Shown: positions 1 through 64,000 of the stretch, piece after piece | How positions within the stretch are numbered: position 1 is the first letter of the stretch | Layout of the letters: each line of letters begins with the position of its first letter | Source of the DNA: Polynucleobacter sp. Adler-ghost | GTDB taxonomy: Bacteria; Pseudomonadota; Gammaproteobacteria; Burkholderiales; Burkholderiaceae | Length of the DNA stretch: 64,000 nt | NCBI RefSeq assembly: GCF_018688495.1 | Contig: NZ_CP061320.1 | Coordinates: 2,018,586 to 2,082,585 of the forward strand | Direction of reading: 5' to 3' | The notes under the pieces: generated by a model | The model's database searches: none | Told to the model about the DNA's origin: nothing | Seen by the model: only the letters and a program-made list of their open reading frames with translations | Made by a program: the position numbers and the translations under genes

Positions 1-180
1 AGAATCAAACTCATGCACATCAGCATCTTCTAAATATATCTTTGGCAACATGCGTAATTCACGAGCGGATGCCAAGTGCCTAGTGGGTAGCAATACTGAA
101 TAGCCCTCTGCCTGCAATTGGGCAGCCAAGACTCTGCCTACAAAACCGTTACCACCAATTAACAGAATGTCATATTTCAT
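1..180 (-). CDS. NAD(P)-binding epimerase / NDUFA9-like protein, N-terminal fragment
   Basis: The first 60 codons run off the left edge of the window. Translation begins MKYDILLIGGNGFVGRVL, and GGNGFVG is the GxxGxxG dinucleotide-binding loop of a Rossmann fold. It is followed by a basic stretch (PTRHLASAREL) after the second strand, typical of atypical short-chain dehydrogenases of the complex I NDUFA9 / NAD-dependent epimerase type. The gene is read leftwards from 180; slt lies 23 bp upstream in the same direction, so the two could be cotranscribed. Substrate cannot be inferred from 60 residues. Confidence 0.75.
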   Translation of the reverse strand, partial: MKYDILLIGGNGFVGRVLAAQLQAEGYSVLLPTRHLASARELRMLPKIYLEDADVHEFDS

Positions 181-203
181 AAAAATCCCATCTCGTTAAA
201 CTA

Positions 204-2162
204 TTAGGGCAACTCAGAGGCGTTTGCCGCCTTAGGTGTGATCACCCCCAAACGCTGTTTTAAAGATTGTGTCTGACCATGCATTACCGATGAATAGTAT
301 GTTGCATTAGCCAACACGTTTTTTACATAAGTTCGGGTTTCATTGAACGGAATCGTTTCAGCAAAAATTGCACCCTCTGTTGGGCTAGTCAGCTTTTCCC
401 GCCAAGTTTTTGAGCGCGATGGGCCAGCGTTATAAGCAGCAGAAGCCAAAACCCAAGAGCCATCCAGATCTACCAAGACCATATTCAAGTAATTGCTACC
501 CAAGGTGAGATTGGTGTTGGTATCAGCAAGCTTGTCATTGGTATAAGAGTTCATGCCAATCTTCTTTGCCACATACTTTGCTGTATTCGGCATCACCTGC
601 ATCAATCCTGATGCGCCCACAGAAGAGGAGGCATTCATAATGAAGCGTGATTCTTGACGAATCAACCCATAGGTCCAAGCCAAGTTCAAATCAATTTGCT
701 TTGCAATCGGCGATAGCTCATCACGATAGGGTGTAGGGTAACGCAAACTGAAGTCATGCTCTTGCTTAGTGCGGTCTGCAGTATTGACAACACGGTCATA
801 TAGACTAATACGCTTGGCGTACTCAGCAGATGCCAGCAATTGCTTATCAGTCATATTACGCAATTCCCAGTTCCACTCACGATTGCCTTCAAAACGCAAA
901 TTCATGGCATAGAAACGCTCGCCCCTGATAAAGCCTTTACGCTGAGACATCGCTTCGATTTCTGCATCACTAACCTTAGTGCGTGCAGGCACATGATTTG
1001 ATTTACCTAAATCCTCTCGTGCAAGCTGTCCATAAAAATTATATTGATCGGCAACGAGTTCAAGGTTCTCGCGTGCCTTTTCATTTTGTCCATCCACCTT
1101 CAATGCACGCGCATACCAATAAGTCCAAGCGGGATCTTTACTGCGAACCGCAGGATTCATACCTTCAATCGCATTCTTTACTAGCGTCCAATCCTTAGCG
1201 CGCAAGCCTGCACGGACCTTCCATTCCTGACCTTCAGCAGAGAGCAGCTCGTTATAACCTAACTCTTGTTGAAAACGATAGGCATCATCTGCATTAGGAT
1301 CTAATTTCTTTGCAAGGAACTGACCAATGACACCCCAAGCTATAGCCTGATTCTCTTTACTATAGCGAGATGCATTTTGTGAAAAATCTTTAAATGCTTT
1401 TGCGGGATCGGCTTTAGCAGTCTTCACAATCTCGGCAATCGGATCTTCCCCACCTAAGCGACGTGACATAGTGTCAAAACCCATCTCACTGGCAGCGCGA
1501 CCAATTGCTTTTGCTTCGCTCGGCGTCATACCTCCTGCACCAGCCAAGGCAGGCACCAATTCTTGGCAAGCCTGACCGAAATAGCGTGGATCCAATAATA
1601 TTGCGCGTGCATCAATTGCTACTTTGGTTGGGTTCTCACCTTGAGCCAGTTTTGACTGTAGTGAATAGCACTTCACCTGAGTGTCATCATCTAGGACAAA
1701 CTTGGGGTATTCAGCATCAAAACGTGGCCAATCTTTTCGCTTACCCAAAACGAGCAGCCAATCATTACGCATCCGATCGGCCAGAGCCGAACCTTGATAT
1801 TGATTTAAAAAAGCCGCCACCTGAGAATCCGCATTACTATCGGCGCGCGCGGCACCAGCACTATCAAATAGCTGGGGCTTAATACGAAAATAGGCTACGT
1901 AGTCGTCATAGGGATAATTGGAGAGGCTGGCTGCTAATGTCTGTGCTCGAGCAACATCATTTCGTTTGGCTGCCTCGCGTAACTCAATAAAAGTGCGGTC
2001 GCCTTCAGTGATTTCAAATGCTGAAATTCTGCTTTCTTTGGCTGGGCTTGTTTTCTTAACCTTCTCTGCAGAAATGCTAGGCGTAGAAATGAGCAGGACC
2101 AAAAATAAAATTCCGCCCAGAGTATTTTTCCAGCCACCAAGAACATCAACCCTCTTTTTCAC
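204..2162 (-). CDS. slt: soluble lytic murein transglycosylase (Slt70-like)
   Basis: Periplasmic enzyme that cleaves the MurNAc-GlcNAc bond of peptidoglycan to give 1,6-anhydromuropeptides. The 652-residue length fits Slt70. A hydrophobic N-terminal segment (about residues 14-32) acts as signal or anchor. A long alpha-helical superhelix follows, and the C-terminal lysozyme-like SLT domain starts near residue 495. It contains the catalytic glutamate in RQESRF (Glu504), GASGLMQVMP and the AAYNAGP motif near residue 577. The recycling permease AmpG is encoded at 10972-12306, so both ends of muropeptide turnover are in this window. Start taken at the first ATG, which begins MKKR ahead of the hydrophobic segment. 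Confidence 0.93.
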   Translation of the reverse strand: MKKRVDVLGGWKNTLGGILFLVLLISTPSISAEKVKKTSPAKESRISAFEITEGDRTFIELREAAKRNDVARAQTLAASLSNYPYDDYVAYFRIKPQLFDSAGAARADSNADSQVAAFLNQYQGSALADRMRNDWLLVLGKRKDWPRFDAEYPKFVLDDDTQVKCYSLQSKLAQGENPTKVAIDARAILLDPRYFGQACQELVPALAGAGGMTPSEAKAIGRAASEMGFDTMSRRLGGEDPIAEIVKTAKADPAKAFKDFSQNASRYSKENQAIAWGVIGQFLAKKLDPNADDAYRFQQELGYNELLSAEGQEWKVRAGLRAKDWTLVKNAIEGMNPAVRSKDPAWTYWYARALKVDGQNEKARENLELVADQYNFYGQLAREDLGKSNHVPARTKVSDAEIEAMSQRKGFIRGERFYAMNLRFEGNREWNWELRNMTDKQLLASAEYAKRISLYDRVVNTADRTKQEHDFSLRYPTPYRDELSPIAKQIDLNLAWTYGLIRQESRFIMNASSSVGASGLMQVMPNTAKYVAKKIGMNSYTNDKLADTNTNLTLGSNYLNMVLVDLDGSWVLASAAYNAGPSRSKTWREKLTSPTEGAIFAETIPFNETRTYVKNVLANATYYSSVMHGQTQSLKQRLGVITPKAANASELP

Positions 2163-2208
2163 TATCTTGCCTTATCGATTTACTATATCTCTTAATTTTC
2201 GCCTGATA

Positions 2209-2841
2209 ATGGATGATATGCACGGCAATTCTCCAAAATCGTTACGGCAGCGCTTACTAGCCCAAAGAAAACAATTTGTGGGTAGCGCAGGCTATGCCAA
2301 AGTACAAGAAGCTATTGTGACCAGTCTTACCCATTTACTGGCCAAGTATGATGCCCAGATTCAATCTGTTGCCTTATATTGCCCCATACAAGATGAGCTT
2401 GACCTCAGACCGGCTCTTTTAGCTTGGGCGGACAGTAAGACAGACAAAGTGCTAGCGCTCCCTTTTGCGCGCCCCGATAAGCATTTAGATTTTTATGTCT
2501 GGCAAGAGGGCGATCTACTTATTCCAAGTCGCCACGGCGTACTAGAGCCTGACCCTAATAACCCCCGCAGACCTCAAATCATTCCAGACTGTATTTTGAT
2601 TCCCTGCGTTGGCTGGTCACAGTCTAAGGCAGGAGATAAAAACCATCATTGGCGACTGGGGTATGGGGGCGGCTACTTTGATCGCACTTTGGCACAATTG
2701 CGTAAAGCTAAGCCAAACCTACTGTGTATAGGAATTGGCTTTGATTGGCAAAAGTTAGATGATGCACAGTGGCAAGCTCAAACGCATGATGAGCCTTTAG
2801 ATGCCATGCTGACAGAGTCAGGCTTAGTAACTACTGATTGA
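2209..2841 (+). CDS. ygfA: 5-formyltetrahydrofolate cyclo-ligase
   Basis: ATP-dependent conversion of 5-formyl-THF to 5,10-methenyl-THF, feeding one-carbon units back into folate metabolism. The 210-aa reading has the family's N-terminal basic segment (SLRQRLLAQRK) and the C-terminal LGYGGGYFDRTL loop that binds ATP and folate. The open frame extends upstream to 1918, but that part overlaps slt on the other strand and has no family similarity, so I start at ATG 2209 (an alternative ATG is at 2218). It converges on metF with an 11-bp overlap, putting two folate enzymes side by side. Confidence 0.9.
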   Translation: MDDMHGNSPKSLRQRLLAQRKQFVGSAGYAKVQEAIVTSLTHLLAKYDAQIQSVALYCPIQDELDLRPALLAWADSKTDKVLALPFARPDKHLDFYVWQEGDLLIPSRHGVLEPDPNNPRRPQIIPDCILIPCVGWSQSKAGDKNHHWRLGYGGGYFDRTLAQLRKAKPNLLCIGIGFDWQKLDDAQWQAQTHDEPLDAMLTESGLVTTD

Positions 2842-3661
2842 GGCTTAAATTATCTGCAATGGCTAAAACGGCATCAGCCTGATTTAGCGAATAGAAATGC
2901 AGTCCAGGCGCTCCTGCAACTAGAAGCTGGTCGCAAAGATCAGTAACCACCTCTTCACCAAAAGCACGAATAGAGGCAGTGTCATCACCATAAGACTGCA
3001 AACGCAAACGAATCCAACGCGGGATCTCTGCGCCGCAGGCATCAGAAAAACGTAGCAACTGAGTGCTATTGGTAATCGGCATGATTCCGGCAATAACCGG
3101 CTGAGTAACGCCCAATTCATATGCCTCATCTACAAAACGAAAATAGGCATCGCTGTTATAAAAATATTGTGTGACTGCGGAGTTTGCTCCAGCCTTCATC
3201 TTCTGCACAAAAAAATCCACATCGGTTGCCGGTGACTTAGCCTGAGGATGACATTCCGGATATGCAGCGACATCAATGTGAAACCAGTCACCGGTTTCTG
3301 TACGAATGAATTCAACCAATTCATTGGCATGATGGAACTCACCATATTGACCCATACCAGATGGTAGGTCGCCACGCAAAGCTACGATACGCTTAATACC
3401 TAAAGCTTGGTATTGCTTCAACATCTCGCGCACGCTCTCACGTGAGCTTCCAACACAAGATAAGTGGGGAGCAACCGCTGCACCTGCAGCATGAATGTCG
3501 CTCACCACTTTTAATGTGCCAGATTGAGTAGAGCCACCAGCACCAAAAGTCACGGAATAAAAAGCAGGCTTGAGCATTTCACTAAAACGCTCGCGCACGA
3601 GATGTAACTTATTCTCACCTTCAGGTGTTTTTGGAGGGAAGAATTCAACGCTTAATTCCAT
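2831..3661 (-). CDS. metF: 5,10-methylenetetrahydrofolate reductase
   Basis: FAD-dependent reduction of methylene-THF to 5-methyl-THF, the methyl donor for methionine synthesis. The 276-aa length is normal for bacterial MetF. Motifs seen: VEFFPPKTPEG at the N terminus (first TIM-barrel strand), VTFGAGGST near residue 39, and LRGDLPSG near residue 100. It lies 55 bp downstream of ahcY on the same strand, so it is probably in the transcript controlled by the SAH riboswitch. Coupling of ahcY and metF behind an SAH switch is a known arrangement in beta- and gammaproteobacteria. Confidence 0.95.
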   Translation of the reverse strand: MELSVEFFPPKTPEGENKLHLVRERFSEMLKPAFYSVTFGAGGSTQSGTLKVVSDIHAAGAAVAPHLSCVGSSRESVREMLKQYQALGIKRIVALRGDLPSGMGQYGEFHHANELVEFIRTETGDWFHIDVAAYPECHPQAKSPATDVDFFVQKMKAGANSAVTQYFYNSDAYFRFVDEAYELGVTQPVIAGIMPITNSTQLLRFSDACGAEIPRWIRLRLQSYGDDTASIRAFGEEVVTDLCDQLLVAGAPGLHFYSLNQADAVLAIADNLSLNQ

Positions 3662-3716
3662 GATCTTGGGCCTGTGTCTCTATTTCTCTATTGAACAATA
3701 TCTAGCAAGGAGCTGA

Positions 3717-5162
3717 TTAATAACGGTAGTGATCGGTCTTATAAGGACCTTCCTTAGTCACACCAATGTAAGACGCCTGCTGATCTGACAATACAGTTAA
3801 CTGAGCATTCAATGTCTTGAGCTGCAAACGCGCAACCTTCTCATCCAAATGCTTAGGCAAGGTATACACACCAACTGGATATTTATCTGTACCAACGGCA
3901 TTCCACAATTCGATCTGCGCAATTACTTGGTTCGCAAATGAAGAGCTCATGACATAAGATGGGTGACCTGTACCGCAACCCAAATTAACTAAGCGGCCCT
4001 TGGCCAAGATAATGATGCGCTTCTCAGGATTGCCATTGATTGCCGGGAAAATCACGTGATCTACTTGTGGCTTGATTTCTTCCCATTTGTATTTCTCGAT
4101 ACCAGCAACATCAATCTCGTTATCAAAGTGGCCAATGTTACAAACGATGGCTTGATTCTTCATCTTGACCATATGGTCGTGTGTAATCACATGGTAGTTA
4201 CCAGTTGCTGAAACAAAGATATCCGCCTTATCTGCAGCGTAATCCATTGTGACAACACGGTAACCTTCCATTGCTGCCTGCAAGGCACAGATGGGATCAA
4301 CTTCAGTCACCCAAACTTGAGCAGACAAAGCGCGCAAAGCTTGCGCCGAGCCCTTGCCTACGTCGCCATAACCACAAACAACGGCAACCTTACCGGCAAC
4401 CATGACATCGGTAGCACGCTTGATCGCATCCACTAAAGACTCACGGCAACCATAGAGGTTATCGAACTTGCTCTTGGTAACAGAGTCATTTACGTTAATA
4501 GCCGGGAACTTTAATTCACCCTTAGCAAACATCTGATAGAGGCGATGTACACCAGTAGTAGTTTCTTCCGTAACGCCTTTAACTTTTTCCAAACGAGTGG
4601 AATACCAAGTTGGATCTTGCGCCAATTTCTTTTTAATGGCTGCAAACAAAATGGTTTCTTCTTCGCTCGTTGGGTGATTCAAGCAAGCCTGATCTTTTTC
4701 AGCACGTGCCCCTAGGTGCAATAATAAAGTCGCATCGCCACCGTCATCCAAAATCATATTGGTGAAGCCGCCATCAGCCCACTCAAAAATACGGTGGGTG
4801 TAATCCCAGTATTGCTCAAGCGTTTCGCCCTTGATCGCAAACACCGGTGTGCCGTTAGCGGCAATCGCTGCAGCAGCGTGGTCTTGTGTAGAGAAAATAT
4901 TGCAAGATGCCCACTGCACTTCAGCGCCAAGCGCCTCAAGCGTCTCGATCAAAACTGCAGTTTGAATGGTCATATGCAATGAGCCGGTGATGCGCGCACC
5001 ACGCAATGGCTGTTGCGCTGCAAACTCATCTCGAATCGCAATCAGGCCTGGCATTTCAGTTTCAGCAATGGCGATTTCTTTACGGCCAAAGTCAGCCAAA
5101 GAAATGTCGGCAATAGCGCAACGGGTTGCTACAAAGTTATTTAAATCGGAAACGGTACTCAT
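3717..5162 (-). CDS. ahcY: S-adenosylhomocysteine hydrolase
   Basis: NAD-dependent hydrolysis of SAH to adenosine and homocysteine, which removes the product inhibitor of methyltransferases. The 481-aa protein contains the [13 protein letters not shown]-binding loop and the conserved C terminus KTDHYRY. The open frame reaches back to 5222, but ATG 5162 begins the family N terminus ([12 protein letters not shown]) and has a GGAG ribosome site six bases upstream, so I use it. The preceding leader carries an SAH aptamer and a hairpin that buries this ribosome site. metK is upstream and metF downstream on the same strand. Confidence 0.97.
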
Positions 5163-5167
5163 GAATG

Positions 5168-5196
5168 CTCCAGCTAAATACGATCCAATGCTGGAG
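5168..5196 (-). promoter_or_regulatory. hairpin sequestering the ahcY ribosome-binding site
   Basis: In the ahcY mRNA, CTCCAGC (5196-5190) can pair perfectly with GCTGGAG (5174-5168); the second arm contains the GGAG ribosome site of ahcY. A second stem, CTCGCTA with TAGCGAG, lies just upstream (5203-5233). This is what an expression platform acting on translation would look like. Which stem SAH binding disrupts is inferred, not shown. Confidence 0.6.
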
Positions 5197-5278
5197 TAGA
5201 AACTCGCTAGCCATTGAATCATGGGTTAGCGAGCGCAGTTGCAATTAGCAAACTCTGGGATTACCTAGGAGTCCACTC

Positions 5279-5334
5279 CCTTCAAGCCTGGGGAAATACT
5301 GGTTCTCAGCATTCCTTGCAACGCTCCTTGAAGG
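5279..5334 (-). promoter_or_regulatory. SAH riboswitch aptamer
   Basis: The minus strand reads CCTTCAAG, then GAGCGTTGCAA, and ends CCCAGGCTTGAAGG. The two outer arms form a perfect 8-bp P1 stem (CCTTCAAG with CTTGAAGG). The core GAGCGTTGCAA ... CCAGGCTTG agrees with the SAH riboswitch consensus (GAGGAGCGYUGC ... AGGCUCG) as I remember it. It lies 117 bp upstream of the ahcY start, the classic target. Binding of SAH is expected to raise ahcY and metF expression. Confidence 0.87.
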
Positions 5335-5335
5335 T

Positions 5336-5363
5336 ATGGCGAAATTGTAATCAATTTCGCCAT
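5336..5363. repeat. perfect 28-bp inverted repeat between metK and the SAH aptamer
   Basis: ATGGCGAAATTG, a four-base centre, then the exact complement. A further ATTTCGCC half-site follows immediately at 5364-5371. There is no T-run, so it is a poor intrinsic terminator in either direction. It abuts the aptamer by one base. It could be a metK 3'-end processing or termination stem, or an operator for the ahcY promoter. Confidence 0.6.
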
Positions 5364-5414
5364 ATTTCGCCTTAATACAAGTACATACTGCAAATTTGCT
5401 ACTTAGGAGGCAGA

Positions 5415-6581
5415 TTACAAGCCAGCGGCTGCACGCAATGCAGGCGCCTTATCGCACTGCTCCCAAGTAAATTCTGGCTCTTCACGACCAAAGTGCCCAT
5501 AAGCAGCGGTCTTACGATAAATCGGGCGCAGGAGATTCAACATCTTGACGATACCCTTTGGACGCAAGTCAAAGTGTTCCGATACTAGTTTCGCAATCTT
5601 CTCGTCAGAAATCTTGCCAGTGCCGAAGGTGCTTACCATCACTGAAGTTGGTTTTGCCACACCAATTGCGTAAGAGATCTGAATTAAACACTTGCTTGCC
5701 AAACCTGCAGCAACTACGTTCTTTGCCACGTAACGACCAGCGTAGGCAGCAGAACGGTCAACCTTGGAAGGATCCTTACCAGAGAATGCGCCGCCACCGT
5801 GAGGAGCCGCACCACCATAAGTATCCACGATGATCTTACGACCAGTCAGACCACAATCGCCTTGCGGACCACCAATAACAAATCGACCTGTTGGATTCAC
5901 CAAGAAATTAATAGCGCCTTTAATCAAATGCTTAGGCAATACAGGCTTGATGATTTCTTCGATCACTGCTTCACGCAACTTCTCGAGAGAAATATCTTCA
6001 TCATGTTGTGTTGAAAGAACTACGGTATCGATTGAATCAGGCTTGCCATCCACATAACGCAAGGTCACTTGAGACTTGGCATCTGGGCGCAACCAGTTCA
6101 AACGGCCATCACGGCGTAATTGAGATTGACGCTCCACTAAACGATGCGACAAATGAATTGGTAGAGGCATGAGCTCTGTAGTTTCATCGCAGGCATAACC
6201 AAACATCAAGCCTTGATCACCAGCACCTTGGTCTAGACCATCGTCATGCGCCTTATCTACACCCTGAGCAATGTCGGGGCTTTGCTTGTCATAAGCGACC
6301 AATACGGCACAACCTTTGTAATCGATGCCGTAGTCAGTGTTGTCGTAACCAATTTCACGCAAAGTATTACGAGCAACTTGGATGTAATCCACATTGGCGT
6401 TTGTAGTGATCTCACCAGCCAAAACTACTAGCCCGGTATTACACAGAGTTTCCGCAGCAACACGCGCAGTTGGGTCCTGAGCCAGGATCGAATCCAAGAT
6501 GGCATCAGAGATTTGGTCTGCTACTTTATCGGGGTGACCTTCAGAGACGGATTCTGAGGTAAAGAAGTAATCATTTGCCAT
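5415..6581 (-). CDS. metK: S-adenosylmethionine synthetase
   Basis: Makes SAM from methionine and ATP. The 388-aa protein has the N-terminal [20 protein letters not shown] signature (catalytic His in GHPDK), [12 protein letters not shown] near residue 118, and the glycine-rich [16 protein letters not shown] loop. An AAAGGAA ribosome site precedes the ATG. It heads a leftward metK-ahcY-metF set. Its 5' leader of about 118 nt contains a SAM-II-like fold directly behind a sigma70-like promoter, so product feedback on metK is likely. Confidence 0.97.
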
Positions 6582-6639
6582 TGCATATTCCTTTAAAAAT
6601 TAACACGATCTTTGGGACAACTCGACGTGCCAGGAACTA

Positions 6640-6699
6640 CAACGGCGACGCTTTAGCAGTATTTATGAATCGCCCTGCAAGTTGCCTTAACTCAGCGAT
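6640..6699 (-). promoter_or_regulatory. SAM-II-like riboswitch in the metK leader
   Basis: Read on the minus strand, 6699-6669 forms a P1 stem (ATCGC ... GCGAT) around a loop containing UGAGUUAAGG and UUGCA. It is followed by CAUAAAUACUGCUAAAG. From memory, the SAM-II (SAM_alpha) family has UGAUUUAAC, UUGCA, GCG, then GAUAAAUGUAGCUAAA in the same order and spacing. The GCUAAA box near the 3' end is the hallmark. A candidate 3-bp loop pairing (GGC with GCC near 6641) could make the pseudoknot. Unlike typical SAM-II, the switch ends about 60 nt before the start codon. Gene identity (SAM synthetase) fits the ligand. Confidence 0.62.
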
Positions 6700-6705
6700 A
6701 GTCCA

Positions 6706-6735
6706 ATTCTATCCGAAAAACGCCTTATTCATCAA
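6706..6735 (-). promoter_or_regulatory. metK promoter
   Basis: TTGATG, an 18-bp spacer, then TAGAAT on the minus strand. The predicted transcription start falls at about 6699, so the transcript would begin with the first stem of the SAM-II-like aptamer. Confidence 0.5.
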
Positions 6736-6784
6736 GCATCGCTGGAAATTTGGCCCTAGCGCTGGCATTGAATATCATTGGAGG

Positions 6785-7645
6785 GTGCGCAAACTCCTTC
6801 TCAAGCTAACCCTCGCAGCAATTGCAGTTTTGCCCTTATTCCTGGTTCAGGTAATTGGGGCTGTTTTGGGAATTTTGGCTTATTTAGGATCGGGGCAATA
6901 TCGAACACTGTTTCGCCCTCAATATGAGTCCGTTGTTAAAAGCCATCATTTACCACTCCAACTCTGGAGTGCCGTGGCAGCCTCAGGACAACTCTTTTCA
7001 GATAGCCTGTGGATTTGGCGAAATCCCCAAAAAGCACTTTCCCTGGTTGAAATACAAGACTGGGATCTAGTTGAGGCAGCCATCAATGAAGGTCATGGCC
7101 TGGTCATGCTCACACCGCATCTGGGTGGCTTTGAAATCATCCCCAGGGTATTGGCTCAGCATTTCCCAGCCACCATCCTCTATCGCCCCTCCCGTCAAGA
7201 ATGGCTCAATGAAGTAGTGGAAGAGGGTCGGGCCTACCCTAATATGCACTTCGTACCGACCAATCTGAACGGCGTTCGTCAAATGACGCGCGCCCTCACT
7301 CGTGGAGAAGCGATTGGCATTCTCCCAGATCAAGTTCCGAGTGGCGGTGAGGGCGTATGGGTGCCTTTCTTTGGGCGCTTAGCGTATACAACTCCGCTGC
7401 CAGCACGCTTAGCGAATCGTAACAACACACCAGTTGTCATGTTTACCGCCAAACGTAAAGGGCTGGGTAAAGGCTGGCTCATGCAAGCCAAGAGATTAGA
7501 GCCGCTTTCTGAAGACTCCACACTAGCAGCGGCTGAACTCAATCTTGCCATTGAGAATGCAATCCTTGTCGCACCAAATCAATTCATCTGGGCCTATAAC
7601 CGCTACAAACATCCGAGCGGAGCAGAGCTACCACCAAGCAATTAG
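6785..7645 (+). CDS. lysophospholipid / lipid A acyltransferase (LpxL/HtrB family), divergent paralogue
   Basis: Inner-membrane acyltransferase that would add a secondary fatty acid to lipid A precursor from acyl-ACP. One N-terminal membrane helix (LLLKLTLAAIAVLPLFLV) precedes the catalytic HX4E box HLGGFE. GIL.DQVP and the C-terminal FIWAYNRYKH block follow. The start is uncertain. The family N terminus begins at GTG 6785 (VRKLLLK), but its GGAGG site abuts the codon. An upstream ATG at 6665 would overlap the metK leader. It is only distantly similar to the two closely related paralogues at 7670-8569 and 30855-31742. Confidence 0.85.
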   Translation: MRKLLLKLTLAAIAVLPLFLVQVIGAVLGILAYLGSGQYRTLFRPQYESVVKSHHLPLQLWSAVAASGQLFSDSLWIWRNPQKALSLVEIQDWDLVEAAINEGHGLVMLTPHLGGFEIIPRVLAQHFPATILYRPSRQEWLNEVVEEGRAYPNMHFVPTNLNGVRQMTRALTRGEAIGILPDQVPSGGEGVWVPFFGRLAYTTPLPARLANRNNTPVVMFTAKRKGLGKGWLMQAKRLEPLSEDSTLAAAELNLAIENAILVAPNQFIWAYNRYKHPSGAELPPSN

Positions 7646-7669
7646 TTAATAAATTTATAATTTATTCTC

Positions 7670-8569
7670 ATGACCTGCTTACAAAATGTTTTCAATTTTC
7701 TAGCGCTGAGCTTACTACGCCTGTTTGCATTTTTACCTTATGGTCTCACTATTCAGACTGGCTATGCTCTCGGCTGGCTAGCAGCACACATACCTAATGA
7801 GCGTGCCAAGGTTGTCACAACTAACTTAAGTCTGTGCTTTCCCAATCTGAGCAAAGATGAAATAGATGCACTTGCGCTAGAGCACTGGAAGTTATTTGGG
7901 CGTAGCGTAATCGAGAGAAGTCGTATTTGGCTTGGTAGTGGCAAACAAATTACTGATATCGTCACGATCAACTCTGCTATTACTTTAGGTGATCGCAAGC
8001 CACGACTCCTTATTAATCCCCACTTTGTTGGACTTGAAGGTGGCTTTATGGCTCTCTCCGTTTTAGCAAGTGAGCATGACTGGCCACGTGGTACTGGTCT
8101 CTATCAAAACATGAAGAACCCCTTCTTCAATCAAAAAATGATTGAATGGAGAAATCGTTTCGGGGGCAAATCGATTGAGAGACAAAGCCGCCTTCGTGAT
8201 TTAATTCGAGAGATTCAAACGGGGAACTTTATTTTTATTGCGCCCGATATTGATCTTGGTCCACGCGACTCTGTTTTTGTACCCTTTTTTGGCATTCAAA
8301 CCAATACGATTACTTCAGTCTCGCGCTTAGCTAGACTCAGTGGCGCAGAAGTCTGCCTCATGACCACCACTTTGGGTCCTGATCGTAAAGCCTATATCTG
8401 CAATATCAGCGCACCACTTCCCAACTTCCCAACAGATAATGTGGAAGCTGATACTGTACGCCTGAATAAATACATTGAAGACCTTGTTCGAGAAAGGCCG
8501 GCAGAGTACTATTGGGTACATAAACGCTTTAAGCATCGGCCGTCCGGCGAGCCAAGCCTTTATAACTAA
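7670..8569 (+). CDS. lipid A biosynthesis acyltransferase (LpxL/HtrB family)
   Basis: 299 aa. The N-terminal hydrophobic helix is followed by a second hydrophobic stretch ending [11 protein letters not shown]. The catalytic HX4E box is HFVGLE (about residue 118). [14 protein letters not shown] and [18 protein letters not shown] are LpxL/LpxM blocks, and the protein ends with [15 protein letters not shown]. It lies 24 bp behind the first acyltransferase and 11 bp before dapF, so the three are probably one operon. Whether it transfers laurate or another chain cannot be read from sequence. Confidence 0.92.
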
Positions 8570-8580
8570 TTGGAATTCTT

Positions 8581-9483
8581 TTGAGCACGAATGTAAATAA
8601 GTCCGCGCGCACATTACGCTTCACCAAAATGCATGGTGCTGGCAATGATTTCATTGTGCTCAATGGGATTGATCAAGACCTTGGCAATATCACGCGCGAG
8701 CAATGGCAAAAATTAGCTCATCGTCAGCTTGGCATTGGTGCTGATCAAATATTGCTCGTTGAAAAAGCCACGCGCCCTGATGCTGACTTTCGTTATCGCA
8801 TTTTTAATTCTGATGGTGGTGAAGTTGAGCAATGCGGTAATGGCTCACGTTGCTTTGTACGCTTTGTGCTCGACCAAGGCCTATCCACGAAGAATCCCTT
8901 ACGCGTTGAAGTAGCACATACCGTACTAACACTTCAATCTCATGAGGATGGTCAGGTGGAAGTGGATATGGGTGCGCCAATTTTTGAACATAGCAAGATT
9001 CCATTCGATGCGGGTGTCTTAGCCAGCAAACAAGAGTTTCATGAAATACTCTACGCGCTACCTATTAAAACCCCTGCCGCACACGACAGTTGGATCGGCG
9101 TCGTGTCGATGGGCAATCCTCACGCAGTTCAAGTAGTGGGCGATGTCGATAGCGCACCCGTACTCGAAGAGGGTCCATCAATTGAGAAGGATGCTGCATT
9201 TCCCAAACGAGTGAATGCAGGTTATATGCAAATTCTCAATCGCAATCAAATCAAATTGCGCGTCTATGAACGTGGTGCTGGTGAGACCCTCTCTTGTGGC
9301 ACAGGTGCCTGCGCGGCAGTGGTCTCAGGCATTCGTCGTGGCTTGTTAGACTCCCCGGTCAAGGTGCACACCCGTGGTGGCGACTTACAAATTGCTTGGA
9401 GTGGTGTCATCAATGAAGTGGTCCAACCCGTCATCATGACAGGACCAGCAATCACTGTGTTCGAAGGCGGAGTAAAAATCTAA
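8581..9483 (+). CDS. dapF: diaminopimelate epimerase
   Basis: Interconverts LL- and meso-diaminopimelate for lysine and peptidoglycan. [14 protein letters not shown] at the N terminus, catalytic cysteine pair in EQCGNGSRC (about residue 80) and [10 protein letters not shown] (about residue 239). 300 aa with a slightly extended N terminus. The start is TTG 8581, preceded by GGA eight bases upstream. There is no ATG between the preceding stop and the conserved KMHGAG, so a non-ATG start is required. Confidence 0.95.
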
Positions 9484-9487
9484 GAAC

Positions 9488-9503
9488 GGAGCTATGTAGC
9501 TCC
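9488..9503. terminator. short palindrome between convergent dapF and pyrE
   Basis: GGAGCTATGTAGCTCC forms a short perfect stem four bases after the dapF stop. No T-tract follows on either strand, so termination is doubtful. It is the only structure in the 36-bp gap. Confidence 0.3.
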
Positions 9504-9519
9504 AGCAACTACTAATGAA

Positions 9520-10188
9520 TTAAATACCGTATTTTTCGCGGTAGGCTTTTACTGCTGGCAGATAACTAGTGAGCTCCGCGTTGCTTGAGACGGTTAAGAA
9601 GGCCATCAAGTCTCTTAAGTTCGCGATTGCCACCACTGGCAAGCCAAATTCTTGCTCCACTGCTTGGACTGCTGACTTATCACCAATTTCAGTAGCAGTA
9701 CCCGACTTTTCCATGCGGTCCAAGGCAATTAATACTGCTGCTGGCTCTGCGCCCGCATCACGGATGAGTTTCACAGACTCTCGAACAGACGTACCAGCAG
9801 AAATCACATCATCAATAATTACTACCTTACCTTTTACGGGAGCGCCTACCAATGAACCGCCCTCGCCATGATCTTTCGCTTCTTTGCGATTGTAGGCATA
9901 AGGTACATTGCGACCCATATCAGCTAAAGCGATCGCAGTAGCTGCGGCCAACGTAATTCCTTTATAGGCAGGTCCATAGAGCATATCGAACTGGATACTA
10001 GACGCTTGCAAGGCTTTGGCGTAATAGCGGCCTAGTGCACTTAAGCGGGCACCATCGTTGAACCCACCGGCATTAAAGAAATAAGGTGAAAGGCGTCCAG
10101 CTTTAGTTTTAAACTCCCCAAACGACAAAACATTTGCCTCAAGGGCAAATTGAATAAAGTTATCTTGATTAGAATTTTTTGAGCTCAT
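9520..10188 (-). CDS. pyrE: orotate phosphoribosyltransferase
   Basis: Transfers ribose phosphate from PRPP to orotate in pyrimidine synthesis. 222 aa. FKTKAGRLSPYFFNAGGF near the N terminus binds orotate. VVIIDDVISAGTSVRES (about residues 125-141) is the PRPP-binding motif. AYNRKEAKDHGEGG is the flexible catalytic loop. The start is divergent from xthA with only eight bases between the two ATGs, so its promoter must lie inside xthA. Confidence 0.96.
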   Translation of the reverse strand: MSSKNSNQDNFIQFALEANVLSFGEFKTKAGRLSPYFFNAGGFNDGARLSALGRYYAKALQASSIQFDMLYGPAYKGITLAAATAIALADMGRNVPYAYNRKEAKDHGEGGSLVGAPVKGKVVIIDDVISAGTSVRESVKLIRDAGAEPAAVLIALDRMEKSGTATEIGDKSAVQAVEQEFGLPVVAIANLRDLMAFLTVSSNAELTSYLPAVKAYREKYGI

Positions 10189-10196
10189 AGGCCTAT

Positions 10197-10979
10197 ATGT
10201 TACGCATCATTTCTGCCAACCTCAACGGTATCCGCTCAGCGGTCAAAAAAGGCTTCCTGCCTTGGGTTGTAAAGCAAAAGGCGGACTTTGTCTGCATGCA
10301 GGAGCTCAAGGCTCAGCAGGATGATCTGGAAGATGCCATCCTTAATCCAGATGGCCTGCACGGCTTTTTTCATCATGCTGAGAAAAAGGGCTATAGCGGT
10401 TGTGGCATCTACACCCCACATAAGCCAGATGAGGTGCTCTATGGCTATGGCAATGCGGAGTTTGATGCGGAAGGTCGCTATGTCGAAGCTCGATTCAAAA
10501 AGCTTTCAGTCATTTCCGTATACATGCCATCAGGCTCAAGCTCACCAGAGAGGCAGGAAGCTAAGTATCGCTATCTCGATTCTTTCTTACCGCACCTAGT
10601 AGAACTCAAGAAATCAGGGCGTGAGATTGTGCTGTGCGGCGACGTCAATATTGCCCACAACGAGATTGACCTCAAGAACTGGAAAGGCAATCTAAAGAAT
10701 TCGGGCTTTTTACCGGAAGAGCGTGCTTGGTTAACAAACCTCTTTAGCAAAGTTGGCTACGTGGATGTCTACCGAAAGCTAGAGCCTGAAGCGACTAATG
10801 CCTGCTATACCTGGTGGAGCAACCGCGGTCAAGCGTATGCAAAGAACGTAGGCTGGCGCATCGACTATCACCTCACAACCCCGGGTATTGCAGCTAGCGC
10901 TAAACGTACGGCTATCTATAAAGATGAGCGCTTCTCAGATCATGCGCCACTCACAGTAGATTATGACTGGTTTATTTAG
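10197..10979 (+). CDS. xthA: exodeoxyribonuclease III
   Basis: AP endonuclease / 3'-5' exonuclease of base-excision repair. 260 aa. The catalytic residues fall in the usual order: ISANLNGIRSA (Asn), CMQELKAQ (metal-binding Glu), VYMPSGSSSP, LCGDVNIAHNEID (Asp/Asn), RIDYHL, and FSDHAPLTVDY (catalytic Asp-His near the C terminus). No convincing ribosome site precedes the ATG. The 3' end overlaps the convergent ampG-like gene by 8 bp. Confidence 0.95.
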   Translation: MLRIISANLNGIRSAVKKGFLPWVVKQKADFVCMQELKAQQDDLEDAILNPDGLHGFFHHAEKKGYSGCGIYTPHKPDEVLYGYGNAEFDAEGRYVEARFKKLSVISVYMPSGSSSPERQEAKYRYLDSFLPHLVELKKSGREIVLCGDVNIAHNEIDLKNWKGNLKNSGFLPEERAWLTNLFSKVGYVDVYRKLEPEATNACYTWWSNRGQAYAKNVGWRIDYHLTTPGIAASAKRTAIYKDERFSDHAPLTVDYDWFI

Positions 10980-12306
10980 CGATCTGTGAATCGTGCTTTT
11001 TAAACTCGACTACTTTGAAGTGAATGGCGAGCCAAATCAGAATTAAAACTGGCGCACCAATAATCGCAGTACTTATAAAAAAGCTTGCGTAGCCAAAGTG
11101 ATTTACAAAGACGCCCGAAAAACCAGCAAGCCACTTTGGCAATAAGAGCATCATCGAACTAAACAATGCGTACTGCGTTGCAGAATACTGAATATTCGTC
11201 AAAGCTGATAAGAACGCAATAAATGCTGCCGTTGCAATTCCGGAACTCAGATTATCGGCAGAGATGACCCAGATCAATCCATGCAAGTCATGGCCTTGAG
11301 TGGCAAGCCAAGCAAATAACAAATTGCTGACGGCCGATAAAATCGCGCCCAGAAATAAAATACGCATCACGCCAAAACGCAAGGTCAGAACTCCACCAAC
11401 AAAGGCACCGACCAAGGTCATCACTACACCAAAGACCTTGCTAACTGCCGCAACTTCATCTTTGGTGTAGCCCATATCAACATAGAACGGGTTTGCCATA
11501 ATCCCCATCACCACATCACTAATACGATAGATGGCAATTAATGACAAAATCAAAATCGCGTGCCACCCATAGCGCCGAATAAAATCTGCAAATGGCTCAA
11601 TCAAAGTTTGATGTAGCCATGCCTTTGCATTACGGGCTTTGGCAAGCTCAATACGAATAGGCTCCTTGCTAAACAAGGTAGTGATCACCCCCACACCAAT
11701 CGAGAGTGCCATACAAAGATAGGCAAATTGCCAGGCAGTTGGATCATAGCCAGTAGCGCCTGACTCAGCGCGAGCAGCCAACCAAAGAACGCCAGCCCCA
11801 GCCCAAATTAAAGCGAGTCGATAGCCTGTTTGATACGTAGCGGCTAATGCTGCTTGATGATCGCTATCGGCAGACTCAATCCGAAAAGCATCTAAAGCAA
11901 TATCTTGCGTGGCAGAGCCAAAGGCAACCAAGAGTGCGCACCACACAATCGGCGTAAGTTGAACCTTAGGGTCAATGCTGGCCATACCAACTAAGCCAAG
12001 AACAATTAGCAACTGCGCAAAAAGTAGCCAGCTACGCCTTCTACCAAAAAATGTAGATAGCAAAGGAATGGATAGCCGGTCCACTAAAGGAGCCCACATC
12101 CACTTAAACACGTAGATCAAACCAACCCAAGTGAGGTAACCAATCGTACTGCGATCTATGCCAGCCTCTCTAAGCCAGAAACTCAGCGTTCCTAAAATCA
12201 GTAGCAGCGGTAAGCCTGCAGAAAAGCCCAAGAAGAGCATTCGGAGACAAGGCCATTCGAGATAAACCCGAAAATCTTTCAGCCAGGACTCAATCGTACT
12301 AAGCAC
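10972..12306 (-). CDS. ampG: AmpG-type muropeptide permease (MFS)
   Basis: Inner-membrane importer of GlcNAc-anhydroMurNAc peptides released by lytic transglycosylases. 444 aa with about 12 hydrophobic segments. The AmpG N-terminal signature is present: FSAGLPLLLILGTLSFWLR, then GYLTWVGLIYVFKWMWAPLVDR. It overlaps metW by 8 bp on the same strand and is likely expressed with metX-metW. The coupling of cell-wall recycling to methionine genes looks positional only. Confidence 0.88.
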   Translation of the reverse strand: MLSTIESWLKDFRVYLEWPCLRMLFLGFSAGLPLLLILGTLSFWLREAGIDRSTIGYLTWVGLIYVFKWMWAPLVDRLSIPLLSTFFGRRRSWLLFAQLLIVLGLVGMASIDPKVQLTPIVWCALLVAFGSATQDIALDAFRIESADSDHQAALAATYQTGYRLALIWAGAGVLWLAARAESGATGYDPTAWQFAYLCMALSIGVGVITTLFSKEPIRIELAKARNAKAWLHQTLIEPFADFIRRYGWHAILILSLIAIYRISDVVMGIMANPFYVDMGYTKDEVAAVSKVFGVVMTLVGAFVGGVLTLRFGVMRILFLGAILSAVSNLLFAWLATQGHDLHGLIWVISADNLSSGIATAAFIAFLSALTNIQYSATQYALFSSMMLLLPKWLAGFSGVFVNHFGYASFFISTAIIGAPVLILIWLAIHFKVVEFKKHDSQIAK

Positions 12307-12880
12307 GTCGAACGCGGAACAGCGCTAGGCTTCCAAAAAGATTAGGCATCAAAGTAACTTGTCGCCCTTCATGCAAGATGCATTGATCCAAAATCTGCAA
12401 GCCCAAGCTCGAGGCCAGCTTTTCAAAATCAGCCACTGTGAGAACGCGCACGTTAGGCGTGTTGTACCACTGGTATGGCAAGCTCTTAGAAACGGGCATA
12501 CGGCCAAAGCCAACCGCTAGGCGATGTGACCAATGGCCAAAATTCGGGAAAGAAACAATTGATTCCTTACCAACCCTGACCACTTCACGCAAAATCTTTT
12601 CAGTTTCATGAATCGTTTGCAAGGTCTGTGAGAGCACAACTGTGTCAAAGCTATTGTTCTCAAACAAGGCTAGGCCACCCTCTAAGTTTTGCTGAATCAC
12701 ATTCAAACTTTTTTGTATGCAAGAAAGTACGCGCGCATCATCAATCTCAACCCCATAGGCATGAACTGGTTTTTGCTTTTGCAAATACTCTAAGAAACTG
12801 CCGTCACCACAACCGAGATCAAGCACTTCACTATTGGGCTCAATCCAGTTCGCTATTGCAGCAAAGTCAGCGCGCTTCAT
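12299..12880 (-). CDS. metW: MetW methyltransferase-like protein
   Basis: 193 aa, SAM-dependent methyltransferase fold with motif [16 protein letters not shown] (residues 20-34) and a C-terminal block around [20 protein letters not shown]. MetW pairs with MetX in many proteobacteria and is needed for homoserine acylation there. The 4-bp ATGA overlap with metX fits translational coupling. No own promoter is visible. Confidence 0.93.
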
Positions 12881-14016
12881 GATTTTGCCTCTAGCATTTG
12901 TTCGAAATAAGCACGAATTAGATTGTGATAACGAGGATCATCTAACAAGAAAGCATCGTGCCCATGCGGGGCATCAATTTCTACATAACTAACTTCACTC
13001 TTATTGCTAAGTAAAGACTCCACAATCTCACGACTGCGATTAGGTGGGAAACGCCAATCTGTAGAGAAGCTCACTACCAAGAATCTAGCCTGGACTTCAG
13101 CTAGGGCGCGATTTAAGCTACCCTCATAACGACGAGCCGGATCAAAATAATCTAGCGCTCTCGTAATCAGCAAATAAGTGTTGGCATCAAAGTAAGTGGA
13201 AAACTTATCGCCTTGATGGCGTAAATAACTTTCAACCTCAAACTCAACATCAAAACTAAAACGATAGTCCTGGGATTCGCCATGGGGTCTTTGCAGCTCG
13301 CGCCCAAACTTTTCTGCCATGTCATCGTCAGATAAATAGGTAATATGGCCTACCATGCGAGCGAGTTTTAGGCCGCGCTTTGGCACTACGCCATGCTCGT
13401 AGTAATTACCACCATGAAAGTCGGGATCTGACAAAATCGCATTGCGTGCTACTTCATTAAATGCAATGTTCTGTGCGCTCAGTTTTGGCGTCGAGGCGAT
13501 TACCAAGCAATGAGCAAGGCGTTTTGGGAATTGAATAGACCAGGCTAATGCCTGCATTCCGCCTAAGCTTCCACCCATTACTGCGGCAAAACGGCGAATG
13601 CCTAACTTATCGGCTAAGCGCGCCTGGGTGTTTACCCAATCTTCCACCGTAATCACTGGGAAGTCTGCGCCATACGGCTTGCTAGTGGCAGGATTGATGC
13701 TCATGGGACCAGTAGATCCAAAGCAAGAACCTAGATTATTAACGCCAATCACAAAGAAGCGATTGGTGTCTACCGGCTTGCCTGGCCCAATCATGTTATC
13801 CCACCAGCCGATATCTTTTGCATCATCTGGATTAGGACCAGCTACATGGTGTGATGCATTGAGCGCATGACAAACTAGAACAGCATTACTTTTATCGGCA
13901 TTGAGCTTGCCGTAAGTTTCAATAACTAAATCGTAGCTCGATAAAATGGCGCCACTTTGCAAAGGCAAGGGCTCGGCAAAATGGATAGTATTTCTAGAGA
14001 GGTTTAGCTCGCTCAT
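12877..14016 (-). CDS. metX: homoserine O-acyltransferase MetX
   Basis: Acylates homoserine (acetyl or succinyl donor) at the start of methionine synthesis. 379 aa, alpha/beta-hydrolase fold: oxyanion region [14 protein letters not shown], nucleophile serine in [12 protein letters not shown] (about residue 148), and the C-terminal Asp/His in [13 protein letters not shown]. Overlaps the slmA stop by 4 bp upstream and the metW start downstream. In proteobacteria with a metX-metW pair the acyl donor is often succinyl-CoA; the sequence alone does not settle this. Confidence 0.95.
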
Positions 14017-14669
14017 TCGGATAGAAGAATGCGAAGACTGATGTCAGACGCTTCAGTTGGAAGCTTTTTAAAGCCGCTACGAGCAAAGCGATGCCAACGG
14101 CCCAAAACATAACTCATCAACATCGCCGCACGAATGCTGACTTCATCTTGAGATACATTTGCCCACGAACCACCTTGAGTTTGAGCGATACGCAGTGCCT
14201 GCTTTAAAGATGCCTCAACACGATCAAGTACTTGTGTAATACGCTCTTGCAAGCGATCGTCTTCTTGCAATAGAGCGTCACCCAAAAGCACGCGCGTCAT
14301 ACCAGGATTCTTTTCTGCAAAGAATAAAAGCATCTGCAAAATGCCACGCGCTTGCGCAAGCCCAGACTCTTCTTTTTGGTTAATCTGATTAATCAGACCA
14401 AAAACCGTTTGCTCAATAAATGCAATTAGGCCCTCAAACATCTGCGCCTTACTGGCGAAATGTCGATAGAGCGCCGCTTCTGAGACTTGAATTTTTGCAG
14501 CTAATGCCGCAGTCGTTACACGCTCACCTTTGGGGTTTTGCAACATCTCTGCCAACACTTGCAAAATCTGTAGGCGGCGCTCCCCCGGACGTGGGCGCTT
14601 GCGTGTCTTGCCCTCTTCGGCAGTTGTCGTCTCAATCTCTGAGGCGCTAGGGTCAAAAGAATCACGCAT
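14013..14669 (-). CDS. slmA: nucleoid occlusion factor SlmA (TetR family)
   Basis: DNA-binding inhibitor of FtsZ assembly over the nucleoid. 218 aa. After a charged 30-residue extension comes the TetR-type helix-turn-helix: [31 protein letters not shown]. The all-helical SlmA core contains [28 protein letters not shown], and [16 protein letters not shown] lies near the end. Followed directly by metX with overlapping stop/start; argB lies 22 bp upstream. Confidence 0.9.
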
Positions 14670-14691
14670 ATTTATATCTCTTGTTCAACTC

Positions 14692-15594
14692 TTAACGGGA
14701 ACGGATCATTGTTCCAAATGCTTGCTCTGTCAGAATCTCCAACAATAGGGAGTGCTCAATTCGTCCATCAATGATATGTACTGAATTGACGCCGCTCTTT
14801 GCGGCATCTAATGCAGAAGAAATCTTTGGCAACATACCGCCAGAAATAGTACCGTCAGCAAATAGACCATCAATTTCACGTGCAGTCAGGTCCGTTAAAA
14901 GCTTACCGCTTTTATCCATCACTCCAGGAATATTCGTCATCATGACTAATTTCTCTGCATGCAAAATTTCTGCCATCTTACCAGCCACTAAGTCGGCATT
15001 AATGTTGTAGGCCTGACCCTCTTCGCTAAATCCAATCGGAGAGATCACGGGAATAAAGGCGTCGTCCTGTAATGCTTTTACAACTGCAGGGTTAATCGCC
15101 TCAATCTCGCCAACAAAACCTAAATCAATAGTTCCACCAGCCTTTTTTTCATCGGCAACCAGCATCTTCTTTGCACGAATCAAGCCGCCGTCTTTGCCAG
15201 TCAAACCGACTGCCTGACCACCAAAGTGATTAATCAACATCACAATATCTTGCTGTACTTCGCCACCGAGAACCCACTCCACCACTTCCATAGTCTCTTC
15301 ATCGGTGACGCGCATACCTTGAATAAAGGTACCAGTCTTACCAATCTTCTTGAGGGCTTCATCAATTTGCGGGCCGCCGCCATGCACTACTACGGGGTTC
15401 ATACCAACCAGCTTAAGCAAAATGACATCGCGCGCAAAACTTTCTTTGAGGCGCTCTTCGACCATCGCGTTTCCGCCGTACTTAATCACAATCGTTTTAC
15501 CGTGATAAGCACGAATGTAAGGCAGGGCCTCGGCCAAAATCTCTGCCTTTAATAAAGGAGGGATTTCGCTAATGGATGGGGATTGCTTAGTCAT
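14692..15594 (-). CDS. argB: acetylglutamate kinase
   Basis: Phosphorylates N-acetylglutamate in arginine synthesis. 300 aa, amino-acid kinase fold. Motifs seen: [10 protein letters not shown] at residues 31-40, [13 protein letters not shown] (phosphate loop), [24 protein letters not shown] and [14 protein letters not shown]. Read leftwards with slmA just downstream. A 22-bp gap suggests cotranscription. Confidence 0.96.
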
Positions 15595-15620
15595 TGCTAC
15601 TTTTATATTCGGTGTAGTAA

Positions 15621-16109
15621 TTAATCGCCAAACAACTTTTGACGTAGTTCACGGCGCTCTTGCGCCTCTAGAGATAGGTTGGCCGTTGGTCGTGCAATGA
15701 GGCGGTTCAAGCCAATTGGCTCACCAGTCTCTTCACACCAACCGTAATCACCCGATTCAATGCGGGCTAAAGCCTGCTCTACTTTTTTCAATAGCTTACG
15801 CTCACGATCACGTGTGCGTAGCTCAAGAGCATGCTCTTCTTCAATCGTTGCACGGTCCGCAGGATCGGGAACCAAAATGTTTTCGCGTAAATGCTCTGTC
15901 GTTTCTGAAGCATTCTTCAGAATGTCAGACTTTAAGGTCAATAACTTCTGACGGAAAAAATCTAACTGGCCTGCATTCATATAGTCCTTTTCGGACATCT
16001 TGAGTAATTCAGCTTCTGTTAAAGGGGCACCTTTGGCAACTTTTGCGCTTGCCGCTTTACTAGGGGCTTTTGCTGCAGCCGTAGATTTCGTTGGTGTTTT
16101 TACCGTCAT
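15621..16109 (-). CDS. dksA: RNA polymerase-binding DksA, cysteine-poor type
   Basis: Secondary-channel binder of RNA polymerase that works with ppGpp. 162 aa. An Ala/Lys-rich N-terminal tail is followed by the coiled-coil hairpin (about residues 45-120; the [20 protein letters not shown] tip carries the acidic residues) and the C-terminal globular part [20 protein letters not shown]. Only one of the four zinc-ligand cysteines of E. coli DksA remains, so the fold should not need zinc. GGAAAGAA precedes the ATG. A His-rich COG0523 GTPase lies immediately downstream. Confidence 0.93.
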
Positions 16110-16223
16110 TTCATTCTTTCCATGGATCTAAATCATTATTGCTTCATTCTGCCAAAGTTTTACTACCCTTTTAGCCAATATTTATTAATCTTGGCCGTGG
16201 CGCGGGATTGTACTTTAAATTTC

Positions 16224-17285
16224 CTAGGCCAAACAGCCTTCAAGCCCAGCCAGCAGGGTGTCCTTGGGCAAATCTATCCCGATAAAGACCATGCGGGTTT
16301 GCTTGGGTTCTGCACCCCATAAACCAGCCATATCACTGCCCATCATCTGATGGACGCCCTGGAACACGACTTTTCGGTTGCTACCCTTCACATAGAGGAC
16401 GCCTTTGTAGCGCAACATCTTCTCCCCGAAGACCTCCAAAATTCCGCCCAGGAAGTCCTCTAATTTTTTATGGTCAAAGGGTTTATCACTACGAAAAACG
16501 AAGGATTGGATGCGGTCTGTATGCCCCGCATGACCATGATGATCGTGGCTATGGTCATGGCCACAGCTACTGTGATCGTGGTGGTCATGACTGTGATCAT
16601 GACCACAAGTAGCATGGTCATGATCATCTTGCTCCAAGAAGTGAGGATCAATATCGAGCTTCGCGTTTAAATTAAAGCCCTTAAGATCCAAAACGGCATC
16701 TAATGGAACAACTCCTTTAGAGATCCCCTGAATCGGTGCGCGCGGGTTCATATGCATTAGGCGATTACGTAAGGCGTCCACTTCGGCGGGCGTCACCAAA
16801 TCCGTCTTGGTAATGAAAATTTGATCTGCAAAGCCTACTTGGCGTTGCGCCTCCTCATGCTCAGTCAGTTGCTGCGGGCCATGCTTGGCATCCACCAAAG
16901 TGACTATGGCATCCAGAACATAGTGGTCCGCTACGTCATCGTCCATAAAGAAGGTTTGAGCGACTGGGCCTGGATTAGCCACTCCAGTGGTTTCAATAAC
17001 CACGCGCTCAAAACTAATTTTTTTGTCCCTACGTTGCTCCCAAAGCTCATTCAGGGCTTCAACCAGATCCCCACGGATGGTGCAGCAAATGCAGCCATTG
17101 CTCATTTGCACAATATTCTCTTGATTGTCTTGAACCAAGATGTCGTTATCGATATTTTCTTCGCCGAACTCGTTCTCAATCACAGCAATTTTTTTGCCAT
17201 GCTCTGCAGTCAGGATATGTTTGAGCAAAGTGGTTTTGCCGCTCCCCAAAAAGCCTGTGAGAATTGTTACCGGAATTAACGCCAT
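16224..17285 (-). CDS. COG0523 (CobW/YjiA) GTPase, putative metal chaperone
   Basis: 353-aa P-loop GTPase. It has Walker A in TGFLGSGKTTLLKHIL (residues 8-23), the metal-binding CICC motif near residue 70, and Walker B/switch ETTGVANPGP. A His/Asp-rich loop with two CGHDHSHDHH repeats (about residues 218-245) lies before the C-terminal CobW domain. The frame opens at TTG 17300, but ATG 17285 has an AGGA site six bases upstream and starts the family N terminus (MALIPVTILTGF). It follows cysteine-poor dksA. That neighbourhood suggests zinc homeostasis, which is inference. Confidence 0.9.
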   Translation of the reverse strand: MALIPVTILTGFLGSGKTTLLKHILTAEHGKKIAVIENEFGEENIDNDILVQDNQENIVQMSNGCICCTIRGDLVEALNELWEQRRDKKISFERVVIETTGVANPGPVAQTFFMDDDVADHYVLDAIVTLVDAKHGPQQLTEHEEAQRQVGFADQIFITKTDLVTPAEVDALRNRLMHMNPRAPIQGISKGVVPLDAVLDLKGFNLNAKLDIDPHFLEQDDHDHATCGHDHSHDHHDHSSCGHDHSHDHHGHAGHTDRIQSFVFRSDKPFDHKKLEDFLGGILEVFGEKMLRYKGVLYVKGSNRKVVFQGVHQMMGSDMAGLWGAEPKQTRMVFIGIDLPKDTLLAGLEGCLA

Positions 17286-17351
17286 TTTTGATCCTATCAA
17301 AAGCTATAAATACATTCCCCAAACGGGAAACCTTCTATCTTACCGAGTTCC

Positions 17352-18353
17352 TCAAGCTTTGCCGGCTTTTGCACGAGGATGAGCCTTATCGTATGCCTGC
17401 GCTAAGTGCTGGAAATCTAAGGAGGTGTAAATTTGGGTGCTGGCAATGCTGGCATGCCCTAGCATCTCCTGCACCGCCCTCAAATCCTGAGAGGACTGCA
17501 ATACATGGCTAGCGAAGCTATGACGCATCATATGTGGATGAACATGGGTTGGTAGGCCCGCCCTCATCGCCAAAGTCCGTAAACGCGCCTGAACCGTCCG
17601 GGGAGATAAGCGAGCGCCTGTTGCAGAAATAAATAAAGCCATTGATACATCTGCCTGCGCAAGCAGGTCTCGAGCTGCACGCCAGACTTTGAGAGATTGC
17701 ATTGCTGGCCCACCTATGGGAACTGAGCGACGTTTGCCGCCTTTACCCAAAACCGTGACCTCTGCAGCATCCCAATCCAACCACCCGGCAGACTCCTGTT
17801 GGCGATCTTTGCTTTGCATTACATCAATCCCAAGAAGTTCTGATAAACGTAGGCCCGAGGAATAGAGCAAATCAATGATCGCTGCGTCACGCACAGTCTC
17901 TAGATCTTTTTTTTCTTCAGCCTCTTTTACGGCTTGATTTACTAAAGAGAGTGCCTGCTCAACTGAAAGTGCTTTAGGTAAAGACTTTAAACGTTTGGGT
18001 GCCTTTACATCATCAACAGGATTAGCCACTAGATTTGCAGTCAACCTTCCCGCCTGCGTATCTCGACGCGCATCTTTCTCGGTCAACCAGTCATACCAGC
18101 CACGCCAAGCAGAAAGCGCTCTTGCAATCGTGCGAGATGATTTTCCCTTTGAATGTAAGCGACCTGCCCAGCGACGTACATGAGCATTGCTTACCTTTAA
18201 TAAGTCAATAGCATCATCTGCTGCCAGCGCCTGCAACTCACTGAGATCCATACGGTAGGCTTTAAGCGTATGCGGTGAGAGCTGTCTCAATACATGCAGC
18301 TCATGCAAATATTCCAGCACCAGGGGATGCAGATCAGCTGGCGCTTGGCTCAT
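17352..18353 (-). CDS. xerC: tyrosine recombinase XerC
   Basis: Resolves chromosome dimers at dif with XerD. 333 aa from ATG 18353. The N-terminal SAM-like core-binding domain (LVLEYLHELHVLRQLSPHTLKAY) is followed by the catalytic domain: Arg in SSGLRLSELLG, the HxxRH motif in HPHMMRHSFASHV, and His plus Tyr nucleophile in LGHASIASTQIYTSL. The frame extends to 18395, but the extra residues do not match the family. The gene overlaps the DUF484 stop by 20 bp, the usual DUF484-xerC pair. Chromosomal type, not part of the mobile region. Confidence 0.93.
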   Translation of the reverse strand: MSQAPADLHPLVLEYLHELHVLRQLSPHTLKAYRMDLSELQALAADDAIDLLKVSNAHVRRWAGRLHSKGKSSRTIARALSAWRGWYDWLTEKDARRDTQAGRLTANLVANPVDDVKAPKRLKSLPKALSVEQALSLVNQAVKEAEEKKDLETVRDAAIIDLLYSSGLRLSELLGIDVMQSKDRQQESAGWLDWDAAEVTVLGKGGKRRSVPIGGPAMQSLKVWRAARDLLAQADVSMALFISATGARLSPRTVQARLRTLAMRAGLPTHVHPHMMRHSFASHVLQSSQDLRAVQEMLGHASIASTQIYTSLDFQHLAQAYDKAHPRAKAGKA

Positions 18354-19008
18354 AAGCCTGGGTACGATCCAAAGCTGCAGCGGTGAGTTCAGCAATCTGA
18401 CGCAAATAGAACGCGCCCATATCGGCAGTAAAACGGGACTCGTCTTTGCTTGCCAACAAAAGTACTGCTGGCGATTGCGCTACGCCAATACTTTTACCTA
18501 GCGGTAGACCAATAGCCACCATACTTTGCCACTCAGGATCGATAGTCACTTGGGTTGCCAGCAAATCCACACTCGCTGCAGCCAGCTCTTTGGCTGAGCC
18601 ACATAATGGCGTATCAATCCATGGGCCAAATGCAGTATTGGGTGACAAGAGTTTTGCTGACTCGACTTCAAACACTTCGGCCAAACCTGCAGTCACTGCA
18701 GATTCCACATCCGCCTTGGTGTTGGCCCGCATTAAACGTAATAACCAAGCCACTAAGCTTTGCTGGGTTTTGTCATTACGACTTCCAAAATGCAGCATCT
18801 CACTCAAGCGACGATTGAGCTCTTGATTCTGTGTGCGCAACAAAGTCATCTGGCGTTCTTGCAAAGAGATTGCACGATCCTCGTGAGGATGTTTTAAACG
18901 AATCTCATTCAAGAGATTGGCATAACGCTCAAAAAAACCTGGGGTAGCTCGCAACCACTCTGCTACCAATTCTTCTTGCTCGGCTTGCTTAGGATCGATT
19001 GCGCTCAT
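18334..19008 (-). CDS. DUF484 family protein
   Basis: 224 aa with the DUF484 layout. The N-terminal helix EELVAEWLRATPGFFERYANLLNEI is followed by a coiled segment (ISLQERQMTLLRTQNQELNRRL) and a GAF-like C-terminal domain. Commonly found directly upstream of xerC, as here. Biochemical role unknown. Confidence 0.88.
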   Translation of the reverse strand: MSAIDPKQAEQEELVAEWLRATPGFFERYANLLNEIRLKHPHEDRAISLQERQMTLLRTQNQELNRRLSEMLHFGSRNDKTQQSLVAWLLRLMRANTKADVESAVTAGLAEVFEVESAKLLSPNTAFGPWIDTPLCGSAKELAAASVDLLATQVTIDPEWQSMVAIGLPLGKSIGVAQSPAVLLLASKDESRFTADMGAFYLRQIAELTAAALDRTQAYEPSAS

Positions 19009-19043
19009 CTGTGTTTTTCTCGCTTATTTTCTAATTTAATTTT

Positions 19044-20516
19044 TTAGCTCAGCTTTTTACGCAGAAGCTCATTCACTTGCCCTGGATTAGCCTTACCTTG
19101 CGAGGCTTTCATGATCTGACCAACTAAAGCGTTAAATGCTTTTTCCTTACCAGAGCGGAACTCTTCAACCGACTTCTCGTTTGCCGCCAAAACCTTATCA
19201 ATCATGGCCTCAAGTTCGCCACTATCGCTAATCTGCTTTAAACCCCTAGCTTCAATCACTTGATCAACAGTGCTGATGGCTTTGCCTGCGATAGCCTCTT
19301 CCCACAAAATTGCGAAGATTTCTTTTGCAATTTTGTTGGAGATCGTGCCGTCTGATACGCGAGTTAATAGCGGTGCCAAATGCTCTGCTTTTAGTGGCAC
19401 ATCTGCAGTAGCAATTCCAGCGCGATTGAGCGATGAAGCAAGCTCACCCGCTATCAGGTTAGCCGCAGCCTTTGCCAAAGACTTACCAACAATCGCTAGT
19501 AGCTCTTCAAATATCTTGGCAGTGTCGCGATCTTGCGTAAGCAATTGCGTATCGTAGGCGCTTAAGCCAAATTCGCTTTGCCACTCTTCACGAAGCTGTG
19601 CCGGTAACGCTGGCATCTTGCTGCGGACATCCGCAATCCAAGCATCATCAATCACTACTGGCAATAAATCTGGATCCGGGAAATATCGATAGTCATTTGC
19701 GTCTTCTTTACTGCGCATGCTGCGAGTCTCTTGACGATCGGGATCGTATAGGCGGGTTTCTTGGACAACTTTGCCACCATCCTCAATCAATTCAATTTGT
19801 CTACGCACTTCGTATTGAATCGCCTCTTCTAAAAAGCGGAAGGAATTTAAGTTCTTAATCTCGCAACGGGTGCCAAATTCTTTTTGACCTATAGGGCGAA
19901 CAGATACATTCGCATCACATCGGAAAGAACCTTCTTGCATATTGCCATCGCATACTCCCAACCAGACCACGAGAGTGTGAAGTGCTTTTGCATAAGCCAC
20001 CGCCTCAGCAGCACTACGCATCACTGGCTCTGTCACAATTTCCAACAATGGGGTGCCGGCACGATTTAAGTCGATACCACTAGATGCCTCACCGTGGGGG
20101 CCTAAGAAGCCTTCTTCATGAACCGACTTACCGGCGTCTTCTTCCATGTGGGCGCGTGTGAGCTCCACCACTTTGATTTGATCACCAACTAATATTTCCA
20201 AATGACCACCAACGACTATGGGAAGGTCCATCTGACTAATCTGGTAACCCTTTGGCAAGTCAGGATAGAAATAATTCTTGCGCGCAAAAATACTTGCTGG
20301 CGAAATCTTGGCATTTACTGCCAAGCCAAATCGAATAGCATGCTCAACCGCTTGACGGTTTAATACTGGTAATACCCCAGGTAAAGCCAAGTCAACTGCG
20401 CAGGCTTGGGTATTTGGGCCGGCACCAAAACGTGTACTAGCCCCACTAAAGATTTTAGATTGTGTTTGTAACTGCGCATGGGTCTCAAGACCAATAACGA
20501 TTTCCCATTGCATCAT
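19044..20516 (-). CDS. gatB: Asp-tRNA(Asn)/Glu-tRNA(Gln) amidotransferase subunit B
   Basis: Binds and phosphorylates misacylated tRNA in the GatCAB complex. 490 aa: [14 protein letters not shown] at the N terminus, [10 protein letters not shown] near residue 195, the cradle domain, and a C-terminal YqeY-like tail domain ending [13 protein letters not shown]. Two adjacent ATGs (20516, 20513) overlap the gatA stop as ATGATG, with GAGGTGG upstream. The frame extends to 20546 inside gatA, which I reject. Confidence 0.96.
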
Positions 20517-22026
20517 GCCACCTCGCTTGCTTGCCGCAAATGCCAATCAGTGTTTTGTTGATATTGATGTGCTACTTGAAGCAGGCGCGCCTCAGAAAAA
20601 TAGTTGCCAATTAACTGCATGCCAATCGGCAAATTACTCGCGTTGAAGCCACAAGGAACGCTCATTGCGGGCAGCCCTGCTAAGTTGGTGGAGAGTGTAT
20701 AAATATCTTCTAAATACATTTGTACAGGGTCTTTTGATTTTTCGCCTAAGCGCCATGCAACGTCTGGAGCCACTGGCCCTAGGATGACATCGCATCGCTC
20801 AAATGCTGCTTGGAAGTCCGCAGCAATAATGCGACGTATTTTTTGAGCCTGCAAATAATAAGCATCGTAATAGCCATGACAAAGTACATAAGTGCCAACT
20901 AAGATGCGACGCTTTACTTCTGCGCCAAATCCTTCCGTACGTGATTTCTTATACATGTCAGATAAATCACGATATTCATTTGCTCGATGTCCGTAACGCA
21001 CACCATCAAAACGACTCAAATTGCTTGAGGCTTCAGCTGGAGCTAAAACGTAATACACCGGGATTGATAGCTTCGTTTTTGGCAAACTCACTTCAAGCAA
21101 CTCTGCGCCTAATTCTTGTAAAGCTTTTGCTGCAGCGTTGACTGCATTGGCCACTTCTGGTGCAAGCCCTTCTGCAAAGAATTCTTTTGGCAAGCCCACT
21201 CTCAATCCTTCTAAAGGCTTCGCTGAGTTAGCGCCGCCTTTTTTCCAAGACTGATTGAGATAGCGCCCATAGTCTTCTCCAGAATCAGCCAGCGAGGTTG
21301 AGTCGCGGGGATCATGCGAGGACATCGCCGACAGCAATAAAGCGCAATCTTCAGCTGTTTTTCCCATTGGACCCGCCTGATCCAGAGAGGAGGCATAGGC
21401 AATCATCCCGTAACGAGATACACGCCCATAACTAGGCTTGATACCAGTCAGCCCGCAAAAAGCTGCTGGCTGACGTATGGAGCCGCCAGTATCTGTACCT
21501 GTTGCAATGGGAGCTAATCCCGCTGCCACTGCCGCTGCAGATCCTCCAGATGAGCCGCCAGCAACATATTCTGAATTCCAAGGATTTAAGACTGGTCCAT
21601 AGGCTGAATTTTCATTGGAGGAGCCCATTGCGAACTCATCCATATTGGTCTTGCCAAGGCAAACCATGCCAGCGCCATTTGGGTTTAGCTCATCGGGAAT
21701 TCCGAGATTTGAGACTACTGTCGCATCAAATGGACTGAGGTAACCCTCGAGCATTTTGGAAGCGGCTGTCGACTTCCAGCCACGTGTCACAAAGACATCT
21801 TTATGGGCAACCGGGATGCCCGTTAACTTTCCAGCCTTGCCAGAGGCAATAATTTTGTCTGCTTTAGAAGCTTGGTCTAAACTTAAGTGAGCACTTACAT
21901 CAAGATATGCATTCCAGTGCTTTCCGGCTTCAATGCGACTCAGAAAGTACTTCGTCAACTCCACACTGGAGACCTCTTTGGCGGCTAATGCTTTAGCCAT
22001 CAATGCAATGGGGGTTTGATGCCAGC

Positions 22027-22030
<4 letters not shown>
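20513..22030 (-). CDS. gatA: Asp-tRNA(Asn)/Glu-tRNA(Gln) amidotransferase subunit A
   Basis: Glutaminase/amidase subunit that makes ammonia for transamidation. 505 aa. Amidase-signature catalytic triad: Lys in [14 protein letters not shown] (about residue 77), Ser in [15 protein letters not shown] (about residue 157) and the cis-Ser region [16 protein letters not shown]. Start overlaps the gatC stop by 4 bp. Its presence implies that at least one of Gln-tRNA or Asn-tRNA is made indirectly. Confidence 0.97.
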
Positions 22031-23426
<1,396 letters not shown>

Positions 23427-23450
23427 TTGACTTAAGCGTCGATTAGGGAA

Positions 23451-24380
23451 TTGCAACATAGCGCTCCACCTCTTTTTAGACAAGGCGTTCCGGCTTTAGT
23501 AAAACTGATTGTCTGTCTTTCGATTAGCATCGCATTGATGTTGATCGATTTTCGTTATAAAGCACTTGACCCCATTCGCAATAACGTCAATTGGTTATTG
23601 CGCCCCCTAGAGTATGTGATGATGATGCCGCGCAATGTATTTGAGGCGACATCAGAATATTTCACTAGTCGCGGAACTCTAGAAAAAGAAAATCAAGAAA
23701 TGAAAGTACGGCAAGCGGAGCTCTCTTTGCTTGCCAATCAATCGGAGTTTCTGCTCATAGAGAACCAAAATCTACGTCAGCTGATGGATTTGCAAAAGCA
23801 AGTTCTATTCGAAACATTACCAGTCGAAATTCTTTTTAATCCACCCAATCCAATTTCTCAGCGCATTGTGATTAATCGTGGAAGTAATGACGGTCTTAAA
23901 CTGGGCAATCCCATTGCAAGTGATTCCGGCATCTTAGGTCAAGTAGTGCGCGTCTACGATCACTCTGCAGAAGTGTCTCTATTAGAGGATCGTGACTTTG
24001 CGGTACCAGTACAAGTTGCACGCAATGGCTTAAGGGCAGCTGTTTTTGGAGCAGGACGCGGTAACCCACTCGAGTTGCGCTACCTTCCCGTAGCTAGCGA
24101 CTTAGAAGTAGGCGATGTGTTGATTACCTCAGGTATTGATGGCGTCTACCCACCAGGCTTTGCAGTAGCTGTGATTAGTCGCATTGAACGAAATGCTGAT
24201 AAAAATTCTTCTAATGTTTTCTGTGTGCCAGTTGCACCAGCAAACCGCTACCGACAGGCTCTCGCATTACTTTACGATCCACAATGGGATGCCAAAGCAT
24301 CTACCGCAAATAGCAAGCCTGACGCACCGCTAACCAATACTCCAGGGCGTCGCCAAACCCGTGCGCGAGGCATGCAATGA
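23451..24380 (+). CDS. mreC: rod-shape protein MreC
   Basis: Periplasmic elongasome scaffold. 309 aa: one N-terminal membrane helix (LVKLIVCLSISIALMLIDF), a coiled coil (about residues 70-110), then the beta-domain with VINRGSNDGLKLGNPIASDSG and DVLITSGIDGVYPPGFAV. The start is TTG 23451, with AGGGA directly ahead. No ATG exists before the membrane helix, and the reading MQHSAPPLFRQG matches the family start. Its last codons overlap mreD by 4 bp. Confidence 0.93.
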   Translation: MQHSAPPLFRQGVPALVKLIVCLSISIALMLIDFRYKALDPIRNNVNWLLRPLEYVMMMPRNVFEATSEYFTSRGTLEKENQEMKVRQAELSLLANQSEFLLIENQNLRQLMDLQKQVLFETLPVEILFNPPNPISQRIVINRGSNDGLKLGNPIASDSGILGQVVRVYDHSAEVSLLEDRDFAVPVQVARNGLRAAVFGAGRGNPLELRYLPVASDLEVGDVLITSGIDGVYPPGFAVAVISRIERNADKNSSNVFCVPVAPANRYRQALALLYDPQWDAKASTANSKPDAPLTNTPGRRQTRARGMQ

Positions 24381-24901
24381 TCGACTTTCAAAGCGGGTAT
24401 ATTCTTCGTCCGGTAAGTGCGGTCTTTATTTATTTCAGCCTGTTTTGCGCATTACTACTCAATCTTTTGCCTATTGGTAATTACGGCTGGGTGCCAGACT
24501 GGCTAATTATTTGTATCATATTTTGGAACATCCACCAGCATCGCTACGTTGGCGTAATCATTGCATTTATCCTTGGCTTGTTAATGGATGTTCACAACTC
24601 TGACTTATTAGGCCTTAACGCTTTTAGCTACTCATTGGTGGCTTATCTAGCTATCTCCTGGCATCGACGGATCGTCGCTTTAAATGTTTTCACCCAAGCG
24701 ATGCATTTACTGCCAATCTTCTTGCTAGTTTCATTATTCCCGGTACTCGTCCATTGGTTCTTAAGTGGTGAAGTCTATTGGTGGGCGCTGACCGGCGCTA
24801 TTCAAGCATTGATTGAGGGAATGCTGTGGCCCTTAGCAACAAGCATCTTGCTATCGCCTCAACGTCGCCCTATTGATGTTGATCACAATCGTCCGCTTTA
24901 A
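24377..24901 (+). CDS. mreD: rod-shape protein MreD
   Basis: 174-aa inner-membrane protein with five to six hydrophobic segments. IHQHRYVGVIIAFILGLLMDVHNSDLLGLNAFSYSLVAYL is the conserved central region. ATGA overlap with mreC, and mrdA begins 8 bp later. Role: links MreC to the PBP2/RodA machinery. Confidence 0.92.
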   Translation: MIDFQSGYILRPVSAVFIYFSLFCALLLNLLPIGNYGWVPDWLIICIIFWNIHQHRYVGVIIAFILGLLMDVHNSDLLGLNAFSYSLVAYLAISWHRRIVALNVFTQAMHLLPIFLLVSLFPVLVHWFLSGEVYWWALTGAIQALIEGMLWPLATSILLSPQRRPIDVDHNRPL

Positions 24902-24909
24902 AGCACTAA

Positions 24910-26817
24910 ATGGTTTCTTTTAAAAAACCAGATCTCGACTCGTTTCAAGAGCGCATTCATATTGCGACCCTGTTTGTCACCTTCTGTTTCTTATTATTGG
25001 TTACGAGATTAGTCTGGCTGCAACTAGTGAGCCATAGCAAATACACGCTGCTGGCAGAAAGCAATAGAATCGCTTTAGTACCAGCACCCGCCAATCGCGG
25101 CCTCTTAATAGACCGCAATGGAATCGTGATTGGCAGAAACTACTCAGCGCTGACCTTAGATGTAAACGCTGAAGAAGTTAAAGGCAATGTTGATGAACTA
25201 ATCGATGAGCTTTCGCAAATCGTATTGATTTCTCCCAGAGATCGAAGAAATTTCAAGCGCTCACTTGAAGATTCTCGCAAAATGGGCACCTTTCCCCTCC
25301 GCTCGATGCTCACCGAAGTTGAAACAGCCCGCTTTATGGTTAATCGCTATCGCTTTCCGGGTGTCGAGATACGCGCCCGAAGCTTTCGAGAGTATCCCTA
25401 TAACGAGCTCGCATCGCATCTGATTGGTTATATTGGGCGAGCCTCTAAGCGAGATATCGAGCGGATGCAAATTGAAATTGATAACTCCAAAGCGGGTGAT
25501 CCTGATGCGCTACAAACTTCATTTTTGCCGGGCATTCAGTATGTTGGGAAAATTGGTATCGAGCAAAGTTATGAGACGGTATTACGAGGTAGGCCAGGAT
25601 ATGATGAAGTGGAGATTACTGCAGGCGGCAAACCCGTGCGTACACTTTCTAGCTCACCATCGGTACCAGGAAAAAATGTGGTCCTTTCGGTTGATATCAA
25701 GCTGCAATACTTAGTTGAGCAGCTCTATGGAAATTTCCGTGGTGCATTTGTTGCGATTGAGCCCGAGACTGGGGATATCTTGGCATTTGTTTCTAAGCCT
25801 AACTTCAATCCCAATGACTTTGTGGAGGGCATCGACTCAGTCACGTGGAAAGAGCTGAATGACTCGCCACAAAAGCCACTCTATAACCGCCCGCTTAAAG
25901 GCATTTATCCGCCAGGGTCAACCTACAAACCATTTATGGCGCTGGCAGCTTTAGAAACTAAAAAGCGCACACCGTCACAAACCATATCCGACCCGGGTTA
26001 TTTTGATTTTGGTAACCACACTTTCCGTGATGATAAGAAAGGTGGGCACGGCATTGTTGATATGCAAAAGTCGATTGTTGAATCTTGTGATACCTATTAC
26101 TACCTTTTAGCGCGTGATATGGGTGTCAACATGATGCATGACTTCATGAAACCATTTGGCTTTGGTCAAATTACTGGCATCGACCTACAAGGTGAATCAA
26201 AAGGTGTGTTGCCATCCACCGAGTGGAAGAAAAATACTTTCAAAAAACCAGAGCAGCAAAAATGGTACGAAGGCGAAACAATTTCCTTGGGAATTGGTCA
26301 GGGCTATAACGCATTTACTATTCTGCAATTAGCCCATGCAATGGCAAATATGGCAAATAACGGTATCGTCATGAAGCCGCACTTAGTAAAAGCGATTGAA
26401 GACCCCTTTACAAGAAATCGCACCCTGACAACGCCCAAAGAAAGTTATCGAATTGATCTCGTACCCGAGAATATTGAGTTCATTAAGAAAGCGATGGTCG
26501 AGGTAAATAATTCTGGAACGTCTGCCTCTGTTTTTAAAGGTACGGGCTATCAAGTTGGCGGCAAGACTGGAACAGCGCAAGTGTTTAGCTTGAACTCGAA
26601 AGAATATAACCACGGATCTACAGCAGAATTTTTACGTGATCATGCTTTATATGTTGCCTTTGCCCCCGCAGAAAAACCGACAATCGTCATTGCGATGGTA
26701 GTAGAAAACGCAGGATTTGGTGCGCAATATGCTGCGCCGATTGCGCGTAAGGCGCTAGATTTTTATCTTGAAGGTAAATGGCCCAAGGAGATTCCTGAAT
26801 GGAAAAGAGCGCCATAA
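24910..26817 (+). CDS. mrdA: penicillin-binding protein 2
   Basis: Transpeptidase of lateral-wall synthesis. 635 aa: N-terminal membrane helix (about residues 17-38), pedestal domain with NRGLLIDRNGIVI, catalytic SxxK motif with Ser337 in PPGSTYKPF, and the KTGTAQ motif with Lys552. Ends AFAPAEKPTIVIAMVVEN and a short tail. rodA starts 19 bp before its stop, so the pair is translationally coupled. Confidence 0.97.
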   Translation: MVSFKKPDLDSFQERIHIATLFVTFCFLLLVTRLVWLQLVSHSKYTLLAESNRIALVPAPANRGLLIDRNGIVIGRNYSALTLDVNAEEVKGNVDELIDELSQIVLISPRDRRNFKRSLEDSRKMGTFPLRSMLTEVETARFMVNRYRFPGVEIRARSFREYPYNELASHLIGYIGRASKRDIERMQIEIDNSKAGDPDALQTSFLPGIQYVGKIGIEQSYETVLRGRPGYDEVEITAGGKPVRTLSSSPSVPGKNVVLSVDIKLQYLVEQLYGNFRGAFVAIEPETGDILAFVSKPNFNPNDFVEGIDSVTWKELNDSPQKPLYNRPLKGIYPPGSTYKPFMALAALETKKRTPSQTISDPGYFDFGNHTFRDDKKGGHGIVDMQKSIVESCDTYYYLLARDMGVNMMHDFMKPFGFGQITGIDLQGESKGVLPSTEWKKNTFKKPEQQKWYEGETISLGIGQGYNAFTILQLAHAMANMANNGIVMKPHLVKAIEDPFTRNRTLTTPKESYRIDLVPENIEFIKKAMVEVNNSGTSASVFKGTGYQVGGKTGTAQVFSLNSKEYNHGSTAEFLRDHALYVAFAPAEKPTIVIAMVVENAGFGAQYAAPIARKALDFYLEGKWPKEIPEWKRAP

Positions 26818-27950
26818 ATAAAGCAAAGAAAATATTCCTCAGCATTTTCAGCGGACTCGATCGCCAGCTAGGCTATATTCTGCTTGGGTTGGCAGGCATT
26901 GGATTTATTACTTTTTTATCTGCAAGTCAAAATACGCCTGTTCGTTTTGAGGATGAATTGCGCAATTTAGCACTTTCTTTCGCAGTCATGTGGATTGTTT
27001 CTCGCATTCCACCAAAGTGGTTAGAGATGGCTGCAGTATGGATTTATGGTGTTGGGGTTGCACTACTGATTGCAGTCGCTATATTTGGACTGATTAAAAA
27101 AGGTGCAAGACGTTGGCTCAATATTGGCTTCGTAATTCAACCATCTGAGCTCATGAAAATTGCTATGCCACTCATGCTGGCCTGGTATTTTCAAAAACGG
27201 GAAGGCATTCAAAAATCTTGGGACTATGGAGTAGCGGCAATCATCCTTGGGATTCCAGTGATGCTCATTGCGCGTCAACCTGACTTGGGCACTGCGCTCT
27301 TGGTGTTTGCCGCAGGCATGTATGTGATCATTCTTGCTGGATTACCGTGGAAATGGATCCTGCCATTCATCGGTATTGGCGCATTTGGAATCATCCTCAT
27401 CATTATTTTTGGTAGCACTATTTGTGCGCATGATGTTGCGTGGCCACTAGTTCATAACTATCAAAAACACCGAGTGTGCACTTTGCTTGACCCGAGTAGC
27501 GACCCCCTTGGAAAAGGCTTTCATACAATTCAGTCGATGATTGCAATCGGCTCAGGTGGATTTTTTGGTAAAGGTTGGTTTCAGGGTACTCAAGCCCATC
27601 TCGAATTTATTCCAGAAAAGCATACCGACTTTGTCTTTGCTGTGTTCTCAGAAGAGTTTGGCTTATTGGGCAACTTAGTTATGTTGGCACTTTTCTTCGC
27701 TTTGATTAAACGAGGCTTGGCCATTTCTGCTAGCGCACCCAATCTATTCACTCGCCTACTAGGCGCATCTGTGACACTGATTTTCTTTACCTACGCCTTT
27801 GTCAACATCGGCATGGTAAGCGGTTTATTGCCCGTAGTTGGAGTTCCACTACCCTTCATCAGTTATGGAGGAACTGCTTTAGTGACTCTGGGATTTGGAG
27901 CCGGTATTTTGATGAGTATTCATCGCCATCGACGCTTGGTACAAAGCTAA
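26799..27950 (+). CDS. rodA: SEDS glycosyltransferase RodA
   Basis: Polymerises lipid II into glycan strands with PBP2. 383 aa, about ten membrane segments. SEDS motifs: RRWLNIGFVIQPSELMKIAMPL, then RQPDLGTALLVFAAG, then PEKHTDFVFAVFSEEFGLLG, then the last block PFISYGGTALVTLGFGAGIL. Start ATG 26799 lies inside the mrdA 3' end. The operon ends at a strong bidirectional terminator. Confidence 0.96.
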   Translation: MEKSAINKAKKIFLSIFSGLDRQLGYILLGLAGIGFITFLSASQNTPVRFEDELRNLALSFAVMWIVSRIPPKWLEMAAVWIYGVGVALLIAVAIFGLIKKGARRWLNIGFVIQPSELMKIAMPLMLAWYFQKREGIQKSWDYGVAAIILGIPVMLIARQPDLGTALLVFAAGMYVIILAGLPWKWILPFIGIGAFGIILIIIFGSTICAHDVAWPLVHNYQKHRVCTLLDPSSDPLGKGFHTIQSMIAIGSGGFFGKGWFQGTQAHLEFIPEKHTDFVFAVFSEEFGLLGNLVMLALFFALIKRGLAISASAPNLFTRLLGASVTLIFFTYAFVNIGMVSGLLPVVGVPLPFISYGGTALVTLGFGAGILMSIHRHRRLVQS

Positions 27951-28000
27951 AACTAAACTTGGGTAGGTGTGCAAAAAATTTGCACTCTCTATGAAAACAA

Positions 28001-28025
28001 AAAAGCCCGGCATGCCGGGCTTTTT
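28001..28025. terminator. bidirectional intrinsic terminator between rodA and HU
   Basis: AAAAGCCCGGC, a short AT-rich loop, GCCGGGC and TTTTT. Strong GC stem with A- and T-runs on both sides, so it serves both the rightward mre operon and the leftward HU gene. Confidence 0.92.
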
Positions 28026-28042
28026 CTCCAACAAAGCAAGAA

Positions 28043-28327
28043 TTACTTCTTACGCTTGTTAACTGAATCTTTAAATGCTTTACCAGCAGAAAACTTAACA
28101 GTTTTAGCAGCAGCAATTTTGAGTGGCTCACCAGTTTTTGGGTTACGACCCATACGTGCAGCACGCTTACCAGAAGAGAAAGTACCGAAACCGATCAGCT
28201 GTACTGAGTCGCCTTTAGTAACAGCTTTAATGATTTGCTCAATAGCAGAATTCAATGCAAATTCAGCTTTGGCTTTTGAGATCTCAGCGTCGTCAGCAAT
28301 CGCTGCGATTAGTTCTGCTTTGTTCAA
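28043..28327 (-). CDS. hup: DNA-binding protein HU
   Basis: 94-aa histone-like dimer that bends [23 protein letters not shown] at the N terminus, then the [24 protein letters not shown] beta-arm with the Pro-containing tip. The start codon is TTG 28327, with AGGAG six bases upstream; the next Met is absent. Confidence 0.96.
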
Positions 28328-28440
28328 GTGAAGCTCCTTATAGATATTGATATCAGCGCACCTTGCGCTTACATGATTTTAACCACAAAAAATTACAAAA
28401 ATAAAGCTGCGTTACAGCAAATTTTTTTATTGCCTATTTT

Positions 28441-28806
28441 TTACTCTTCTATAACTGTCACATCAGACACAAAATACTCGGTATCGCCAAAACAGCTTGT
28501 AGGCAATCCGATATGCTGCTCATATTTCAGGGCAACTTTTTTACCTAAATTAGCGTTAATTTTTTGTGCCACAGCATCTTCACGGACCGTAAAGAGGAAT
28601 TTTTCTGACATGGTTCCAGGCATTGAAACCATGGCTAACTCGCCTTCCCAGGTTTTACAGACATAACCTCGATTGGAAAACTTTTGTACATAGCCAGCAC
28701 GCTCTCCACTCCCGTAGCTCCAATTAAGCATAATCCAGGTATACGCCACTAGGCCTGCCAAACCAATCAATATCAGGCTGAAAAGCCATTTTACGAATCT
28801 ATTCAT
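28441..28806 (-). CDS. membrane-anchored hypothetical protein
   Basis: 121 aa. One N-terminal membrane helix (about residues 7-27, WLFSLILIGLAGLVAYTWI) is followed by a soluble, presumably periplasmic domain with a short CKTWEGEL motif and a second cysteine near residue 104. I do not recognise the family with certainty. Reads leftwards behind HU and has no partner gene nearby. Confidence 0.75.
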   Translation of the reverse strand: MNRFVKWLFSLILIGLAGLVAYTWIMLNWSYGSGERAGYVQKFSNRGYVCKTWEGELAMVSMPGTMSEKFLFTVREDAVAQKINANLGKKVALKYEQHIGLPTSCFGDTEYFVSDVTVIEE

Positions 28807-28956
28807 ACGAATTTCCTTAACAAATCATCTTTGCAGCACTCATTGGGTGCATTTTTGACCTCAATCAACATTGGAGCATATTCATTTCAAAAATAGGGAT
28901 GAAATGGCACCCTATACAAATTAAAATATTGGTATTAACGCTAATTGGTACATTCC

Positions 28957-29859
28957 ATGGAACTTCGTCACGTCATTTTTCTAATCTTTATTGTATCGGC
29001 TGTTTATGTTTACTTTAGAGGAAAGGTGCGATTTGGCTTGGTTCGCTCTCTAACAGACTACCAAGTACTTTTAGCCCCAATTAATAGTCTGCTCTACTTG
29101 TTTTCAAAAACCAAGGCAGGGGCATTTATTCCCGTTACGGATTTTCCCGAAATGAAGCCCCTACAAGATCATTGGCAGATCATCCGTGATGAAGCGCTTG
29201 CTTTGAACGCAGATGGCGCCATAGCAGCTGCTACGGGATATAACGATATTGGATTTAACTCTTTTTTTCGGACAGGCTGGAAACGCTTTCACCTCTATTG
29301 GTATGGCAAAGAAATGCCGTCAGCGCAGCTCCAATGCCCTAAAACTGTTGCCCTCCTTAAATCAATCCCTTCGATCAAGGCAGCAATGTTTGCCTCACTA
29401 CCCCCCGGGGCAACCCTGGTAAGGCATCGAGACCCTTATGCAGGCTCGCTACGCTATCACATTGGCCTTGTCACCCCAAATGATCCCAAGTGCTTTATTG
29501 ATGTCGATAATGAGCGCTATTTTTGGAAGGATGGTGAGCCTGTGATGTTTGATGAAACCTATATCCACTATGCGGCCAACGAAACAGATCACCAACGAAT
29601 TGTCTTATTTTGCGATGTAGAACGGCCGGTTCACACTAAATTGGTGCAATTATTAAATCGCTGGTTTGGGCGTTACATCATGAGCGCAGCCTCTTCCCAA
29701 AATGTTGAAGGCGAAAAGGTAGGATTTGTAAACGTTCTTTTTAAATATTTTTACCACCTCAGGGCGCAGGCCAAAAAGCTCAAAGCAAAACATCGCAGCG
29801 TGTATTACATCGGAAAATGGGTTTTAATTTTAGGAATTCTGTACGCAATATTTTGGTAG
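28957..29859 (+). CDS. aspartyl/asparaginyl beta-hydroxylase family protein (LpxO-like)
   Basis: Fe(II)/2-oxoglutarate dioxygenase, probably acting on membrane lipid or lipid A acyl chains. 300 aa from ATG 28957 (a TTG four codons earlier is possible). An N-terminal membrane helix is present, and the double-stranded beta-helix core has metal ligands in HRDPYAGSLRYHIGL (His, Asp), the distal His in FDETYIHYAANET, and RIVLFCDVERP. A second hydrophobic segment sits at the C terminus (VLILGILYAIFW). The lipid A acyltransferase-like gene at 30855 lies nearby. Confidence 0.85.
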   Translation: MELRHVIFLIFIVSAVYVYFRGKVRFGLVRSLTDYQVLLAPINSLLYLFSKTKAGAFIPVTDFPEMKPLQDHWQIIRDEALALNADGAIAAATGYNDIGFNSFFRTGWKRFHLYWYGKEMPSAQLQCPKTVALLKSIPSIKAAMFASLPPGATLVRHRDPYAGSLRYHIGLVTPNDPKCFIDVDNERYFWKDGEPVMFDETYIHYAANETDHQRIVLFCDVERPVHTKLVQLLNRWFGRYIMSAASSQNVEGEKVGFVNVLFKYFYHLRAQAKKLKAKHRSVYYIGKWVLILGILYAIFW

Positions 29860-29861
29860 CC

Positions 29862-30158
29862 CTAGGGGCTTAGGGCTTCAGTAATCTGCTCTGGAGTGAT
29901 AGAACCCCAGATTTCGACTCGCTTTACCCGGCTGCTTTGTCCCGATAAGAGCTGAATTTGTTTTTGCGGCACTCTCAATTGCTTAGAAAGCCAAGACAGC
30001 AGCATTTCATTTGCCCTGTTTTCGAGGGCAGGAGCCTGCAGGGATATCTTGAGACAGCCGTCATGCAGACCAACTACCTTAGTCAGCTTTGCGCCCGGCT
30101 GGCAATGTAGATGAAGAACAATGCCAGTGGGGGTTTGCTTTAACCAAATAGGCATCAT
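29862..30158 (-). CDS. yggU: DUF167 / YggU family protein
   Basis: 98 aa with the DUF167 pattern: LHCQPGAKLTKVVGLHDGCLKISLQAP near the start and ENRANEMLLSWLSKQLRVPQKQIQLLSGQSSRVKRVEI. Function unknown. Converges on the hydroxylase gene with two bases between stops. Confidence 0.88.
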   Translation of the reverse strand: MMPIWLKQTPTGIVLHLHCQPGAKLTKVVGLHDGCLKISLQAPALENRANEMLLSWLSKQLRVPQKQIQLLSGQSSRVKRVEIWGSITPEQITEALSP

Positions 30159-30180
30159 TAAAGTACTTTAAACTCAAACC

Positions 30181-30846
30181 ATGATTATGAAGAATTCCAG
30201 TGCCTTAGACCAGCTATTTGCCAATAATCGCGAATGGGCGGAAGCCATGATCGCTAAGGATGCTAATTTTTTTAAGCGCTTAGTTTCACAGCAGGCGCCA
30301 GAATATTTATGGATTGGCTGTTCAGATAGCCGTGTACCCGCAAACGATATTGTGAACTTGCTGCCTGGCGAACTTTTTGTACATCGCAATGTTGCCAATG
30401 TGGTGGTTCATACCGATCTGAACTGCTTATCTGTGATTCAGTTTGCTATCGATTTATTGAAGGTTAAGCATATCTTGGTAGTGGGTCATTACGGTTGCTC
30501 TGGCGTCCATGCCGCCCTAACCGATAAACGGGTTGGCCTTGCTGACAATTGGTTGCGTCATGTGAAGGATGTGCATCAAAAACATGAGCGCTATCTTGGC
30601 GAAGTGATCCCATCTCCAAAACGTCAAGATCGCTTATGCGAACTGAATGTGATAGAGCAAGTAGTAAATGTATGTGAGACCACCATTGTTCAGGATGCAT
30701 GGGCTAGAGGACAAGATCTCACGGTGCATGGATGGACCTACCGTCTCGAGACCGGCTTAGTCAATGATTTAGGTATGTCTACTAGCTCTGCCGAAGAAAT
30801 GAATGTGCGCTACGCCAAATCTTTATCTCGCTATGACACCGAATAA
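30181..30846 (+). CDS. can: beta-class carbonic anhydrase
   Basis: Interconverts CO2 and bicarbonate. 221 aa. Zinc ligands: Cys and the Asp-Arg dyad in CSDSRVPAND (about residue 48) and His/Cys in GHYGCSGVHAAL (about residue 104). LPGELFVHRNVANVV is the family signature. ATG 30181 and ATG 30187 are both possible starts. Divergent from yggU by 22 bp; an acyltransferase follows 8 bp downstream. Confidence 0.95.
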   Translation: MIMKNSSALDQLFANNREWAEAMIAKDANFFKRLVSQQAPEYLWIGCSDSRVPANDIVNLLPGELFVHRNVANVVVHTDLNCLSVIQFAIDLLKVKHILVVGHYGCSGVHAALTDKRVGLADNWLRHVKDVHQKHERYLGEVIPSPKRQDRLCELNVIEQVVNVCETTIVQDAWARGQDLTVHGWTYRLETGLVNDLGMSTSSAEEMNVRYAKSLSRYDTE

Positions 30847-30854
30847 ATTGAGTT

Positions 30855-31742
30855 TTGTTTAAAAATTTTTCAAACTACTCTGGGGTAGCACTTCTTAGAT
30901 TTCTGGTATCGCTGCCCTACAAGACTTTAGTCTCTATTGGCTATGGCCTAGGCTATCTGGCAGCCCACATTCCCAACGATCGCAATCGCGTAGTCCAGAA
31001 AAACTTGGAGCTCTGTTTCCCTGAGCTAAGCGCAACAGAAGTTGATCAACTTAGAAAGCAGCATTGGCGACTGCTGGGACGCAGCTTAGTTGAAAAAAGT
31101 ATTATTTGGCTGGGCAGCAAAAAACAGCTTGCCGAGATGATTGAGGTTCGCCCTGAGGTTGATCTAAATGATAGACAGCCACGTATTTTAGTGAACATGC
31201 ATTTTATTGGCATTGAAGGTAGCATTATTCTGAGTGCACTTGCCAAGGAAAAAGGTTGGCCTCGTACTTCTGGCTTTTTTCAAAGAATGAAAAGCCCTTT
31301 CTTCAATAAGAAGATTATTGAATGGCGCAATCGTTTCGGTGGAAATTCAATTGATCGCCAAGGAAACTCGCTTGCGCTCATTCGAGAGATCCGCAAGGGC
31401 AGCTTCATTATCATTGCGCCTGATATTGATTTAGGCCTCAAGGACTCTACCTTCGTTCCCTTCTTTAATATTCAAACTAATACGATCACAGCTGTATCGC
31501 GTCTTGCTAAAATCACAGGGGCGCAGGTCTGCATGATGATCACTACTCTCAAAAAAGATGGGGCTGGCTATGTTTGCACTATTAGCAAGCCCCTTGAAAA
31601 TTTCCCCACCGAAAATCCTGAAGCCGATACAGCGCGACTCAACACAATTTTTGAAAAAGAAATTAGACTCAGGCCAGCCGAATACTACTGGGTTCATAAG
31701 CGCTTTAAAAACAGGCCTCACAATGAGGCGAGTCCCTACTAG
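30855..31742 (+). CDS. lipid A biosynthesis acyltransferase (LpxL/HtrB family), second close paralogue
   Basis: 295 aa. Same order of blocks as 7670-8569: YGLGYLAAHIPNDRNRVVQKNLELCFPEL, catalytic [45 protein letters not shown] and [12 protein letters not shown]. Start is TTG 30855; no ATG lies ahead of the first hydrophobic helix. The two paralogues probably add the two secondary acyl chains of lipid A. Eight bases separate it from can. Confidence 0.9.
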   Translation: MFKNFSNYSGVALLRFLVSLPYKTLVSIGYGLGYLAAHIPNDRNRVVQKNLELCFPELSATEVDQLRKQHWRLLGRSLVEKSIIWLGSKKQLAEMIEVRPEVDLNDRQPRILVNMHFIGIEGSIILSALAKEKGWPRTSGFFQRMKSPFFNKKIIEWRNRFGGNSIDRQGNSLALIREIRKGSFIIIAPDIDLGLKDSTFVPFFNIQTNTITAVSRLAKITGAQVCMMITTLKKDGAGYVCTISKPLENFPTENPEADTARLNTIFEKEIRLRPAEYYWVHKRFKNRPHNEASPY

Positions 31743-31780
31743 CACTTCTGCTAGGGCTACTTTTGCCCTATCATTAAAGA

Positions 31781-32533
31781 ATGAATGAACGCATTGGCTT
31801 ATTTGCTGATCTACATAGCAATTTAGAAGCTTTTGAAGCCTGCATGGAGCGGGCTCAAGAGCTTGGCGTTACTCGCATGGTCTTCTTGGGTGATATTGTT
31901 GGCTATAACGCTGACCCCGGCATTGTGATTGATCGCATTGGTGAAATGGTCGCCAATAAAAAAGCAATTGCTGTTTTGGGAAATCATGATCAGGCAATCT
32001 TTGAAGACCGCAGCAAGCAAATGAATGTAAGCGCAAATGCAGCAATAGAGTGGACTAAGGCTCAGCTCAATCCTCAGCAAATTCGATTTCTAAAAGAATT
32101 ACCACTCATGGTTCAAGAGGAGACGATGTGTTTTGTTCATGCATCAGCTCACAATCCTGCTGACTGGAATTACATTACTGACAGCATGAGCGCTTGGCGT
32201 TGCGTACAAAGCTCAGGAAAGACGTATACCTTTGTTGGCCATGCTCATGAACAAGCACTTTTCTATCAAAGCGCTGTCGGTAAATTGATTCGTTTTGCAC
32301 CATACCCCGGCGATGGAATTCCAGTGATGCATCATCGTCAGTGGGTTGGCGTGGTTGGCTCACTTGGTCAACCACGAGATGGAAATCCAGAAGCTTGCTT
32401 TGCTATATTTGAACCAGGATTAGAAGTGCTTACCTTTCACCGAACTCCATACGATCAATTTACAGCAGCTGAAAAAGTGCGTCGCGCTGGGTTACCAGAA
32501 GATCTTGCCAACCGTCTGATTACAGGTAAATAA
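31781..32533 (+). CDS. calcineurin-like metallophosphoesterase
   Basis: 250 aa. Dinuclear metal-site motifs in order: GLFADLHSNLEAF (DxH), VFLGDIVGYNADP (GDxxGY), AVLGNHDQAIF (GNHD) and FVGHAHEQALF (GHxH), ending with a small beta-rich domain. This YfcE/PPP-like subgroup hydrolyses phosphomonoesters or phosphoproteins. It lies 7 bp ahead of a Ser/Thr kinase gene on the same strand, so it may be the opposing phosphatase (inference). Confidence 0.85.
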   Translation: MNERIGLFADLHSNLEAFEACMERAQELGVTRMVFLGDIVGYNADPGIVIDRIGEMVANKKAIAVLGNHDQAIFEDRSKQMNVSANAAIEWTKAQLNPQQIRFLKELPLMVQEETMCFVHASAHNPADWNYITDSMSAWRCVQSSGKTYTFVGHAHEQALFYQSAVGKLIRFAPYPGDGIPVMHHRQWVGVVGSLGQPRDGNPEACFAIFEPGLEVLTFHRTPYDQFTAAEKVRRAGLPEDLANRLITGK

Positions 32534-32540
32534 TTTACCT

Positions 32541-33959
32541 ATGTCGATTAATACCGATATTGAAGCAGTTGATGAAATTTTCCAAGAAGGCAAAGTAGTT
32601 GATGGATTTGTATTGGGAGCAGAGGTGCATCGCGGCGGTATGGCCAGCCTCTACTCCGCAAGCAAAGAAGGGATTGATGTCCCTATTCTCCTGAAGATTC
32701 CTAGGGTAGGTCGTGATCAGCCCGTGGAAAGTCTCATTGGCTTTGAAACTGAGCTCACTATTCTGCGCTCACTGAAGAGTCCTTACGTTCCCAAGTATCT
32801 CGGCTCTGGAAATATGGCAACACGCCCCTACATTGCTATGGAGCGCGTGGCAGGGAGACCACTTGAGGACTTTATTAAAGAAGGTAGAGTTTTTACAATT
32901 GATGAGGTTGTGAAGATTGGTGTTGATTTAGCGCAAGCGGTGCAATCTCTACATGCGCAAGATGCCATTCATTTAGATATTAAGCCCGAAAACATTCTGA
33001 TTGATGATCAAGGCAAGATCACGTTAATTGACTTTGGCTTATCGCATCATGCGCGTTTTCCAGACTTACTCGCGGAAGAGATGCGCAAAGGGGTTGGCTC
33101 GGCACCCTATATTGCACCAGAGCAAGTGATTGGCATTCGCTCAGACTATCGTAGCGATATTTTTTCTATTGGCGTCATCTTGTATGAGCTACTCACGGGC
33201 GAGCTTCCCTTTGGAAACCCTCAGTCGATGTACGGCTTACGCAAAAGAATGTGGGCGCAGGCATTTCCTCCGCGTGCCATTCGAAAAGAAATTCCCCGCT
33301 GGTTACAAGAAGTTGTTTTGCGTTGTCTTGAGCCCCGTGCAGCAGATCGCTATCAGAGCGCTACTCGTTTACGTCAAGTCTTGCGCGATCATGAGAGCGT
33401 CATCCTAACAGAGCGCGCTGATCGAGTTGATCCCCTGAGCTTTTGGGAAAACCTCAAGCGCATGTTCCGTGCGGCGGGTTACGAGCCCTCCCCGAGTCCC
33501 CGCCCCAGCATTGGTAATGATGATGCGCCTCTGATGATTGCAGCGATTGATACGCGCCAGTCTGATGAAGACTTGCGTGTACGCATGCAAACAACTGCAA
33601 AGAACTTACTGCAGGCCTACCCCGAAAGTCGGCTTGTTTGTATCAGTACGATTGCAAGTACTCCGACTTTTGAAGGCAATCAAGAAAGTGAAACTGCTAG
33701 CGGTATTGTGCGCGGGCATCTCGTGCAACTTATGGAATGGGCAAAGCCTTTGAAATTGCCACCGGAGCGGATTTCATATCATGTATTGGAAGCGCTTGAT
33801 CCAGCTAGTCGAATTGTGGAATTTGCCAAAGATAACGATGCATCACTGATTCTCATTGGGGCATCTCATAAGCCGCCAAATAAAGTAACGCCTTGGCGAA
33901 CCTCTATGACAAAGATTGCTGAAGAGGCTCCTTGCAGCGTTCATATTGTCAGAACCTAG
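32541..33959 (+). CDS. Ser/Thr protein kinase fused to a universal stress protein domain
   Basis: 472 aa without a membrane segment. Hanks-type kinase at about residues 20-285: glycine loop LGAEVHRGGMASLY, Lys52 in LLKIPRV, catalytic loop HLDIKPEN (Asp146, Asn151), DFG at 164-166, then APEQ and RSDIFSIGVILYELLTG. A linker with SPSPRP precedes a C-terminal UspA fold (about 329-472) with LILIGASHKPPN and a final CSVHIVRT strand. Cytosolic, unlike PknB-type kinases with PASTA sensors. The Usp part may bind nucleotide and gate the kinase. Adjacent to a metallophosphoesterase. Confidence 0.88.
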   Translation: MSINTDIEAVDEIFQEGKVVDGFVLGAEVHRGGMASLYSASKEGIDVPILLKIPRVGRDQPVESLIGFETELTILRSLKSPYVPKYLGSGNMATRPYIAMERVAGRPLEDFIKEGRVFTIDEVVKIGVDLAQAVQSLHAQDAIHLDIKPENILIDDQGKITLIDFGLSHHARFPDLLAEEMRKGVGSAPYIAPEQVIGIRSDYRSDIFSIGVILYELLTGELPFGNPQSMYGLRKRMWAQAFPPRAIRKEIPRWLQEVVLRCLEPRAADRYQSATRLRQVLRDHESVILTERADRVDPLSFWENLKRMFRAAGYEPSPSPRPSIGNDDAPLMIAAIDTRQSDEDLRVRMQTTAKNLLQAYPESRLVCISTIASTPTFEGNQESETASGIVRGHLVQLMEWAKPLKLPPERISYHVLEALDPASRIVEFAKDNDASLILIGASHKPPNKVTPWRTSMTKIAEEAPCSVHIVRT

Positions 33960-33986
33960 TCTTTCATAGGGCAATTGCCCGATAAT

Positions 33987-34730
33987 ATGATGATGGAAGA
34001 AAAAATACGTGTATCCAAGCTACTCTCTGAGTTGGGTCTATGCTCCCGACGTGAGGCAGACTCTTATATTGAGCAAGGCTTAGTCACTGTTGATGGTGAA
34101 GTGGTCAATGAGCTAGGTTCTCGGGCTTTTCGTCATCAGAAGATTGAGCTCCAGTCTAGCGCCAAAGCACAGCAGGCATCGCGCATTACAGTCATTTTGA
34201 ATAAACCAGTCGGCTTCATCTCTCACTATGATGACGAACAAGAGTATCAACCAGCAGCTTCGCTCATCACTCCTGAGAATTACTTTGCAAGCCCCTTAGA
34301 CAAGGGTCGCAACCCACGCTTTAATACCCGCGGCTTAGCGCCCGCAGGTCGGCTTGATATTGATTCCACTGGCATGCTGGTCTTAACTCAAGATGGTCGT
34401 ACCGCAAAACTCCTCATTGGTGAAAATAGCCCCATCGAAAAAGAGTATTTAGTCCGAGTGGAAGGCGCACTCTCTTTTGAAAATTTAGATCGCCTCAAAC
34501 ATGGTCTGGAATTAGATGGGGTCGTTTTAAAGCCAGCCCAAGTCAGCTGGCAAAACGAAGATCAACTTCGCTTCGTTTTGCGCGAGGGCCGCAAGCGTCA
34601 AATTCGTCGCATGTGTGAAATGGTTGGCCTCCGGGTTTTAGGCCTCAAGCGCGTGCGCATGGGTAGAATTTCGCTAGGCGCCCTACCGCCCGGCAAATGG
34701 CGCTTTGTAAGGCCAGAAGAGCAATTTTAA
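33987..34730 (+). CDS. RsuA/RluB/RluF-type pseudouridine synthase
   Basis: Isomerises uridine in 16S or 23S rRNA. 247 aa from ATG 33987 (adjacent ATGs at 33990 and 33993; the frame opens at TTG 33975). It has an S4 RNA-binding domain (RVSKLLSELGLCSRREADSYIEQG) and a catalytic domain with Asp in APAGRLDIDSTGMLVLT. LREGRKRQIRRMCEMVGLRVL closes the fold. A longer insert between S4 and catalytic domains is closest to the RluF branch, but I do not assign the target base. Confidence 0.88.
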   Translation: MMMEEKIRVSKLLSELGLCSRREADSYIEQGLVTVDGEVVNELGSRAFRHQKIELQSSAKAQQASRITVILNKPVGFISHYDDEQEYQPAASLITPENYFASPLDKGRNPRFNTRGLAPAGRLDIDSTGMLVLTQDGRTAKLLIGENSPIEKEYLVRVEGALSFENLDRLKHGLELDGVVLKPAQVSWQNEDQLRFVLREGRKRQIRRMCEMVGLRVLGLKRVRMGRISLGALPPGKWRFVRPEEQF

Positions 34731-34775
34731 GTGGCTCTACGCGTCTATAATTCTGTCAATTAGATTAAGCGCAGA

Positions 34776-36407
34776 ATTACCATCGATACCACCACCAGCA
34801 CTCCCGGCGCAGAAGTTTTAAGACGCCGTAGCTTTGCCATCATCTCTCACCCAGATGCCGGCAAGACCACGCTTACTGAAAAACTCTTACTATACGCGGG
34901 AGCAATTCAGATTGCGGGCAGTGTAAAGGCTCGTAAAGCTAGTCGACATGCGACCTCTGACTGGATGGAAATTGAGAAGCAGCGTGGTATTTCTGTAGCC
35001 AGCTCAGTAATGCAAATGGAGTATCGCGATTGCATTATTAATCTTCTAGATACTCCAGGCCACCAAGACTTCTCCGAAGATACTTATCGCGTATTGACTG
35101 CGGTTGATTCTGCATTGATGGTGATTGATGCTGCTAATGGTGTTGAGTCACAGACCTTGCGCTTGCTTGAAGTATGTCGTGCACGTAACACGCCAATTGT
35201 GACCTTCATCAACAAAATGGACCGCGAAGTAAAGCCACCCATGGAGTTGATGGATGAAATTGAAACTGCACTAGGTATTGAAGTGGTTCCTTTTACTTGG
35301 CCGGTAGGTATGGGCAAATCTTTCGCCGGCGTGATTGATATTGCCAATTCTCAAATGCGCATGTTCAAAGCAGGTGAAGATCGCGTAACCGAAGATTCTC
35401 ATGCAATTGTTGACATTAATGATCCCGCCCTAAAAGAGCGCCTCGGCACTGATCTTGAAAATGCGCTTGCTGAAGTAGATTTAATTAAAAATGCGATGCC
35501 TGCCTTTGACCGGGAAGCCTTTTTAGCCGGTCGTCAGTCGCCGGTATTCTTTGGCTCAGCCATTAATAATTTTGGTGTACGGGAAATTCTCAATACTTTA
35601 GTTGAACTTGCACCATCACCAGGATCACGCAAAGCTTTACAGCGCGAAGTAAGTCCTGCAGAGAATAAATTTTCTGCTGTGGTCTTTAAGATTCAGGCGA
35701 ACATGGATCCAGCTCATCGAGATCGTGTTGCCTTCTTGCGTATTTGCTCAGGGCATTTTCAGCGTGGCATGAAACTGAAGATTTGTCGTAACGGCAAAGA
35801 AGTGCGCACTAATAATGCACTATCTTTCTTATCGCAACGACGCGATATTTTGGATGAAGCTTTTCCTGGAGATATTATTGGATTGCCGAACCATGGCCTA
35901 CTTCGGTTGGGCGATACGCTAACCGAAGGCGAGCAATTGCAATTTACAGGCTTACCATTTTTTGCTCCAGAAATTTTCCGTATGGTCGAGTCCGCAGATC
36001 CATTACGCTCAAAACAATTGCGCACCGGTCTAATGCAACTTGGTGAAGAGGGTGCGATTCAAGTATTTCGCCCTATGACTGGCGGCACCATGCTGCTTGG
36101 GGCATTTGGACAGCTTCAGTTTGAAGTGGTGAGCCATCGCCTACAAACTGAATACGGGGCGGAAGTACGCTTATTACCGGCACGTTATAACTTGGCTCGC
36201 TGGGTAAGCTCCGAAGATCCTGTAGCACTCAAAAAGTTCATGCTGGAGAATATTCACCGTATGGCAGAAGATGTTGTGGGCGCTTCTGTATTTTTAGCTA
36301 GCCATAAATCTGAACTCGATGTTGCTCAACAGCGCTGGGAATCCATTCAGTTCCATGCCCTAAGAGAGCATGCAGGTCTTATCTATCAATCAGACCTCGC
36401 TGGTTAG
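34776..36407 (+). CDS. prfC: peptide chain release factor 3, non-canonical start codon
   Basis: GTPase that recycles RF1/RF2. The family N terminus is present: RRRSFAIISHPDAGKTTLTEKLL (G1 loop), then ATSDWMEIEKQRGISVASSV (G2), DTPGHQDFSEDTYR (G3) and FINKMDRE (G4). Full length is about 541-543 aa, as expected. The first ATG (34965) lies after the P-loop and would give a dead 480-aa protein. Between the in-frame TAG at 34761 and that ATG there is no ATG, GTG or TTG. The candidates are ATT 34764, ATT 34776 and ATC 34782. I place the start at 34776 by length. No clear ribosome site is visible. Starts 45 bp after the pseudouridine synthase. Confidence 0.85.
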   Translation: MTIDTTTSTPGAEVLRRRSFAIISHPDAGKTTLTEKLLLYAGAIQIAGSVKARKASRHATSDWMEIEKQRGISVASSVMQMEYRDCIINLLDTPGHQDFSEDTYRVLTAVDSALMVIDAANGVESQTLRLLEVCRARNTPIVTFINKMDREVKPPMELMDEIETALGIEVVPFTWPVGMGKSFAGVIDIANSQMRMFKAGEDRVTEDSHAIVDINDPALKERLGTDLENALAEVDLIKNAMPAFDREAFLAGRQSPVFFGSAINNFGVREILNTLVELAPSPGSRKALQREVSPAENKFSAVVFKIQANMDPAHRDRVAFLRICSGHFQRGMKLKICRNGKEVRTNNALSFLSQRRDILDEAFPGDIIGLPNHGLLRLGDTLTEGEQLQFTGLPFFAPEIFRMVESADPLRSKQLRTGLMQLGEEGAIQVFRPMTGGTMLLGAFGQLQFEVVSHRLQTEYGAEVRLLPARYNLARWVSSEDPVALKKFMLENIHRMAEDVVGASVFLASHKSELDVAQQRWESIQFHALREHAGLIYQSDLAG

Positions 36408-36409
36408 CT

Positions 36410-36658
36410 CTAGCGTGGGCTTGATTGCGGCCAATTGCAATCAAATACCGCAAGTAACTGCGTATCGTTTTTTCTAAACGATGCAGTCTTGCCATATTGT
36501 GCGCAATACGCATTAGCCTTTGCTGTAAGTGAGGCAATAGGTTCGCCATCACTATTTAGAAAGGTCACATGATTTGAATCTGATGCATCGGTATAAACCG
36601 CAGCGCAAGCACTCAAGCCAACCATGCCTAGCAATACAATATATTTGAAATGCGTCAT
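36410..36658 (-). CDS. small lipoprotein
   Basis: 82 aa from ATG 36658: signal peptide MTHFKYIVLLGMVG with lipobox LSAC (lipidated Cys at about residue 18), then a short soluble domain with two cysteines (AYCAQYGK, VFDCNWP) that could form a disulphide. The frame extends to 36697 without a signal-like start. It lies just inside the prfC 3' side, convergent with it. Family not recognised. Confidence 0.72.
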   Translation of the reverse strand: MTHFKYIVLLGMVGLSACAAVYTDASDSNHVTFLNSDGEPIASLTAKANAYCAQYGKTASFRKNDTQLLAVFDCNWPQSSPR

Positions 36659-36693
36659 AAAAAATCTCTTATTCAATAAAGTTATTCGCCCAC

Positions 36694-36921
36694 TCATCGC
36701 TCCAGCTTCTTAACTAAACTTGCAGTGAGCTTGCTAGCAAATGGGCGATAGATCAAAATGCAAATAATCGCAACAGGGTAAGCAACCGCCCAAAGCTCAA
36801 GCCATACCCAAAAGAAATTCTTCGCAAAGCCTATACGAACCAAAGTGGTTGCTAAAGTAATGCTTAATGACATGAGCCCACCCATAATGGCGGCAAAAAT
36901 AAGATTAGGAATATTTATCAT
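36694..36921 (-). CDS. DUF2798-like membrane protein
   Basis: 75 aa with two membrane helices: PNLIFAAIMGGLMSLSITLATTL and FFWVWLELWAVAYPVAIICILIYRP. The pattern and size fit DUF2798. Followed by the lipoprotein gene on the same strand. Role unknown. Confidence 0.78.
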   Translation of the reverse strand: MINIPNLIFAAIMGGLMSLSITLATTLVRIGFAKNFFWVWLELWAVAYPVAIICILIYRPFASKLTASLVKKLER

Positions 36922-37052
36922 GAGCTAGACATGTAGTACACCATGCTTTTTAAGGATAAAGCCGACAGAGATCTTTCAATCATAGCGCCTAGATCACTTA
37001 ACTGTTATTCTGATCTGTGATCACTATTTCGCGCCCTACATAGGGGAGTCTG

Positions 37053-37066
37053 CTGAGCATGCTCAG
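37053..37066. promoter_or_regulatory. 14-bp perfect palindrome
   Basis: CTGAGCATGCTCAG, 33 bp before the ATG at 37099. It could be an operator. There is no T-run and no known box that I recognise. Confidence 0.35.
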
Positions 37067-37098
37067 AGGTTCATCATTCCAAGACTCTAGGAAAATAT

Positions 37099-37305
37099 AT
37101 GGCTGTTGGCCAAAATCAAAGAAATAGAAAAAACGACCCCATGGTGAGTAAAACTGGTAAAGCTAAATTGGGGCCACTTACCGTTACTCAACTCAGTAAA
37201 TTGCTCGAATCTAGCACTAAGCCCAAAGAGAAGGCAAAGATACAGAGGGCTCTCAATAAGCGCCCTCCGGTCGCAGTACCCACTGCAACGGCAGCTGTAG
37301 CCTAA
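37099..37305 (+). CDS. small basic hypothetical protein
   Basis: 68 aa, Lys-rich (KNDPMVSKTGKAKLGPLTVTQL; STKPKEKAKIQRALNKRPP) with a Pro/Ala/Val tail. AGGAAAATAT precedes the ATG, and a strong terminator follows five bases after the stop. It therefore looks like a self-contained gene. Composition suggests a nucleic-acid-associated or ribosome-associated protein, without recognised domain. Confidence 0.75.
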   Translation: MAVGQNQRNRKNDPMVSKTGKAKLGPLTVTQLSKLLESSTKPKEKAKIQRALNKRPPVAVPTATAAVA

Positions 37306-37310
37306 GTACT

Positions 37311-37336
37311 AAGCCCCGAAATTACCGGGGCTTTTT
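37311..37336 (+). terminator. intrinsic terminator
   Basis: AGCCCCG, a six-base loop, CGGGGCT and TTTTTCTT, directly after the 68-aa gene. Confidence 0.9.
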
Positions 37337-37357
37337 CTTATGTAATATCCTGTCATC

Positions 37358-37855
37358 ATGAAGGCATTCCCTCAAATTCACTCCATGTATATTGCTCCTC
37401 GAGCGGGCGAGCTGATGGCGCCGCTTGAAAGAGCGGAGATCATTGCCGGCAAAGGAATTGTCGGAGATCGCTACGCACTAGGTCTAGGCGCCTTCTCTAA
37501 GACCAAGCCAAAAATACGCCACATTTCCCTAATTACCCTCTCAGGGATAGAAAATGCTAATGCCCAATTACGCGCTAAGCAGCAAACCCTCTTTGGCGAG
37601 GGCGATACCCGAAGAAATCTTGTGATTAGTGGCATCTCTGAGGATGAGTTAAATAGCTTAGTTGGCAAGATTTTCTATTTAGGGGGCATTGCATTCAAGG
37701 GCACTGAATTATGCGAACCCTGTCAGCGACCGGCCAACTTACTAAAAAGACCTGACTTCATGAACGTTTTTGAGAATAGGGGCGGTCTCAGAGCAGAAGC
37801 GCTAGACTCTGGGATCCTGAGTAATGGCGATTCGCTCACATACCCATCAGAGTAA
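37358..37855 (+). CDS. MOSC-domain protein
   Basis: 165 aa. MOSC core: GKGIVGDRYALGLGAFS, then GEGDTRRNLVISG, and the conserved cysteine in GTELCEPCQRPANLL that receives the sulphur of the molybdenum-cofactor-type chemistry. Ends EALDSGILSNGDSL. A stand-alone MOSC protein of this size is usually YiiM-like. A GNAT gene starts five bases after its stop. Confidence 0.88.
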   Translation: MKAFPQIHSMYIAPRAGELMAPLERAEIIAGKGIVGDRYALGLGAFSKTKPKIRHISLITLSGIENANAQLRAKQQTLFGEGDTRRNLVISGISEDELNSLVGKIFYLGGIAFKGTELCEPCQRPANLLKRPDFMNVFENRGGLRAEALDSGILSNGDSLTYPSE

Positions 37856-37859
37856 GAAA

Positions 37860-38255
37860 ATGATTACTTATACCGAGCACGCAAGTATTAGCCCAGAACA
37901 GGCTATCGACCTCTATATTCGATCCACTCTTGGGGAGCGCCGTCCAATCGATAGTGCCGAAACCTTTGCAGCAATGCTTGCCAATGCGAATCTGACTATT
38001 TCAGCATGGGATGGTGAAAAACTAGTCGGCATCAGTCGCAGCCTAACAGACTTTGCCTATGTGGCTTATTTAGCCGACCTTGCTGTAGATGAAGATTACC
38101 AGCGACAGGGAATAGGAAAGCAGCTCATTGAAGAAACTCGGAAGCGCTTGAAGCCTAGCTGCATGATTGTGTTACTTGCAGCTCCGAAAGCAAATACCTA
38201 CTATGAGCACCTGGGCTTTGAGCACAATCCACGCGCTTGGACCATGAAAAAATAA
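37860..38255 (+). CDS. GNAT-family N-acetyltransferase
   Basis: 131 aa from ATG 37860. Acetyl-CoA-binding motif A: LADLAVDEDYQRQGIGKQLIEETRK (QRQGIG pyrophosphate loop), then YYEHLGFEHNPRAWTM. The frame opens at 37824 inside the MOSC gene, rejected. Substrate unknown. Confidence 0.87.
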   Translation: MITYTEHASISPEQAIDLYIRSTLGERRPIDSAETFAAMLANANLTISAWDGEKLVGISRSLTDFAYVAYLADLAVDEDYQRQGIGKQLIEETRKRLKPSCMIVLLAAPKANTYYEHLGFEHNPRAWTMKK

Positions 38256-38274
38256 TTTCACTGAATACCGCAAT

Positions 38275-38922
38275 ATGCCGACCACAAAACTCTGCCTTAT
38301 TCGCCATGGCGAAACTACCTGGAATGCTGAAAGGCGCCTGCAAGGACATACTGATATTCCACTGAATGCAAAAGGCATTCTGCAAGCTCGCCAAATGGCA
38401 CAAGCACTTAAGAATGCAAATCTCATATTCGATGTTTTATATACCAGCGACCTTAAAAGAGCGGCTGATACTGCAAATGCTATTGTTGAATTATTTGGCA
38501 TAGAGGCAAAAGTTGATAGCACTTTACGAGAGCGCCATTTTGGCGCGCTTCAGGGACTCTCTATTCAAGAGGCGCCATTAGTACAACCTGCAATTTGGCA
38601 AGCCCATATTGCTCGTGACTTAGAGCATGAACTCGAAGGTGGTGAAAGTATTCAGCAATTCGCATTGCGTGTTCAAACTGTTTTAGACAAAATACAAGCG
38701 CAACATTCAGGAAAAACAATTTTGCTTGTTAGTCATGGCGGCACGCTCGACATGATGTATCGAATTGCTAGCAAGCAAGCTTTAAGTACAGAGCGGGTAG
38801 CCTCAGTGCCAAATGCTTCACTAAATTGGATTACACATCAGCAAGATGATGGTTGGTCAATCGAGAGATGGGCCGATACTCGCCATCTTGAAGGCCCTGC
38901 ACTAGAAGGTGTAGATCTTTAA
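38275..38922 (+). CDS. histidine phosphatase (phosphoglycerate mutase-like)
   Basis: 215 aa. Catalytic RHGETTWNAERRLQGHTD (phospho-His in RHG, residue 11), ERHFGALQG acid region and second His in LLVSHGGTLDMM. Branch with GpmB/CobC-like phosphatases; cofactor-independent phosphohydrolase on small substrates is most likely. Ends one base before a bidirectional terminator. Confidence 0.9.
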   Translation: MPTTKLCLIRHGETTWNAERRLQGHTDIPLNAKGILQARQMAQALKNANLIFDVLYTSDLKRAADTANAIVELFGIEAKVDSTLRERHFGALQGLSIQEAPLVQPAIWQAHIARDLEHELEGGESIQQFALRVQTVLDKIQAQHSGKTILLVSHGGTLDMMYRIASKQALSTERVASVPNASLNWITHQQDDGWSIERWADTRHLEGPALEGVDL

Positions 38923-38954
38923 GCAAAAAATCACCCGTAGGTGACTTTTTGCTT
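38921..38954. terminator. bidirectional terminator
   Basis: AAGCAAAAA-TCACC, loop, GGTGA-CTTTTTGCTT, between the convergent phosphatase and the 79-aa gene. The long AT flanks also pair. Confidence 0.88.
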
Positions 38955-38967
38955 ATCTAGTAAAAGT

Positions 38968-39207
38968 TTACTTTCTAATATGAGCGTGACGAGCAGCGTC
39001 TTGTGACATGCCTTCACCCTTTGGCTTACCTTCAAGTGCTTCTTTTTCTGCAGTAATTTCTTTACGGCGCTCTTTGCAAGAACCAGCAATCTCTTGCAAA
39101 GCTTTACGAGCTCTTGCTGCAGAAGCTTTAACTCCTTTTCCGTGGAATTTTTCATTCTCTGATTGGTACACCTCAAAAGCAGCCATTAGCTTGTCATGAT
39201 GGGACAT
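38968..39207 (-). CDS. small charged, helical hypothetical protein
   Basis: 79 aa, very rich in Lys, Ala and Glu (ASAARARKALQEIAGSCKERRKEITAEKEAL). Predicted two-helix, histone-H1-like composition, ending AARHAHIRK. AAGGAAAAAT gives a good ribosome site. The overlapping alternative frame (38931-39176) lacks one. Possibly nucleoid-associated; not assigned. Confidence 0.72.
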   Translation of the reverse strand: MSHHDKLMAAFEVYQSENEKFHGKGVKASAARARKALQEIAGSCKERRKEITAEKEALEGKPKGEGMSQDAARHAHIRK

Positions 39208-39280
39208 ATTTTTCCTTATAAATGATTGAAATAATCGACTTAAGAAACACTTTAACCCAATCTATATGAATAATTTCAAT

Positions 39281-40033
39281 TTATTGAGTCCAGCGATCAA
39301 TAATAGCCTTTAACTTTTCTGGTCCGAGCTCAGCAAGATACAGGTTAAAGTCATCACGCAGCTTGGAACCTTTCTTGAAGGCAAATCCGAGGCTATCAAA
39401 ACCTACTACTTGATAGCTGCTACTCACTGGGAGATTCAAAGTTTTTTGATAATTGACCAGCATTACGTTATCAACAAACACTAAATCTACATTACCGTTT
39501 TGTAATGCAATTAAAGCTTCTGTTGGCGACGGATATAGCTTTACTTGCTCAACCGAGTAATAGCCTTTTGGCTGTAGTACATTTTTCACATAATCATCAA
39601 ATACGCTTCCTGTTGGATAGGCAATTGTGTATTTGTTGAGTTGTGATAAATCAGTTATTTTGATATTGCGGTTTTTTAAACCAATCAACTGCCAAGTGCT
39701 AGTGAAATATGGATTGGAAAAATCCATCACTTCTTTGCGTTTATCTGTAATTGAGATTCCAGAGAATGCAACATCAGCCTGGCCACTACTTACAGCGCCT
39801 AGCATTCCCAGCCAATCGTAGGCGGTTGTTTTAAATGTGCAGCCTCTCGATTTACAGTAGCCCTCGAATATCTCTAAATCTATACCTGAATATTTTCCAT
39901 CCTTTTCAAAAAGCATTGGAGGAATCGCAGGAGATATGGCAACCTTAATCAGATTGGATGGCTCTTCTTTGGAGCATCCCCCAAGAAGAACGAGGCTTAG
40001 TAATAGTGCGGCTGTTATGCGCTCAAGTCTCAT
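39281..40033 (-). CDS. solute-binding lipoprotein, amino-acid ABC family 3
   Basis: 250 aa. Signal peptide with lipobox LLGGC (Cys20), then the SBP_bac_3 fold: KVAISPAIPPMLFEKDGKYSGIDLEIFEGYC, GQADVAFSGISITDKRKEVMDFSNPYF and YPTGSVFDDYVKNVL. No permease or ATPase gene is adjacent, so it either docks on a distant ABC transporter or acts as a sensor. Confidence 0.88.
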   Translation of the reverse strand: MRLERITAALLLSLVLLGGCSKEEPSNLIKVAISPAIPPMLFEKDGKYSGIDLEIFEGYCKSRGCTFKTTAYDWLGMLGAVSSGQADVAFSGISITDKRKEVMDFSNPYFTSTWQLIGLKNRNIKITDLSQLNKYTIAYPTGSVFDDYVKNVLQPKGYYSVEQVKLYPSPTEALIALQNGNVDLVFVDNVMLVNYQKTLNLPVSSSYQVVGFDSLGFAFKKGSKLRDDFNLYLAELGPEKLKAIIDRWTQ

Positions 40034-40083
40034 GGTGTACTCAAAAAATGTATTTAAGGAATTATCTTATCAAGAATTGAATC

Positions 40084-40112
40084 AAAAAAACCCCGCATAT
40101 ACGGGGTTTTTT
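40084..40112 (-). terminator. intrinsic terminator behind the phasin gene
   Basis: AAAAAACCCCG, short loop, CGGGGTTTTTT. Follows the phasin stop by about 20 bases; flanked by A and T runs so it works both ways. Confidence 0.88.
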
Positions 40113-40132
40113 ATTGATAAGTGAACCGCTAA

Positions 40133-40690
40133 TTACTTGGTGCGACTTTTTGCCGCTTTAGAAGTCTGACTAAATTGCCCCTGGGAGTTCTTCATTGCAG
40201 TTTCTACACTTTTCTCAAAATTTGCAAATGCATCTTGAGCACTTGAGCGTACTTGGTCAAAGTTTTGCATTGTTGTATTGAATGCTGCTGTAAAAGCGCT
40301 GACATATGCCTCTGACCCAGCAGGCGCCTTTGATGTAGCGGCAGCCACAAAACTTTTTAGGTCATCCTGTGATTGATCGATAGCGGCTTCTACAGCTGCA
40401 ACCAGCTCTTGGTTTCCACGTCGCAGTACTGCAGCAACTTTTTTCTGATACGCAGCAACTTCAGCAACAGCCTCCTGTACTTCCGGGCTTTGCAGAAGGT
40501 CTAAGGCTGCTTTTGCATCTTTACCCTTCATTAACTCGGCTGCTTTAGCTTGTGCATTTGTCACGGCCTGTTGGGCAGCTTGGTAATTAATCTCTGCTAA
40601 TTCTTGAGCATTTTCAAGGGCTGTTTGTCCTAGTGCGCGTGCGCTTTCTACGGATTTAGTTTGATTTTCTGTAAATTGATTTTTGAACAT
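40133..40690 (-). CDS. phaP: phasin family protein
   Basis: 185 aa, coats polyhydroxyalkanoate granules. Amphipathic helices with the phasin_2 pattern: SVESARALGQTALENAQELAEINYQAAQQAV, then RRGNQELVAAVEAAIDQSQDDLKSFV. Ala/Gln-rich with a basic tail (SKAAKSRTK). Suggests PHA storage. Monocistronic, closed by its own terminator. Confidence 0.9.
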   Translation of the reverse strand: MFKNQFTENQTKSVESARALGQTALENAQELAEINYQAAQQAVTNAQAKAAELMKGKDAKAALDLLQSPEVQEAVAEVAAYQKKVAAVLRRGNQELVAAVEAAIDQSQDDLKSFVAAATSKAPAGSEAYVSAFTAAFNTTMQNFDQVRSSAQDAFANFEKSVETAMKNSQGQFSQTSKAAKSRTK

Positions 40691-40854
40691 GATTTTTCCT
40701 ATGAATGGTTATTTGTTGCACTGCACCATATTAATAGCTTATTTTGAGCTTAGCAAGGAAAAATTGCTGCAAAGCAACATTTCCTACCCCTAGCAGTCAA
40801 AACGTCAGGAAAATCTTGTTCGAGTGGGCAAAATACCTACTGCCCCAATAAAAA

Positions 40855-41415
40855 TTAAGCGCTTCTATTTTTTAAATAATCAATCACCCAAGCCGGATCA
40901 CTGTCGCTTGGAAAGATGGGGTAGTGAACAGCCTCGATCACGCCATCATTTGCGATCAGAGTGATGCGCTTTAATAGCGTCATCCCAGCAGCAACGAAGG
41001 TGGGCAAGCGCAAAGCTTGTTGAAATCGATATTCTTCATCACTTAAAACTGGAAATGGCAAATGCAAACGATCCGCCATCTCTTGTTGATATTCAGTGGA
41101 TTGCACGCTCAGCCCCACAACATCCGCACCAAGCGACCGAAGCTCTTGATAGTGATCCCTAAATGAACAGCTTTGCGGAGTGCATCCCCTTGCCCCCGGG
41201 ATTTGATCCCATCCATCCGGTAATGGAACGTTGGGCTGACCTGTCATGGGATAGCAGTAAATCACCAAACGCCCCTTAATTTCACCGAAATTAAATTGGC
41301 TATGGGCCGTTGTTTTAAGGGAAATAGCAGGCAAGCTCATGCCTATTAAGTGATCTGCGGCCCCATCATCTTCAGGGATAGGCAAGTCGCCAGGTAATTG
41401 ATTGAGATTTGTCAT
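40855..41415 (-). CDS. peroxiredoxin-like AhpC/TSA protein
   Basis: 186 aa thioredoxin fold: LVIYCYPMTGQPN, then GARGCTPQSCSFRDHYQELRSLGADVVGLS. The CTPQSC pair takes the place of the usual PxxxTxxC site. VLSDEEYRFQQALRLPTF follows the resolving region. Reduces peroxides or acts as a disulphide protein. The atypical site makes the exact class uncertain. Confidence 0.83.
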   Translation of the reverse strand: MTNLNQLPGDLPIPEDDGAADHLIGMSLPAISLKTTAHSQFNFGEIKGRLVIYCYPMTGQPNVPLPDGWDQIPGARGCTPQSCSFRDHYQELRSLGADVVGLSVQSTEYQQEMADRLHLPFPVLSDEEYRFQQALRLPTFVAAGMTLLKRITLIANDGVIEAVHYPIFPSDSDPAWVIDYLKNRSA

Positions 41416-41445
41416 AAATGTAATCTTAGCCTAGCAAACCATCAT

Positions 41446-42012
41446 CTATCTACAATTTTTTAGCGGCGCCGACTTCTTCAGTGAAGCGACCTCGGCTATT
41501 GACTCAAACTGCCGACGCAAAATATTTTTAATGAAGAATTCGATGACTGCTGATGGCACTAAAGAGTTTGGCTCAATCTGGGCATCGTACTTAAAGGTAG
41601 TGAAATCTTTCTCGGGTAATAAGCGCCAACTTCCCTTGTAATACTTTGTGTCTCCGCTAAATTGCTCAAAAAGTAATGCTTTGTTGGGGATCTCTACGTA
41701 CTCCAACTCAGAACGCATCTCAAATGGGATGAATAGAATTCTTTCCTCAAGCAAGCGAGCGACCTTTACTTTATTGCCTGATCTAGAGAGCACTTTTGAA
41801 TCAACGATCCCGGGTAAATTTTTAGCACCCTCATAGTCAGTGATAAATGCAAACGCTTCACAAATAGTGATCGGCACCTCATAGCTTGCACTCACCTGAA
41901 AGCGATCGCCAGCTCTCGTGACGGCGACCTTTAAGTCATACCCATTGGATGACTCTTGTGCCAAGGCAATGCTGCACGATGCAATCAGAAAAAAATAAAT
42001 GAGCCGCTTCAT
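41446..42012 (-). CDS. secreted SRPBCC-fold protein
   Basis: 188 aa. Signal peptide MKRLIYFFLIASCSIALAQ, then a polyketide-cyclase/START-like domain: VPITICEAFAFITDYEGAKNLPGIVDSKVLSR, central beta-sheet and C-terminal amphipathic helix (IEFFIKNILRRQFESIAEVA). Likely binds a hydrophobic ligand in the periplasm. Role unknown. Confidence 0.8.
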   Translation of the reverse strand: MKRLIYFFLIASCSIALAQESSNGYDLKVAVTRAGDRFQVSASYEVPITICEAFAFITDYEGAKNLPGIVDSKVLSRSGNKVKVARLLEERILFIPFEMRSELEYVEIPNKALLFEQFSGDTKYYKGSWRLLPEKDFTTFKYDAQIEPNSLVPSAVIEFFIKNILRRQFESIAEVASLKKSAPLKNCR

Positions 42013-42039
42013 GTTGGTAGTTTAGTGGTATTAAATGGC

Positions 42040-42558
42040 CTACTTCTTACGAATGCCATCTAGCTTTTCACTTAAAGCCTCAACAGCCTTCGTTAAGGCG
42101 AATAGCTCTTTTTCTTTTAGTAGGTCAATTTTCTGGTGTAGAAGCTCAATCTCTAACTCCGCCTTCACATTGACCTCAAAATCATTGCTAGCCTGTTGAC
42201 GATCTATCTCTGAAAGTCGATTCTGACTCATCATGATTGCTGGAGCGGTGTATGCAGCCTGAAAAGAAAGCATCAAATTAAGCAAAATAAATGGGTAGGG
42301 ATCCCATGTATTTGTGTTGCTCATTGAGTTGTAACTAATCCAAGCAAAAATACATGCACTTTGAACTAAGATGAACTTCCACGAGCCTACCGTTTTTGCG
42401 ACAACATCAGAAATTTTTTGGCCAGTCGTTAGCCCGGGAGCGTAACCCTCAACATGACTTGAGATATTGCGAGGAAAGCCTTTACGATGCTTTCGTCTGT
42501 GGACCCGAAGGGACTCTAGAATTTGTAGCTCTTCAATGGTGGGTGTAATAGCAGTCAT
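42040..42558 (-). CDS. DUF1003 membrane protein
   Basis: 172 aa with two membrane helices separated by the DUF1003 motif (VGSWKFILVQSACIFAWISYN; WDPYPFILLNLMLSFQAAYTAPAIMMSQNR) and a coiled-coil C terminus. Function unknown. Confidence 0.88.
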   Translation of the reverse strand: MTAITPTIEELQILESLRVHRRKHRKGFPRNISSHVEGYAPGLTTGQKISDVVAKTVGSWKFILVQSACIFAWISYNSMSNTNTWDPYPFILLNLMLSFQAAYTAPAIMMSQNRLSEIDRQQASNDFEVNVKAELEIELLHQKIDLLKEKELFALTKAVEALSEKLDGIRKK

Positions 42559-42688
42559 AGTCTCTCCCTTTATATAGCTACTTTACGCTCATGGCGAGAG
42601 AGTCATACTAGTGCTTATTTATCGTCCAACCGCATGGGTCAGGCAGGGAATGCTACATCTCACTCCCGCCTGAATTCAAAACTCAGAC

Positions 42689-43372
42689 TTAAATGGCCTC
42701 CAACACTTTACTTAAGGAGTTACCCTCGTAGTTTGGCTTTTCACCAATCTCTTCAAAGGGGTGACCCAAGCGATTGACCCAAAATACATCGAAGCCATAC
42801 CACTTGGCCGCTAGAGCATCCCATGCGTTACTGGATACAAACAGAATTTCTTCTTTCTTGACGGGAAATGCTTTTAACAAAAGTCCATAGGCCTGAGGGT
42901 CAGTCTTAAATAAACGCACATCTTCAATCGTCACCACCTTATCTAGGTAAGGCTTTAAGCCGTTGCTCTCCACTACAGTAGCGAGCATCTCTCTGCTTCC
43001 ATTGGACAAGATGGCCGTTGATAAACCTTGTTCTTTAATGGTTTTGAGAACACTCAAACTATCCTCAAAACCAGTCAGTTTTGCGTACTGATCCATCAGT
43101 CGCTTCTCATATTCTGCTGTGAGATTTAGACTCATCCGCTTACAGACATAACGCAAAGAACGAATCGTCAATTCCCAAAATGGCAGATAGTGTTTACTGC
43201 CATTGGGGTTGGGATCGCTCATAGTGACAAGGCGGGTGTACTCGATTTGACGATCGCGCCACATCAAGGCAAAGTCTTGACCATGCCCTGGAAATAATTC
43301 TTCTGCCAACTGCCCCATGGAATACACATCAAACAATGTGCCATAGGCATCAAAAGCAATTAACTTGTACAT
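42689..43372 (-). CDS. haloacid dehalogenase, type II
   Basis: 227 aa HAD hydrolase: nucleophile Asp8 in FDAYGTLFDV, motif II LSNGS (about residue 118), Lys in KTDPQAYGLLL, and FVSSNAWDALAAKWYGFDVFWVNR. The (S)-2-haloacid dehalogenase signature with the Ser-Asn-Ala-Trp-Asp segment is visible. Substrate may be a haloacid or a related small acid. Confidence 0.9.
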   Translation of the reverse strand: MYKLIAFDAYGTLFDVYSMGQLAEELFPGHGQDFALMWRDRQIEYTRLVTMSDPNPNGSKHYLPFWELTIRSLRYVCKRMSLNLTAEYEKRLMDQYAKLTGFEDSLSVLKTIKEQGLSTAILSNGSREMLATVVESNGLKPYLDKVVTIEDVRLFKTDPQAYGLLLKAFPVKKEEILFVSSNAWDALAAKWYGFDVFWVNRLGHPFEEIGEKPNYEGNSLSKVLEAI

Positions 43373-43454
43373 GCTATCTCCTGCTTTTTATTATGAATTT
43401 CTATTGTCGTTTAAAACAACATCTTTTGAGTCCAGCATTAAGCCCACAAATTAG

Positions 43455-43500
43455 AAAACCACCCGAAGGTGGTTTTAGTGTTTCTTACTATTCCGAGCTA
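43455..43500 (-). terminator. terminator hairpin, hotspot repeat copy 1
   Basis: AAAACCACC, loop CGAA, GGTGGTTTT (43455-43476); read leftwards the loop is UUCG. It is followed by AGTGTTTCTTACTATTCCGAG, a weak match to the sequence beside copy 5. Serves the sodC gene on the right. One of five near-identical hairpins between 43.4 and 48.5 kb. Confidence 0.82.
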
Positions 43501-43529
43501 AAGTCTATGAAGGCAGAGTTCAGCCAAAA

Positions 43530-44054
43530 TTACTTAATCAAGCCGCACGCAATTCTTGGGCCTGAATTACCTGCTGGTTGTGATTTGTAATCATCGGGGT
43601 CACGATGTACAACAACAGACCTTCCCACAATTCCAGTTGGCCCATTATTAACAGCAAAGCCACTCAGTTTTGCAGAGTAAGTCGCATTGCCGTTTGCATC
43701 TGATTTGATATTTGGCATATCTCCAGCATGATTGGCTCCGCTTCCAGGCATTCCATGTGATTTTGTGTCTGGATTAAAGTGGCCGCCTGCGCTAGTAGCA
43801 TCAGGAGCGGAACAATCTCCTTTTTCATGAACATGAAATCCTTGCTCAGCATTTGGCTTTAATCCGGAAAAGTTTCCAGTAACCAAAACATCATGCCCTT
43901 GCCATACAAAATTGACTGTACCTTTTGTATTTGAGCCTGAACGCGGCTCCAGGCTCGCAGACGCTTTTTGACCAGTGCCATGCTCCATTGACTGACAAGC
44001 TGCCAACAGTAAAACTGACATGGCGCCAAGTGCTAGGGAACTTTTTTTAATCAT
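43530..44054 (-). CDS. sodC: Cu/Zn superoxide dismutase, lipoprotein type
   Basis: 174 aa. Lipobox LLAAC (Cys20). Copper ligands in GFHVHEKGDC, bridging and zinc His in GGHFNP and GANHAGDMPNI, fourth copper His in VVVHRDPDD. RIACGLIK carries the active-site Arg and the second disulphide Cys. Periplasmic defence against superoxide. The ribosome site GAGG is followed within a few bases upstream by a seven-copy hexanucleotide repeat, which may change expression. Confidence 0.94.
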   Translation of the reverse strand: MIKKSSLALGAMSVLLLAACQSMEHGTGQKASASLEPRSGSNTKGTVNFVWQGHDVLVTGNFSGLKPNAEQGFHVHEKGDCSAPDATSAGGHFNPDTKSHGMPGSGANHAGDMPNIKSDANGNATYSAKLSGFAVNNGPTGIVGRSVVVHRDPDDYKSQPAGNSGPRIACGLIK

Positions 44055-44064
44055 TGCTTGCCTC

Positions 44065-44106
44065 TTTATGTTTATGTTTATGTTTATGTTTATGTTTATG
44101 TTTATG
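44065..44106 (-). repeat. hexanucleotide tandem repeat, seven copies
   Basis: TTTATG repeated seven times on the plus strand (CATAAA on the sense strand of sodC), ending 11 bp before the sodC start and directly ahead of its ribosome site. No other tandem repeat of this length is seen in the window. Confidence 0.97.
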
Positions 44107-44211
44107 TTGCTTCAGAATAGATCTTGTGCGGATACTCTTCAACCAAAACAAAAACCTTACTGTAAGTAGTCTTATTACGCTGACCTAGCAATCAGCATGA
44201 ATCTGCCTAAA

Positions 44212-44260
44212 AAAACCACCCGGGGGTGGTTTTGGTGTCTCTGATTAGACCAAGGCTGCC
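44212..44260 (-). terminator. terminator hairpin, hotspot repeat copy 2
   Basis: AAAACCACC, loop CGGG, GGTGGTTTT (44212-44233), then GGTGTCTCTG and ATTAGACCAAGGCTG. The last piece matches AATCGACCAAGGCCTG in copy 3, with the part between deleted. Closes the patatin gene. Confidence 0.82.
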
Positions 44261-44271
44261 AATACCTAATC

Positions 44272-45378
44272 CTATGCCCAAAATTCTTTAATTTTTGGTG
44301 CCTCAATTTTTGATCGCTCATAGCCAGTTCGCAATGCTCCAGTAATTTGCTTTGGATCAAGCAAGTCAACGCCTTTGGGTGTGCCGGCAACTATCCACTT
44401 TACTTTTGTGCCAACTGATTTAATGTCTTCAATATTTTGAGCAATGGGATGTGGAATAGTAGTTAATATTGCACCTGTTACTCCGTCAGTCAAAGTGATG
44501 ATCAGAGCTCTTTTAGAGCCCGCCACCAAATCTACGTGCGCTGGATTAGAGCAAATGCCCCCATCCATGACATATCGTTGACCCAATAATGTTGGTCCAG
44601 CGACCCCAGGTAAGGAGCTGCTTGCGGCCGCACCATGCGCTAAGGGAATGCTATTTTTTCTAGCAGTTTGTTGCCCCACAACGATGCGTTCGCCCGTATA
44701 GCAATCAACACCAGTTGTATACATCCGACTTGTAGGCCAATCTTTTTTGCTATCGCCCGTTAACAGTCTGACTAAATTTTCAATCCGATCGCTGTTTAAT
44801 TTATTGTTAGCTGCTAAAGCGGCATTGCCGATTATTTTGCGTGTCTCTATGCTGCCATCTGTTGCGCTCATGTTAATTTGGTCGGCCCTCATCTGACTTA
44901 AATTGGGCTTAGCTAGAGGCGCAATCTTGGCAAAAATCTCTGGAAATTTCCCGAAAAAATCAAACTCGCTTCGTAGGCGATTAAATTCGCCCGAAAGTAG
45001 CGATGAGCCCATATATGACCCGGCTGAAGTGCCAACAACCATTTCTGGAACTTGGGCCATATCTAGCCCCGCCTCAAGAAGGCCATGAAAAAATCCACAA
45101 TACCAAGCGATGTAATATTCTCCACCACCACCAAGCACCAGTGTTCGATCCAAGCCGTTTGCTAATTTTGAAACCGTAGGCGTAGCAGCAATAGGAATTG
45201 CTAGACCATCGTTAGCAAATAATTTATTAGATATTTCGTTGGCCTTGGTTTGAATATTTGACTTTGAGGGTATTGGTTGCGCTGTAACAGAATTAGTCAC
45301 AACCCCAGAAGCGCCAGCAATAGCTACAGCGCCAACAGCAGAAGTTTTTAAGAAATTACGGCGGGAAGATTCGGTCAT
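44272..45378 (-). CDS. patatin-like phospholipase with Tat signal
   Basis: 368 aa. The twin-arginine signal SSRRNFLKTSAVGAVAIAGA suggests export as a folded protein. Patatin catalytic parts: glycine loop LGGGGEYY (about residue 83), nucleophile elbow VVGTSAGSYMG (about residue 115) and the dyad Asp in MDGGICSNP. Lipid acyl hydrolase in the periplasm or at the surface. Stands alone between two hotspot repeats. Confidence 0.87.
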   Translation of the reverse strand: MTESSRRNFLKTSAVGAVAIAGASGVVTNSVTAQPIPSKSNIQTKANEISNKLFANDGLAIPIAATPTVSKLANGLDRTLVLGGGGEYYIAWYCGFFHGLLEAGLDMAQVPEMVVGTSAGSYMGSSLLSGEFNRLRSEFDFFGKFPEIFAKIAPLAKPNLSQMRADQINMSATDGSIETRKIIGNAALAANNKLNSDRIENLVRLLTGDSKKDWPTSRMYTTGVDCYTGERIVVGQQTARKNSIPLAHGAAASSSLPGVAGPTLLGQRYVMDGGICSNPAHVDLVAGSKRALIITLTDGVTGAILTTIPHPIAQNIEDIKSVGTKVKWIVAGTPKGVDLLDPKQITGALRTGYERSKIEAPKIKEFWA

Positions 45379-45405
45379 ACTTGCTCCATAGCTCTTTTAT
45401 TGATT

Positions 45406-45435
45406 TATAGCAGATCCTCGTATAGCAGATCCTCG
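45406..45435. repeat. tandem duplication of 15 bp
   Basis: TATAGCAGATCCTCG occurs twice back to back, 27 bp ahead of the patatin start and 6 bp from hotspot repeat copy 3. Confidence 0.95.
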
Positions 45436-45441
45436 AATGAA

Positions 45442-45510
45442 AAAACCACTCGAAGGTGGTTTTGGTGTTTCTGGGTGGCTTGAGCCGGAATCGACCAAGG
45501 CCTGAAGATT
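45442..45510 (-). repeat. hotspot repeat copy 3: terminator plus decayed tRNA-Phe 3' end
   Basis: Hairpin AAAACCACT, loop CGAA, GGTGGTTTT (45442-45463). Then GGTGTTTCTGGGTGGC and CCGGAATCGACCA, which aligns with the 3' end of the tRNA-Phe gene (TTGGTGGC ... GCGGAATCGAACCA) with several changes. Closes the CBS-domain gene. Confidence 0.72.
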
Positions 45511-45525
45511 TCTCTCTTCTAAATA

Positions 45526-45963
45526 CTAAACACCATGGCCATTAATATAAGTTTCTAAAAACTTGATTTGACTGCCCTGAAGTTCAATGATGCTTTTTAC
45601 TAGATCTCCAACAGAAATAACTCCAATCACTTTATTTTTTTCTACTACAGGGAGATGTCTAATATGTTTGTGAACCATTATTGCCATACATTCTTCTAGT
45701 GAGTTAGATGGCAATACAGTTAGCGGGTTTGCGGTCATTATTTTTGAAACGGCCACTTGTTTTGGGTTGTTGTGTGGCAACAATACCTTTATAGCGCAAT
45801 CTCCTTGTGAAACAATCCCTACTAAAGCTCCATCATCTACGACCAAAATAGCTCTTACTCGATGATCGCGCATCAGCATCAAGACATTTTCTACAGTGTC
45901 AGATGATCGTACAGAAAAAATGGTATTTGCTTTTTGCTCAATAACTTGCTTTACTGTTGTCAT
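45526..45963 (-). CDS. paired CBS-domain protein
   Basis: 145 aa made of two CBS repeats: IFSVRSSDTVENVLMLMRDHRVRAILVVDDGALVGIVSQGD and MTANPLTVLPSNSLEECMAIMVHKHIRHLPVVEKNKVIGVISVGD. Such stand-alone pairs bind adenine nucleotides and act as energy sensors. No partner gene fused or adjacent. Confidence 0.9.
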   Translation of the reverse strand: MTTVKQVIEQKANTIFSVRSSDTVENVLMLMRDHRVRAILVVDDGALVGIVSQGDCAIKVLLPHNNPKQVAVSKIMTANPLTVLPSNSLEECMAIMVHKHIRHLPVVEKNKVIGVISVGDLVKSIIELQGSQIKFLETYINGHGV

Positions 45964-46128
45964 AAAAATTTGCCTATTAAATTGAAATTTGAACGTAGTC
46001 GCTGATGCTTAATCATTTTTTATTTAAGTGAAATAATTATATTCTGAGACGTCCTCTTATCCAAGACGGGACTATTGAATTTCTTGGCTGCACAGGGCCA
46101 AATTTACTAGGGCCTAGAATGGCTGACC

Positions 46129-46527
46129 CTAAGTTATGCACTTATACAAAGCCCATCCCAGATTCAAAACAACTAATGTTATTAGCGTATAAAAAGTAAA
46201 TTTCATACCAAGAACCCGCTTACTGAAATCGGGTGGTGGCACATTAATCCCTTTAGCATGAATTAACCGGCCAATAATTAAAGTGATACCAGGTATGGCA
46301 ACCAACCACCAAGGAGCACCGTTTAACTCTAAGCATGCAATCAAAATAATTCCAAAAGGAACATACTCTGCAAAGTTCCCCTGGGCTCGAATCGCCCTCT
46401 CAAGATCATCAATGCCACCACTTCCTAAGCCAACCTGATTCTTTCTTCTCAAGCCAATGACGGCAAAAGAGAGCTTTACAAAGATGGCGGTTAACACAGA
46501 GGCAATGATTGAGGTGACTAATAGCAT
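46129..46527 (-). CDS. MAPEG-family membrane protein
   Basis: 132 aa with four hydrophobic segments. MAPEG pattern RAIRAQGNFAEYVPFGIILIACLELNG, then RLIHAKGI. Membrane glutathione-transferase-like fold; substrate unknown. Its stop is followed by GAATTTCTTGG and AGGGCCTAG, a possible further remnant of the hotspot repeat (46076-46115). Confidence 0.86.
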   Translation of the reverse strand: MLLVTSIIASVLTAIFVKLSFAVIGLRRKNQVGLGSGGIDDLERAIRAQGNFAEYVPFGIILIACLELNGAPWWLVAIPGITLIIGRLIHAKGINVPPPDFSKRVLGMKFTFYTLITLVVLNLGWALYKCIT

Positions 46528-46582
46528 TTAGAGCTCCCGAGAGAATTCCTAGATATTAATCAGAAAAAGGGGGAACCGCCCG

Positions 46583-46640
46583 AGGGTGATTTATAGAATC
46601 TTGGCGGCCGGGGCGGAGGAGCGGGACTCACTCATCGATT
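46583..46640 (-). repeat. degenerate hotspot repeat
   Basis: CGAGGGTGATTTATAGAATCTTGGCGGCCGGGGCGGA resembles the copy-5 repeat (terminator arm, then TTCTTGGTGGCCCGGGGCGGA) with many changes; the hairpin no longer forms well. The identification is by eye. Confidence 0.45.
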
Positions 46641-46734
46641 TATTCGATTGCCTTGCCCAGTTAAATTCGTTGGACTGATATCCACATAAAGAACAAGATA
46701 ACTACATAGCAATCAATAACTGATGGAGTTAAAA

Positions 46735-46788
46735 ATGAAAGTTCAAAATAGATTAGCCTGGCATGGGCATAAGTTGACCACTGCCTAA
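46735..46788 (+). CDS. 17-residue ORF with good ribosome site, upstream of dps
   Basis: GGAG seven bases before ATG gives MKVQNRLAWHGHKLTTA and a TAA stop, ending 91 bp before dps. It may be a leader peptide or the start of a decayed gene. The rest of the 351-bp gap (46528-46879) holds only the degenerate repeat and AT-rich sequence. Confidence 0.35.
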   Translation: MKVQNRLAWHGHKLTTA

Positions 46789-46879
46789 GGCACCGCCCTA
46801 TCTTTTGGTTACATAGTGGCGCATGATGAGCGGATGAGTAACTTCACATTAAAATTTTTACGAAAAACAGGGGCATAGA

Positions 46880-47356
46880 ATGAGCACAAAAATAGATATT
46901 GGTATTAACGAAAAAGATCGAAAAGCCATCGCCAAAGGACTAGCAGAGCTTTTAGCTGACAGCTACTCTTTATATTTGATGACACATAACTTCCATTGGA
47001 ATGTAAAGGGTCCGATGTTCAACACTCTTCACACTATGTTTATGGCTCAATATACAGAACAGTGGGCGGCACTTGATTTAATAGCTGAACGCATAAGGGC
47101 ACTTGGGGAGCCAGCACCAGGCACTTATAAAGAGTTCTCAAAACTAACCTCAATTAAGGAAGTTGAGGGAACACCCAAGGCGATGGATATGGTTAAGTAT
47201 CTTGTAAAAGCTCAAGAAGCAACGGCGAAAACTGCTCGCAAACTTTTTCCCCTGGTTGAAAAAGCAAACGATCAACCTTCAGCAGATCTTCTGACTCAAC
47301 GACAAGATATACATGAGAAAACTGCTTGGATGCTGAGAAGTCTACTAGAGGAGTGA
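46880..47356 (+). CDS. dps: Dps ferritin-like DNA-protection protein
   Basis: 158 aa. Dodecamer-forming ferroxidase: YLMTHNFHWNVKGPMFNTLHTMF supplies one half of the intersubunit iron site (His), and EQWAALDLIAERIRALGEPAPGTYKEF the other (Asp, Glu). Protects DNA from Fenton chemistry. The short N terminus has few lysines. Only rightward gene in this stretch; ends at hotspot repeat copy 4. Confidence 0.95.
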   Translation: MSTKIDIGINEKDRKAIAKGLAELLADSYSLYLMTHNFHWNVKGPMFNTLHTMFMAQYTEQWAALDLIAERIRALGEPAPGTYKEFSKLTSIKEVEGTPKAMDMVKYLVKAQEATAKTARKLFPLVEKANDQPSADLLTQRQDIHEKTAWMLRSLLEE

Positions 47357-47363
47357 TTACGAA

Positions 47364-47430
47364 AAAACCACCCTAAGGTGGTTTTAATGTTTCATGGGGG
47401 CCCGGGGCAGAATCGACCAGGGCCTAGAGC
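47364..47430. repeat. hotspot repeat copy 4: terminator plus decayed tRNA-Phe 3' end
   Basis: Hairpin AAAACCACC, loop CTAA, GGTGGTTTT (47364-47385). Then ATGTTTCATGGGGGCCCGG and GGCAGAATCGACCA, close to the tRNA-Phe 3' end (about 22 of 25 positions by eye), then AGGGCCTAGAGC. Lies between the convergent dps and the membrane gene, serving both. Confidence 0.78.
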
Positions 47431-47447
47431 GCCAAATACTTAAGGCA

Positions 47448-48053
47448 TTAATGGGTATGCCCTTGACTATTCATTGGCATCCGACCATTCATCATTTTCT
47501 GATGTTGCTTCATCATGTCACCATGCCCATCTGGATGGCAAAACTCATGATCCGAGTTACCACTCATTTGATGAGTATTGGCGCCCTTGTATCCCGGAAT
47601 ACTTGGATCAAGCATGCCGGCAATCATGGCGATGTGTCCAAACACCAAGAACAAGGCAACACATATCGCATGAATTTTTAACTTACCCATTTGGTCTAGT
47701 GCTCGATTAACTAAACCCAACTCTTGTAGGGCAATCCAGATCAGCGGCAATCCTGCGATGACATAAGTGCTGACAGCAATTACATCAATCACTGTTCTCC
47801 ACTCGCCTGCCTGTGTAATGGGAATTATGGCGTTAGTCACAATGTAGTAAATGATCCCAACAAAGTAAACGCCTACAGCAATTCCAGAAAAGCGATTGAG
47901 GTAATAAACAGCACCGTCGAACTTGCGAGTAAATAGTAGATATAGTTCAGTAATAGCTAAAGTCTCTGCTAAGACGATTGGGATGGCCATAAAAATAATT
48001 AAATTCCAGGGCTGATTAACAGCCAATAACTCCATGTAGTGAGTCATGTTCAT
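47448..48053 (-). CDS. membrane protein with His/Met-rich C terminus
   Basis: 201 aa from ATG 48053, which has GGAG seven bases upstream (the frame opens at 48092). Five to six membrane helices (IIFMAIPIVLAETLAITELYLLF; GIAVGVYFVGIIYYIVTN). Then a cytosolic or periplasmic tail rich in His, Met and Asp (HEFCHPDGHGDMMKQHQKMM ... SQGHTH) suited to bind copper or another soft metal. Cotranscribed with the Cys/His-rich secreted protein upstream. Family resembles uncharacterised permease-like proteins; I do not assign it. Confidence 0.75.
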   Translation of the reverse strand: MNMTHYMELLAVNQPWNLIIFMAIPIVLAETLAITELYLLFTRKFDGAVYYLNRFSGIAVGVYFVGIIYYIVTNAIIPITQAGEWRTVIDVIAVSTYVIAGLPLIWIALQELGLVNRALDQMGKLKIHAICVALFLVFGHIAMIAGMLDPSIPGYKGANTHQMSGNSDHEFCHPDGHGDMMKQHQKMMNGRMPMNSQGHTH

Positions 48054-48110
48054 AAGATTTCTCCAATAGATTACGGTGGCTAGATGCCACAAAAATTAGT
48101 TAATACGTAG

Positions 48111-48443
48111 TTAACTAATCAGTCTTGGAGGTTTGAATATATGGCTTGGAACTGCCTCAACAATGAGTTGGGGCACTTGAGAAACAAAGTGATTTGAGAA
48201 ATCTGGCTCAATATATTGGCTGGTAGATAAGTTTGCTACTACGCCCAAACAGCATTGATGCTGTGCTTGATGGTTGGTTGATTGCGACTTCTCAACATTC
48301 ACATCACTTTTTGTATGGCAATCATGCTGAACTACATGCCCAGAATGAGCTTGTGATTTGAAGTCAGCAGATAAGGGCATGCTGCCCGCGTGGATCAGGC
48401 TGGCAAATAAACTAAAGCAAAGGGTGATACATATCCTTCTCAT
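48111..48443 (-). CDS. secreted His/Cys-rich small protein
   Basis: 110 aa. Signal peptide [20 protein letters not shown], then a short domain with [13 protein letters not shown] and [10 protein letters not shown], reminiscent of CopL/DUF2946 metal-linked proteins. 57 bp ahead of the His-rich membrane gene on the same strand. A periplasmic metal-binding pair is plausible, from composition only. Confidence 0.65.
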
Positions 48444-48469
48444 AATTCCATTCTACGCCCAACAAATAA

Positions 48470-48546
48470 AAAATCACCCGAAGATGGTTTTGGTGTTTCT
48501 TGGTGGCCCGGGGCGGAATCGAACCACCGACACAAGGATTTTCAAT
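48470..48546 (-). repeat. hotspot repeat copy 5: terminator plus exact 3' half of tRNA-Phe
   Basis: Hairpin AAAATCACC, loop CGAA, GATGGTTTT (48470-48491). Then 48497-48546 is identical over 50 bp to 50610-50659, the 3' half of the intact tRNA-Phe including CCA and up to the anticodon loop. The match stops at TTTTCAAT, in the anticodon. This is the outer left attachment site. Confidence 0.93.
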
Positions 48547-48591
48547 TATCCGCCTAAGCCAACTTTTGCAAGCCACCTTGGAAAGTTGACG

Positions 48592-50388
48592 CTATTCTTC
48601 AAATTTTTGGAATACCTGCTCAGAACCAATAGTCGTTAAGTACCCATTCGTCCTATAAAGCAGTCCTCCGTTAATTCTCATTTCACAGTCCTGCTCATTA
48701 CAAACTTGTGGATAAGTGTCATATGATTTAATTTTTAACTCATTGACTAACTTTTTAAGATTTTCTCTACCAATAAAATATTGTCCATCAATATCTTTAA
48801 CTTTTTGAGCGCACCCTACATTCAATACCGGACGGAAAGGCGGCATACCTACACACTCAATTGGGTCAAATGACAGATGCGGCGGCGGATATATAAAGAT
48901 TACTTGTTTATTATTTTTTCTAAAAAATTCAATTGTCCTTCTCAACTGCGCTGTTATTAAATTTGTAATTTCAGGTTGAGTCATTGTTAATACAACAGCT
49001 CTTATATTCTTATCTTCAGCAACGCCATTAATTAATTTATTCATTTGCTCTGATTGCTCTGAATCATAGTTTTTGTCGGAGGACAGTTTAATCAATGGCT
49101 GCCTGCCAGGCCATCCAACCATAGCAAAGTTTTTTCCATCTTCTAAATATTTTTTTGCCAAACCGGAGTAGTCATTGTGAGCAATACTATCGCCAATCAA
49201 TACTGTTTCTAATTTCTGAGTAACATTTGATAGCCTACAAAATGTTGGCTGATACTTAGCAAACATTATTAGGCAGCCTTCATCCGATTGCGGAGGGCGT
49301 CCGCCGTGTAAATCTAATACGTGCTTCTCCCTAAACTCTAATCCATTTCTAACATAGGCACTCCAGCCCTGTGTTCCCACCAATATCACTAAAAATAGTA
49401 ATGTTATGGTTACTTTATTGCCCTTACGTCGTAATAGCTTTTCCCAGTACCGATAAGTTAGATAAGCTAAGGCTATAGAAATAATTATTAAAATTATTTT
49501 GTAAAACGCAGATAATTTTCCAGCAGTAATGATTTGCCCAAAACTTAATAAAGGCCAATGCCAAAGATAAAGCGGGTAACTAATTAATCCAAACCAAATT
49601 ATTAATTTATTTGAAAAGATATTTTTATTTGCCCAACCATCTTTTCCTGCCGCAATAAGAAATACAGTGCCCAATGTAGGAAGCAATGCCCACCATCCGG
49701 GGAATGCACTCTTTTTATTTAAGGCGTAAATGGCAAGGGCTATTAAAAACAATCCTGCAACAGACAGGACGTTTGAATACTTAACACTAAATTTATTAGT
49801 GATACTTTCTTTTGTAAGGGACATGTATGCCCATACAGCACCAATTAGTAATTCCCAAAAACGACTAATAGGGGAATAAAAAGCGGCAATAGGATTGCTT
49901 CCGATTGTTAATACATTTGTAGCAAAAGATATGATGAGAATGAGTAGTACAACTTTGAGTACATTAAATTTTTTCTTAAAAGCAGCCCACAACACTAATG
50001 GCCAAAATATATAGAACTGCTCTTCTATAGCTAATGACCATAAATGTAGCAATGGTTTTGTATCAGAAGCATTATCAAAGTAACCACTCTCCCTCCATAA
50101 AGCAAAGTTCTGTAAGAAGCCAGCCCCAGCGGCAATGTGCTCACCTAACTGCTTATATTCTGAGGCGTATAAAGCAAACCAACCAAATGCGTAGCAAGTC
50201 AATAGCACTAAAAATAATGCCGGAAATATTCTTCTTATACGTCGGCTATAAAACTCAATAAAACTAAAAGAACCGCTTTGTAAATTTTCTAAAATAATTG
50301 TTGTTATTAGAAAACCAGATATTACAAAAAAAATGTCTACCCCAATAAATCCACCGCTAATTACATTTGGAAAGGCGTGAAAAGTCAC
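48592..50388 (-). CDS. acyltransferase-3 / SGNH protein, start codon missing
   Basis: OafA-type O-acyltransferase: about ten membrane helices with FIGVDIFFVISGFL and RRIRRIFPAL, then a C-terminal SGNH-like domain starting VLIGDSIAHNDY. The conserved N terminus continues upstream of GTG 50388 as KYRPDIDGLRALAV to about 50450. No ATG, GTG or TTG lies between that and the in-frame stop. Starting at GTG would cut the first helix. In the SGNH part the usual DxxHLS is replaced by TNGYLTTIGS, so the Asp-His dyad seems lost. AT-rich compared with neighbours. A surface-polysaccharide modifier, possibly decaying. Confidence 0.78.
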   Translation of the reverse strand: MTFHAFPNVISGGFIGVDIFFVISGFLITTIILENLQSGSFSFIEFYSRRIRRIFPALFLVLLTCYAFGWFALYASEYKQLGEHIAAGAGFLQNFALWRESGYFDNASDTKPLLHLWSLAIEEQFYIFWPLVLWAAFKKKFNVLKVVLLILIISFATNVLTIGSNPIAAFYSPISRFWELLIGAVWAYMSLTKESITNKFSVKYSNVLSVAGLFLIALAIYALNKKSAFPGWWALLPTLGTVFLIAAGKDGWANKNIFSNKLIIWFGLISYPLYLWHWPLLSFGQIITAGKLSAFYKIILIIISIALAYLTYRYWEKLLRRKGNKVTITLLFLVILVGTQGWSAYVRNGLEFREKHVLDLHGGRPPQSDEGCLIMFAKYQPTFCRLSNVTQKLETVLIGDSIAHNDYSGLAKKYLEDGKNFAMVGWPGRQPLIKLSSDKNYDSEQSEQMNKLINGVAEDKNIRAVVLTMTQPEITNLITAQLRRTIEFFRKNNKQVIFIYPPPHLSFDPIECVGMPPFRPVLNVGCAQKVKDIDGQYFIGRENLKKLVNELKIKSYDTYPQVCNEQDCEMRINGGLLYRTNGYLTTIGSEQVFQKFEE

Positions 50389-50582
50389 TACAGATAAAAC
50401 TGCTAACGCACGTAAGCCATCAATATCGGGGCGATACTTTTGGTGAAGTAAAAATAAATTTATGATTTTATGTTTTTAAAAAGTATGTAGTCTAACTTTA
50501 CCCCACCCTCCGTCACTTAAATCGACGCTTCATGCCGGGGATGTCTAAGACTAATGGCGCCTAACCCTGCTAGAGCATAAAA

Positions 50583-50605
50583 AATAGCCAAACAAGTGGG
50601 CTATT
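50583..50605 (-). terminator. terminator of tRNA-Phe
   Basis: Read leftwards: AATAGCC, nine-base loop, GGCTATT, then TTTTT. Different from the hotspot hairpin family. The 130 bp between it and the acyltransferase upstream region show nothing else. Confidence 0.82.
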
Positions 50606-50613
50606 GAGATTCT

Positions 50614-50689
50614 TGGTGGCCCGGGGCGGAATCGAACCACCGACACAAGGATTTTCAATCCTCTGCTCTACCGACTGAGCTACCAGGCC
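50614..50689 (-). tRNA. tRNA-Phe (GAA)
   Basis: 76 nt including encoded CCA. Acceptor GGCCTGG, D-arm GCTCAGTCGGTAGAGC, anticodon stem-loop with TTGAAAA (anticodon GAA) and T-arm GGTTCGA are all in place. Promoter -10 TATAAT at 50700-50705. Judging by its partial copies on both sides, its 3' half and 5' half may come from different integrated elements. Confidence 0.97.
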
Positions 50690-50697
50690 AAGAGTGG
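50652..50697. repeat. left attachment repeat of the 12-kb island
   Basis: 46 bp identical to 62941-62986, covering the 5' half of tRNA-Phe from the anticodon to five bases beyond the 5' end. After one mismatch the similarity runs on through the -10 box. Confidence 0.93.
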
Positions 50698-50841
50698 GAA
50701 TTATAAATGAAACTGTGTTTTAGCCTAGAAAATGCGGAAAACTGGGTTTACTCTAGAGAAACGCTGTTGATCCTGTAAGGGTGCGGATGTTTCATCCTGT
50801 TTAACGGTGGACGACTGGCAGAGATATGGGAATCCTCTGCT

Positions 50842-51054
50842 CTACGGCTTTATGGTCTTAGCTTTTATTAAACTTTGCTGTGCCTTAGCGACCTGCTGAC
50901 GCTGTCTTTCCGCTTTAACAGCCTGCTGACTGCGCTTAACTTGTAGCCTAAGCGCATTGATACGCTGCTGCTCAGGTGTTAGTGGTTTTTGTGGCTTGAT
51001 TGTGGCGACTTCTTTGATCAGCATAAAGATATTTAGTAGTGCCATGCCAAACAC
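50842..51054 (-). CDS. small basic protein downstream of integrase
   Basis: 70 aa: a short hydrophobic N terminus (MFGMALLNIFMLIKEVA), then a Lys/Gln-rich helix (RINALRLQVKRSQQAVKAERQRQQVAKAQQ). Starts 14 bp after the integrase stop. Could be a recombination directionality factor or nothing of the kind; no motif settles it. Confidence 0.55.
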   Translation of the reverse strand: MFGMALLNIFMLIKEVATIKPQKPLTPEQQRINALRLQVKRSQQAVKAERQRQQVAKAQQSLIKAKTIKP

Positions 51055-51068
51055 GGCACTACCTACTC

Positions 51069-52094
51069 TTAAATTAATACCTTCAAAATCATGTCTCGCT
51101 TCTGTTCGAGTGTATAGCCTACTGTTCCATACATATTAAATTCACTGCCGCCGCTACTGTGTCCAGTAATGCTCTCAGCAAGGCGGGTGGGGATATCATT
51201 GCGAGCCTTCATCCTGTCAATAATGGCATGCCTAAACATATGACTCTTAAAGTCAAATACCTTTAATGTTTTTTTAATAATTTGTGAGCAACTTGAATTG
51301 CCATTATCCCTTGCGTAATGTGGCACAAACCATTCACTATTTCGCCTCTTCGCAATCTTGTATAACTCTTTCGCAGCATCCAAAGATACCCCGCATAATG
51401 GAACAGCTCTAATACTTGACTTGGTCTTTCTGTCACTTAAGGTATTTCTCCGAATCCATAGATGCGGTATGTCGTGATCTAGTACACAGTCTTCCAATCG
51501 AGCAAACAAGGGCTCGCTTAGTCTAAATCCAGTATTAAGCTGAATTAAGGCAACCAACTTGTGTGGGGTTGAGTTCTTTAACAAATGCTCTTTTACTTGT
51601 TGTATCAATTGAGTGGTAATGATTGGCATTGGACGCCTTGTTTCACCCTCACCCCTAATCTTTAATGCCCTAAATGGGCTTAGTCTATCTATATCCAAAT
51701 GCTTAAAAGCAACATTGAGCATGGCGTTAAGGGTGTTGTTATGTTTACGAATACTTACAGGACTTAATCCTCTATTCAATTGGTAATCCCTATATTCAGT
51801 AATGTGCCAGTGCTTTAGCTCATCTAAAGTCAAGTCTCCAAAAAATTCTTTAAAGCTACGAAAGTGATAATTCGCATGTTTGACAAATGTAGGACGATGA
51901 GCAGATTTTGCTTCATTCATGTATATCTGAAAGGCATCTGTAATTGTAGGTAGCCTGCCACTTTTCTGTCTTGATAAATGCTCGCTAATAACTTTAGCAA
52001 TGAACTCTTCTTCAAAGTTCATGCCGTTGACATTGATTAACCGCTCGATTTTATCGAAGACGATTGGGTTTGGTTTTATTACGATGCTTCGCAT
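51069..52094 (-). CDS. tyrosine recombinase (left-end integrase)
   Basis: 341 aa. Core-binding domain around KHANYHFRSFKEFFGDLTLDELKHW. Catalytic residues: Arg in NTGFRLSEPLFARLED, HxxR in KSHMFRHAIIDR, His in ITGHSSGGSEFN and Tyr in MYGTVGYT. Resembles phage/ICE integrases that use tRNA sites. Lies next to the intact tRNA-Phe. Confidence 0.9.
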   Translation of the reverse strand: MRSIVIKPNPIVFDKIERLINVNGMNFEEEFIAKVISEHLSRQKSGRLPTITDAFQIYMNEAKSAHRPTFVKHANYHFRSFKEFFGDLTLDELKHWHITEYRDYQLNRGLSPVSIRKHNNTLNAMLNVAFKHLDIDRLSPFRALKIRGEGETRRPMPIITTQLIQQVKEHLLKNSTPHKLVALIQLNTGFRLSEPLFARLEDCVLDHDIPHLWIRRNTLSDRKTKSSIRAVPLCGVSLDAAKELYKIAKRRNSEWFVPHYARDNGNSSCSQIIKKTLKVFDFKSHMFRHAIIDRMKARNDIPTRLAESITGHSSGGSEFNMYGTVGYTLEQKRDMILKVLI

Positions 52095-52169
52095 AGTTTT
52101 CCTTGTTAAAGTAAAGTTGGATTACTCCGCGAACAAGGTGCCGTGGTTGACACGACACCTCTTAACAAC

Positions 52170-52610
52170 TTACTTACGAAAACCTGCTCTTAGTGCGCCA
52201 CTAGCAAACTCAATTTGACCATCTAGTTCACCCGCTTCTACTGCGCTTTTCACTAGCTCAAGCGCTTTCACTAACTCCGTAGGATTACCGACTTCAACGC
52301 TATGCTTGCCTTTAGCAAGCTCAAGTGGACGACTGCCGTATTTCACACAAAAGCAGACTTTGCCCAACTCGTTCTTAAACCACCATTCGCGAATACGCTT
52401 TGGCATTTCTATTTGCTTGCGTAGCCCCGTTTCTTTATCCGTAAAGCTACGATACTTTTTGACTACAAATTGCGTGCCATCTATTTGACTTTTAGCTAAC
52501 TGAATTTGTTCCCACAATTTATTTGATAGCTTTTGCCTACGCATCACTAAAGCTGGTAAATGCGTCGGCTTTTTGGCACTAGTAATTTTTAATCCGTCTA
52601 AAACACCCAT
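52170..52610 (-). CDS. DUF6641-like hypothetical protein
   Basis: 146 aa, basic. The patterns LDGLKITSAKKPTHLPALVMRRQKLSNKLWEQIQLAK and RIREWWFKNELGKVCFCVKYGSRPLELAKGKHSVEVG resemble a small family (DUF6641) found in integrated elements; assignment from memory. AGGAG ribosome site. Five ACTTGGT repeats lie directly upstream. Same strand as the integrase, 75 bp away. Confidence 0.68.
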   Translation of the reverse strand: MGVLDGLKITSAKKPTHLPALVMRRQKLSNKLWEQIQLAKSQIDGTQFVVKKYRSFTDKETGLRKQIEMPKRIREWWFKNELGKVCFCVKYGSRPLELAKGKHSVEVGNPTELVKALELVKSAVEAGELDGQIEFASGALRAGFRK

Positions 52611-52628
52611 TTTCTTTCTCCTAAATTA

Positions 52629-52678
52629 ACTTGGTTTACTTGGTTCTTTAGGTCACTTGGTGACTTGGTGAACTTGGT
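52629..52678. repeat. five direct repeats ACTTGGT at about 9-bp steps
   Basis: Starts at 52629, 52638, 52655, 52663 and 52672 (one step is twice the others). They occupy the promoter region of the leftward 146-aa gene. Iteron-like or an operator array. Confidence 0.7.
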
Positions 52679-52685
52679 CGATATA

Positions 52686-52749
52686 GGTTTAAGAAAACGC
52701 AGGTTTTTTGCTGTTTCTGAGTGATAAAAAACCTGCTTTTCCATAAACC
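52686..52749 (+). repeat. island palindrome R1
   Basis: GGTTTAAGAAAACGCAGGTTTTTT ... AAAAAACCTGCTTTTCC-TAAACC: imperfect inverted repeat with about 24-bp arms. Orientation opposite to R2 and R3. Preceded by ATATAG, the same string that ends kup, but no gene is left in front of it. Confidence 0.85.
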
Positions 52750-53754
52750 CTTTATAAACATTAGCTTCAAAGGCAATAAAGGACTACCAAAAAAGGCAGA
52801 AATTCGTCGTTTTTTGACTATACGGGGGGTGTTGTTAAAACTTCGTAATCAGCAATTTCGTGAAATGCGCTTAATACCGAAACAAGAAATTTACAAAAAT
52901 AGCCCTAGCAATACCTATTAATTTCGCAAATACAAAATTGATTATTAGGTCTAACTAGGTGGTAATTACGTCAAAACCTTCTTGTCGCTTCACTGCGCAT
53001 AGTGTTCTTGTCAAAGAGCAATTAAAAGCACTCAAATCAGCACTACAAGCGTGCGATATATCGAATCAGTTAGCTGAGTAGCTGAAATACGCAAAACAGC
53101 GCAGTGAGCTTGTAATTAACCCCTTAAATACACCATACCAAATAAGACTAATTTATTTGCGGTGTTTTATTAGGTTAGCTAAATAAACACATACAAATGA
53201 GACTTAAAGTTGGCACGCTGAATGTAATAGTGCTGTGAAATCCGTTCTGATGTGTGACGGTACACAAGAGTTGCTCATTACTCGCTTCTTCGCACTAACT
53301 AGCTGATGGCTAGATGCTTAAACGACGTCTCGATATGACAGCACCGTTTGCGAAGTCGTAATAGTTGGTAACGCAGTAATGCGTGAATAAAGTGAGTGGG
53401 ATGCCACAAATTAACCCACAAACACACCCACATGGCTTCTGGCATTGGTAGTGAGTGTGTTGCGTAAGACGAGTACATAAAAGGAGATCGCAAAACCTGC
53501 CTTTCTTGTTAAATCAAGTTGTGCGTGCCAGTTGTTAATCCTCAGTAATGATTAGCTATCGCTACGCCTTTATTAAGGCGTGGCTTGACTTCCTAGCAAT
53601 GACCAACCCAAAAGCAAAACCCTTAATAAATCATTTAATAAAAAATTAAAGAAATGAGCGGCAAACAAAAGCGTTAGCTTTTGTGTAGACGCAAGCGAAC
53701 TTTAGTTCGCTCTTAAATGAGCTCTGAAGTTAAGCTAAAGATTTAAGGGAAATT
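52750..53754. other. about 1 kb without recognisable genes
   Basis: No convincing ORF. Structures seen: hairpin ACGCCTTTATTAAGGCGT near 53566-53583; AAAAGCGTTAGCTTTT and GCGAACTTTAGTTCGC close together near 53666-53712, just ahead of the 53-aa gene; an AGGAG site near 53482 with no start codon behind it. May hold an origin, recombination site, or decayed gene. Confidence 0.6.
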
Positions 53755-53916
53755 ATGAGCGCATACAAAGTGACCTATACCGCTTATTCAAAGGGAAGTA
53801 CTGAAGTAGTAAGTGAAGGGGTAATGGAGATTAATACAAGCACTGCTTATCAAGCCGAACAAGCAGTAAAAGCAATATTTGCTGGACTTGATGTGCTTAT
53901 TAGGTATACAAATTGA
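53755..53916 (+). CDS. 53-residue hypothetical protein
   Basis: AAGGGAAATT then ATG: strong ribosome site. Reads MSAYKVTYTAYSKGSTEVVS ... IFAGLDVLIRYTN, alternating polar/hydrophobic strands then a helix (AYQAEQAVKAIFAGL), so a plausible small folded protein. A membrane gene begins 50 bp after its stop in the same direction. No family recognised. Confidence 0.6.
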   Translation: MSAYKVTYTAYSKGSTEVVSEGVMEINTSTAYQAEQAVKAIFAGLDVLIRYTN

Positions 53917-53966
53917 GTATGGTGAACTTTTACAAGATTACCTGCCTTACTCACAATGGATGCTCA

Positions 53967-54635
53967 ATGAAAACATATAAGAATTACTTGATAGCAACAG
54001 CCTTGGCCCTCGCCGCCTTTCTTGTTCTTAAGTTTCCTATGCTTTTTTCCCTTTCGGGTGATGTAGCTGCCGCAGCCTCTTTATGTGGCGCCCTAATTGC
54101 TGCGGCGGCAATATTTGTTGGAAATCAAATAAACATTAATGCGACCAATGACTTAAGGGCTGAAGAGCGGGAACAAGAGCGGGAATCGATCAGATGTCTG
54201 TTGATGTCTGAAATTGTTCCAATCTTCATCAGGCATGTAAAAGAAGCCAAACAATATATTGACTTATGTCAATTCATTACCCAAGGCGGACAAGCTGTAG
54301 TGCCATGGAGTGGTCACTATCAAATACTTGAAGCCAGCATCTATCATTCATTGATTAAAGAGCTTATTAAGCTGCCAGCTAAAGAAGCGGACGCATTGGT
54401 TACGCTCTACAGCCAGATGGTTGATACGCAAAAGGGCTTGGATAGCCTAATTGGATTGAATCTAGGTCAAATCAATCATTCAACAGCTCTAAAGTTAGCG
54501 AATCAGCTATCGGCAGATTGTGAGGCGGCAGCAAAAGTAGTTCAACTAATTGCCCCAAAACGACAAATTAAGTTAGTAAATGGCAAAGTCATTAACTTCG
54601 TAGAGTTACTAAAAGATCCATCCCTTTTTGGGTAG
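53967..54635 (+). CDS. membrane-anchored hypothetical protein
   Basis: 222 aa from ATG 53967 (GGA seven bases upstream; the frame opens at 53913). Two hydrophobic helices (YLIATALALAAFLVLKFPMLF; AAAASLCGALIAAAAIFVG), then a cytosolic charged coil (DLRAEEREQERESIRCLLMSEIVP) and a helical domain. The layout is common for accessory proteins of mobile elements. Function unknown. Confidence 0.7.
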   Translation: MKTYKNYLIATALALAAFLVLKFPMLFSLSGDVAAAASLCGALIAAAAIFVGNQININATNDLRAEEREQERESIRCLLMSEIVPIFIRHVKEAKQYIDLCQFITQGGQAVVPWSGHYQILEASIYHSLIKELIKLPAKEADALVTLYSQMVDTQKGLDSLIGLNLGQINHSTALKLANQLSADCEAAAKVVQLIAPKRQIKLVNGKVINFVELLKDPSLFG

Positions 54636-54664
54636 ACTCCTCAAAATTTAACTAAATACCAATA

Positions 54665-54690
54665 CATAAGGTTTCGTGTGAAACCTTATG
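54665..54690 (+). terminator. hairpin terminator
   Basis: CATAAGGTTTC, loop GTGT, GAAACCTTATG, then TTTTATGG: perfect 11-bp stem 29 bp after the membrane gene. Confidence 0.75.
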
Positions 54691-54738
54691 TTTTATGGGA
54701 TAGAGGGCATAACCTCTTGAAATAACTGAGGAAAAATA

Positions 54739-55404
54739 TTGATAAGAAAAGATGAAATTTCGGTAGGAAAAAATTACATAAGAAATTACGCTGCTGCTAT
54801 AGCAACCTTATATTTGGACAAGAAAACTATGGCAAAGCAGGCAAAAACACTCAATCAGCAAGAGTTACGCAAAGTACTCGATTACATATCAACCCGCAAA
54901 CATGCTGCCCGTAATAGAGCGTTACTAATGACTACTTTTTTAAGCGGTATGCGTGTCGGGGAAGTTAGCAGTTTGAGATTTAAGGATGTTGTAGATAGTG
55001 ATGGCAATATCCGTCATGAAATACGCTTAACGCCAGAAATGACTAAGGGTGAGTTTGCTAGGGTGGTATTCGTAAATGAGCGATTGCGTAAAGAGCTACA
55101 CCAATACATACGCTTCTATAACCCACAAGACAAGACTATGAAGTTCTTTTATAGTCAAAAGCGGAATAGCGATGGCTTTACTGCTAATACCTTGACACAG
55201 CACTTCCACTTTCTATACAAACGGGCTGGCATAGATGGCGCATCCAGCCATAGTGGTCGCAGGAGCTTTATTACCAATCTCGCTAGCAAGGGCGTATCTG
55301 TTCGTGTGCTAATGAGCCTTGCGGGCCATAGATCCATCTCTACTACTCAGGCCTATATCGACATTAATGACAATATGCTCCGAGGTGCTGTCGAGTTAGT
55401 TTAA
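54739..55404 (+). CDS. short tyrosine recombinase, catalytic domain only
   Basis: 221 aa from TTG 54739, which has GAGGA in front; ATG 54829 would give 191 aa. It lacks the N-terminal core-binding domain. Catalytic residues: Arg in SGMRVGEVSSLRFKDV, HxxR in SSHSGRRSFITNLAS, His in LAGHRSISTTQAYIDI with Tyr. Such small recombinases can be accessory or regulatory. Overlaps the next convergent gene by 4 bp. Confidence 0.87.
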   Translation: MIRKDEISVGKNYIRNYAAAIATLYLDKKTMAKQAKTLNQQELRKVLDYISTRKHAARNRALLMTTFLSGMRVGEVSSLRFKDVVDSDGNIRHEIRLTPEMTKGEFARVVFVNERLRKELHQYIRFYNPQDKTMKFFYSQKRNSDGFTANTLTQHFHFLYKRAGIDGASSHSGRRSFITNLASKGVSVRVLMSLAGHRSISTTQAYIDINDNMLRGAVELV

Positions 55405-56474
55405 TTGCCCCCTACCAGCAGAGGCTGTGGCAAGTCTTTTAAACTAAGGTACTTAATAAATTGATCTCCAATTTGCCAGTATTCAGAAGGCTCTATCTCA
55501 TTCGTCAAAGTTAATGTTTGCTCAATAAACTGCGCATCTTTGAGCAAGTCTGGCAAAAGGAGGTATTTGAAATAATTTTCCCATTGCTGAATTTGTAGAC
55601 GATTTCCTTTTACTGGCTTTGATGCCCCCTTGTATATATTAATCATCTTCAAAAATTTACTATGTAAAAAATAGTAATACCGCTTGTAAGTGAAGTTAAT
55701 AAGATATGACAACGCTTTATTTGTTGGTATTTCAGTCAAGCAAATATCTTCTAGCCTCTCAAGCTCTTCAGCCTCATAAGACCCATAGGTTTTGATTAAT
55801 TGCGCTGCTTTCTTATATTCATCTATACAGCTTATTAGCCATAATTCAGTTAGACCTAACCTTGCCCCATCAGCAGCATCTTTATATTCTTTGTATTGCT
55901 TGTGGGCATCAGAAAATTCAAGGATTGCCTCAGCCTGCTCTTGGGGTCTGGATATTGATAGTATGTGCGACTTATTTGCCTCATTTAAATATGTCGTCCA
56001 TATCTCCTCCAACTCTTCGCTATGAAATGATTCTTGAAGATCAAAAGGAAAGCCATACTCTCTTTCATAATCACGCTGACTTTCATACTTTTCTAGTATC
56101 TGTTTCATACTTCTGTATTGACCAGTTTCAGTGTCATAGACCTCAAAGTAATTTGGGACGTAGAAATCTGGGTCATTAATAATTGATCTAATAATTTGCT
56201 CGACTCTTACTCTATTAGCATCCCATAATCGTTGACCATTCTCAACTAAATTATTGATAAGAAAATATCTCAGCCCTGAGGTGTTTGCTAAAAAAATTTG
56301 GTCTTGAAGGTATTGGTCAATCAACTGCTGAACTGTTTGATATAAAGGATCTTTCTGGCCTAGACTTAATATCTCTGGATATTCGCCAATCAAATCTAAC
56401 TTGGATTGCCTGAGAGCGCCCGCTTTGTTCTTAATATATGAGTTCCACTCGGGCTGGTTTTGAATTAAGTTCAT
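55401..56474 (-). CDS. 357-residue protein of unknown family
   Basis: Largely helical, acidic and rich in Tyr, Gln and Leu, no signal or membrane segment, no catalytic motif that I recognise. Segments such as QQLIDQYLQDQIFLAN, EEIWTTYLNEANKSHI and ISFIDEY-like runs suggest a repeat-helical scaffold. Convergent with the short recombinase and separated from kup by R2. Confidence 0.75.
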   Translation of the reverse strand: MNLIQNQPEWNSYIKNKAGALRQSKLDLIGEYPEILSLGQKDPLYQTVQQLIDQYLQDQIFLANTSGLRYFLINNLVENGQRLWDANRVRVEQIIRSIINDPDFYVPNYFEVYDTETGQYRSMKQILEKYESQRDYEREYGFPFDLQESFHSEELEEIWTTYLNEANKSHILSISRPQEQAEAILEFSDAHKQYKEYKDAADGARLGLTELWLISCIDEYKKAAQLIKTYGSYEAEELERLEDICLTEIPTNKALSYLINFTYKRYYYFLHSKFLKMINIYKGASKPVKGNRLQIQQWENYFKYLLLPDLLKDAQFIEQTLTLTNEIEPSEYWQIGDQFIKYLSLKDLPQPLLVGGN

Positions 56475-56530
56475 GGCTGTATCAAATTAGTTAAGACTTT
56501 TTGAATTCTAAGCCCAGCCGAATACTTTGG

Positions 56531-56590
56531 GATTGATTAAAAAGCAGGTTTTTCATAACATACCAAAAAAAACCTGCTTTTCCTTAAACC
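56531..56590 (-). repeat. island palindrome R2, terminator of kup
   Basis: Starts at the kup stop codon. Leftward: GGTTTAAGGAAAAGCAGGTTTTTTTT ... AAAAACCTGCTTTTTAAT. A long stem with T-run, so a likely terminator, and homologous to R1 and R3. Confidence 0.88.
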
Positions 56591-58527
56591 TATATTTCTA
56601 CCTTTGCCCCCAACTCAACAACCCTATTGGTTGGTATTGAAAAGAAGTCTGATGGCTTGGCGGCATTTTGATACATCCATGCGAATAGCCTTTCTCTCCA
56701 TAACGCCATTCCTGGGATTGCCGAAGGAACCACCGTATCTCGAGCCAAGAAGAAAGAAGTTTCCATTGGCTCACATTTAATGTCGTATTGATTGGCCAAT
56801 AACTCCATAATTTGATTAATGTCTGGAGTCTCTTTAAAGCCATACATTGCTCTTACTAGATAAACTCCACCACCCATCTCCTTCAAGTTGATGCGATCCT
56901 TGTCCTCAACATAAGGAACATCCCAAATACTCATTTTGAGAAAAATAACTCTCTTGTGGAGAACTTGATTGTGCTTAAGGTTATGAAGCATTGCGACAGG
57001 TACATAGTCAACATGCGCCGTCAAAAATACTGCCGTACCATTAACTCGAATTGGCTCACTTACCAATAAAGACTTGATAAATGCTTCAAGTGGAATGCCG
57101 CCCTCGATTGCCTTCTGGCGCAATAACATTCTGCCTTTGTACCAAGTAATCAATAAAAGGAAGCATAGTGCCCCAAGCAATAATGGGAACCATCCACCTT
57201 CAGCAATTTTTAAAGCATTAGCCGCAAAGAAGGCAATATCTACCAGAAGAAAGACTCCAATCACAGTCGAAACTAAGATTGAATTCCACTTCCACACAGA
57301 CTTCATTACTATTGCCGCTAATAAAGTAGTGATCACCATAGTCGTTGTTACCGCAATTCCATAAGCGGCCGCTAGATTACTTGATTGCTTAAATGCCAAC
57401 ACTACAGCAATGACCAAAGCCAATAACATCCAGTTAATTGTTGGCATATAAATTTGTCCAACTTCTTTGTCTGATGTGTAGGCAATTTTCATGCGCGGAA
57501 CAAAGCCTAGCAATATGGCTTGGCTGGTCATGGAATACGCGCCAGATATTACTGCTTGCGAAGCAATGACGGTAGCCATTGTTGCGAGGATCACGAGGCC
57601 AAGCGTATACGCCTCAGGAACCATTAAGAAAAATGGATTTGATATTGCCTCTGGATTAGACAAGAGCATGGCTCCTTGTCCAAAATAATTAATGAGCAGG
57701 CAAGGCATTGTTAATAAGAACCATGCGTATTGAATCGGTCTAATACCAAAGTGCCCCATATCAGCATAGAGCGCTTCTGCGCCTGTTAATACTAAAAATA
57801 CTGCCCCCAAAACTATGAATGCTTGTAGGGAATGCTCAAGTAAAAAGTTAATGGCAAATATTGGATTGGCCGCAAGTAAAATATTGGGGTTATCAATAAT
57901 GTTGTATGCGCCCATTAACCCAAGAACCAAGAACCATGCCACCATGATTGGCCCAAATAAAAAACCAACTAAAGCAGTTCCTTTTTTCTGAATTAAAAAT
58001 AGGGCGACAAGAATAGTGAGCGTTATAGGAATGACATACTTGGTAAATTGAGGAGAAACAATTTCAAGCCCTTCGACTGCCGATAGCACTGAAATTGCGG
58101 GTGTAATAACAGCGTCTCCATAAAACATACAAGCACCAAATACGCCTAGCATCATGATCATCAATGCCCTCTTGGAGTTTGCTGGCGCAGTTCTGAGGGC
58201 TAATGCCATCAAAGCCAGTATTCCGCCTTCGCCATGATTATTGGCTCGCATAACAAAGAGGACATATTTGAGAGAAACAACAATTAAGAAAGCCCAGAAG
58301 ACCATCGATATCACTCCAAACACCGCATCCGATGAAAACGGAATGCCATGCTCAGGGCTAAAACATTCTTTTAGCGCATACAGGGGGCTGGTTCCAATAT
58401 CTCCGAAAACTACACCAATGGCCGCAAGAGTTAGGGCGGGAACGCTCCCTTTGCTGTGGTGGCCACCCTTAATCTCTATTGGACGAAGAATGTTTGACTG
58501 TGAATACTCTGGATTACTAATGGACAT
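56590..58527 (-). CDS. kup: potassium transporter Kup
   Basis: Low-affinity proton-coupled K+ importer. 645 aa: about 12 membrane helices starting with the signature [19 protein letters not shown] (about residues 38-56), [43 protein letters not shown], and a C-terminal cytosolic region. Last gene of a leftward kdpD-kdpE-kup operon (63 bp after the regulator). Carried inside the tRNA-Phe element. Confidence 0.96.
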
Positions 58528-58590
58528 GGTCTTACTCGTTGATTTGAATACCCCATCAGATCATGTGCGATGTATCAATCGCATAAACAA

Positions 58591-59277
58591 CTATGAAATA
58601 GCTAAGCGGTAGCCTACACCAAGCTCAGTTAATAGGTATTCAGGCTCAGAAGATACTTTTTCTATCTTGGCCCTTAATCTACCCATATGAATTCTGAGGT
58701 AATGGGTGTCATCCACATATTCAGAACCCCAAATTTCTGAAAGTAATTGGCGCTGGGTAAAGATTCTTCCTGGCTTTGTAGCCAATAGCATTAGCAACTT
58801 ATGCTCTATTGGGCTTAGATGTATGTCATTACCCTCCAGCTTTACCAGTCCAGCAGACACATCAATTAGCAAGTCTTTGTATTGATAGCACTGATCGCGC
58901 ATAGACATCTTTTGAGTGCGTCTTAAGCAAACATTGATTCTTGCTAATAGCTCTTGAACATTAAATGGCTTAGACAAATAATCGTCTGCGCCTTCATTGA
59001 GGGCAATAATCTTTTCCTGCTCCTCTTGCCTTGCTGAGAGGACAATAATCGGAAAATCATATTGCTTTCTTACTTGCTGAATTAAATCTTTTCCATCACC
59101 ATCTGGCAACCCTAAATCGAGAATCATGAGCTTTGGCGTATTTTCAGCCAAACATTTATTTGCCTCTTCTAAAGATTTGGCTAATTTAGGAAGGTGCTTT
59201 GCGGCACTCAAGCTAGCTACTAAGAAATGGGCAATTTGCTCATCATCTTCTACAACCAAGATGTAATCTGAAATCAT
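58591..59277 (-). CDS. KdpE-like response regulator (OmpR family)
   Basis: 228 aa. Receiver: VVEDDEQIAHF (acidic pair), phospho-Asp in LMILDLGLPDGDG (about residue 54), Lys in DYLSKPFN. Winged-helix effector: LSPIEHKLLMLLATKPGRIFTQRQLL and DDTHYLRIHMGRLRAKIE, closest to KdpE. ATGA overlap with the kinase gene. There is no kdpFABC in the window; the only target at hand is kup. Confidence 0.93.
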   Translation of the reverse strand: MISDYILVVEDDEQIAHFLVASLSAAKHLPKLAKSLEEANKCLAENTPKLMILDLGLPDGDGKDLIQQVRKQYDFPIIVLSARQEEQEKIIALNEGADDYLSKPFNVQELLARINVCLRRTQKMSMRDQCYQYKDLLIDVSAGLVKLEGNDIHLSPIEHKLLMLLATKPGRIFTQRQLLSEIWGSEYVDDTHYLRIHMGRLRAKIEKVSSEPEYLLTELGVGYRLAIS

Positions 59278-60779
59278 GCGCTTGCTTTAAAAGGAAAGGC
59301 CATACCAACATATGTCTTCTTATTATCGCCAAATGGAGACTCGATGATTAGCCAGCCTTGATGCTTATCCATCACTGCCCTAACTATAGGCAAACCCAAA
59401 CCAAACCCTTTTTTATTGCGCTGATATGACTGTTGCTGTCCCGCTAATTCCTTATCAAAATCCTTAGGAAATCCAGCACCCTCATCAATTACGCCAATCC
59501 GAATTTCGCCATCAACCCTATCTACCAATATCTGTATTGGATTGCTGCCTAAATGTGCCTTGCTTGCGTTCTCAATCAAATTAGTTAATGCCAATACGAT
59601 TAAGGCTTGATCACCATAGATAAGTTCATCTTTTGCCATCATTAGCAATTCTAGTGATGGCTTTACTTCTCTATTGTTATATCTCGACATAACCGCCCCA
59701 ACAATTTCTTCGGGCGACTGCCAATCCATTCGCATCTGGTTACCATCAGACATTCCCAGCTTAACCAAAGATAGTATGTTTTCAGTTGAGTCATTGAGAT
59801 ATACAGATTCTGAATGAATTAGCTCTAACAGCTGTATGGATTGCGCTTCTCCCAACTGCTGACCCTGCTTCAAAAGTGATGAGCTGGCGCCAATAATAGT
59901 AGTTAAAGGAGTTCTCATATCATGCGAGATAGACGACAAGAAAGCCTTTTGAATAGACTCGCGATGCGCTAACTCGCTGGCATCTTTTGCTTTAATTTCT
60001 GCTATTCTTTTTTGATAATGAACTGATAGCTGATCAGCAATTGCCCTTATCAGGCTCACTTCAATATTTTCTTCGTGCGCCCTCTCAATTACCAAAGCAG
60101 GAAGCTCGTGGCTTTTGTAATATCTTCCAAGTGGAACACACCAATAATCTATTGCCTCTGAGGTTCCCGTATGTGGACCCAACATAGCTCCGTACTCAAT
60201 TGCGTGTGAGAGGTACCAAAAGTCGAGCTTTACTTCACCCGGCCTAGAGCTTGCTAATTCAATACTGTCTTTGGTTGTTGGATCTAACTTCAAAATCGCA
60301 ACCTCACATCCCAGCTCTCTTTTAAGCAATAGGCAGAATTTCTGTAAAGCAACCATAGAGTCAGTCTCTACTGAGAATATTTCGATAATCGCTCGTAATA
60401 GATTGGCTTTAAAGGTTTCTTTTTCGGCAATGTCCTTTTGGCCTCTTAACTGATGTACCAAAGAGGTAATCGCAATAGATACCAATAAAAATCCAAGCAA
60501 TGCGCTCCAAGACTCAATACTTCCGATAACAAAGGTATATCTCGGCTCTACATAAAAGAAATTAATGAGAAGAAAAGATGCTATTGCTACAAAGATAGAG
60601 GTGGCTAATTGGCTCTTGTAGGAAACCCAGATGACAAGAATCAAATAGAGAAATGACACTCCCGCCAAACCAAGATAATCATCAACCACATGGGATAAGG
60701 CGGTTATCCCAATCATTCCCAGAAAAATGCTCATTGCCTCAAGTAAGAGCGGGCGTTTCGAAGATTTTCTATTTGTCAT
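59274..60779 (-). CDS. KdpD-like histidine kinase lacking the N-terminal Kdp domain
   Basis: 501 aa from ATG 60779 (alternatives at 60815 and 60821; the frame opens at a TTG inside R3). Four membrane helices of the KdpD DUF4118 region, a GAF-like part, HisKA with SSISHDMRTPLTTIIGASSSLL, and HATPase boxes LTNLIENASKAH, DEGAGFPKD and GFGLGLPIVRAV. The large N-terminal KdpD and Usp sensor domains of the standard ~900-aa protein are absent, so it is the C-terminal half only. First gene of the K+ operon. Confidence 0.88.
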   Translation of the reverse strand: MTNRKSSKRPLLLEAMSIFLGMIGITALSHVVDDYLGLAGVSFLYLILVIWVSYKSQLATSIFVAIASFLLINFFYVEPRYTFVIGSIESWSALLGFLLVSIAITSLVHQLRGQKDIAEKETFKANLLRAIIEIFSVETDSMVALQKFCLLLKRELGCEVAILKLDPTTKDSIELASSRPGEVKLDFWYLSHAIEYGAMLGPHTGTSEAIDYWCVPLGRYYKSHELPALVIERAHEENIEVSLIRAIADQLSVHYQKRIAEIKAKDASELAHRESIQKAFLSSISHDMRTPLTTIIGASSSLLKQGQQLGEAQSIQLLELIHSESVYLNDSTENILSLVKLGMSDGNQMRMDWQSPEEIVGAVMSRYNNREVKPSLELLMMAKDELIYGDQALIVLALTNLIENASKAHLGSNPIQILVDRVDGEIRIGVIDEGAGFPKDFDKELAGQQQSYQRNKKGFGLGLPIVRAVMDKHQGWLIIESPFGDNKKTYVGMAFPFKASA

Positions 60780-60853
60780 ACGATCAATATACATTCGACC
60801 ATATATCAATCGCATATACATCTTTGAGGTGGCTAAAAAGTCACTAAACATAA

Positions 60854-60913
60854 GGTTTATTAAAAAGCAGATTTTTTCACGACCCTCCAAAAAAACCTAC
60901 TTTTCCTTAAACC
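60854..60913 (-). repeat. island palindrome R3
   Basis: Leftward from the stop of the 193-aa gene: GGTTTAAGGAAAAGTAGGTTTTTTT ... AAAAAATCTGCTTTTTAATAAACC. Same position relative to a TATAG stop as R2. Also forms the 5' flank of the kdpD operon. Confidence 0.86.
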
Positions 60914-61494
60914 TATACCTTCTTAGTCTTTTTGGCAGGCTTTTTTCCTTCCCTTAGCCATTCAAGATGCTCTCGCTCTTCATCACTAAGGGTATCTTCA
61001 GCCCGCTCAAGTGTTTGCTTTTCTAACTCTCTTATTTCTTTATCTCTTTTATTTGCCACGCCTCTGTCAAGGCTTGGCGTAAATCCCGCCTGTCTCACAG
61101 CAATGTTTCCAGCGCTATGTTTATCTTGTAATCCCGTAGCGCCAAAAAAACCCTTTAAGTAAGCCTTAGTAGCTTGCGCCTGCTCTCTAGCTAACTGCTT
61201 TAGATGAATATTTATAATATCTCCCTCTAACTCACCCAATGCCTGCCTATAGATTTCAATACGCACTTCGCGCTTATCTTTCCAACCTAGATTTTGCTTT
61301 TCTTCTTCAGTCTTTGGTGGTTTATGTTTTTTGCGCAATGCTTGTTGTTGAGTCCACGCATCAGCCAGCGCTCTTTGTTGCCCTTCAGTTAGCAAAGTGC
61401 CATTCTTATTCTGGTGAACTTCTTCACCACGCTCTAGCTGATCAATGACTTCTTGTATGCGGCTTGGTAAGTGTGTGGCATTTAACTTTGGCAT
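60913..61494 (-). CDS. charged coiled-coil hypothetical protein
   Basis: 193 aa, mostly Lys/Glu/Gln-rich helix: IQEVIDQLERGEEVHQNKN at the start, then ADAWTQQQALRKKHKPPKTEEEK and EIRELEKQTLERAEDTLSDEEREHLEWLREG. Ends in a lysine tail. 23 bp after the integrase stop on the same strand, so likely an accessory gene of that integrase. Confidence 0.65.
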   Translation of the reverse strand: MPKLNATHLPSRIQEVIDQLERGEEVHQNKNGTLLTEGQQRALADAWTQQQALRKKHKPPKTEEEKQNLGWKDKREVRIEIYRQALGELEGDIINIHLKQLAREQAQATKAYLKGFFGATGLQDKHSAGNIAVRQAGFTPSLDRGVANKRDKEIRELEKQTLERAEDTLSDEEREHLEWLREGKKPAKKTKKV

Positions 61495-61517
61495 AGGTAG
61501 CAGTTCCGCTATGTATT

Positions 61518-62729
61518 TTAGCCAAGGATATCAGCCTTTAACATCGGCGTGAGCTTGCTGTAATGCCGCTCAATCATCCCAACACTCGTACCCATTTGCT
61601 TGGCCAAGGTGTGTATGTCGACGCCCTTGGCTAACGCTTGGGTAGCATAGGTATGGCGAAGGCTGTAAAGCGTCCTGTTCTGCCCACTAGTATCTTTACG
61701 CAAATGGCTACGCATCATTAAGTTACGAAAGATGTTCTCCATGTGGCTTAGCTGACTGTTATCAGGCAATACGAAGATCAACTTATTCAATCTTGCTTCA
61801 ATCACCGTATTCAAGTTCTTGTATTCCAGCTTTTGCCACTTAATCAATTGCTCTAGTACAGCGACTACTTCACGCCTAGCAATTAAGTAGCGCGGTCCTG
61901 TTTTGCCACTGACCCAAATACGCAGATACTTTTTATTACCAACCCAATACCACTGTAGATGTTGCCATCGCACACGCAAGGCTTCTGTGCCGTGCCTAAC
62001 ACCTGTATGTAGCAAGAACTGAACATACGCGCCGCAGAGTATGCGCATCTTTAGCGTGTGTTCTGTGTAGGAACTCTTTTGCCAAGTCTCTAAGTAGCTC
62101 AGCATCGTTGCCACTTCTTCGTTATTAAACGCGGGGCGCGGCATACCCTTTGCGCCTTTGCTGTTTAAGGCCGGCACGATATGGCTTGCCGTAACCATGC
62201 CACGCTCGCGAGCTAGATTAATTACGCGGTTATAAGCACTTGAGTGATTTAGCTTCGTGCTTCCTTTTGGCACCTTGCCCATCATCGCAATACGCCACGC
62301 TTCAAAGTCCGCAATGAGTTCAGGCGTGATGTCTTTAATTTCATAAGCGCCGAAGAAAGGAATTAAGTATTTGTTAATCGCAAATTCGTAATCTCTATAC
62401 GCACGCTTACCTGTACTGGCATTAATTAAGCGACGCATATTTTCTAATTCGTCTAACGCAATTTGCTTAAACGACCTCATCGTCAACGCTAAGCCGAAGT
62501 TTATTTTTATTTGTGCTGTGTGATAAATCGAGACTGCTTGTATCTTTGCTTGCTCAACATCATCTGTGCCTGTTGTTGCGTGATGCCACTTGTTGTTCGC
62601 TAACTTAAATCGACACTGCCACTGTGACGAGCTGGGACGCTTATAAACATTGATTTTTCCGTCCATTAGCTTAATGACAGCATCGTCACTAACAACTGCG
62701 TTAGCAAAAAGAAAATTGAGATTAGACAT
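61518..62729 (-). CDS. tyrosine recombinase (right-end integrase)
   Basis: 403 aa. N-terminal Arm-type beta domain (INVYKRPSSSQWQCRFKLANNKWHHATTG), core-binding domain, catalytic domain with Arg in LLHTGVRHGTEALRVRW, box II TLYSLRHTYATQALAKG (Tyr in place of the first His), and Tyr nucleophile in GMIERHYSKLTP. Lies about 210 bp from the right attachment repeat; best candidate for the enzyme that inserted the island. Confidence 0.92.
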   Translation of the reverse strand: MSNLNFLFANAVVSDDAVIKLMDGKINVYKRPSSSQWQCRFKLANNKWHHATTGTDDVEQAKIQAVSIYHTAQIKINFGLALTMRSFKQIALDELENMRRLINASTGKRAYRDYEFAINKYLIPFFGAYEIKDITPELIADFEAWRIAMMGKVPKGSTKLNHSSAYNRVINLARERGMVTASHIVPALNSKGAKGMPRPAFNNEEVATMLSYLETWQKSSYTEHTLKMRILCGAYVQFLLHTGVRHGTEALRVRWQHLQWYWVGNKKYLRIWVSGKTGPRYLIARREVVAVLEQLIKWQKLEYKNLNTVIEARLNKLIFVLPDNSQLSHMENIFRNLMMRSHLRKDTSGQNRTLYSLRHTYATQALAKGVDIHTLAKQMGTSVGMIERHYSKLTPMLKADILG

Positions 62730-62940
62730 AGCAACTCGCGAAATAAAAATTACGCTTGCTATTGTGTTGTCAGATAATTATTTGTGCGACTGAAATATTT
62801 TTGCCGCGCGACGCTCTGTGTATGCGTGTGATGTTTGTAGTTTTTTTATTTGTCGCCGAACCCGCAGATGCCTATTTTACAAGGGTTTGCGGGTAGCTTA
62901 AGTCAATGTCTTAGCACTGTTTTTTACTCAAAAATTAGCG

Positions 62941-62986
62941 TTTTCAATCCTCTGCTCTACCGACTGAGCTACCAGGCCAAGAGTGG
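62941..62986. repeat. right attachment repeat (5' half of tRNA-Phe)
   Basis: 46-bp exact copy of 50652-50697. The -10 box TATAAT is retained at 62989-62994, so the displaced original promoter seems to be here. Between the integrase and this repeat (62730-62940) I see only an inverted repeat ACCCGCA/TGCGGGT (62860-62894) and AT-rich sequence. Confidence 0.93.
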
Positions 62987-63089
62987 AAATTATAAATGAA
63001 AGTGCGTTCCCGCCTGAAAATCGGGTCAATTCTTCTTAAGTCTTGGATAAATCCCGATATTCCTTAGCTAGAGGCTCTTACATCAAGGC

Positions 63090-64000
63090 CTAACTGGTCG
63101 CGCCTGTTAATTTAGCTCTGGCAGCATGCAATTTTCTATAACTATCAATCAAACGGTGATGCCTATCGAGGCCCTCGAGCTTCATGCTTGTGGGGGTCAG
63201 GCCATAGAAGCGGGTAGTTCCATCTACGGACCCCACTACAGCATCCATTCTCTCGCTACTAAACATCCGGCGAAGGTTAACTATGTAGTCATCAAGCGCT
63301 AAGTCATCATCTAGCGCTATCTCTAACACTGCATTTAAGGCCTGATAAAACAATTTACGCTCGACTGTATTGTCGTTGTACTGGAGGAAGGCACCAACGA
63401 GCTCATGCGCCTCGTCAAGTTGCTTTAAGGCAAGATGAATAAGCAGCTTCAACTCCAACACGGTTAGCTGACCCCAGGGCGTATTTTCATCAAACTCGAT
63501 ACCGATCAGCGTGGCGATATCACCGTACTCGTCAAGCTCATTATTTTCCAAGCGCTCAAGCAGTGCGCCTAAGCTTGCATCATCTAAATTGGCTATATTC
63601 AAAATATCGGCGCGGAACAGTAATGCCTTATTCGTGTTATCCCAAACCAAATCTTCAATTGGATAAACCTCAGAATAGCCTGGCACTAAGATCCGACATG
63701 CAATTGCCCCAAGCTGGTCATACACTGCAACGTAAGCTTCTTTGCCAATGGATTTAAGAATGCCGAACAAGCTAGCAAGCTCTTCATCGTTCGAGTTTTG
63801 ACCTTTACCGGAAAAGTCCCACTCAACAAAATCGTAATCTGGTTTTGTGCTAAAAAAACGCCAAGAGACGATGCCGCTCGAATCAATAAAGTGCTCAACA
63901 AAGTTATTGGGTTCAGTGACCGCTTCACTTGCAAAAGTGGGTGGGGGTAAATCATTGAGGCCCTCTAAACTGCGTCCCTGAAGTAGCTCAGTCAAACTTC
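63090..64000 (-). CDS. ycaO: YcaO-domain protein, C-terminal part
   Basis: Open to the right edge, so the N terminus lies outside the window (the first possible start inside, TTG 63995, is internal to the fold). The C-terminal YcaO blocks are visible: CRILVPGYSEVYPIEDLVWDN, IATLIGIEFDENTPWGQLTVLELKLLIHLAL and GLTPTSMKLEGLDRHHRLIDSYRKLHAARA. E. coli YcaO supports RimO-dependent beta-methylthiolation of ribosomal protein S12. Marks the return to core chromosome beyond the island. Confidence 0.85.
   Translation of the reverse strand, partial: SLTELLQGRSLEGLNDLPPPTFASEAVTEPNNFVEHFIDSSGIVSWRFFSTKPDYDFVEWDFSGKGQNSNDEELASLFGILKSIGKEAYVAVYDQLGAIACRILVPGYSEVYPIEDLVWDNTNKALLFRADILNIANLDDASLGALLERLENNELDEYGDIATLIGIEFDENTPWGQLTVLELKLLIHLALKQLDEAHELVGAFLQYNDNTVERKLFYQALNAVLEIALDDDLALDDYIVNLRRMFSSERMDAVVGSVDGTTRFYGLTPTSMKLEGLDRHHRLIDSYRKLHAARAKLTGATS

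Follow-up and report, generated by a model that had tools for sequence, protein, structure and literature searches.

Probable two-sided use of a tRNA gene

The 64,000-nucleotide stretch of DNA from Polynucleobacter sp. Adler-ghost analysed here (the window) holds a single tRNA gene, a tRNA-Phe(GAA) predicted by ARAGORN, and raises the question of how this gene came to be flanked by exact copies of its own two halves. A preliminary description of the sequence had reported a 50-bp copy of the 3' half and a 46-bp copy of the 5' half with its flank, and exact extension reproduced both: 48497-48546 equals 50610-50659 (50/50), and 62941-62986 equals 50652-50697 (46/46), the 5' copy continuing at 90% identity across 80 nt as far as 63020. 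Chance cannot reasonably account for exact matches of this length that keep the register of one gene. Queried with 171 bases around the tRNA-Phe, the whole genome returned a single complete match, both partial copies and, elsewhere, three partial matches of lower identity (76-79%). A control covering 30 of its 37 tRNA loci, with matches at locus edges (L258, L273) set aside, found partial tRNA copies within 1.5 kb only at tRNA-Lys(ttt) (two short pieces). An additional exact 15-nt fragment of the 5' half, absent from the preliminary description, lies at 50831-50845.

That both copies end in the anticodon loop was also stated earlier and held, with the common block now corrected to seven nucleotides, TTGAAAA (TTTTCAA on the plus strand at 50652-50658, 48539-48545 and 62941-62947). 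The agreement of the eighth base of the 3' copy is most likely due to chance, since this base is kept in only three of the 19 loop-class 3' copies of the genus (0.16).

The comparisons make it very probable that the tRNA-Phe gene is a two-sided integration site with a single crossover at the anticodon loop, where element A renewed the 3' half and element B the 5' half (Table 1). The integrase-less A would have recombined at the loop, so that a fresh 3' half with its terminator came in and the old 3' half moved to 48497; B would have recombined at the same loop, its own 5' half and upstream flank displacing the host 5' half to 62941. As each element would have renewed one half, both parts of the intact gene that flank the loop would be mobile DNA; flank and linkage comparisons support this chimera, which had been suggested before. 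The B event would be catalysed by int1 and that of A by another integrase acting in trans, element DNA would drive tRNA-Phe, and the displaced host promoter would read into int1. The basis of this reading is comparative, consisting of the exact copies, the common loop, the empty sites for B, the presence of B elsewhere, an A-type unit in another genome (G073) and recurrence across the genus.

Table 1. Features of the tRNA-Phe region (window positions)
Feature	Position	Strand	Remarks
Degraded terminator/3'-end copy, tRNA-Phe family	43441..43486	-	
Degraded tRNA-Phe 3'-end/terminator copy	44210-44243		
Older displaced tRNA-Phe 3' end + terminator	45436..45513	-	T-arm class
Degraded tRNA-Phe 3'-end/terminator copy	~46574-46617		
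Older displaced tRNA-Phe 3' end + terminator	47361..47427	-	T-arm class; end of DUF6803 block
Displaced 3' half of tRNA-Phe	48497..48546	-	Loop to CCA + 4 nt, then terminator-like hairpin to 48463
Element A	48546..50651	-	One-gene cassette, 2.1 kb
AT3-SGNH acyltransferase	48592..50388	-	Cargo of A; best PHROG phrog_6705, O-antigen acetylase
Intact tRNA-Phe(GAA)	50614..50689	-	Sole full copy in 2.1-Mb genome; putative chimera, 5' half B-borne, 3' half A-borne
Anticodon loop, 7 nt	50652..50658	-	TTGAAAA; putative crossover (overlap) region common to A and B
Element B	50659..62940	-	12.3-kb island replacing 5' half, with integrases
Upstream flank of intact tRNA	50690..50811	-	Probably B-borne; similar in G079, G035; TATAAT visible
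Small ORF, 70 aa	50842..51054	-	Adjoins inner tRNA end; recurrent in related islands
int2, second tyrosine recombinase	51069..52094	-	Among 52 regions elsewhere only in G132 (92%)
DUF6641 protein	52170..52610	-	Backbone
Imperfect palindrome	52681..52753	none	Repeat family inside B
B ORF	53913..54635	+	No Pfam or PHROG match
int3 recombinase	54739..55404	+	Match over catalytic domain only; recurrent in backbone
B ORF	55401..56474	-	No Pfam or PHROG match; 32% relative in G035
Palindrome	56530..56595	none	kup end of cargo
B cargo	56590..60890	-	kup 56590-58527, response regulator 58591-59277, KdpD-like kinase 59274-60890
Palindrome	60856..60917	none	kdpD end of cargo
Backbone ORF, 193 aa	60913..61494	-	No Pfam match; also G035 (59%), G116 (56%)
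int1, tyrosine recombinase, 403 aa	61518..62729	-	211 nt past displaced 5' half
Displaced host 5' half of tRNA-Phe + upstream flank	62941..63020	-	TATAAT visible

Element A and the array on the 3' side

Element A holds one large ORF (AT3+SGNH) and no integrase was found in its 2.1 kb, in agreement with the left element of the preliminary description, so that it is classed as an integrase-less cassette and not as an autonomous island. As in Islander-type islands, a 3' fragment lies downstream in the same orientation; the integrase gene that such islands carry inside was not found. That A gave the 3' half, as had been proposed, gains support from G073, in which an A-type unit opens with a 52-nt stretch matching the same tRNA 3' end and tail at 94% and closes with a degraded 3' copy whose start is close to the loop. 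This unit lies ~44 kb from the tRNA-Phe of that genome, whose upstream side is empty. The acquisitions of the AT3 gene in G073 and in the window look separate, because the two genes share 65% nucleotide identity as against 83% in the nearby CBS region.

The left part of the locus is the youngest member of an array whose like is met throughout the genus, a circumstance invisible to the preliminary description.

Displaced 3' pieces were found downstream in 46 of 52 genus genomes (203 pieces, all in the orientation of the tRNA); not one 3' match in the 52 regions is on the opposite strand, and the single upstream match comprises terminator only. They start preferentially at two places, the loop and the T-arm: among 186 pieces in 41 genomes, 19 start at positions 1-2, eight at 4-10, 121 at 21-27 and 38 at 33 or beyond, and among the 203 of all 52 genomes, 32 start at position 10 or before, 129 at 11-27 and 42, which hold little tRNA sequence, beyond 27. 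Because BLAST start was used to separate loop-class from T-arm-class copies, the boundary profiles of the classes are partly a product of construction, the independent fact being the start distribution. The 3' side forms an array of small, often one-gene blocks (75 of the 129 T-arm blocks, with a median of 1057 bp), in which 202 of 214 homologous block pairs have no common neighbour. Alignment reached both block ends in 75 of these 214 pairs, one end in 80 and neither in 59, the families being overjoined by single linkage. The tRNA target, the repeated tRNA ends and the presence or absence of cassettes that mark additive tRNA islands were all observed, in a comparison between species and not between strains.

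It could be argued that B alone is foreign, the copy at 48497 belonging to a tRNA-derived repeat that spreads and the acyltransferase block being old chromosome, given that degraded 3'-end copies are common downstream and that the halves are identical, so that polarity comes from linkage. The uniform strand and downstream position of the 3' matches, their two preferred starts and the shuffled look of the blocks speak against this and make it improbable. A dispersed repeat was rejected. When the 3' copies were used as queries against the whole genome, they matched the array copies and gave short matches elsewhere.

Element B, its empty sites and its flanks

Element B displays the arrangement of a 5'-fragment tDNA island, with an intact tDNA, a displaced 5' fragment upstream in the same orientation, tyrosine integrase genes inside the interval (int1, int2, int3) and empty sites in relatives. 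Residues R245, K276, R358 and Y390 of int1, which we take to be catalytic, are invariant in all ten aligned sequences. A natural empty site was found in G059, where L310 2802-3860 corresponds to window 62941-63998 (1059 nt, 86.9%), and another in G073 (249 nt, 93.6%). Matches to window 62900-63089 end at the loop in these two genomes, and those in G035 and G116 continue past it into the island; the latter pair has the same B backbone with other host flanks and partly other cargo. The comparison with strains lacking either element, advocated in the preliminary description, has in this way produced empty sites for B; an exact empty site for A was in no genome found by the comparisons.

Displaced 5' pieces occur upstream in 13 of the 52 genomes, a count that does not form a fair rate beside that of the 3' pieces, because G011 and G048 were included in the sample for their 5' pieces and the reach was uneven (upstream ~16-17 kb, longer only for G018, G076, G079 and G091; downstream ~19 kb, more for G000, G014 and G027 and 3-4 kb for G011 and G048). 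Fourteen displaced 5' halves, in 12 genomes, stop exactly at the last base of the loop, and two more pieces (G104, G121) stop 4 nt short of it; all 16 are upstream, the one 5'-type match downstream being a tRNA-like sequence in G032. The 5'-type and 3'-type pieces each occur without the other in other genomes, which, together with the empty sites for B and its presence in G035 and G116, favours the two elements joined at one core that had been postulated.

These observations also bear on whether a single 14.4-kb element (48546-62940), carrying a complete tRNA-Phe, split the gene at a 7-8 bp core. The geometry alone would fit, with a short core, halves at the outer ends and, between them, a complete gene of that isotype, and the accessible part of one source describes such phages, whose short core lies in an essential single-copy tRNA gene with a full tRNA nearby (PMC10865867). 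However, B with its tRNA is present in G035 and G116, two genomes that do not belong to the 68 (of 186) in which AT3 was matched at E <= 1e-60, and the A-type unit of G073 is remote from a tRNA with an empty upstream side. Moreover, whereas in tRNA-dependent lysogeny the junction does not rebuild the tRNA, which is brought whole as one unit, here the halves would rebuild the gene and the two units are found apart in relatives. A single element with its own tRNA was rejected on the separate occurrence of A-type and B-type units, and is very improbable.

For two elements meeting at the loop, the tRNA letters cannot tell which half is foreign, because the intact halves are identical to the displaced ones, and flanks and linkage must do so. 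The flank evidence is mixed. The 40 nt ahead of the intact gene differ at eight positions from the displaced host flank, which itself differs at 2/40 from the empty site of G073; the flank of the intact gene differs at 2/40 from the displaced flank of G048 and at 4/40 from that of G014, whose intact gene lacks an insert upstream. The proposal that the right element gave the 5' half draws its support from the empty sites of G059 and G073 and from the closeness of the displaced flank to the latter. Consensus scans of the tRNA strand gave no sigma-70-type site ahead of either the intact or the displaced copy, a TATAAT being visible at both.

Relatives of the integrase int1

Among 80 named loci with int1 relatives, the upstream side bears a 5' half in 20 (tRNA-Phe or tRNA-Met, the integrase gene starting 154-257 nt past the half), a full tRNA in 17 and a 3' half in two, and 41 have no tRNA piece within 700 nt upstream on the int1 strand. 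Eight of these 41 have less than 700 nt of upstream DNA; L226, L228, L235 and L237 present a full tRNA-Phe and L220 a 5' piece on the opposite strand, L176 has a 5' half 1.5 kb away, and L195, L200, L203 and L205 have tRNA-Arg(tct) pieces or genes further away. In G076, G079 and G121, int1 does not adjoin the displaced half. In P. parvulilacunae an int1 with 94% identity adjoins a 5' half. Relatives were also detected at two loci of viral contigs (44% and 42%), in 15 plasmid records (23-29% identical among the matches listed) and in two phage records (24%); none of the 70-aa ORF was found in viral contigs.

A quick tree, from which four rows below 350 aa (L189, L213, L214, L230) were left out, placed the int1 relatives at 5' halves on one side and a second, reversed group of 5'-side islands on the other. 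Side alone determined the 5' label of G076, G079 and G121, and side the 3' label of G014, G026, G073 and G132; the reversed G018, G027 and G091, which have displaced 5' halves, stood unlabelled on the 3' side of the split. With these included, 5' replacement extends beyond a single clade; in a smaller tree (13 rows, reversed rows as 5') the 5'/3' branch support was only 61/62.

Partial copies could also have been left by plain homologous recombination or by segmental duplication around the tRNA, with no site-specific recombinase involved. This would suit the finding that only 75 of 214 block pairs align at both ends, and also the YcaO-type neighbour gene of G076, which is split between the intact tRNA and the displaced end (so that longer homology can play a part). 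It was rejected as highly unlikely because 14 of the 16 upstream pieces end at one loop-end base, which is also where the matches of empty and occupied sites break off, and because integrase genes adjoin the halves at the short distances given above.

Known systems and implications

Islands with 5' halves, tandem islands and additive cassette islands at tRNA genes are already known. In the accessible text on Islander, 159 of 3919 islands have a 5' fragment and 2083 are anticodon-centred (PMC4383910), and a review, in the part available, considers the 5' situation seldom met in bacteria (PMC8371274). B resembles such islands in its intact tRNA, displaced 5' end, tyrosine integrase and anticodon-centred crossover; unlike them, the same tRNA and loop are here also used from the 3' side, and one group of int1 relatives adjoins 5' halves of tRNA-Phe or tRNA-Met. 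The archaeal pTN3-like integrases likewise use a tRNA 5' half as attB, the rebuilt tRNA being read from the integrase promoter, according to the same portion of that review (PMC8371274); the present case is bacterial.

Additive flexible genomic islands at tRNAs are described, in the accessible parts of the sources, for Alteromonas, Ca. Actinomarinales and Ca. Methylopumilus, whose fGI-2 has the last 20 nt of tRNA-Lys as repeats and sizes from 330 bp (PMC10872708, PMC7771536, PMC4119200). Cassettes added at a tRNA and marked by direct repeats of its end are shared with these; here, unlike there, the repeats have two start classes, often with a terminator, T-arm blocks often hold one gene, and growth is upstream as well. 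The tycheposon, with a tRNA border, a tyrosine recombinase and cargo (4-200 kb), fits loosely by its description in the available text (PMC10872708).

It is possible, though doubtful, that tRNA-Phe constitutes an integron-like two-sided capture platform, in which integrase-less one-gene cassettes, stacked on the 3' side at a T-arm or loop site, would be served in trans by the integrases of islands stacked on the 5' side at that loop, the tRNA and its start signal being repeatedly renewed with the product unchanged. Integrons build an array of small, often one-gene cassettes that grows from one site by means of IntI and attC. The small cassettes and growth from one site are, by this general description, alike, whereas the entry site would here be a tRNA gene.

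Finders of the type of Islander, which in its accessible description requires an integrase and a length of at least 2 kb (PMC4383910), would by design overlook most of the 3' array. Two questions become open to test at this locus: in what way an integrase has come to exchange the 5' half of a tRNA instead of the 3' half, and by what means one-gene cassettes that lack an integrase spread among freshwater bacteria. If the reading is true, an essential single-copy gene would repeatedly receive its halves and flanks from mobile DNA, that is, a core gene would be kept up by its own parasites.

A tRNA-Phe gene bounded by two elements

The window (2018586-2082585) belongs to a single-contig genome of 2.10 Mb, in which the Rfam tRNA model finds 37 tRNAs. 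The only full tRNA-Phe gene lies between two partial copies of itself that share its anticodon loop, TTGAAAA, with element B, a 12.3-kb island, extending from the displaced 5' half to the intact gene, and element A, a one-gene cassette of 2.1 kb, extending from the intact gene to the 3' copy.

Features of the tRNA-Phe region (window coordinates)
Feature	Position	Strand	Remarks
Intact tRNA-Phe	50614-50689	-	sole full copy in the genome
Displaced 3' half	48497-48546		downstream of intact gene; 3' half plus 4 nt more, identical over 50 nt
Displaced 5' half	62941-62986		upstream of intact gene; 5' half plus flank, identical over 46 nt
5'-half piece	50831-50845		15 nt, exact; 142-156 nt upstream of intact gene
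Element A	48546-50651	-	single large ORF, AT3 fused to SGNH
Element B	50659-62940	-	also encodes a DUF6641 protein and ORFs without family matches
int1	61518-62729	-	tyrosine recombinase, 403 aa
int2	51069-52094	-	tyrosine recombinase, 341 aa
int3	54739-55404	+	tyrosine recombinase, 221 aa, matched over catalytic domain only
kup-kdpDE cargo	56591-60821		kup and KdpDE-like pair
Palindrome family	52681-52753, 56530-56595, 60856-60917		imperfect, ~65 nt; brackets the cargo

Element B and the 5' half of the gene

Two related genomes offer natural empty sites for B, since window positions 63998-62941 in G059 (1059 nt, 86.9%) and 63189-62941 in G073 (93.6%) run directly into an intact tRNA. When 63089-62900 was searched against 186 genus genomes, the match ended at the loop in these same two genomes, and in G035 and G116 it began some 17 nt ahead of the tRNA start and ran on past the loop into the island. 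The latter two carry the B backbone (int1 at 94% and 80%, respectively), in each case with a displaced 5' half at one end and an intact tRNA-Phe at the other. The 40-nt flank of the window's intact gene differs from the displaced flank at 8 positions; the displaced flank is nearest to the G073 empty site (2/40 differences), and the intact flank is nearest to a displaced flank of G048 (2/40), yet at 4/40 it is also close to that of the intact gene in G014, where nothing is inserted upstream. Strongly because of the empty sites, with the flank distances as a weak addition, it is concluded from these sequence comparisons that the displaced 5' half probably belongs to the host and that B would have brought in the intact gene's 5' half and upstream flank.

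The 15-nt piece inside B has degraded counterparts at about the same position in G121 and G048; an older junction and an arm site are both candidate readings. In G076 (loci L111, L127) part of a YcaO-type neighbour gene lies by the intact tRNA and another part by the displaced 5' half 22 kb off, as though host flank had been taken up by the island. Relatives of int3 share regions with int1 in 13 genomes, nine of which have a 188-aa reading frame.

The kup-kdpDE cargo matches a stretch of the downstream array of G012 (94.1% over 4231 nt) and is therefore found both in an island on the 5' side and in an array on the 3' side. It is absent from the G035 backbone, where a single palindrome-family site stands instead (L308, 11465-11529). 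Relatives of this family occur in G011 and G117, and the G012 cargo is flanked by another palindrome type, GTCGTTTTAAACGAC. Such palindromes may mark cargo exchange inside islands.

Element A and the genus-wide array

The nearest PHROGs family to the AT3-SGNH protein is an O-antigen acetylase. In G073 a relative with 60% aa identity is located some 44 kb downstream of the tRNA. Ahead of it is a tRNA-Phe 3' end carrying the window's tail (52 nt, 94%), and behind it a degraded 3' copy (76%) that starts near the loop; an A-type unit therefore comprises tRNA 3' part, tail, gene and end. Between window and G073 the AT3 genes share only 65% DNA identity, against 83% for the nearby CBS region, which argues for separate acquisition of the two genes. 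The DUF6803 block that adjoins A in the window has the same tail at its start in G024 (48522-48386, 92.8%), the displaced piece there beginning at the T-arm, and both genomes can be read as holding one older DUF6803 block capped by different newcomers.

The surroundings of tRNA-Phe were compared in 52 regions (the window, 49 single-contig genomes and two drafts), each with exactly one intact gene. Downstream, 203 displaced 3' pieces were found in 46 of the 52 genomes, up to 11 per genome and all tRNA-oriented; upstream, 13 genomes carry 16 displaced 5' pieces, 14 of which end on the loop's final base. The exceptions are one upstream 3'-type match, confined to the terminator (G076), and one downstream 5'-type match to a tRNA-like sequence (G032). 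This tRNA-Phe-like sequence (L140) lies about 700 nt downstream of the gene, with the same anticodon arm and a diverged remainder. Six genomes had no downstream piece within the stretch read, one of them (G061) having array-like copies about 210 kb off.

The loop and the T-arm are the main start points of the 3' pieces. Blocks have a median of 1057 bp in the T-arm class (n=129, of which 75 contain a single ORF of 80 aa or more) and of 2715 bp in the loop class (n=32). A Pfam scan of a chosen sample of 25 block proteins found no recombinase and left four without match, the others being ordinary small enzymes, transporters and stress proteins, among them GNAT, cation efflux, DinB, Sbt_1, Cu/Zn SOD, MAPEG and Dps. 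Comparison between genomes gave 214 pairs of homologous blocks, of which 202 had no common neighbour and only 75 aligned to both block ends. Across 150 genomes sampled from the whole family, with at most six candidates scored per genome and additional full tRNA-Phe genes also counting, at least two matches to the 3' copy were found in 15/15 genus members versus 16/135 others. Elsewhere in the window's genome, two short displaced tRNA-Lys(ttt) pieces (L245, 493-551) lie about 1 kb from the tRNA-Lys(ttt) gene, perhaps a second, weaker hot spot.

Relatives of int1

Polynucleobacter supplies about half of the best 80 of 373 named int1-relative contigs, the closest relatives included, several contigs coming from genomes also among the 52. 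A tRNA 5' half lies 154-257 nt upstream of int1 in 20 of the 80 loci: ten are tRNA-Phe halves (eight end at nt 38) and ten are halves of a CAT-anticodon tRNA, called Met, that end at nt 39, the end of that tRNA's loop. A full tRNA occurs in 17 further loci and a 3' half in two; 41 have no tRNA piece within 700 nt upstream on the strand of int1, some having tRNA genes or pieces further off or on the opposite strand. A quick tree of 89 rows split labelled 5' from 3' rows by one branch (SH-aLRT 100), with G076, G079 and G121 labelled 5', and G014, G026, G073 and G132 labelled 3', by side only. The reversed upstream islands of G018, G027 and G091, left unlabelled, fall on the 3' side, so that 5' replacement seems, on this tree, to occur in at least two integrase groups.

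A Methylophilaceae MAG (L177) has a 5'-type locus, and in Ca. Methylopumilus universalis (L176) the 5' half is 1.5 kb away. L180 carries the same island type at the CAT-anticodon tRNA, with a displaced 5' half (nt 1-39; 3783-3821) beside int1 and the intact gene 5.3 kb further (9094-9170). In two Polynucleobacter loci (L235, 3598-3673; L237, 1-76) a full tRNA-Phe has an int1 relative divergent just upstream, resembling the reversed islands.

Proposed mechanism and known systems

The B circle would have the order promoter, tRNA 5' half, loop, right arm, int1, and its integration would place the element's promoter before the tRNA and the displaced host promoter before int1. Element A would need an integrase supplied in trans, since none was found in it. 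The arrangement proposed for B is that reported for archaeal pTN3-like integrases and said there to be rare in bacteria (PMC8371274). The Islander account gives 159 of 3919 islands with a 5' tRNA fragment, and tandem arrays of two or more in 125 cases and of three or more in four, its criteria including an integrase and a length of at least 2 kb (PMC4383910). Cassette addition at tRNAs has been treated as additive flexible genomic islands (PMC10872708, PMC7771536, PMC4119200).

No prior description of the locus was found in the open-licence literature on Polynucleobacter islands and integrases or tRNA cassettes; a 2017 study of genomic islands in Polynucleobacter may already cover it in part. 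As far as literature searches go, three aspects appear to be new: the use of a single loop of one essential tRNA from both sides, an array of small blocks that spans the genus and has two classes of start, and an integrase group found next to the 5' halves of tRNAs of two isotypes.
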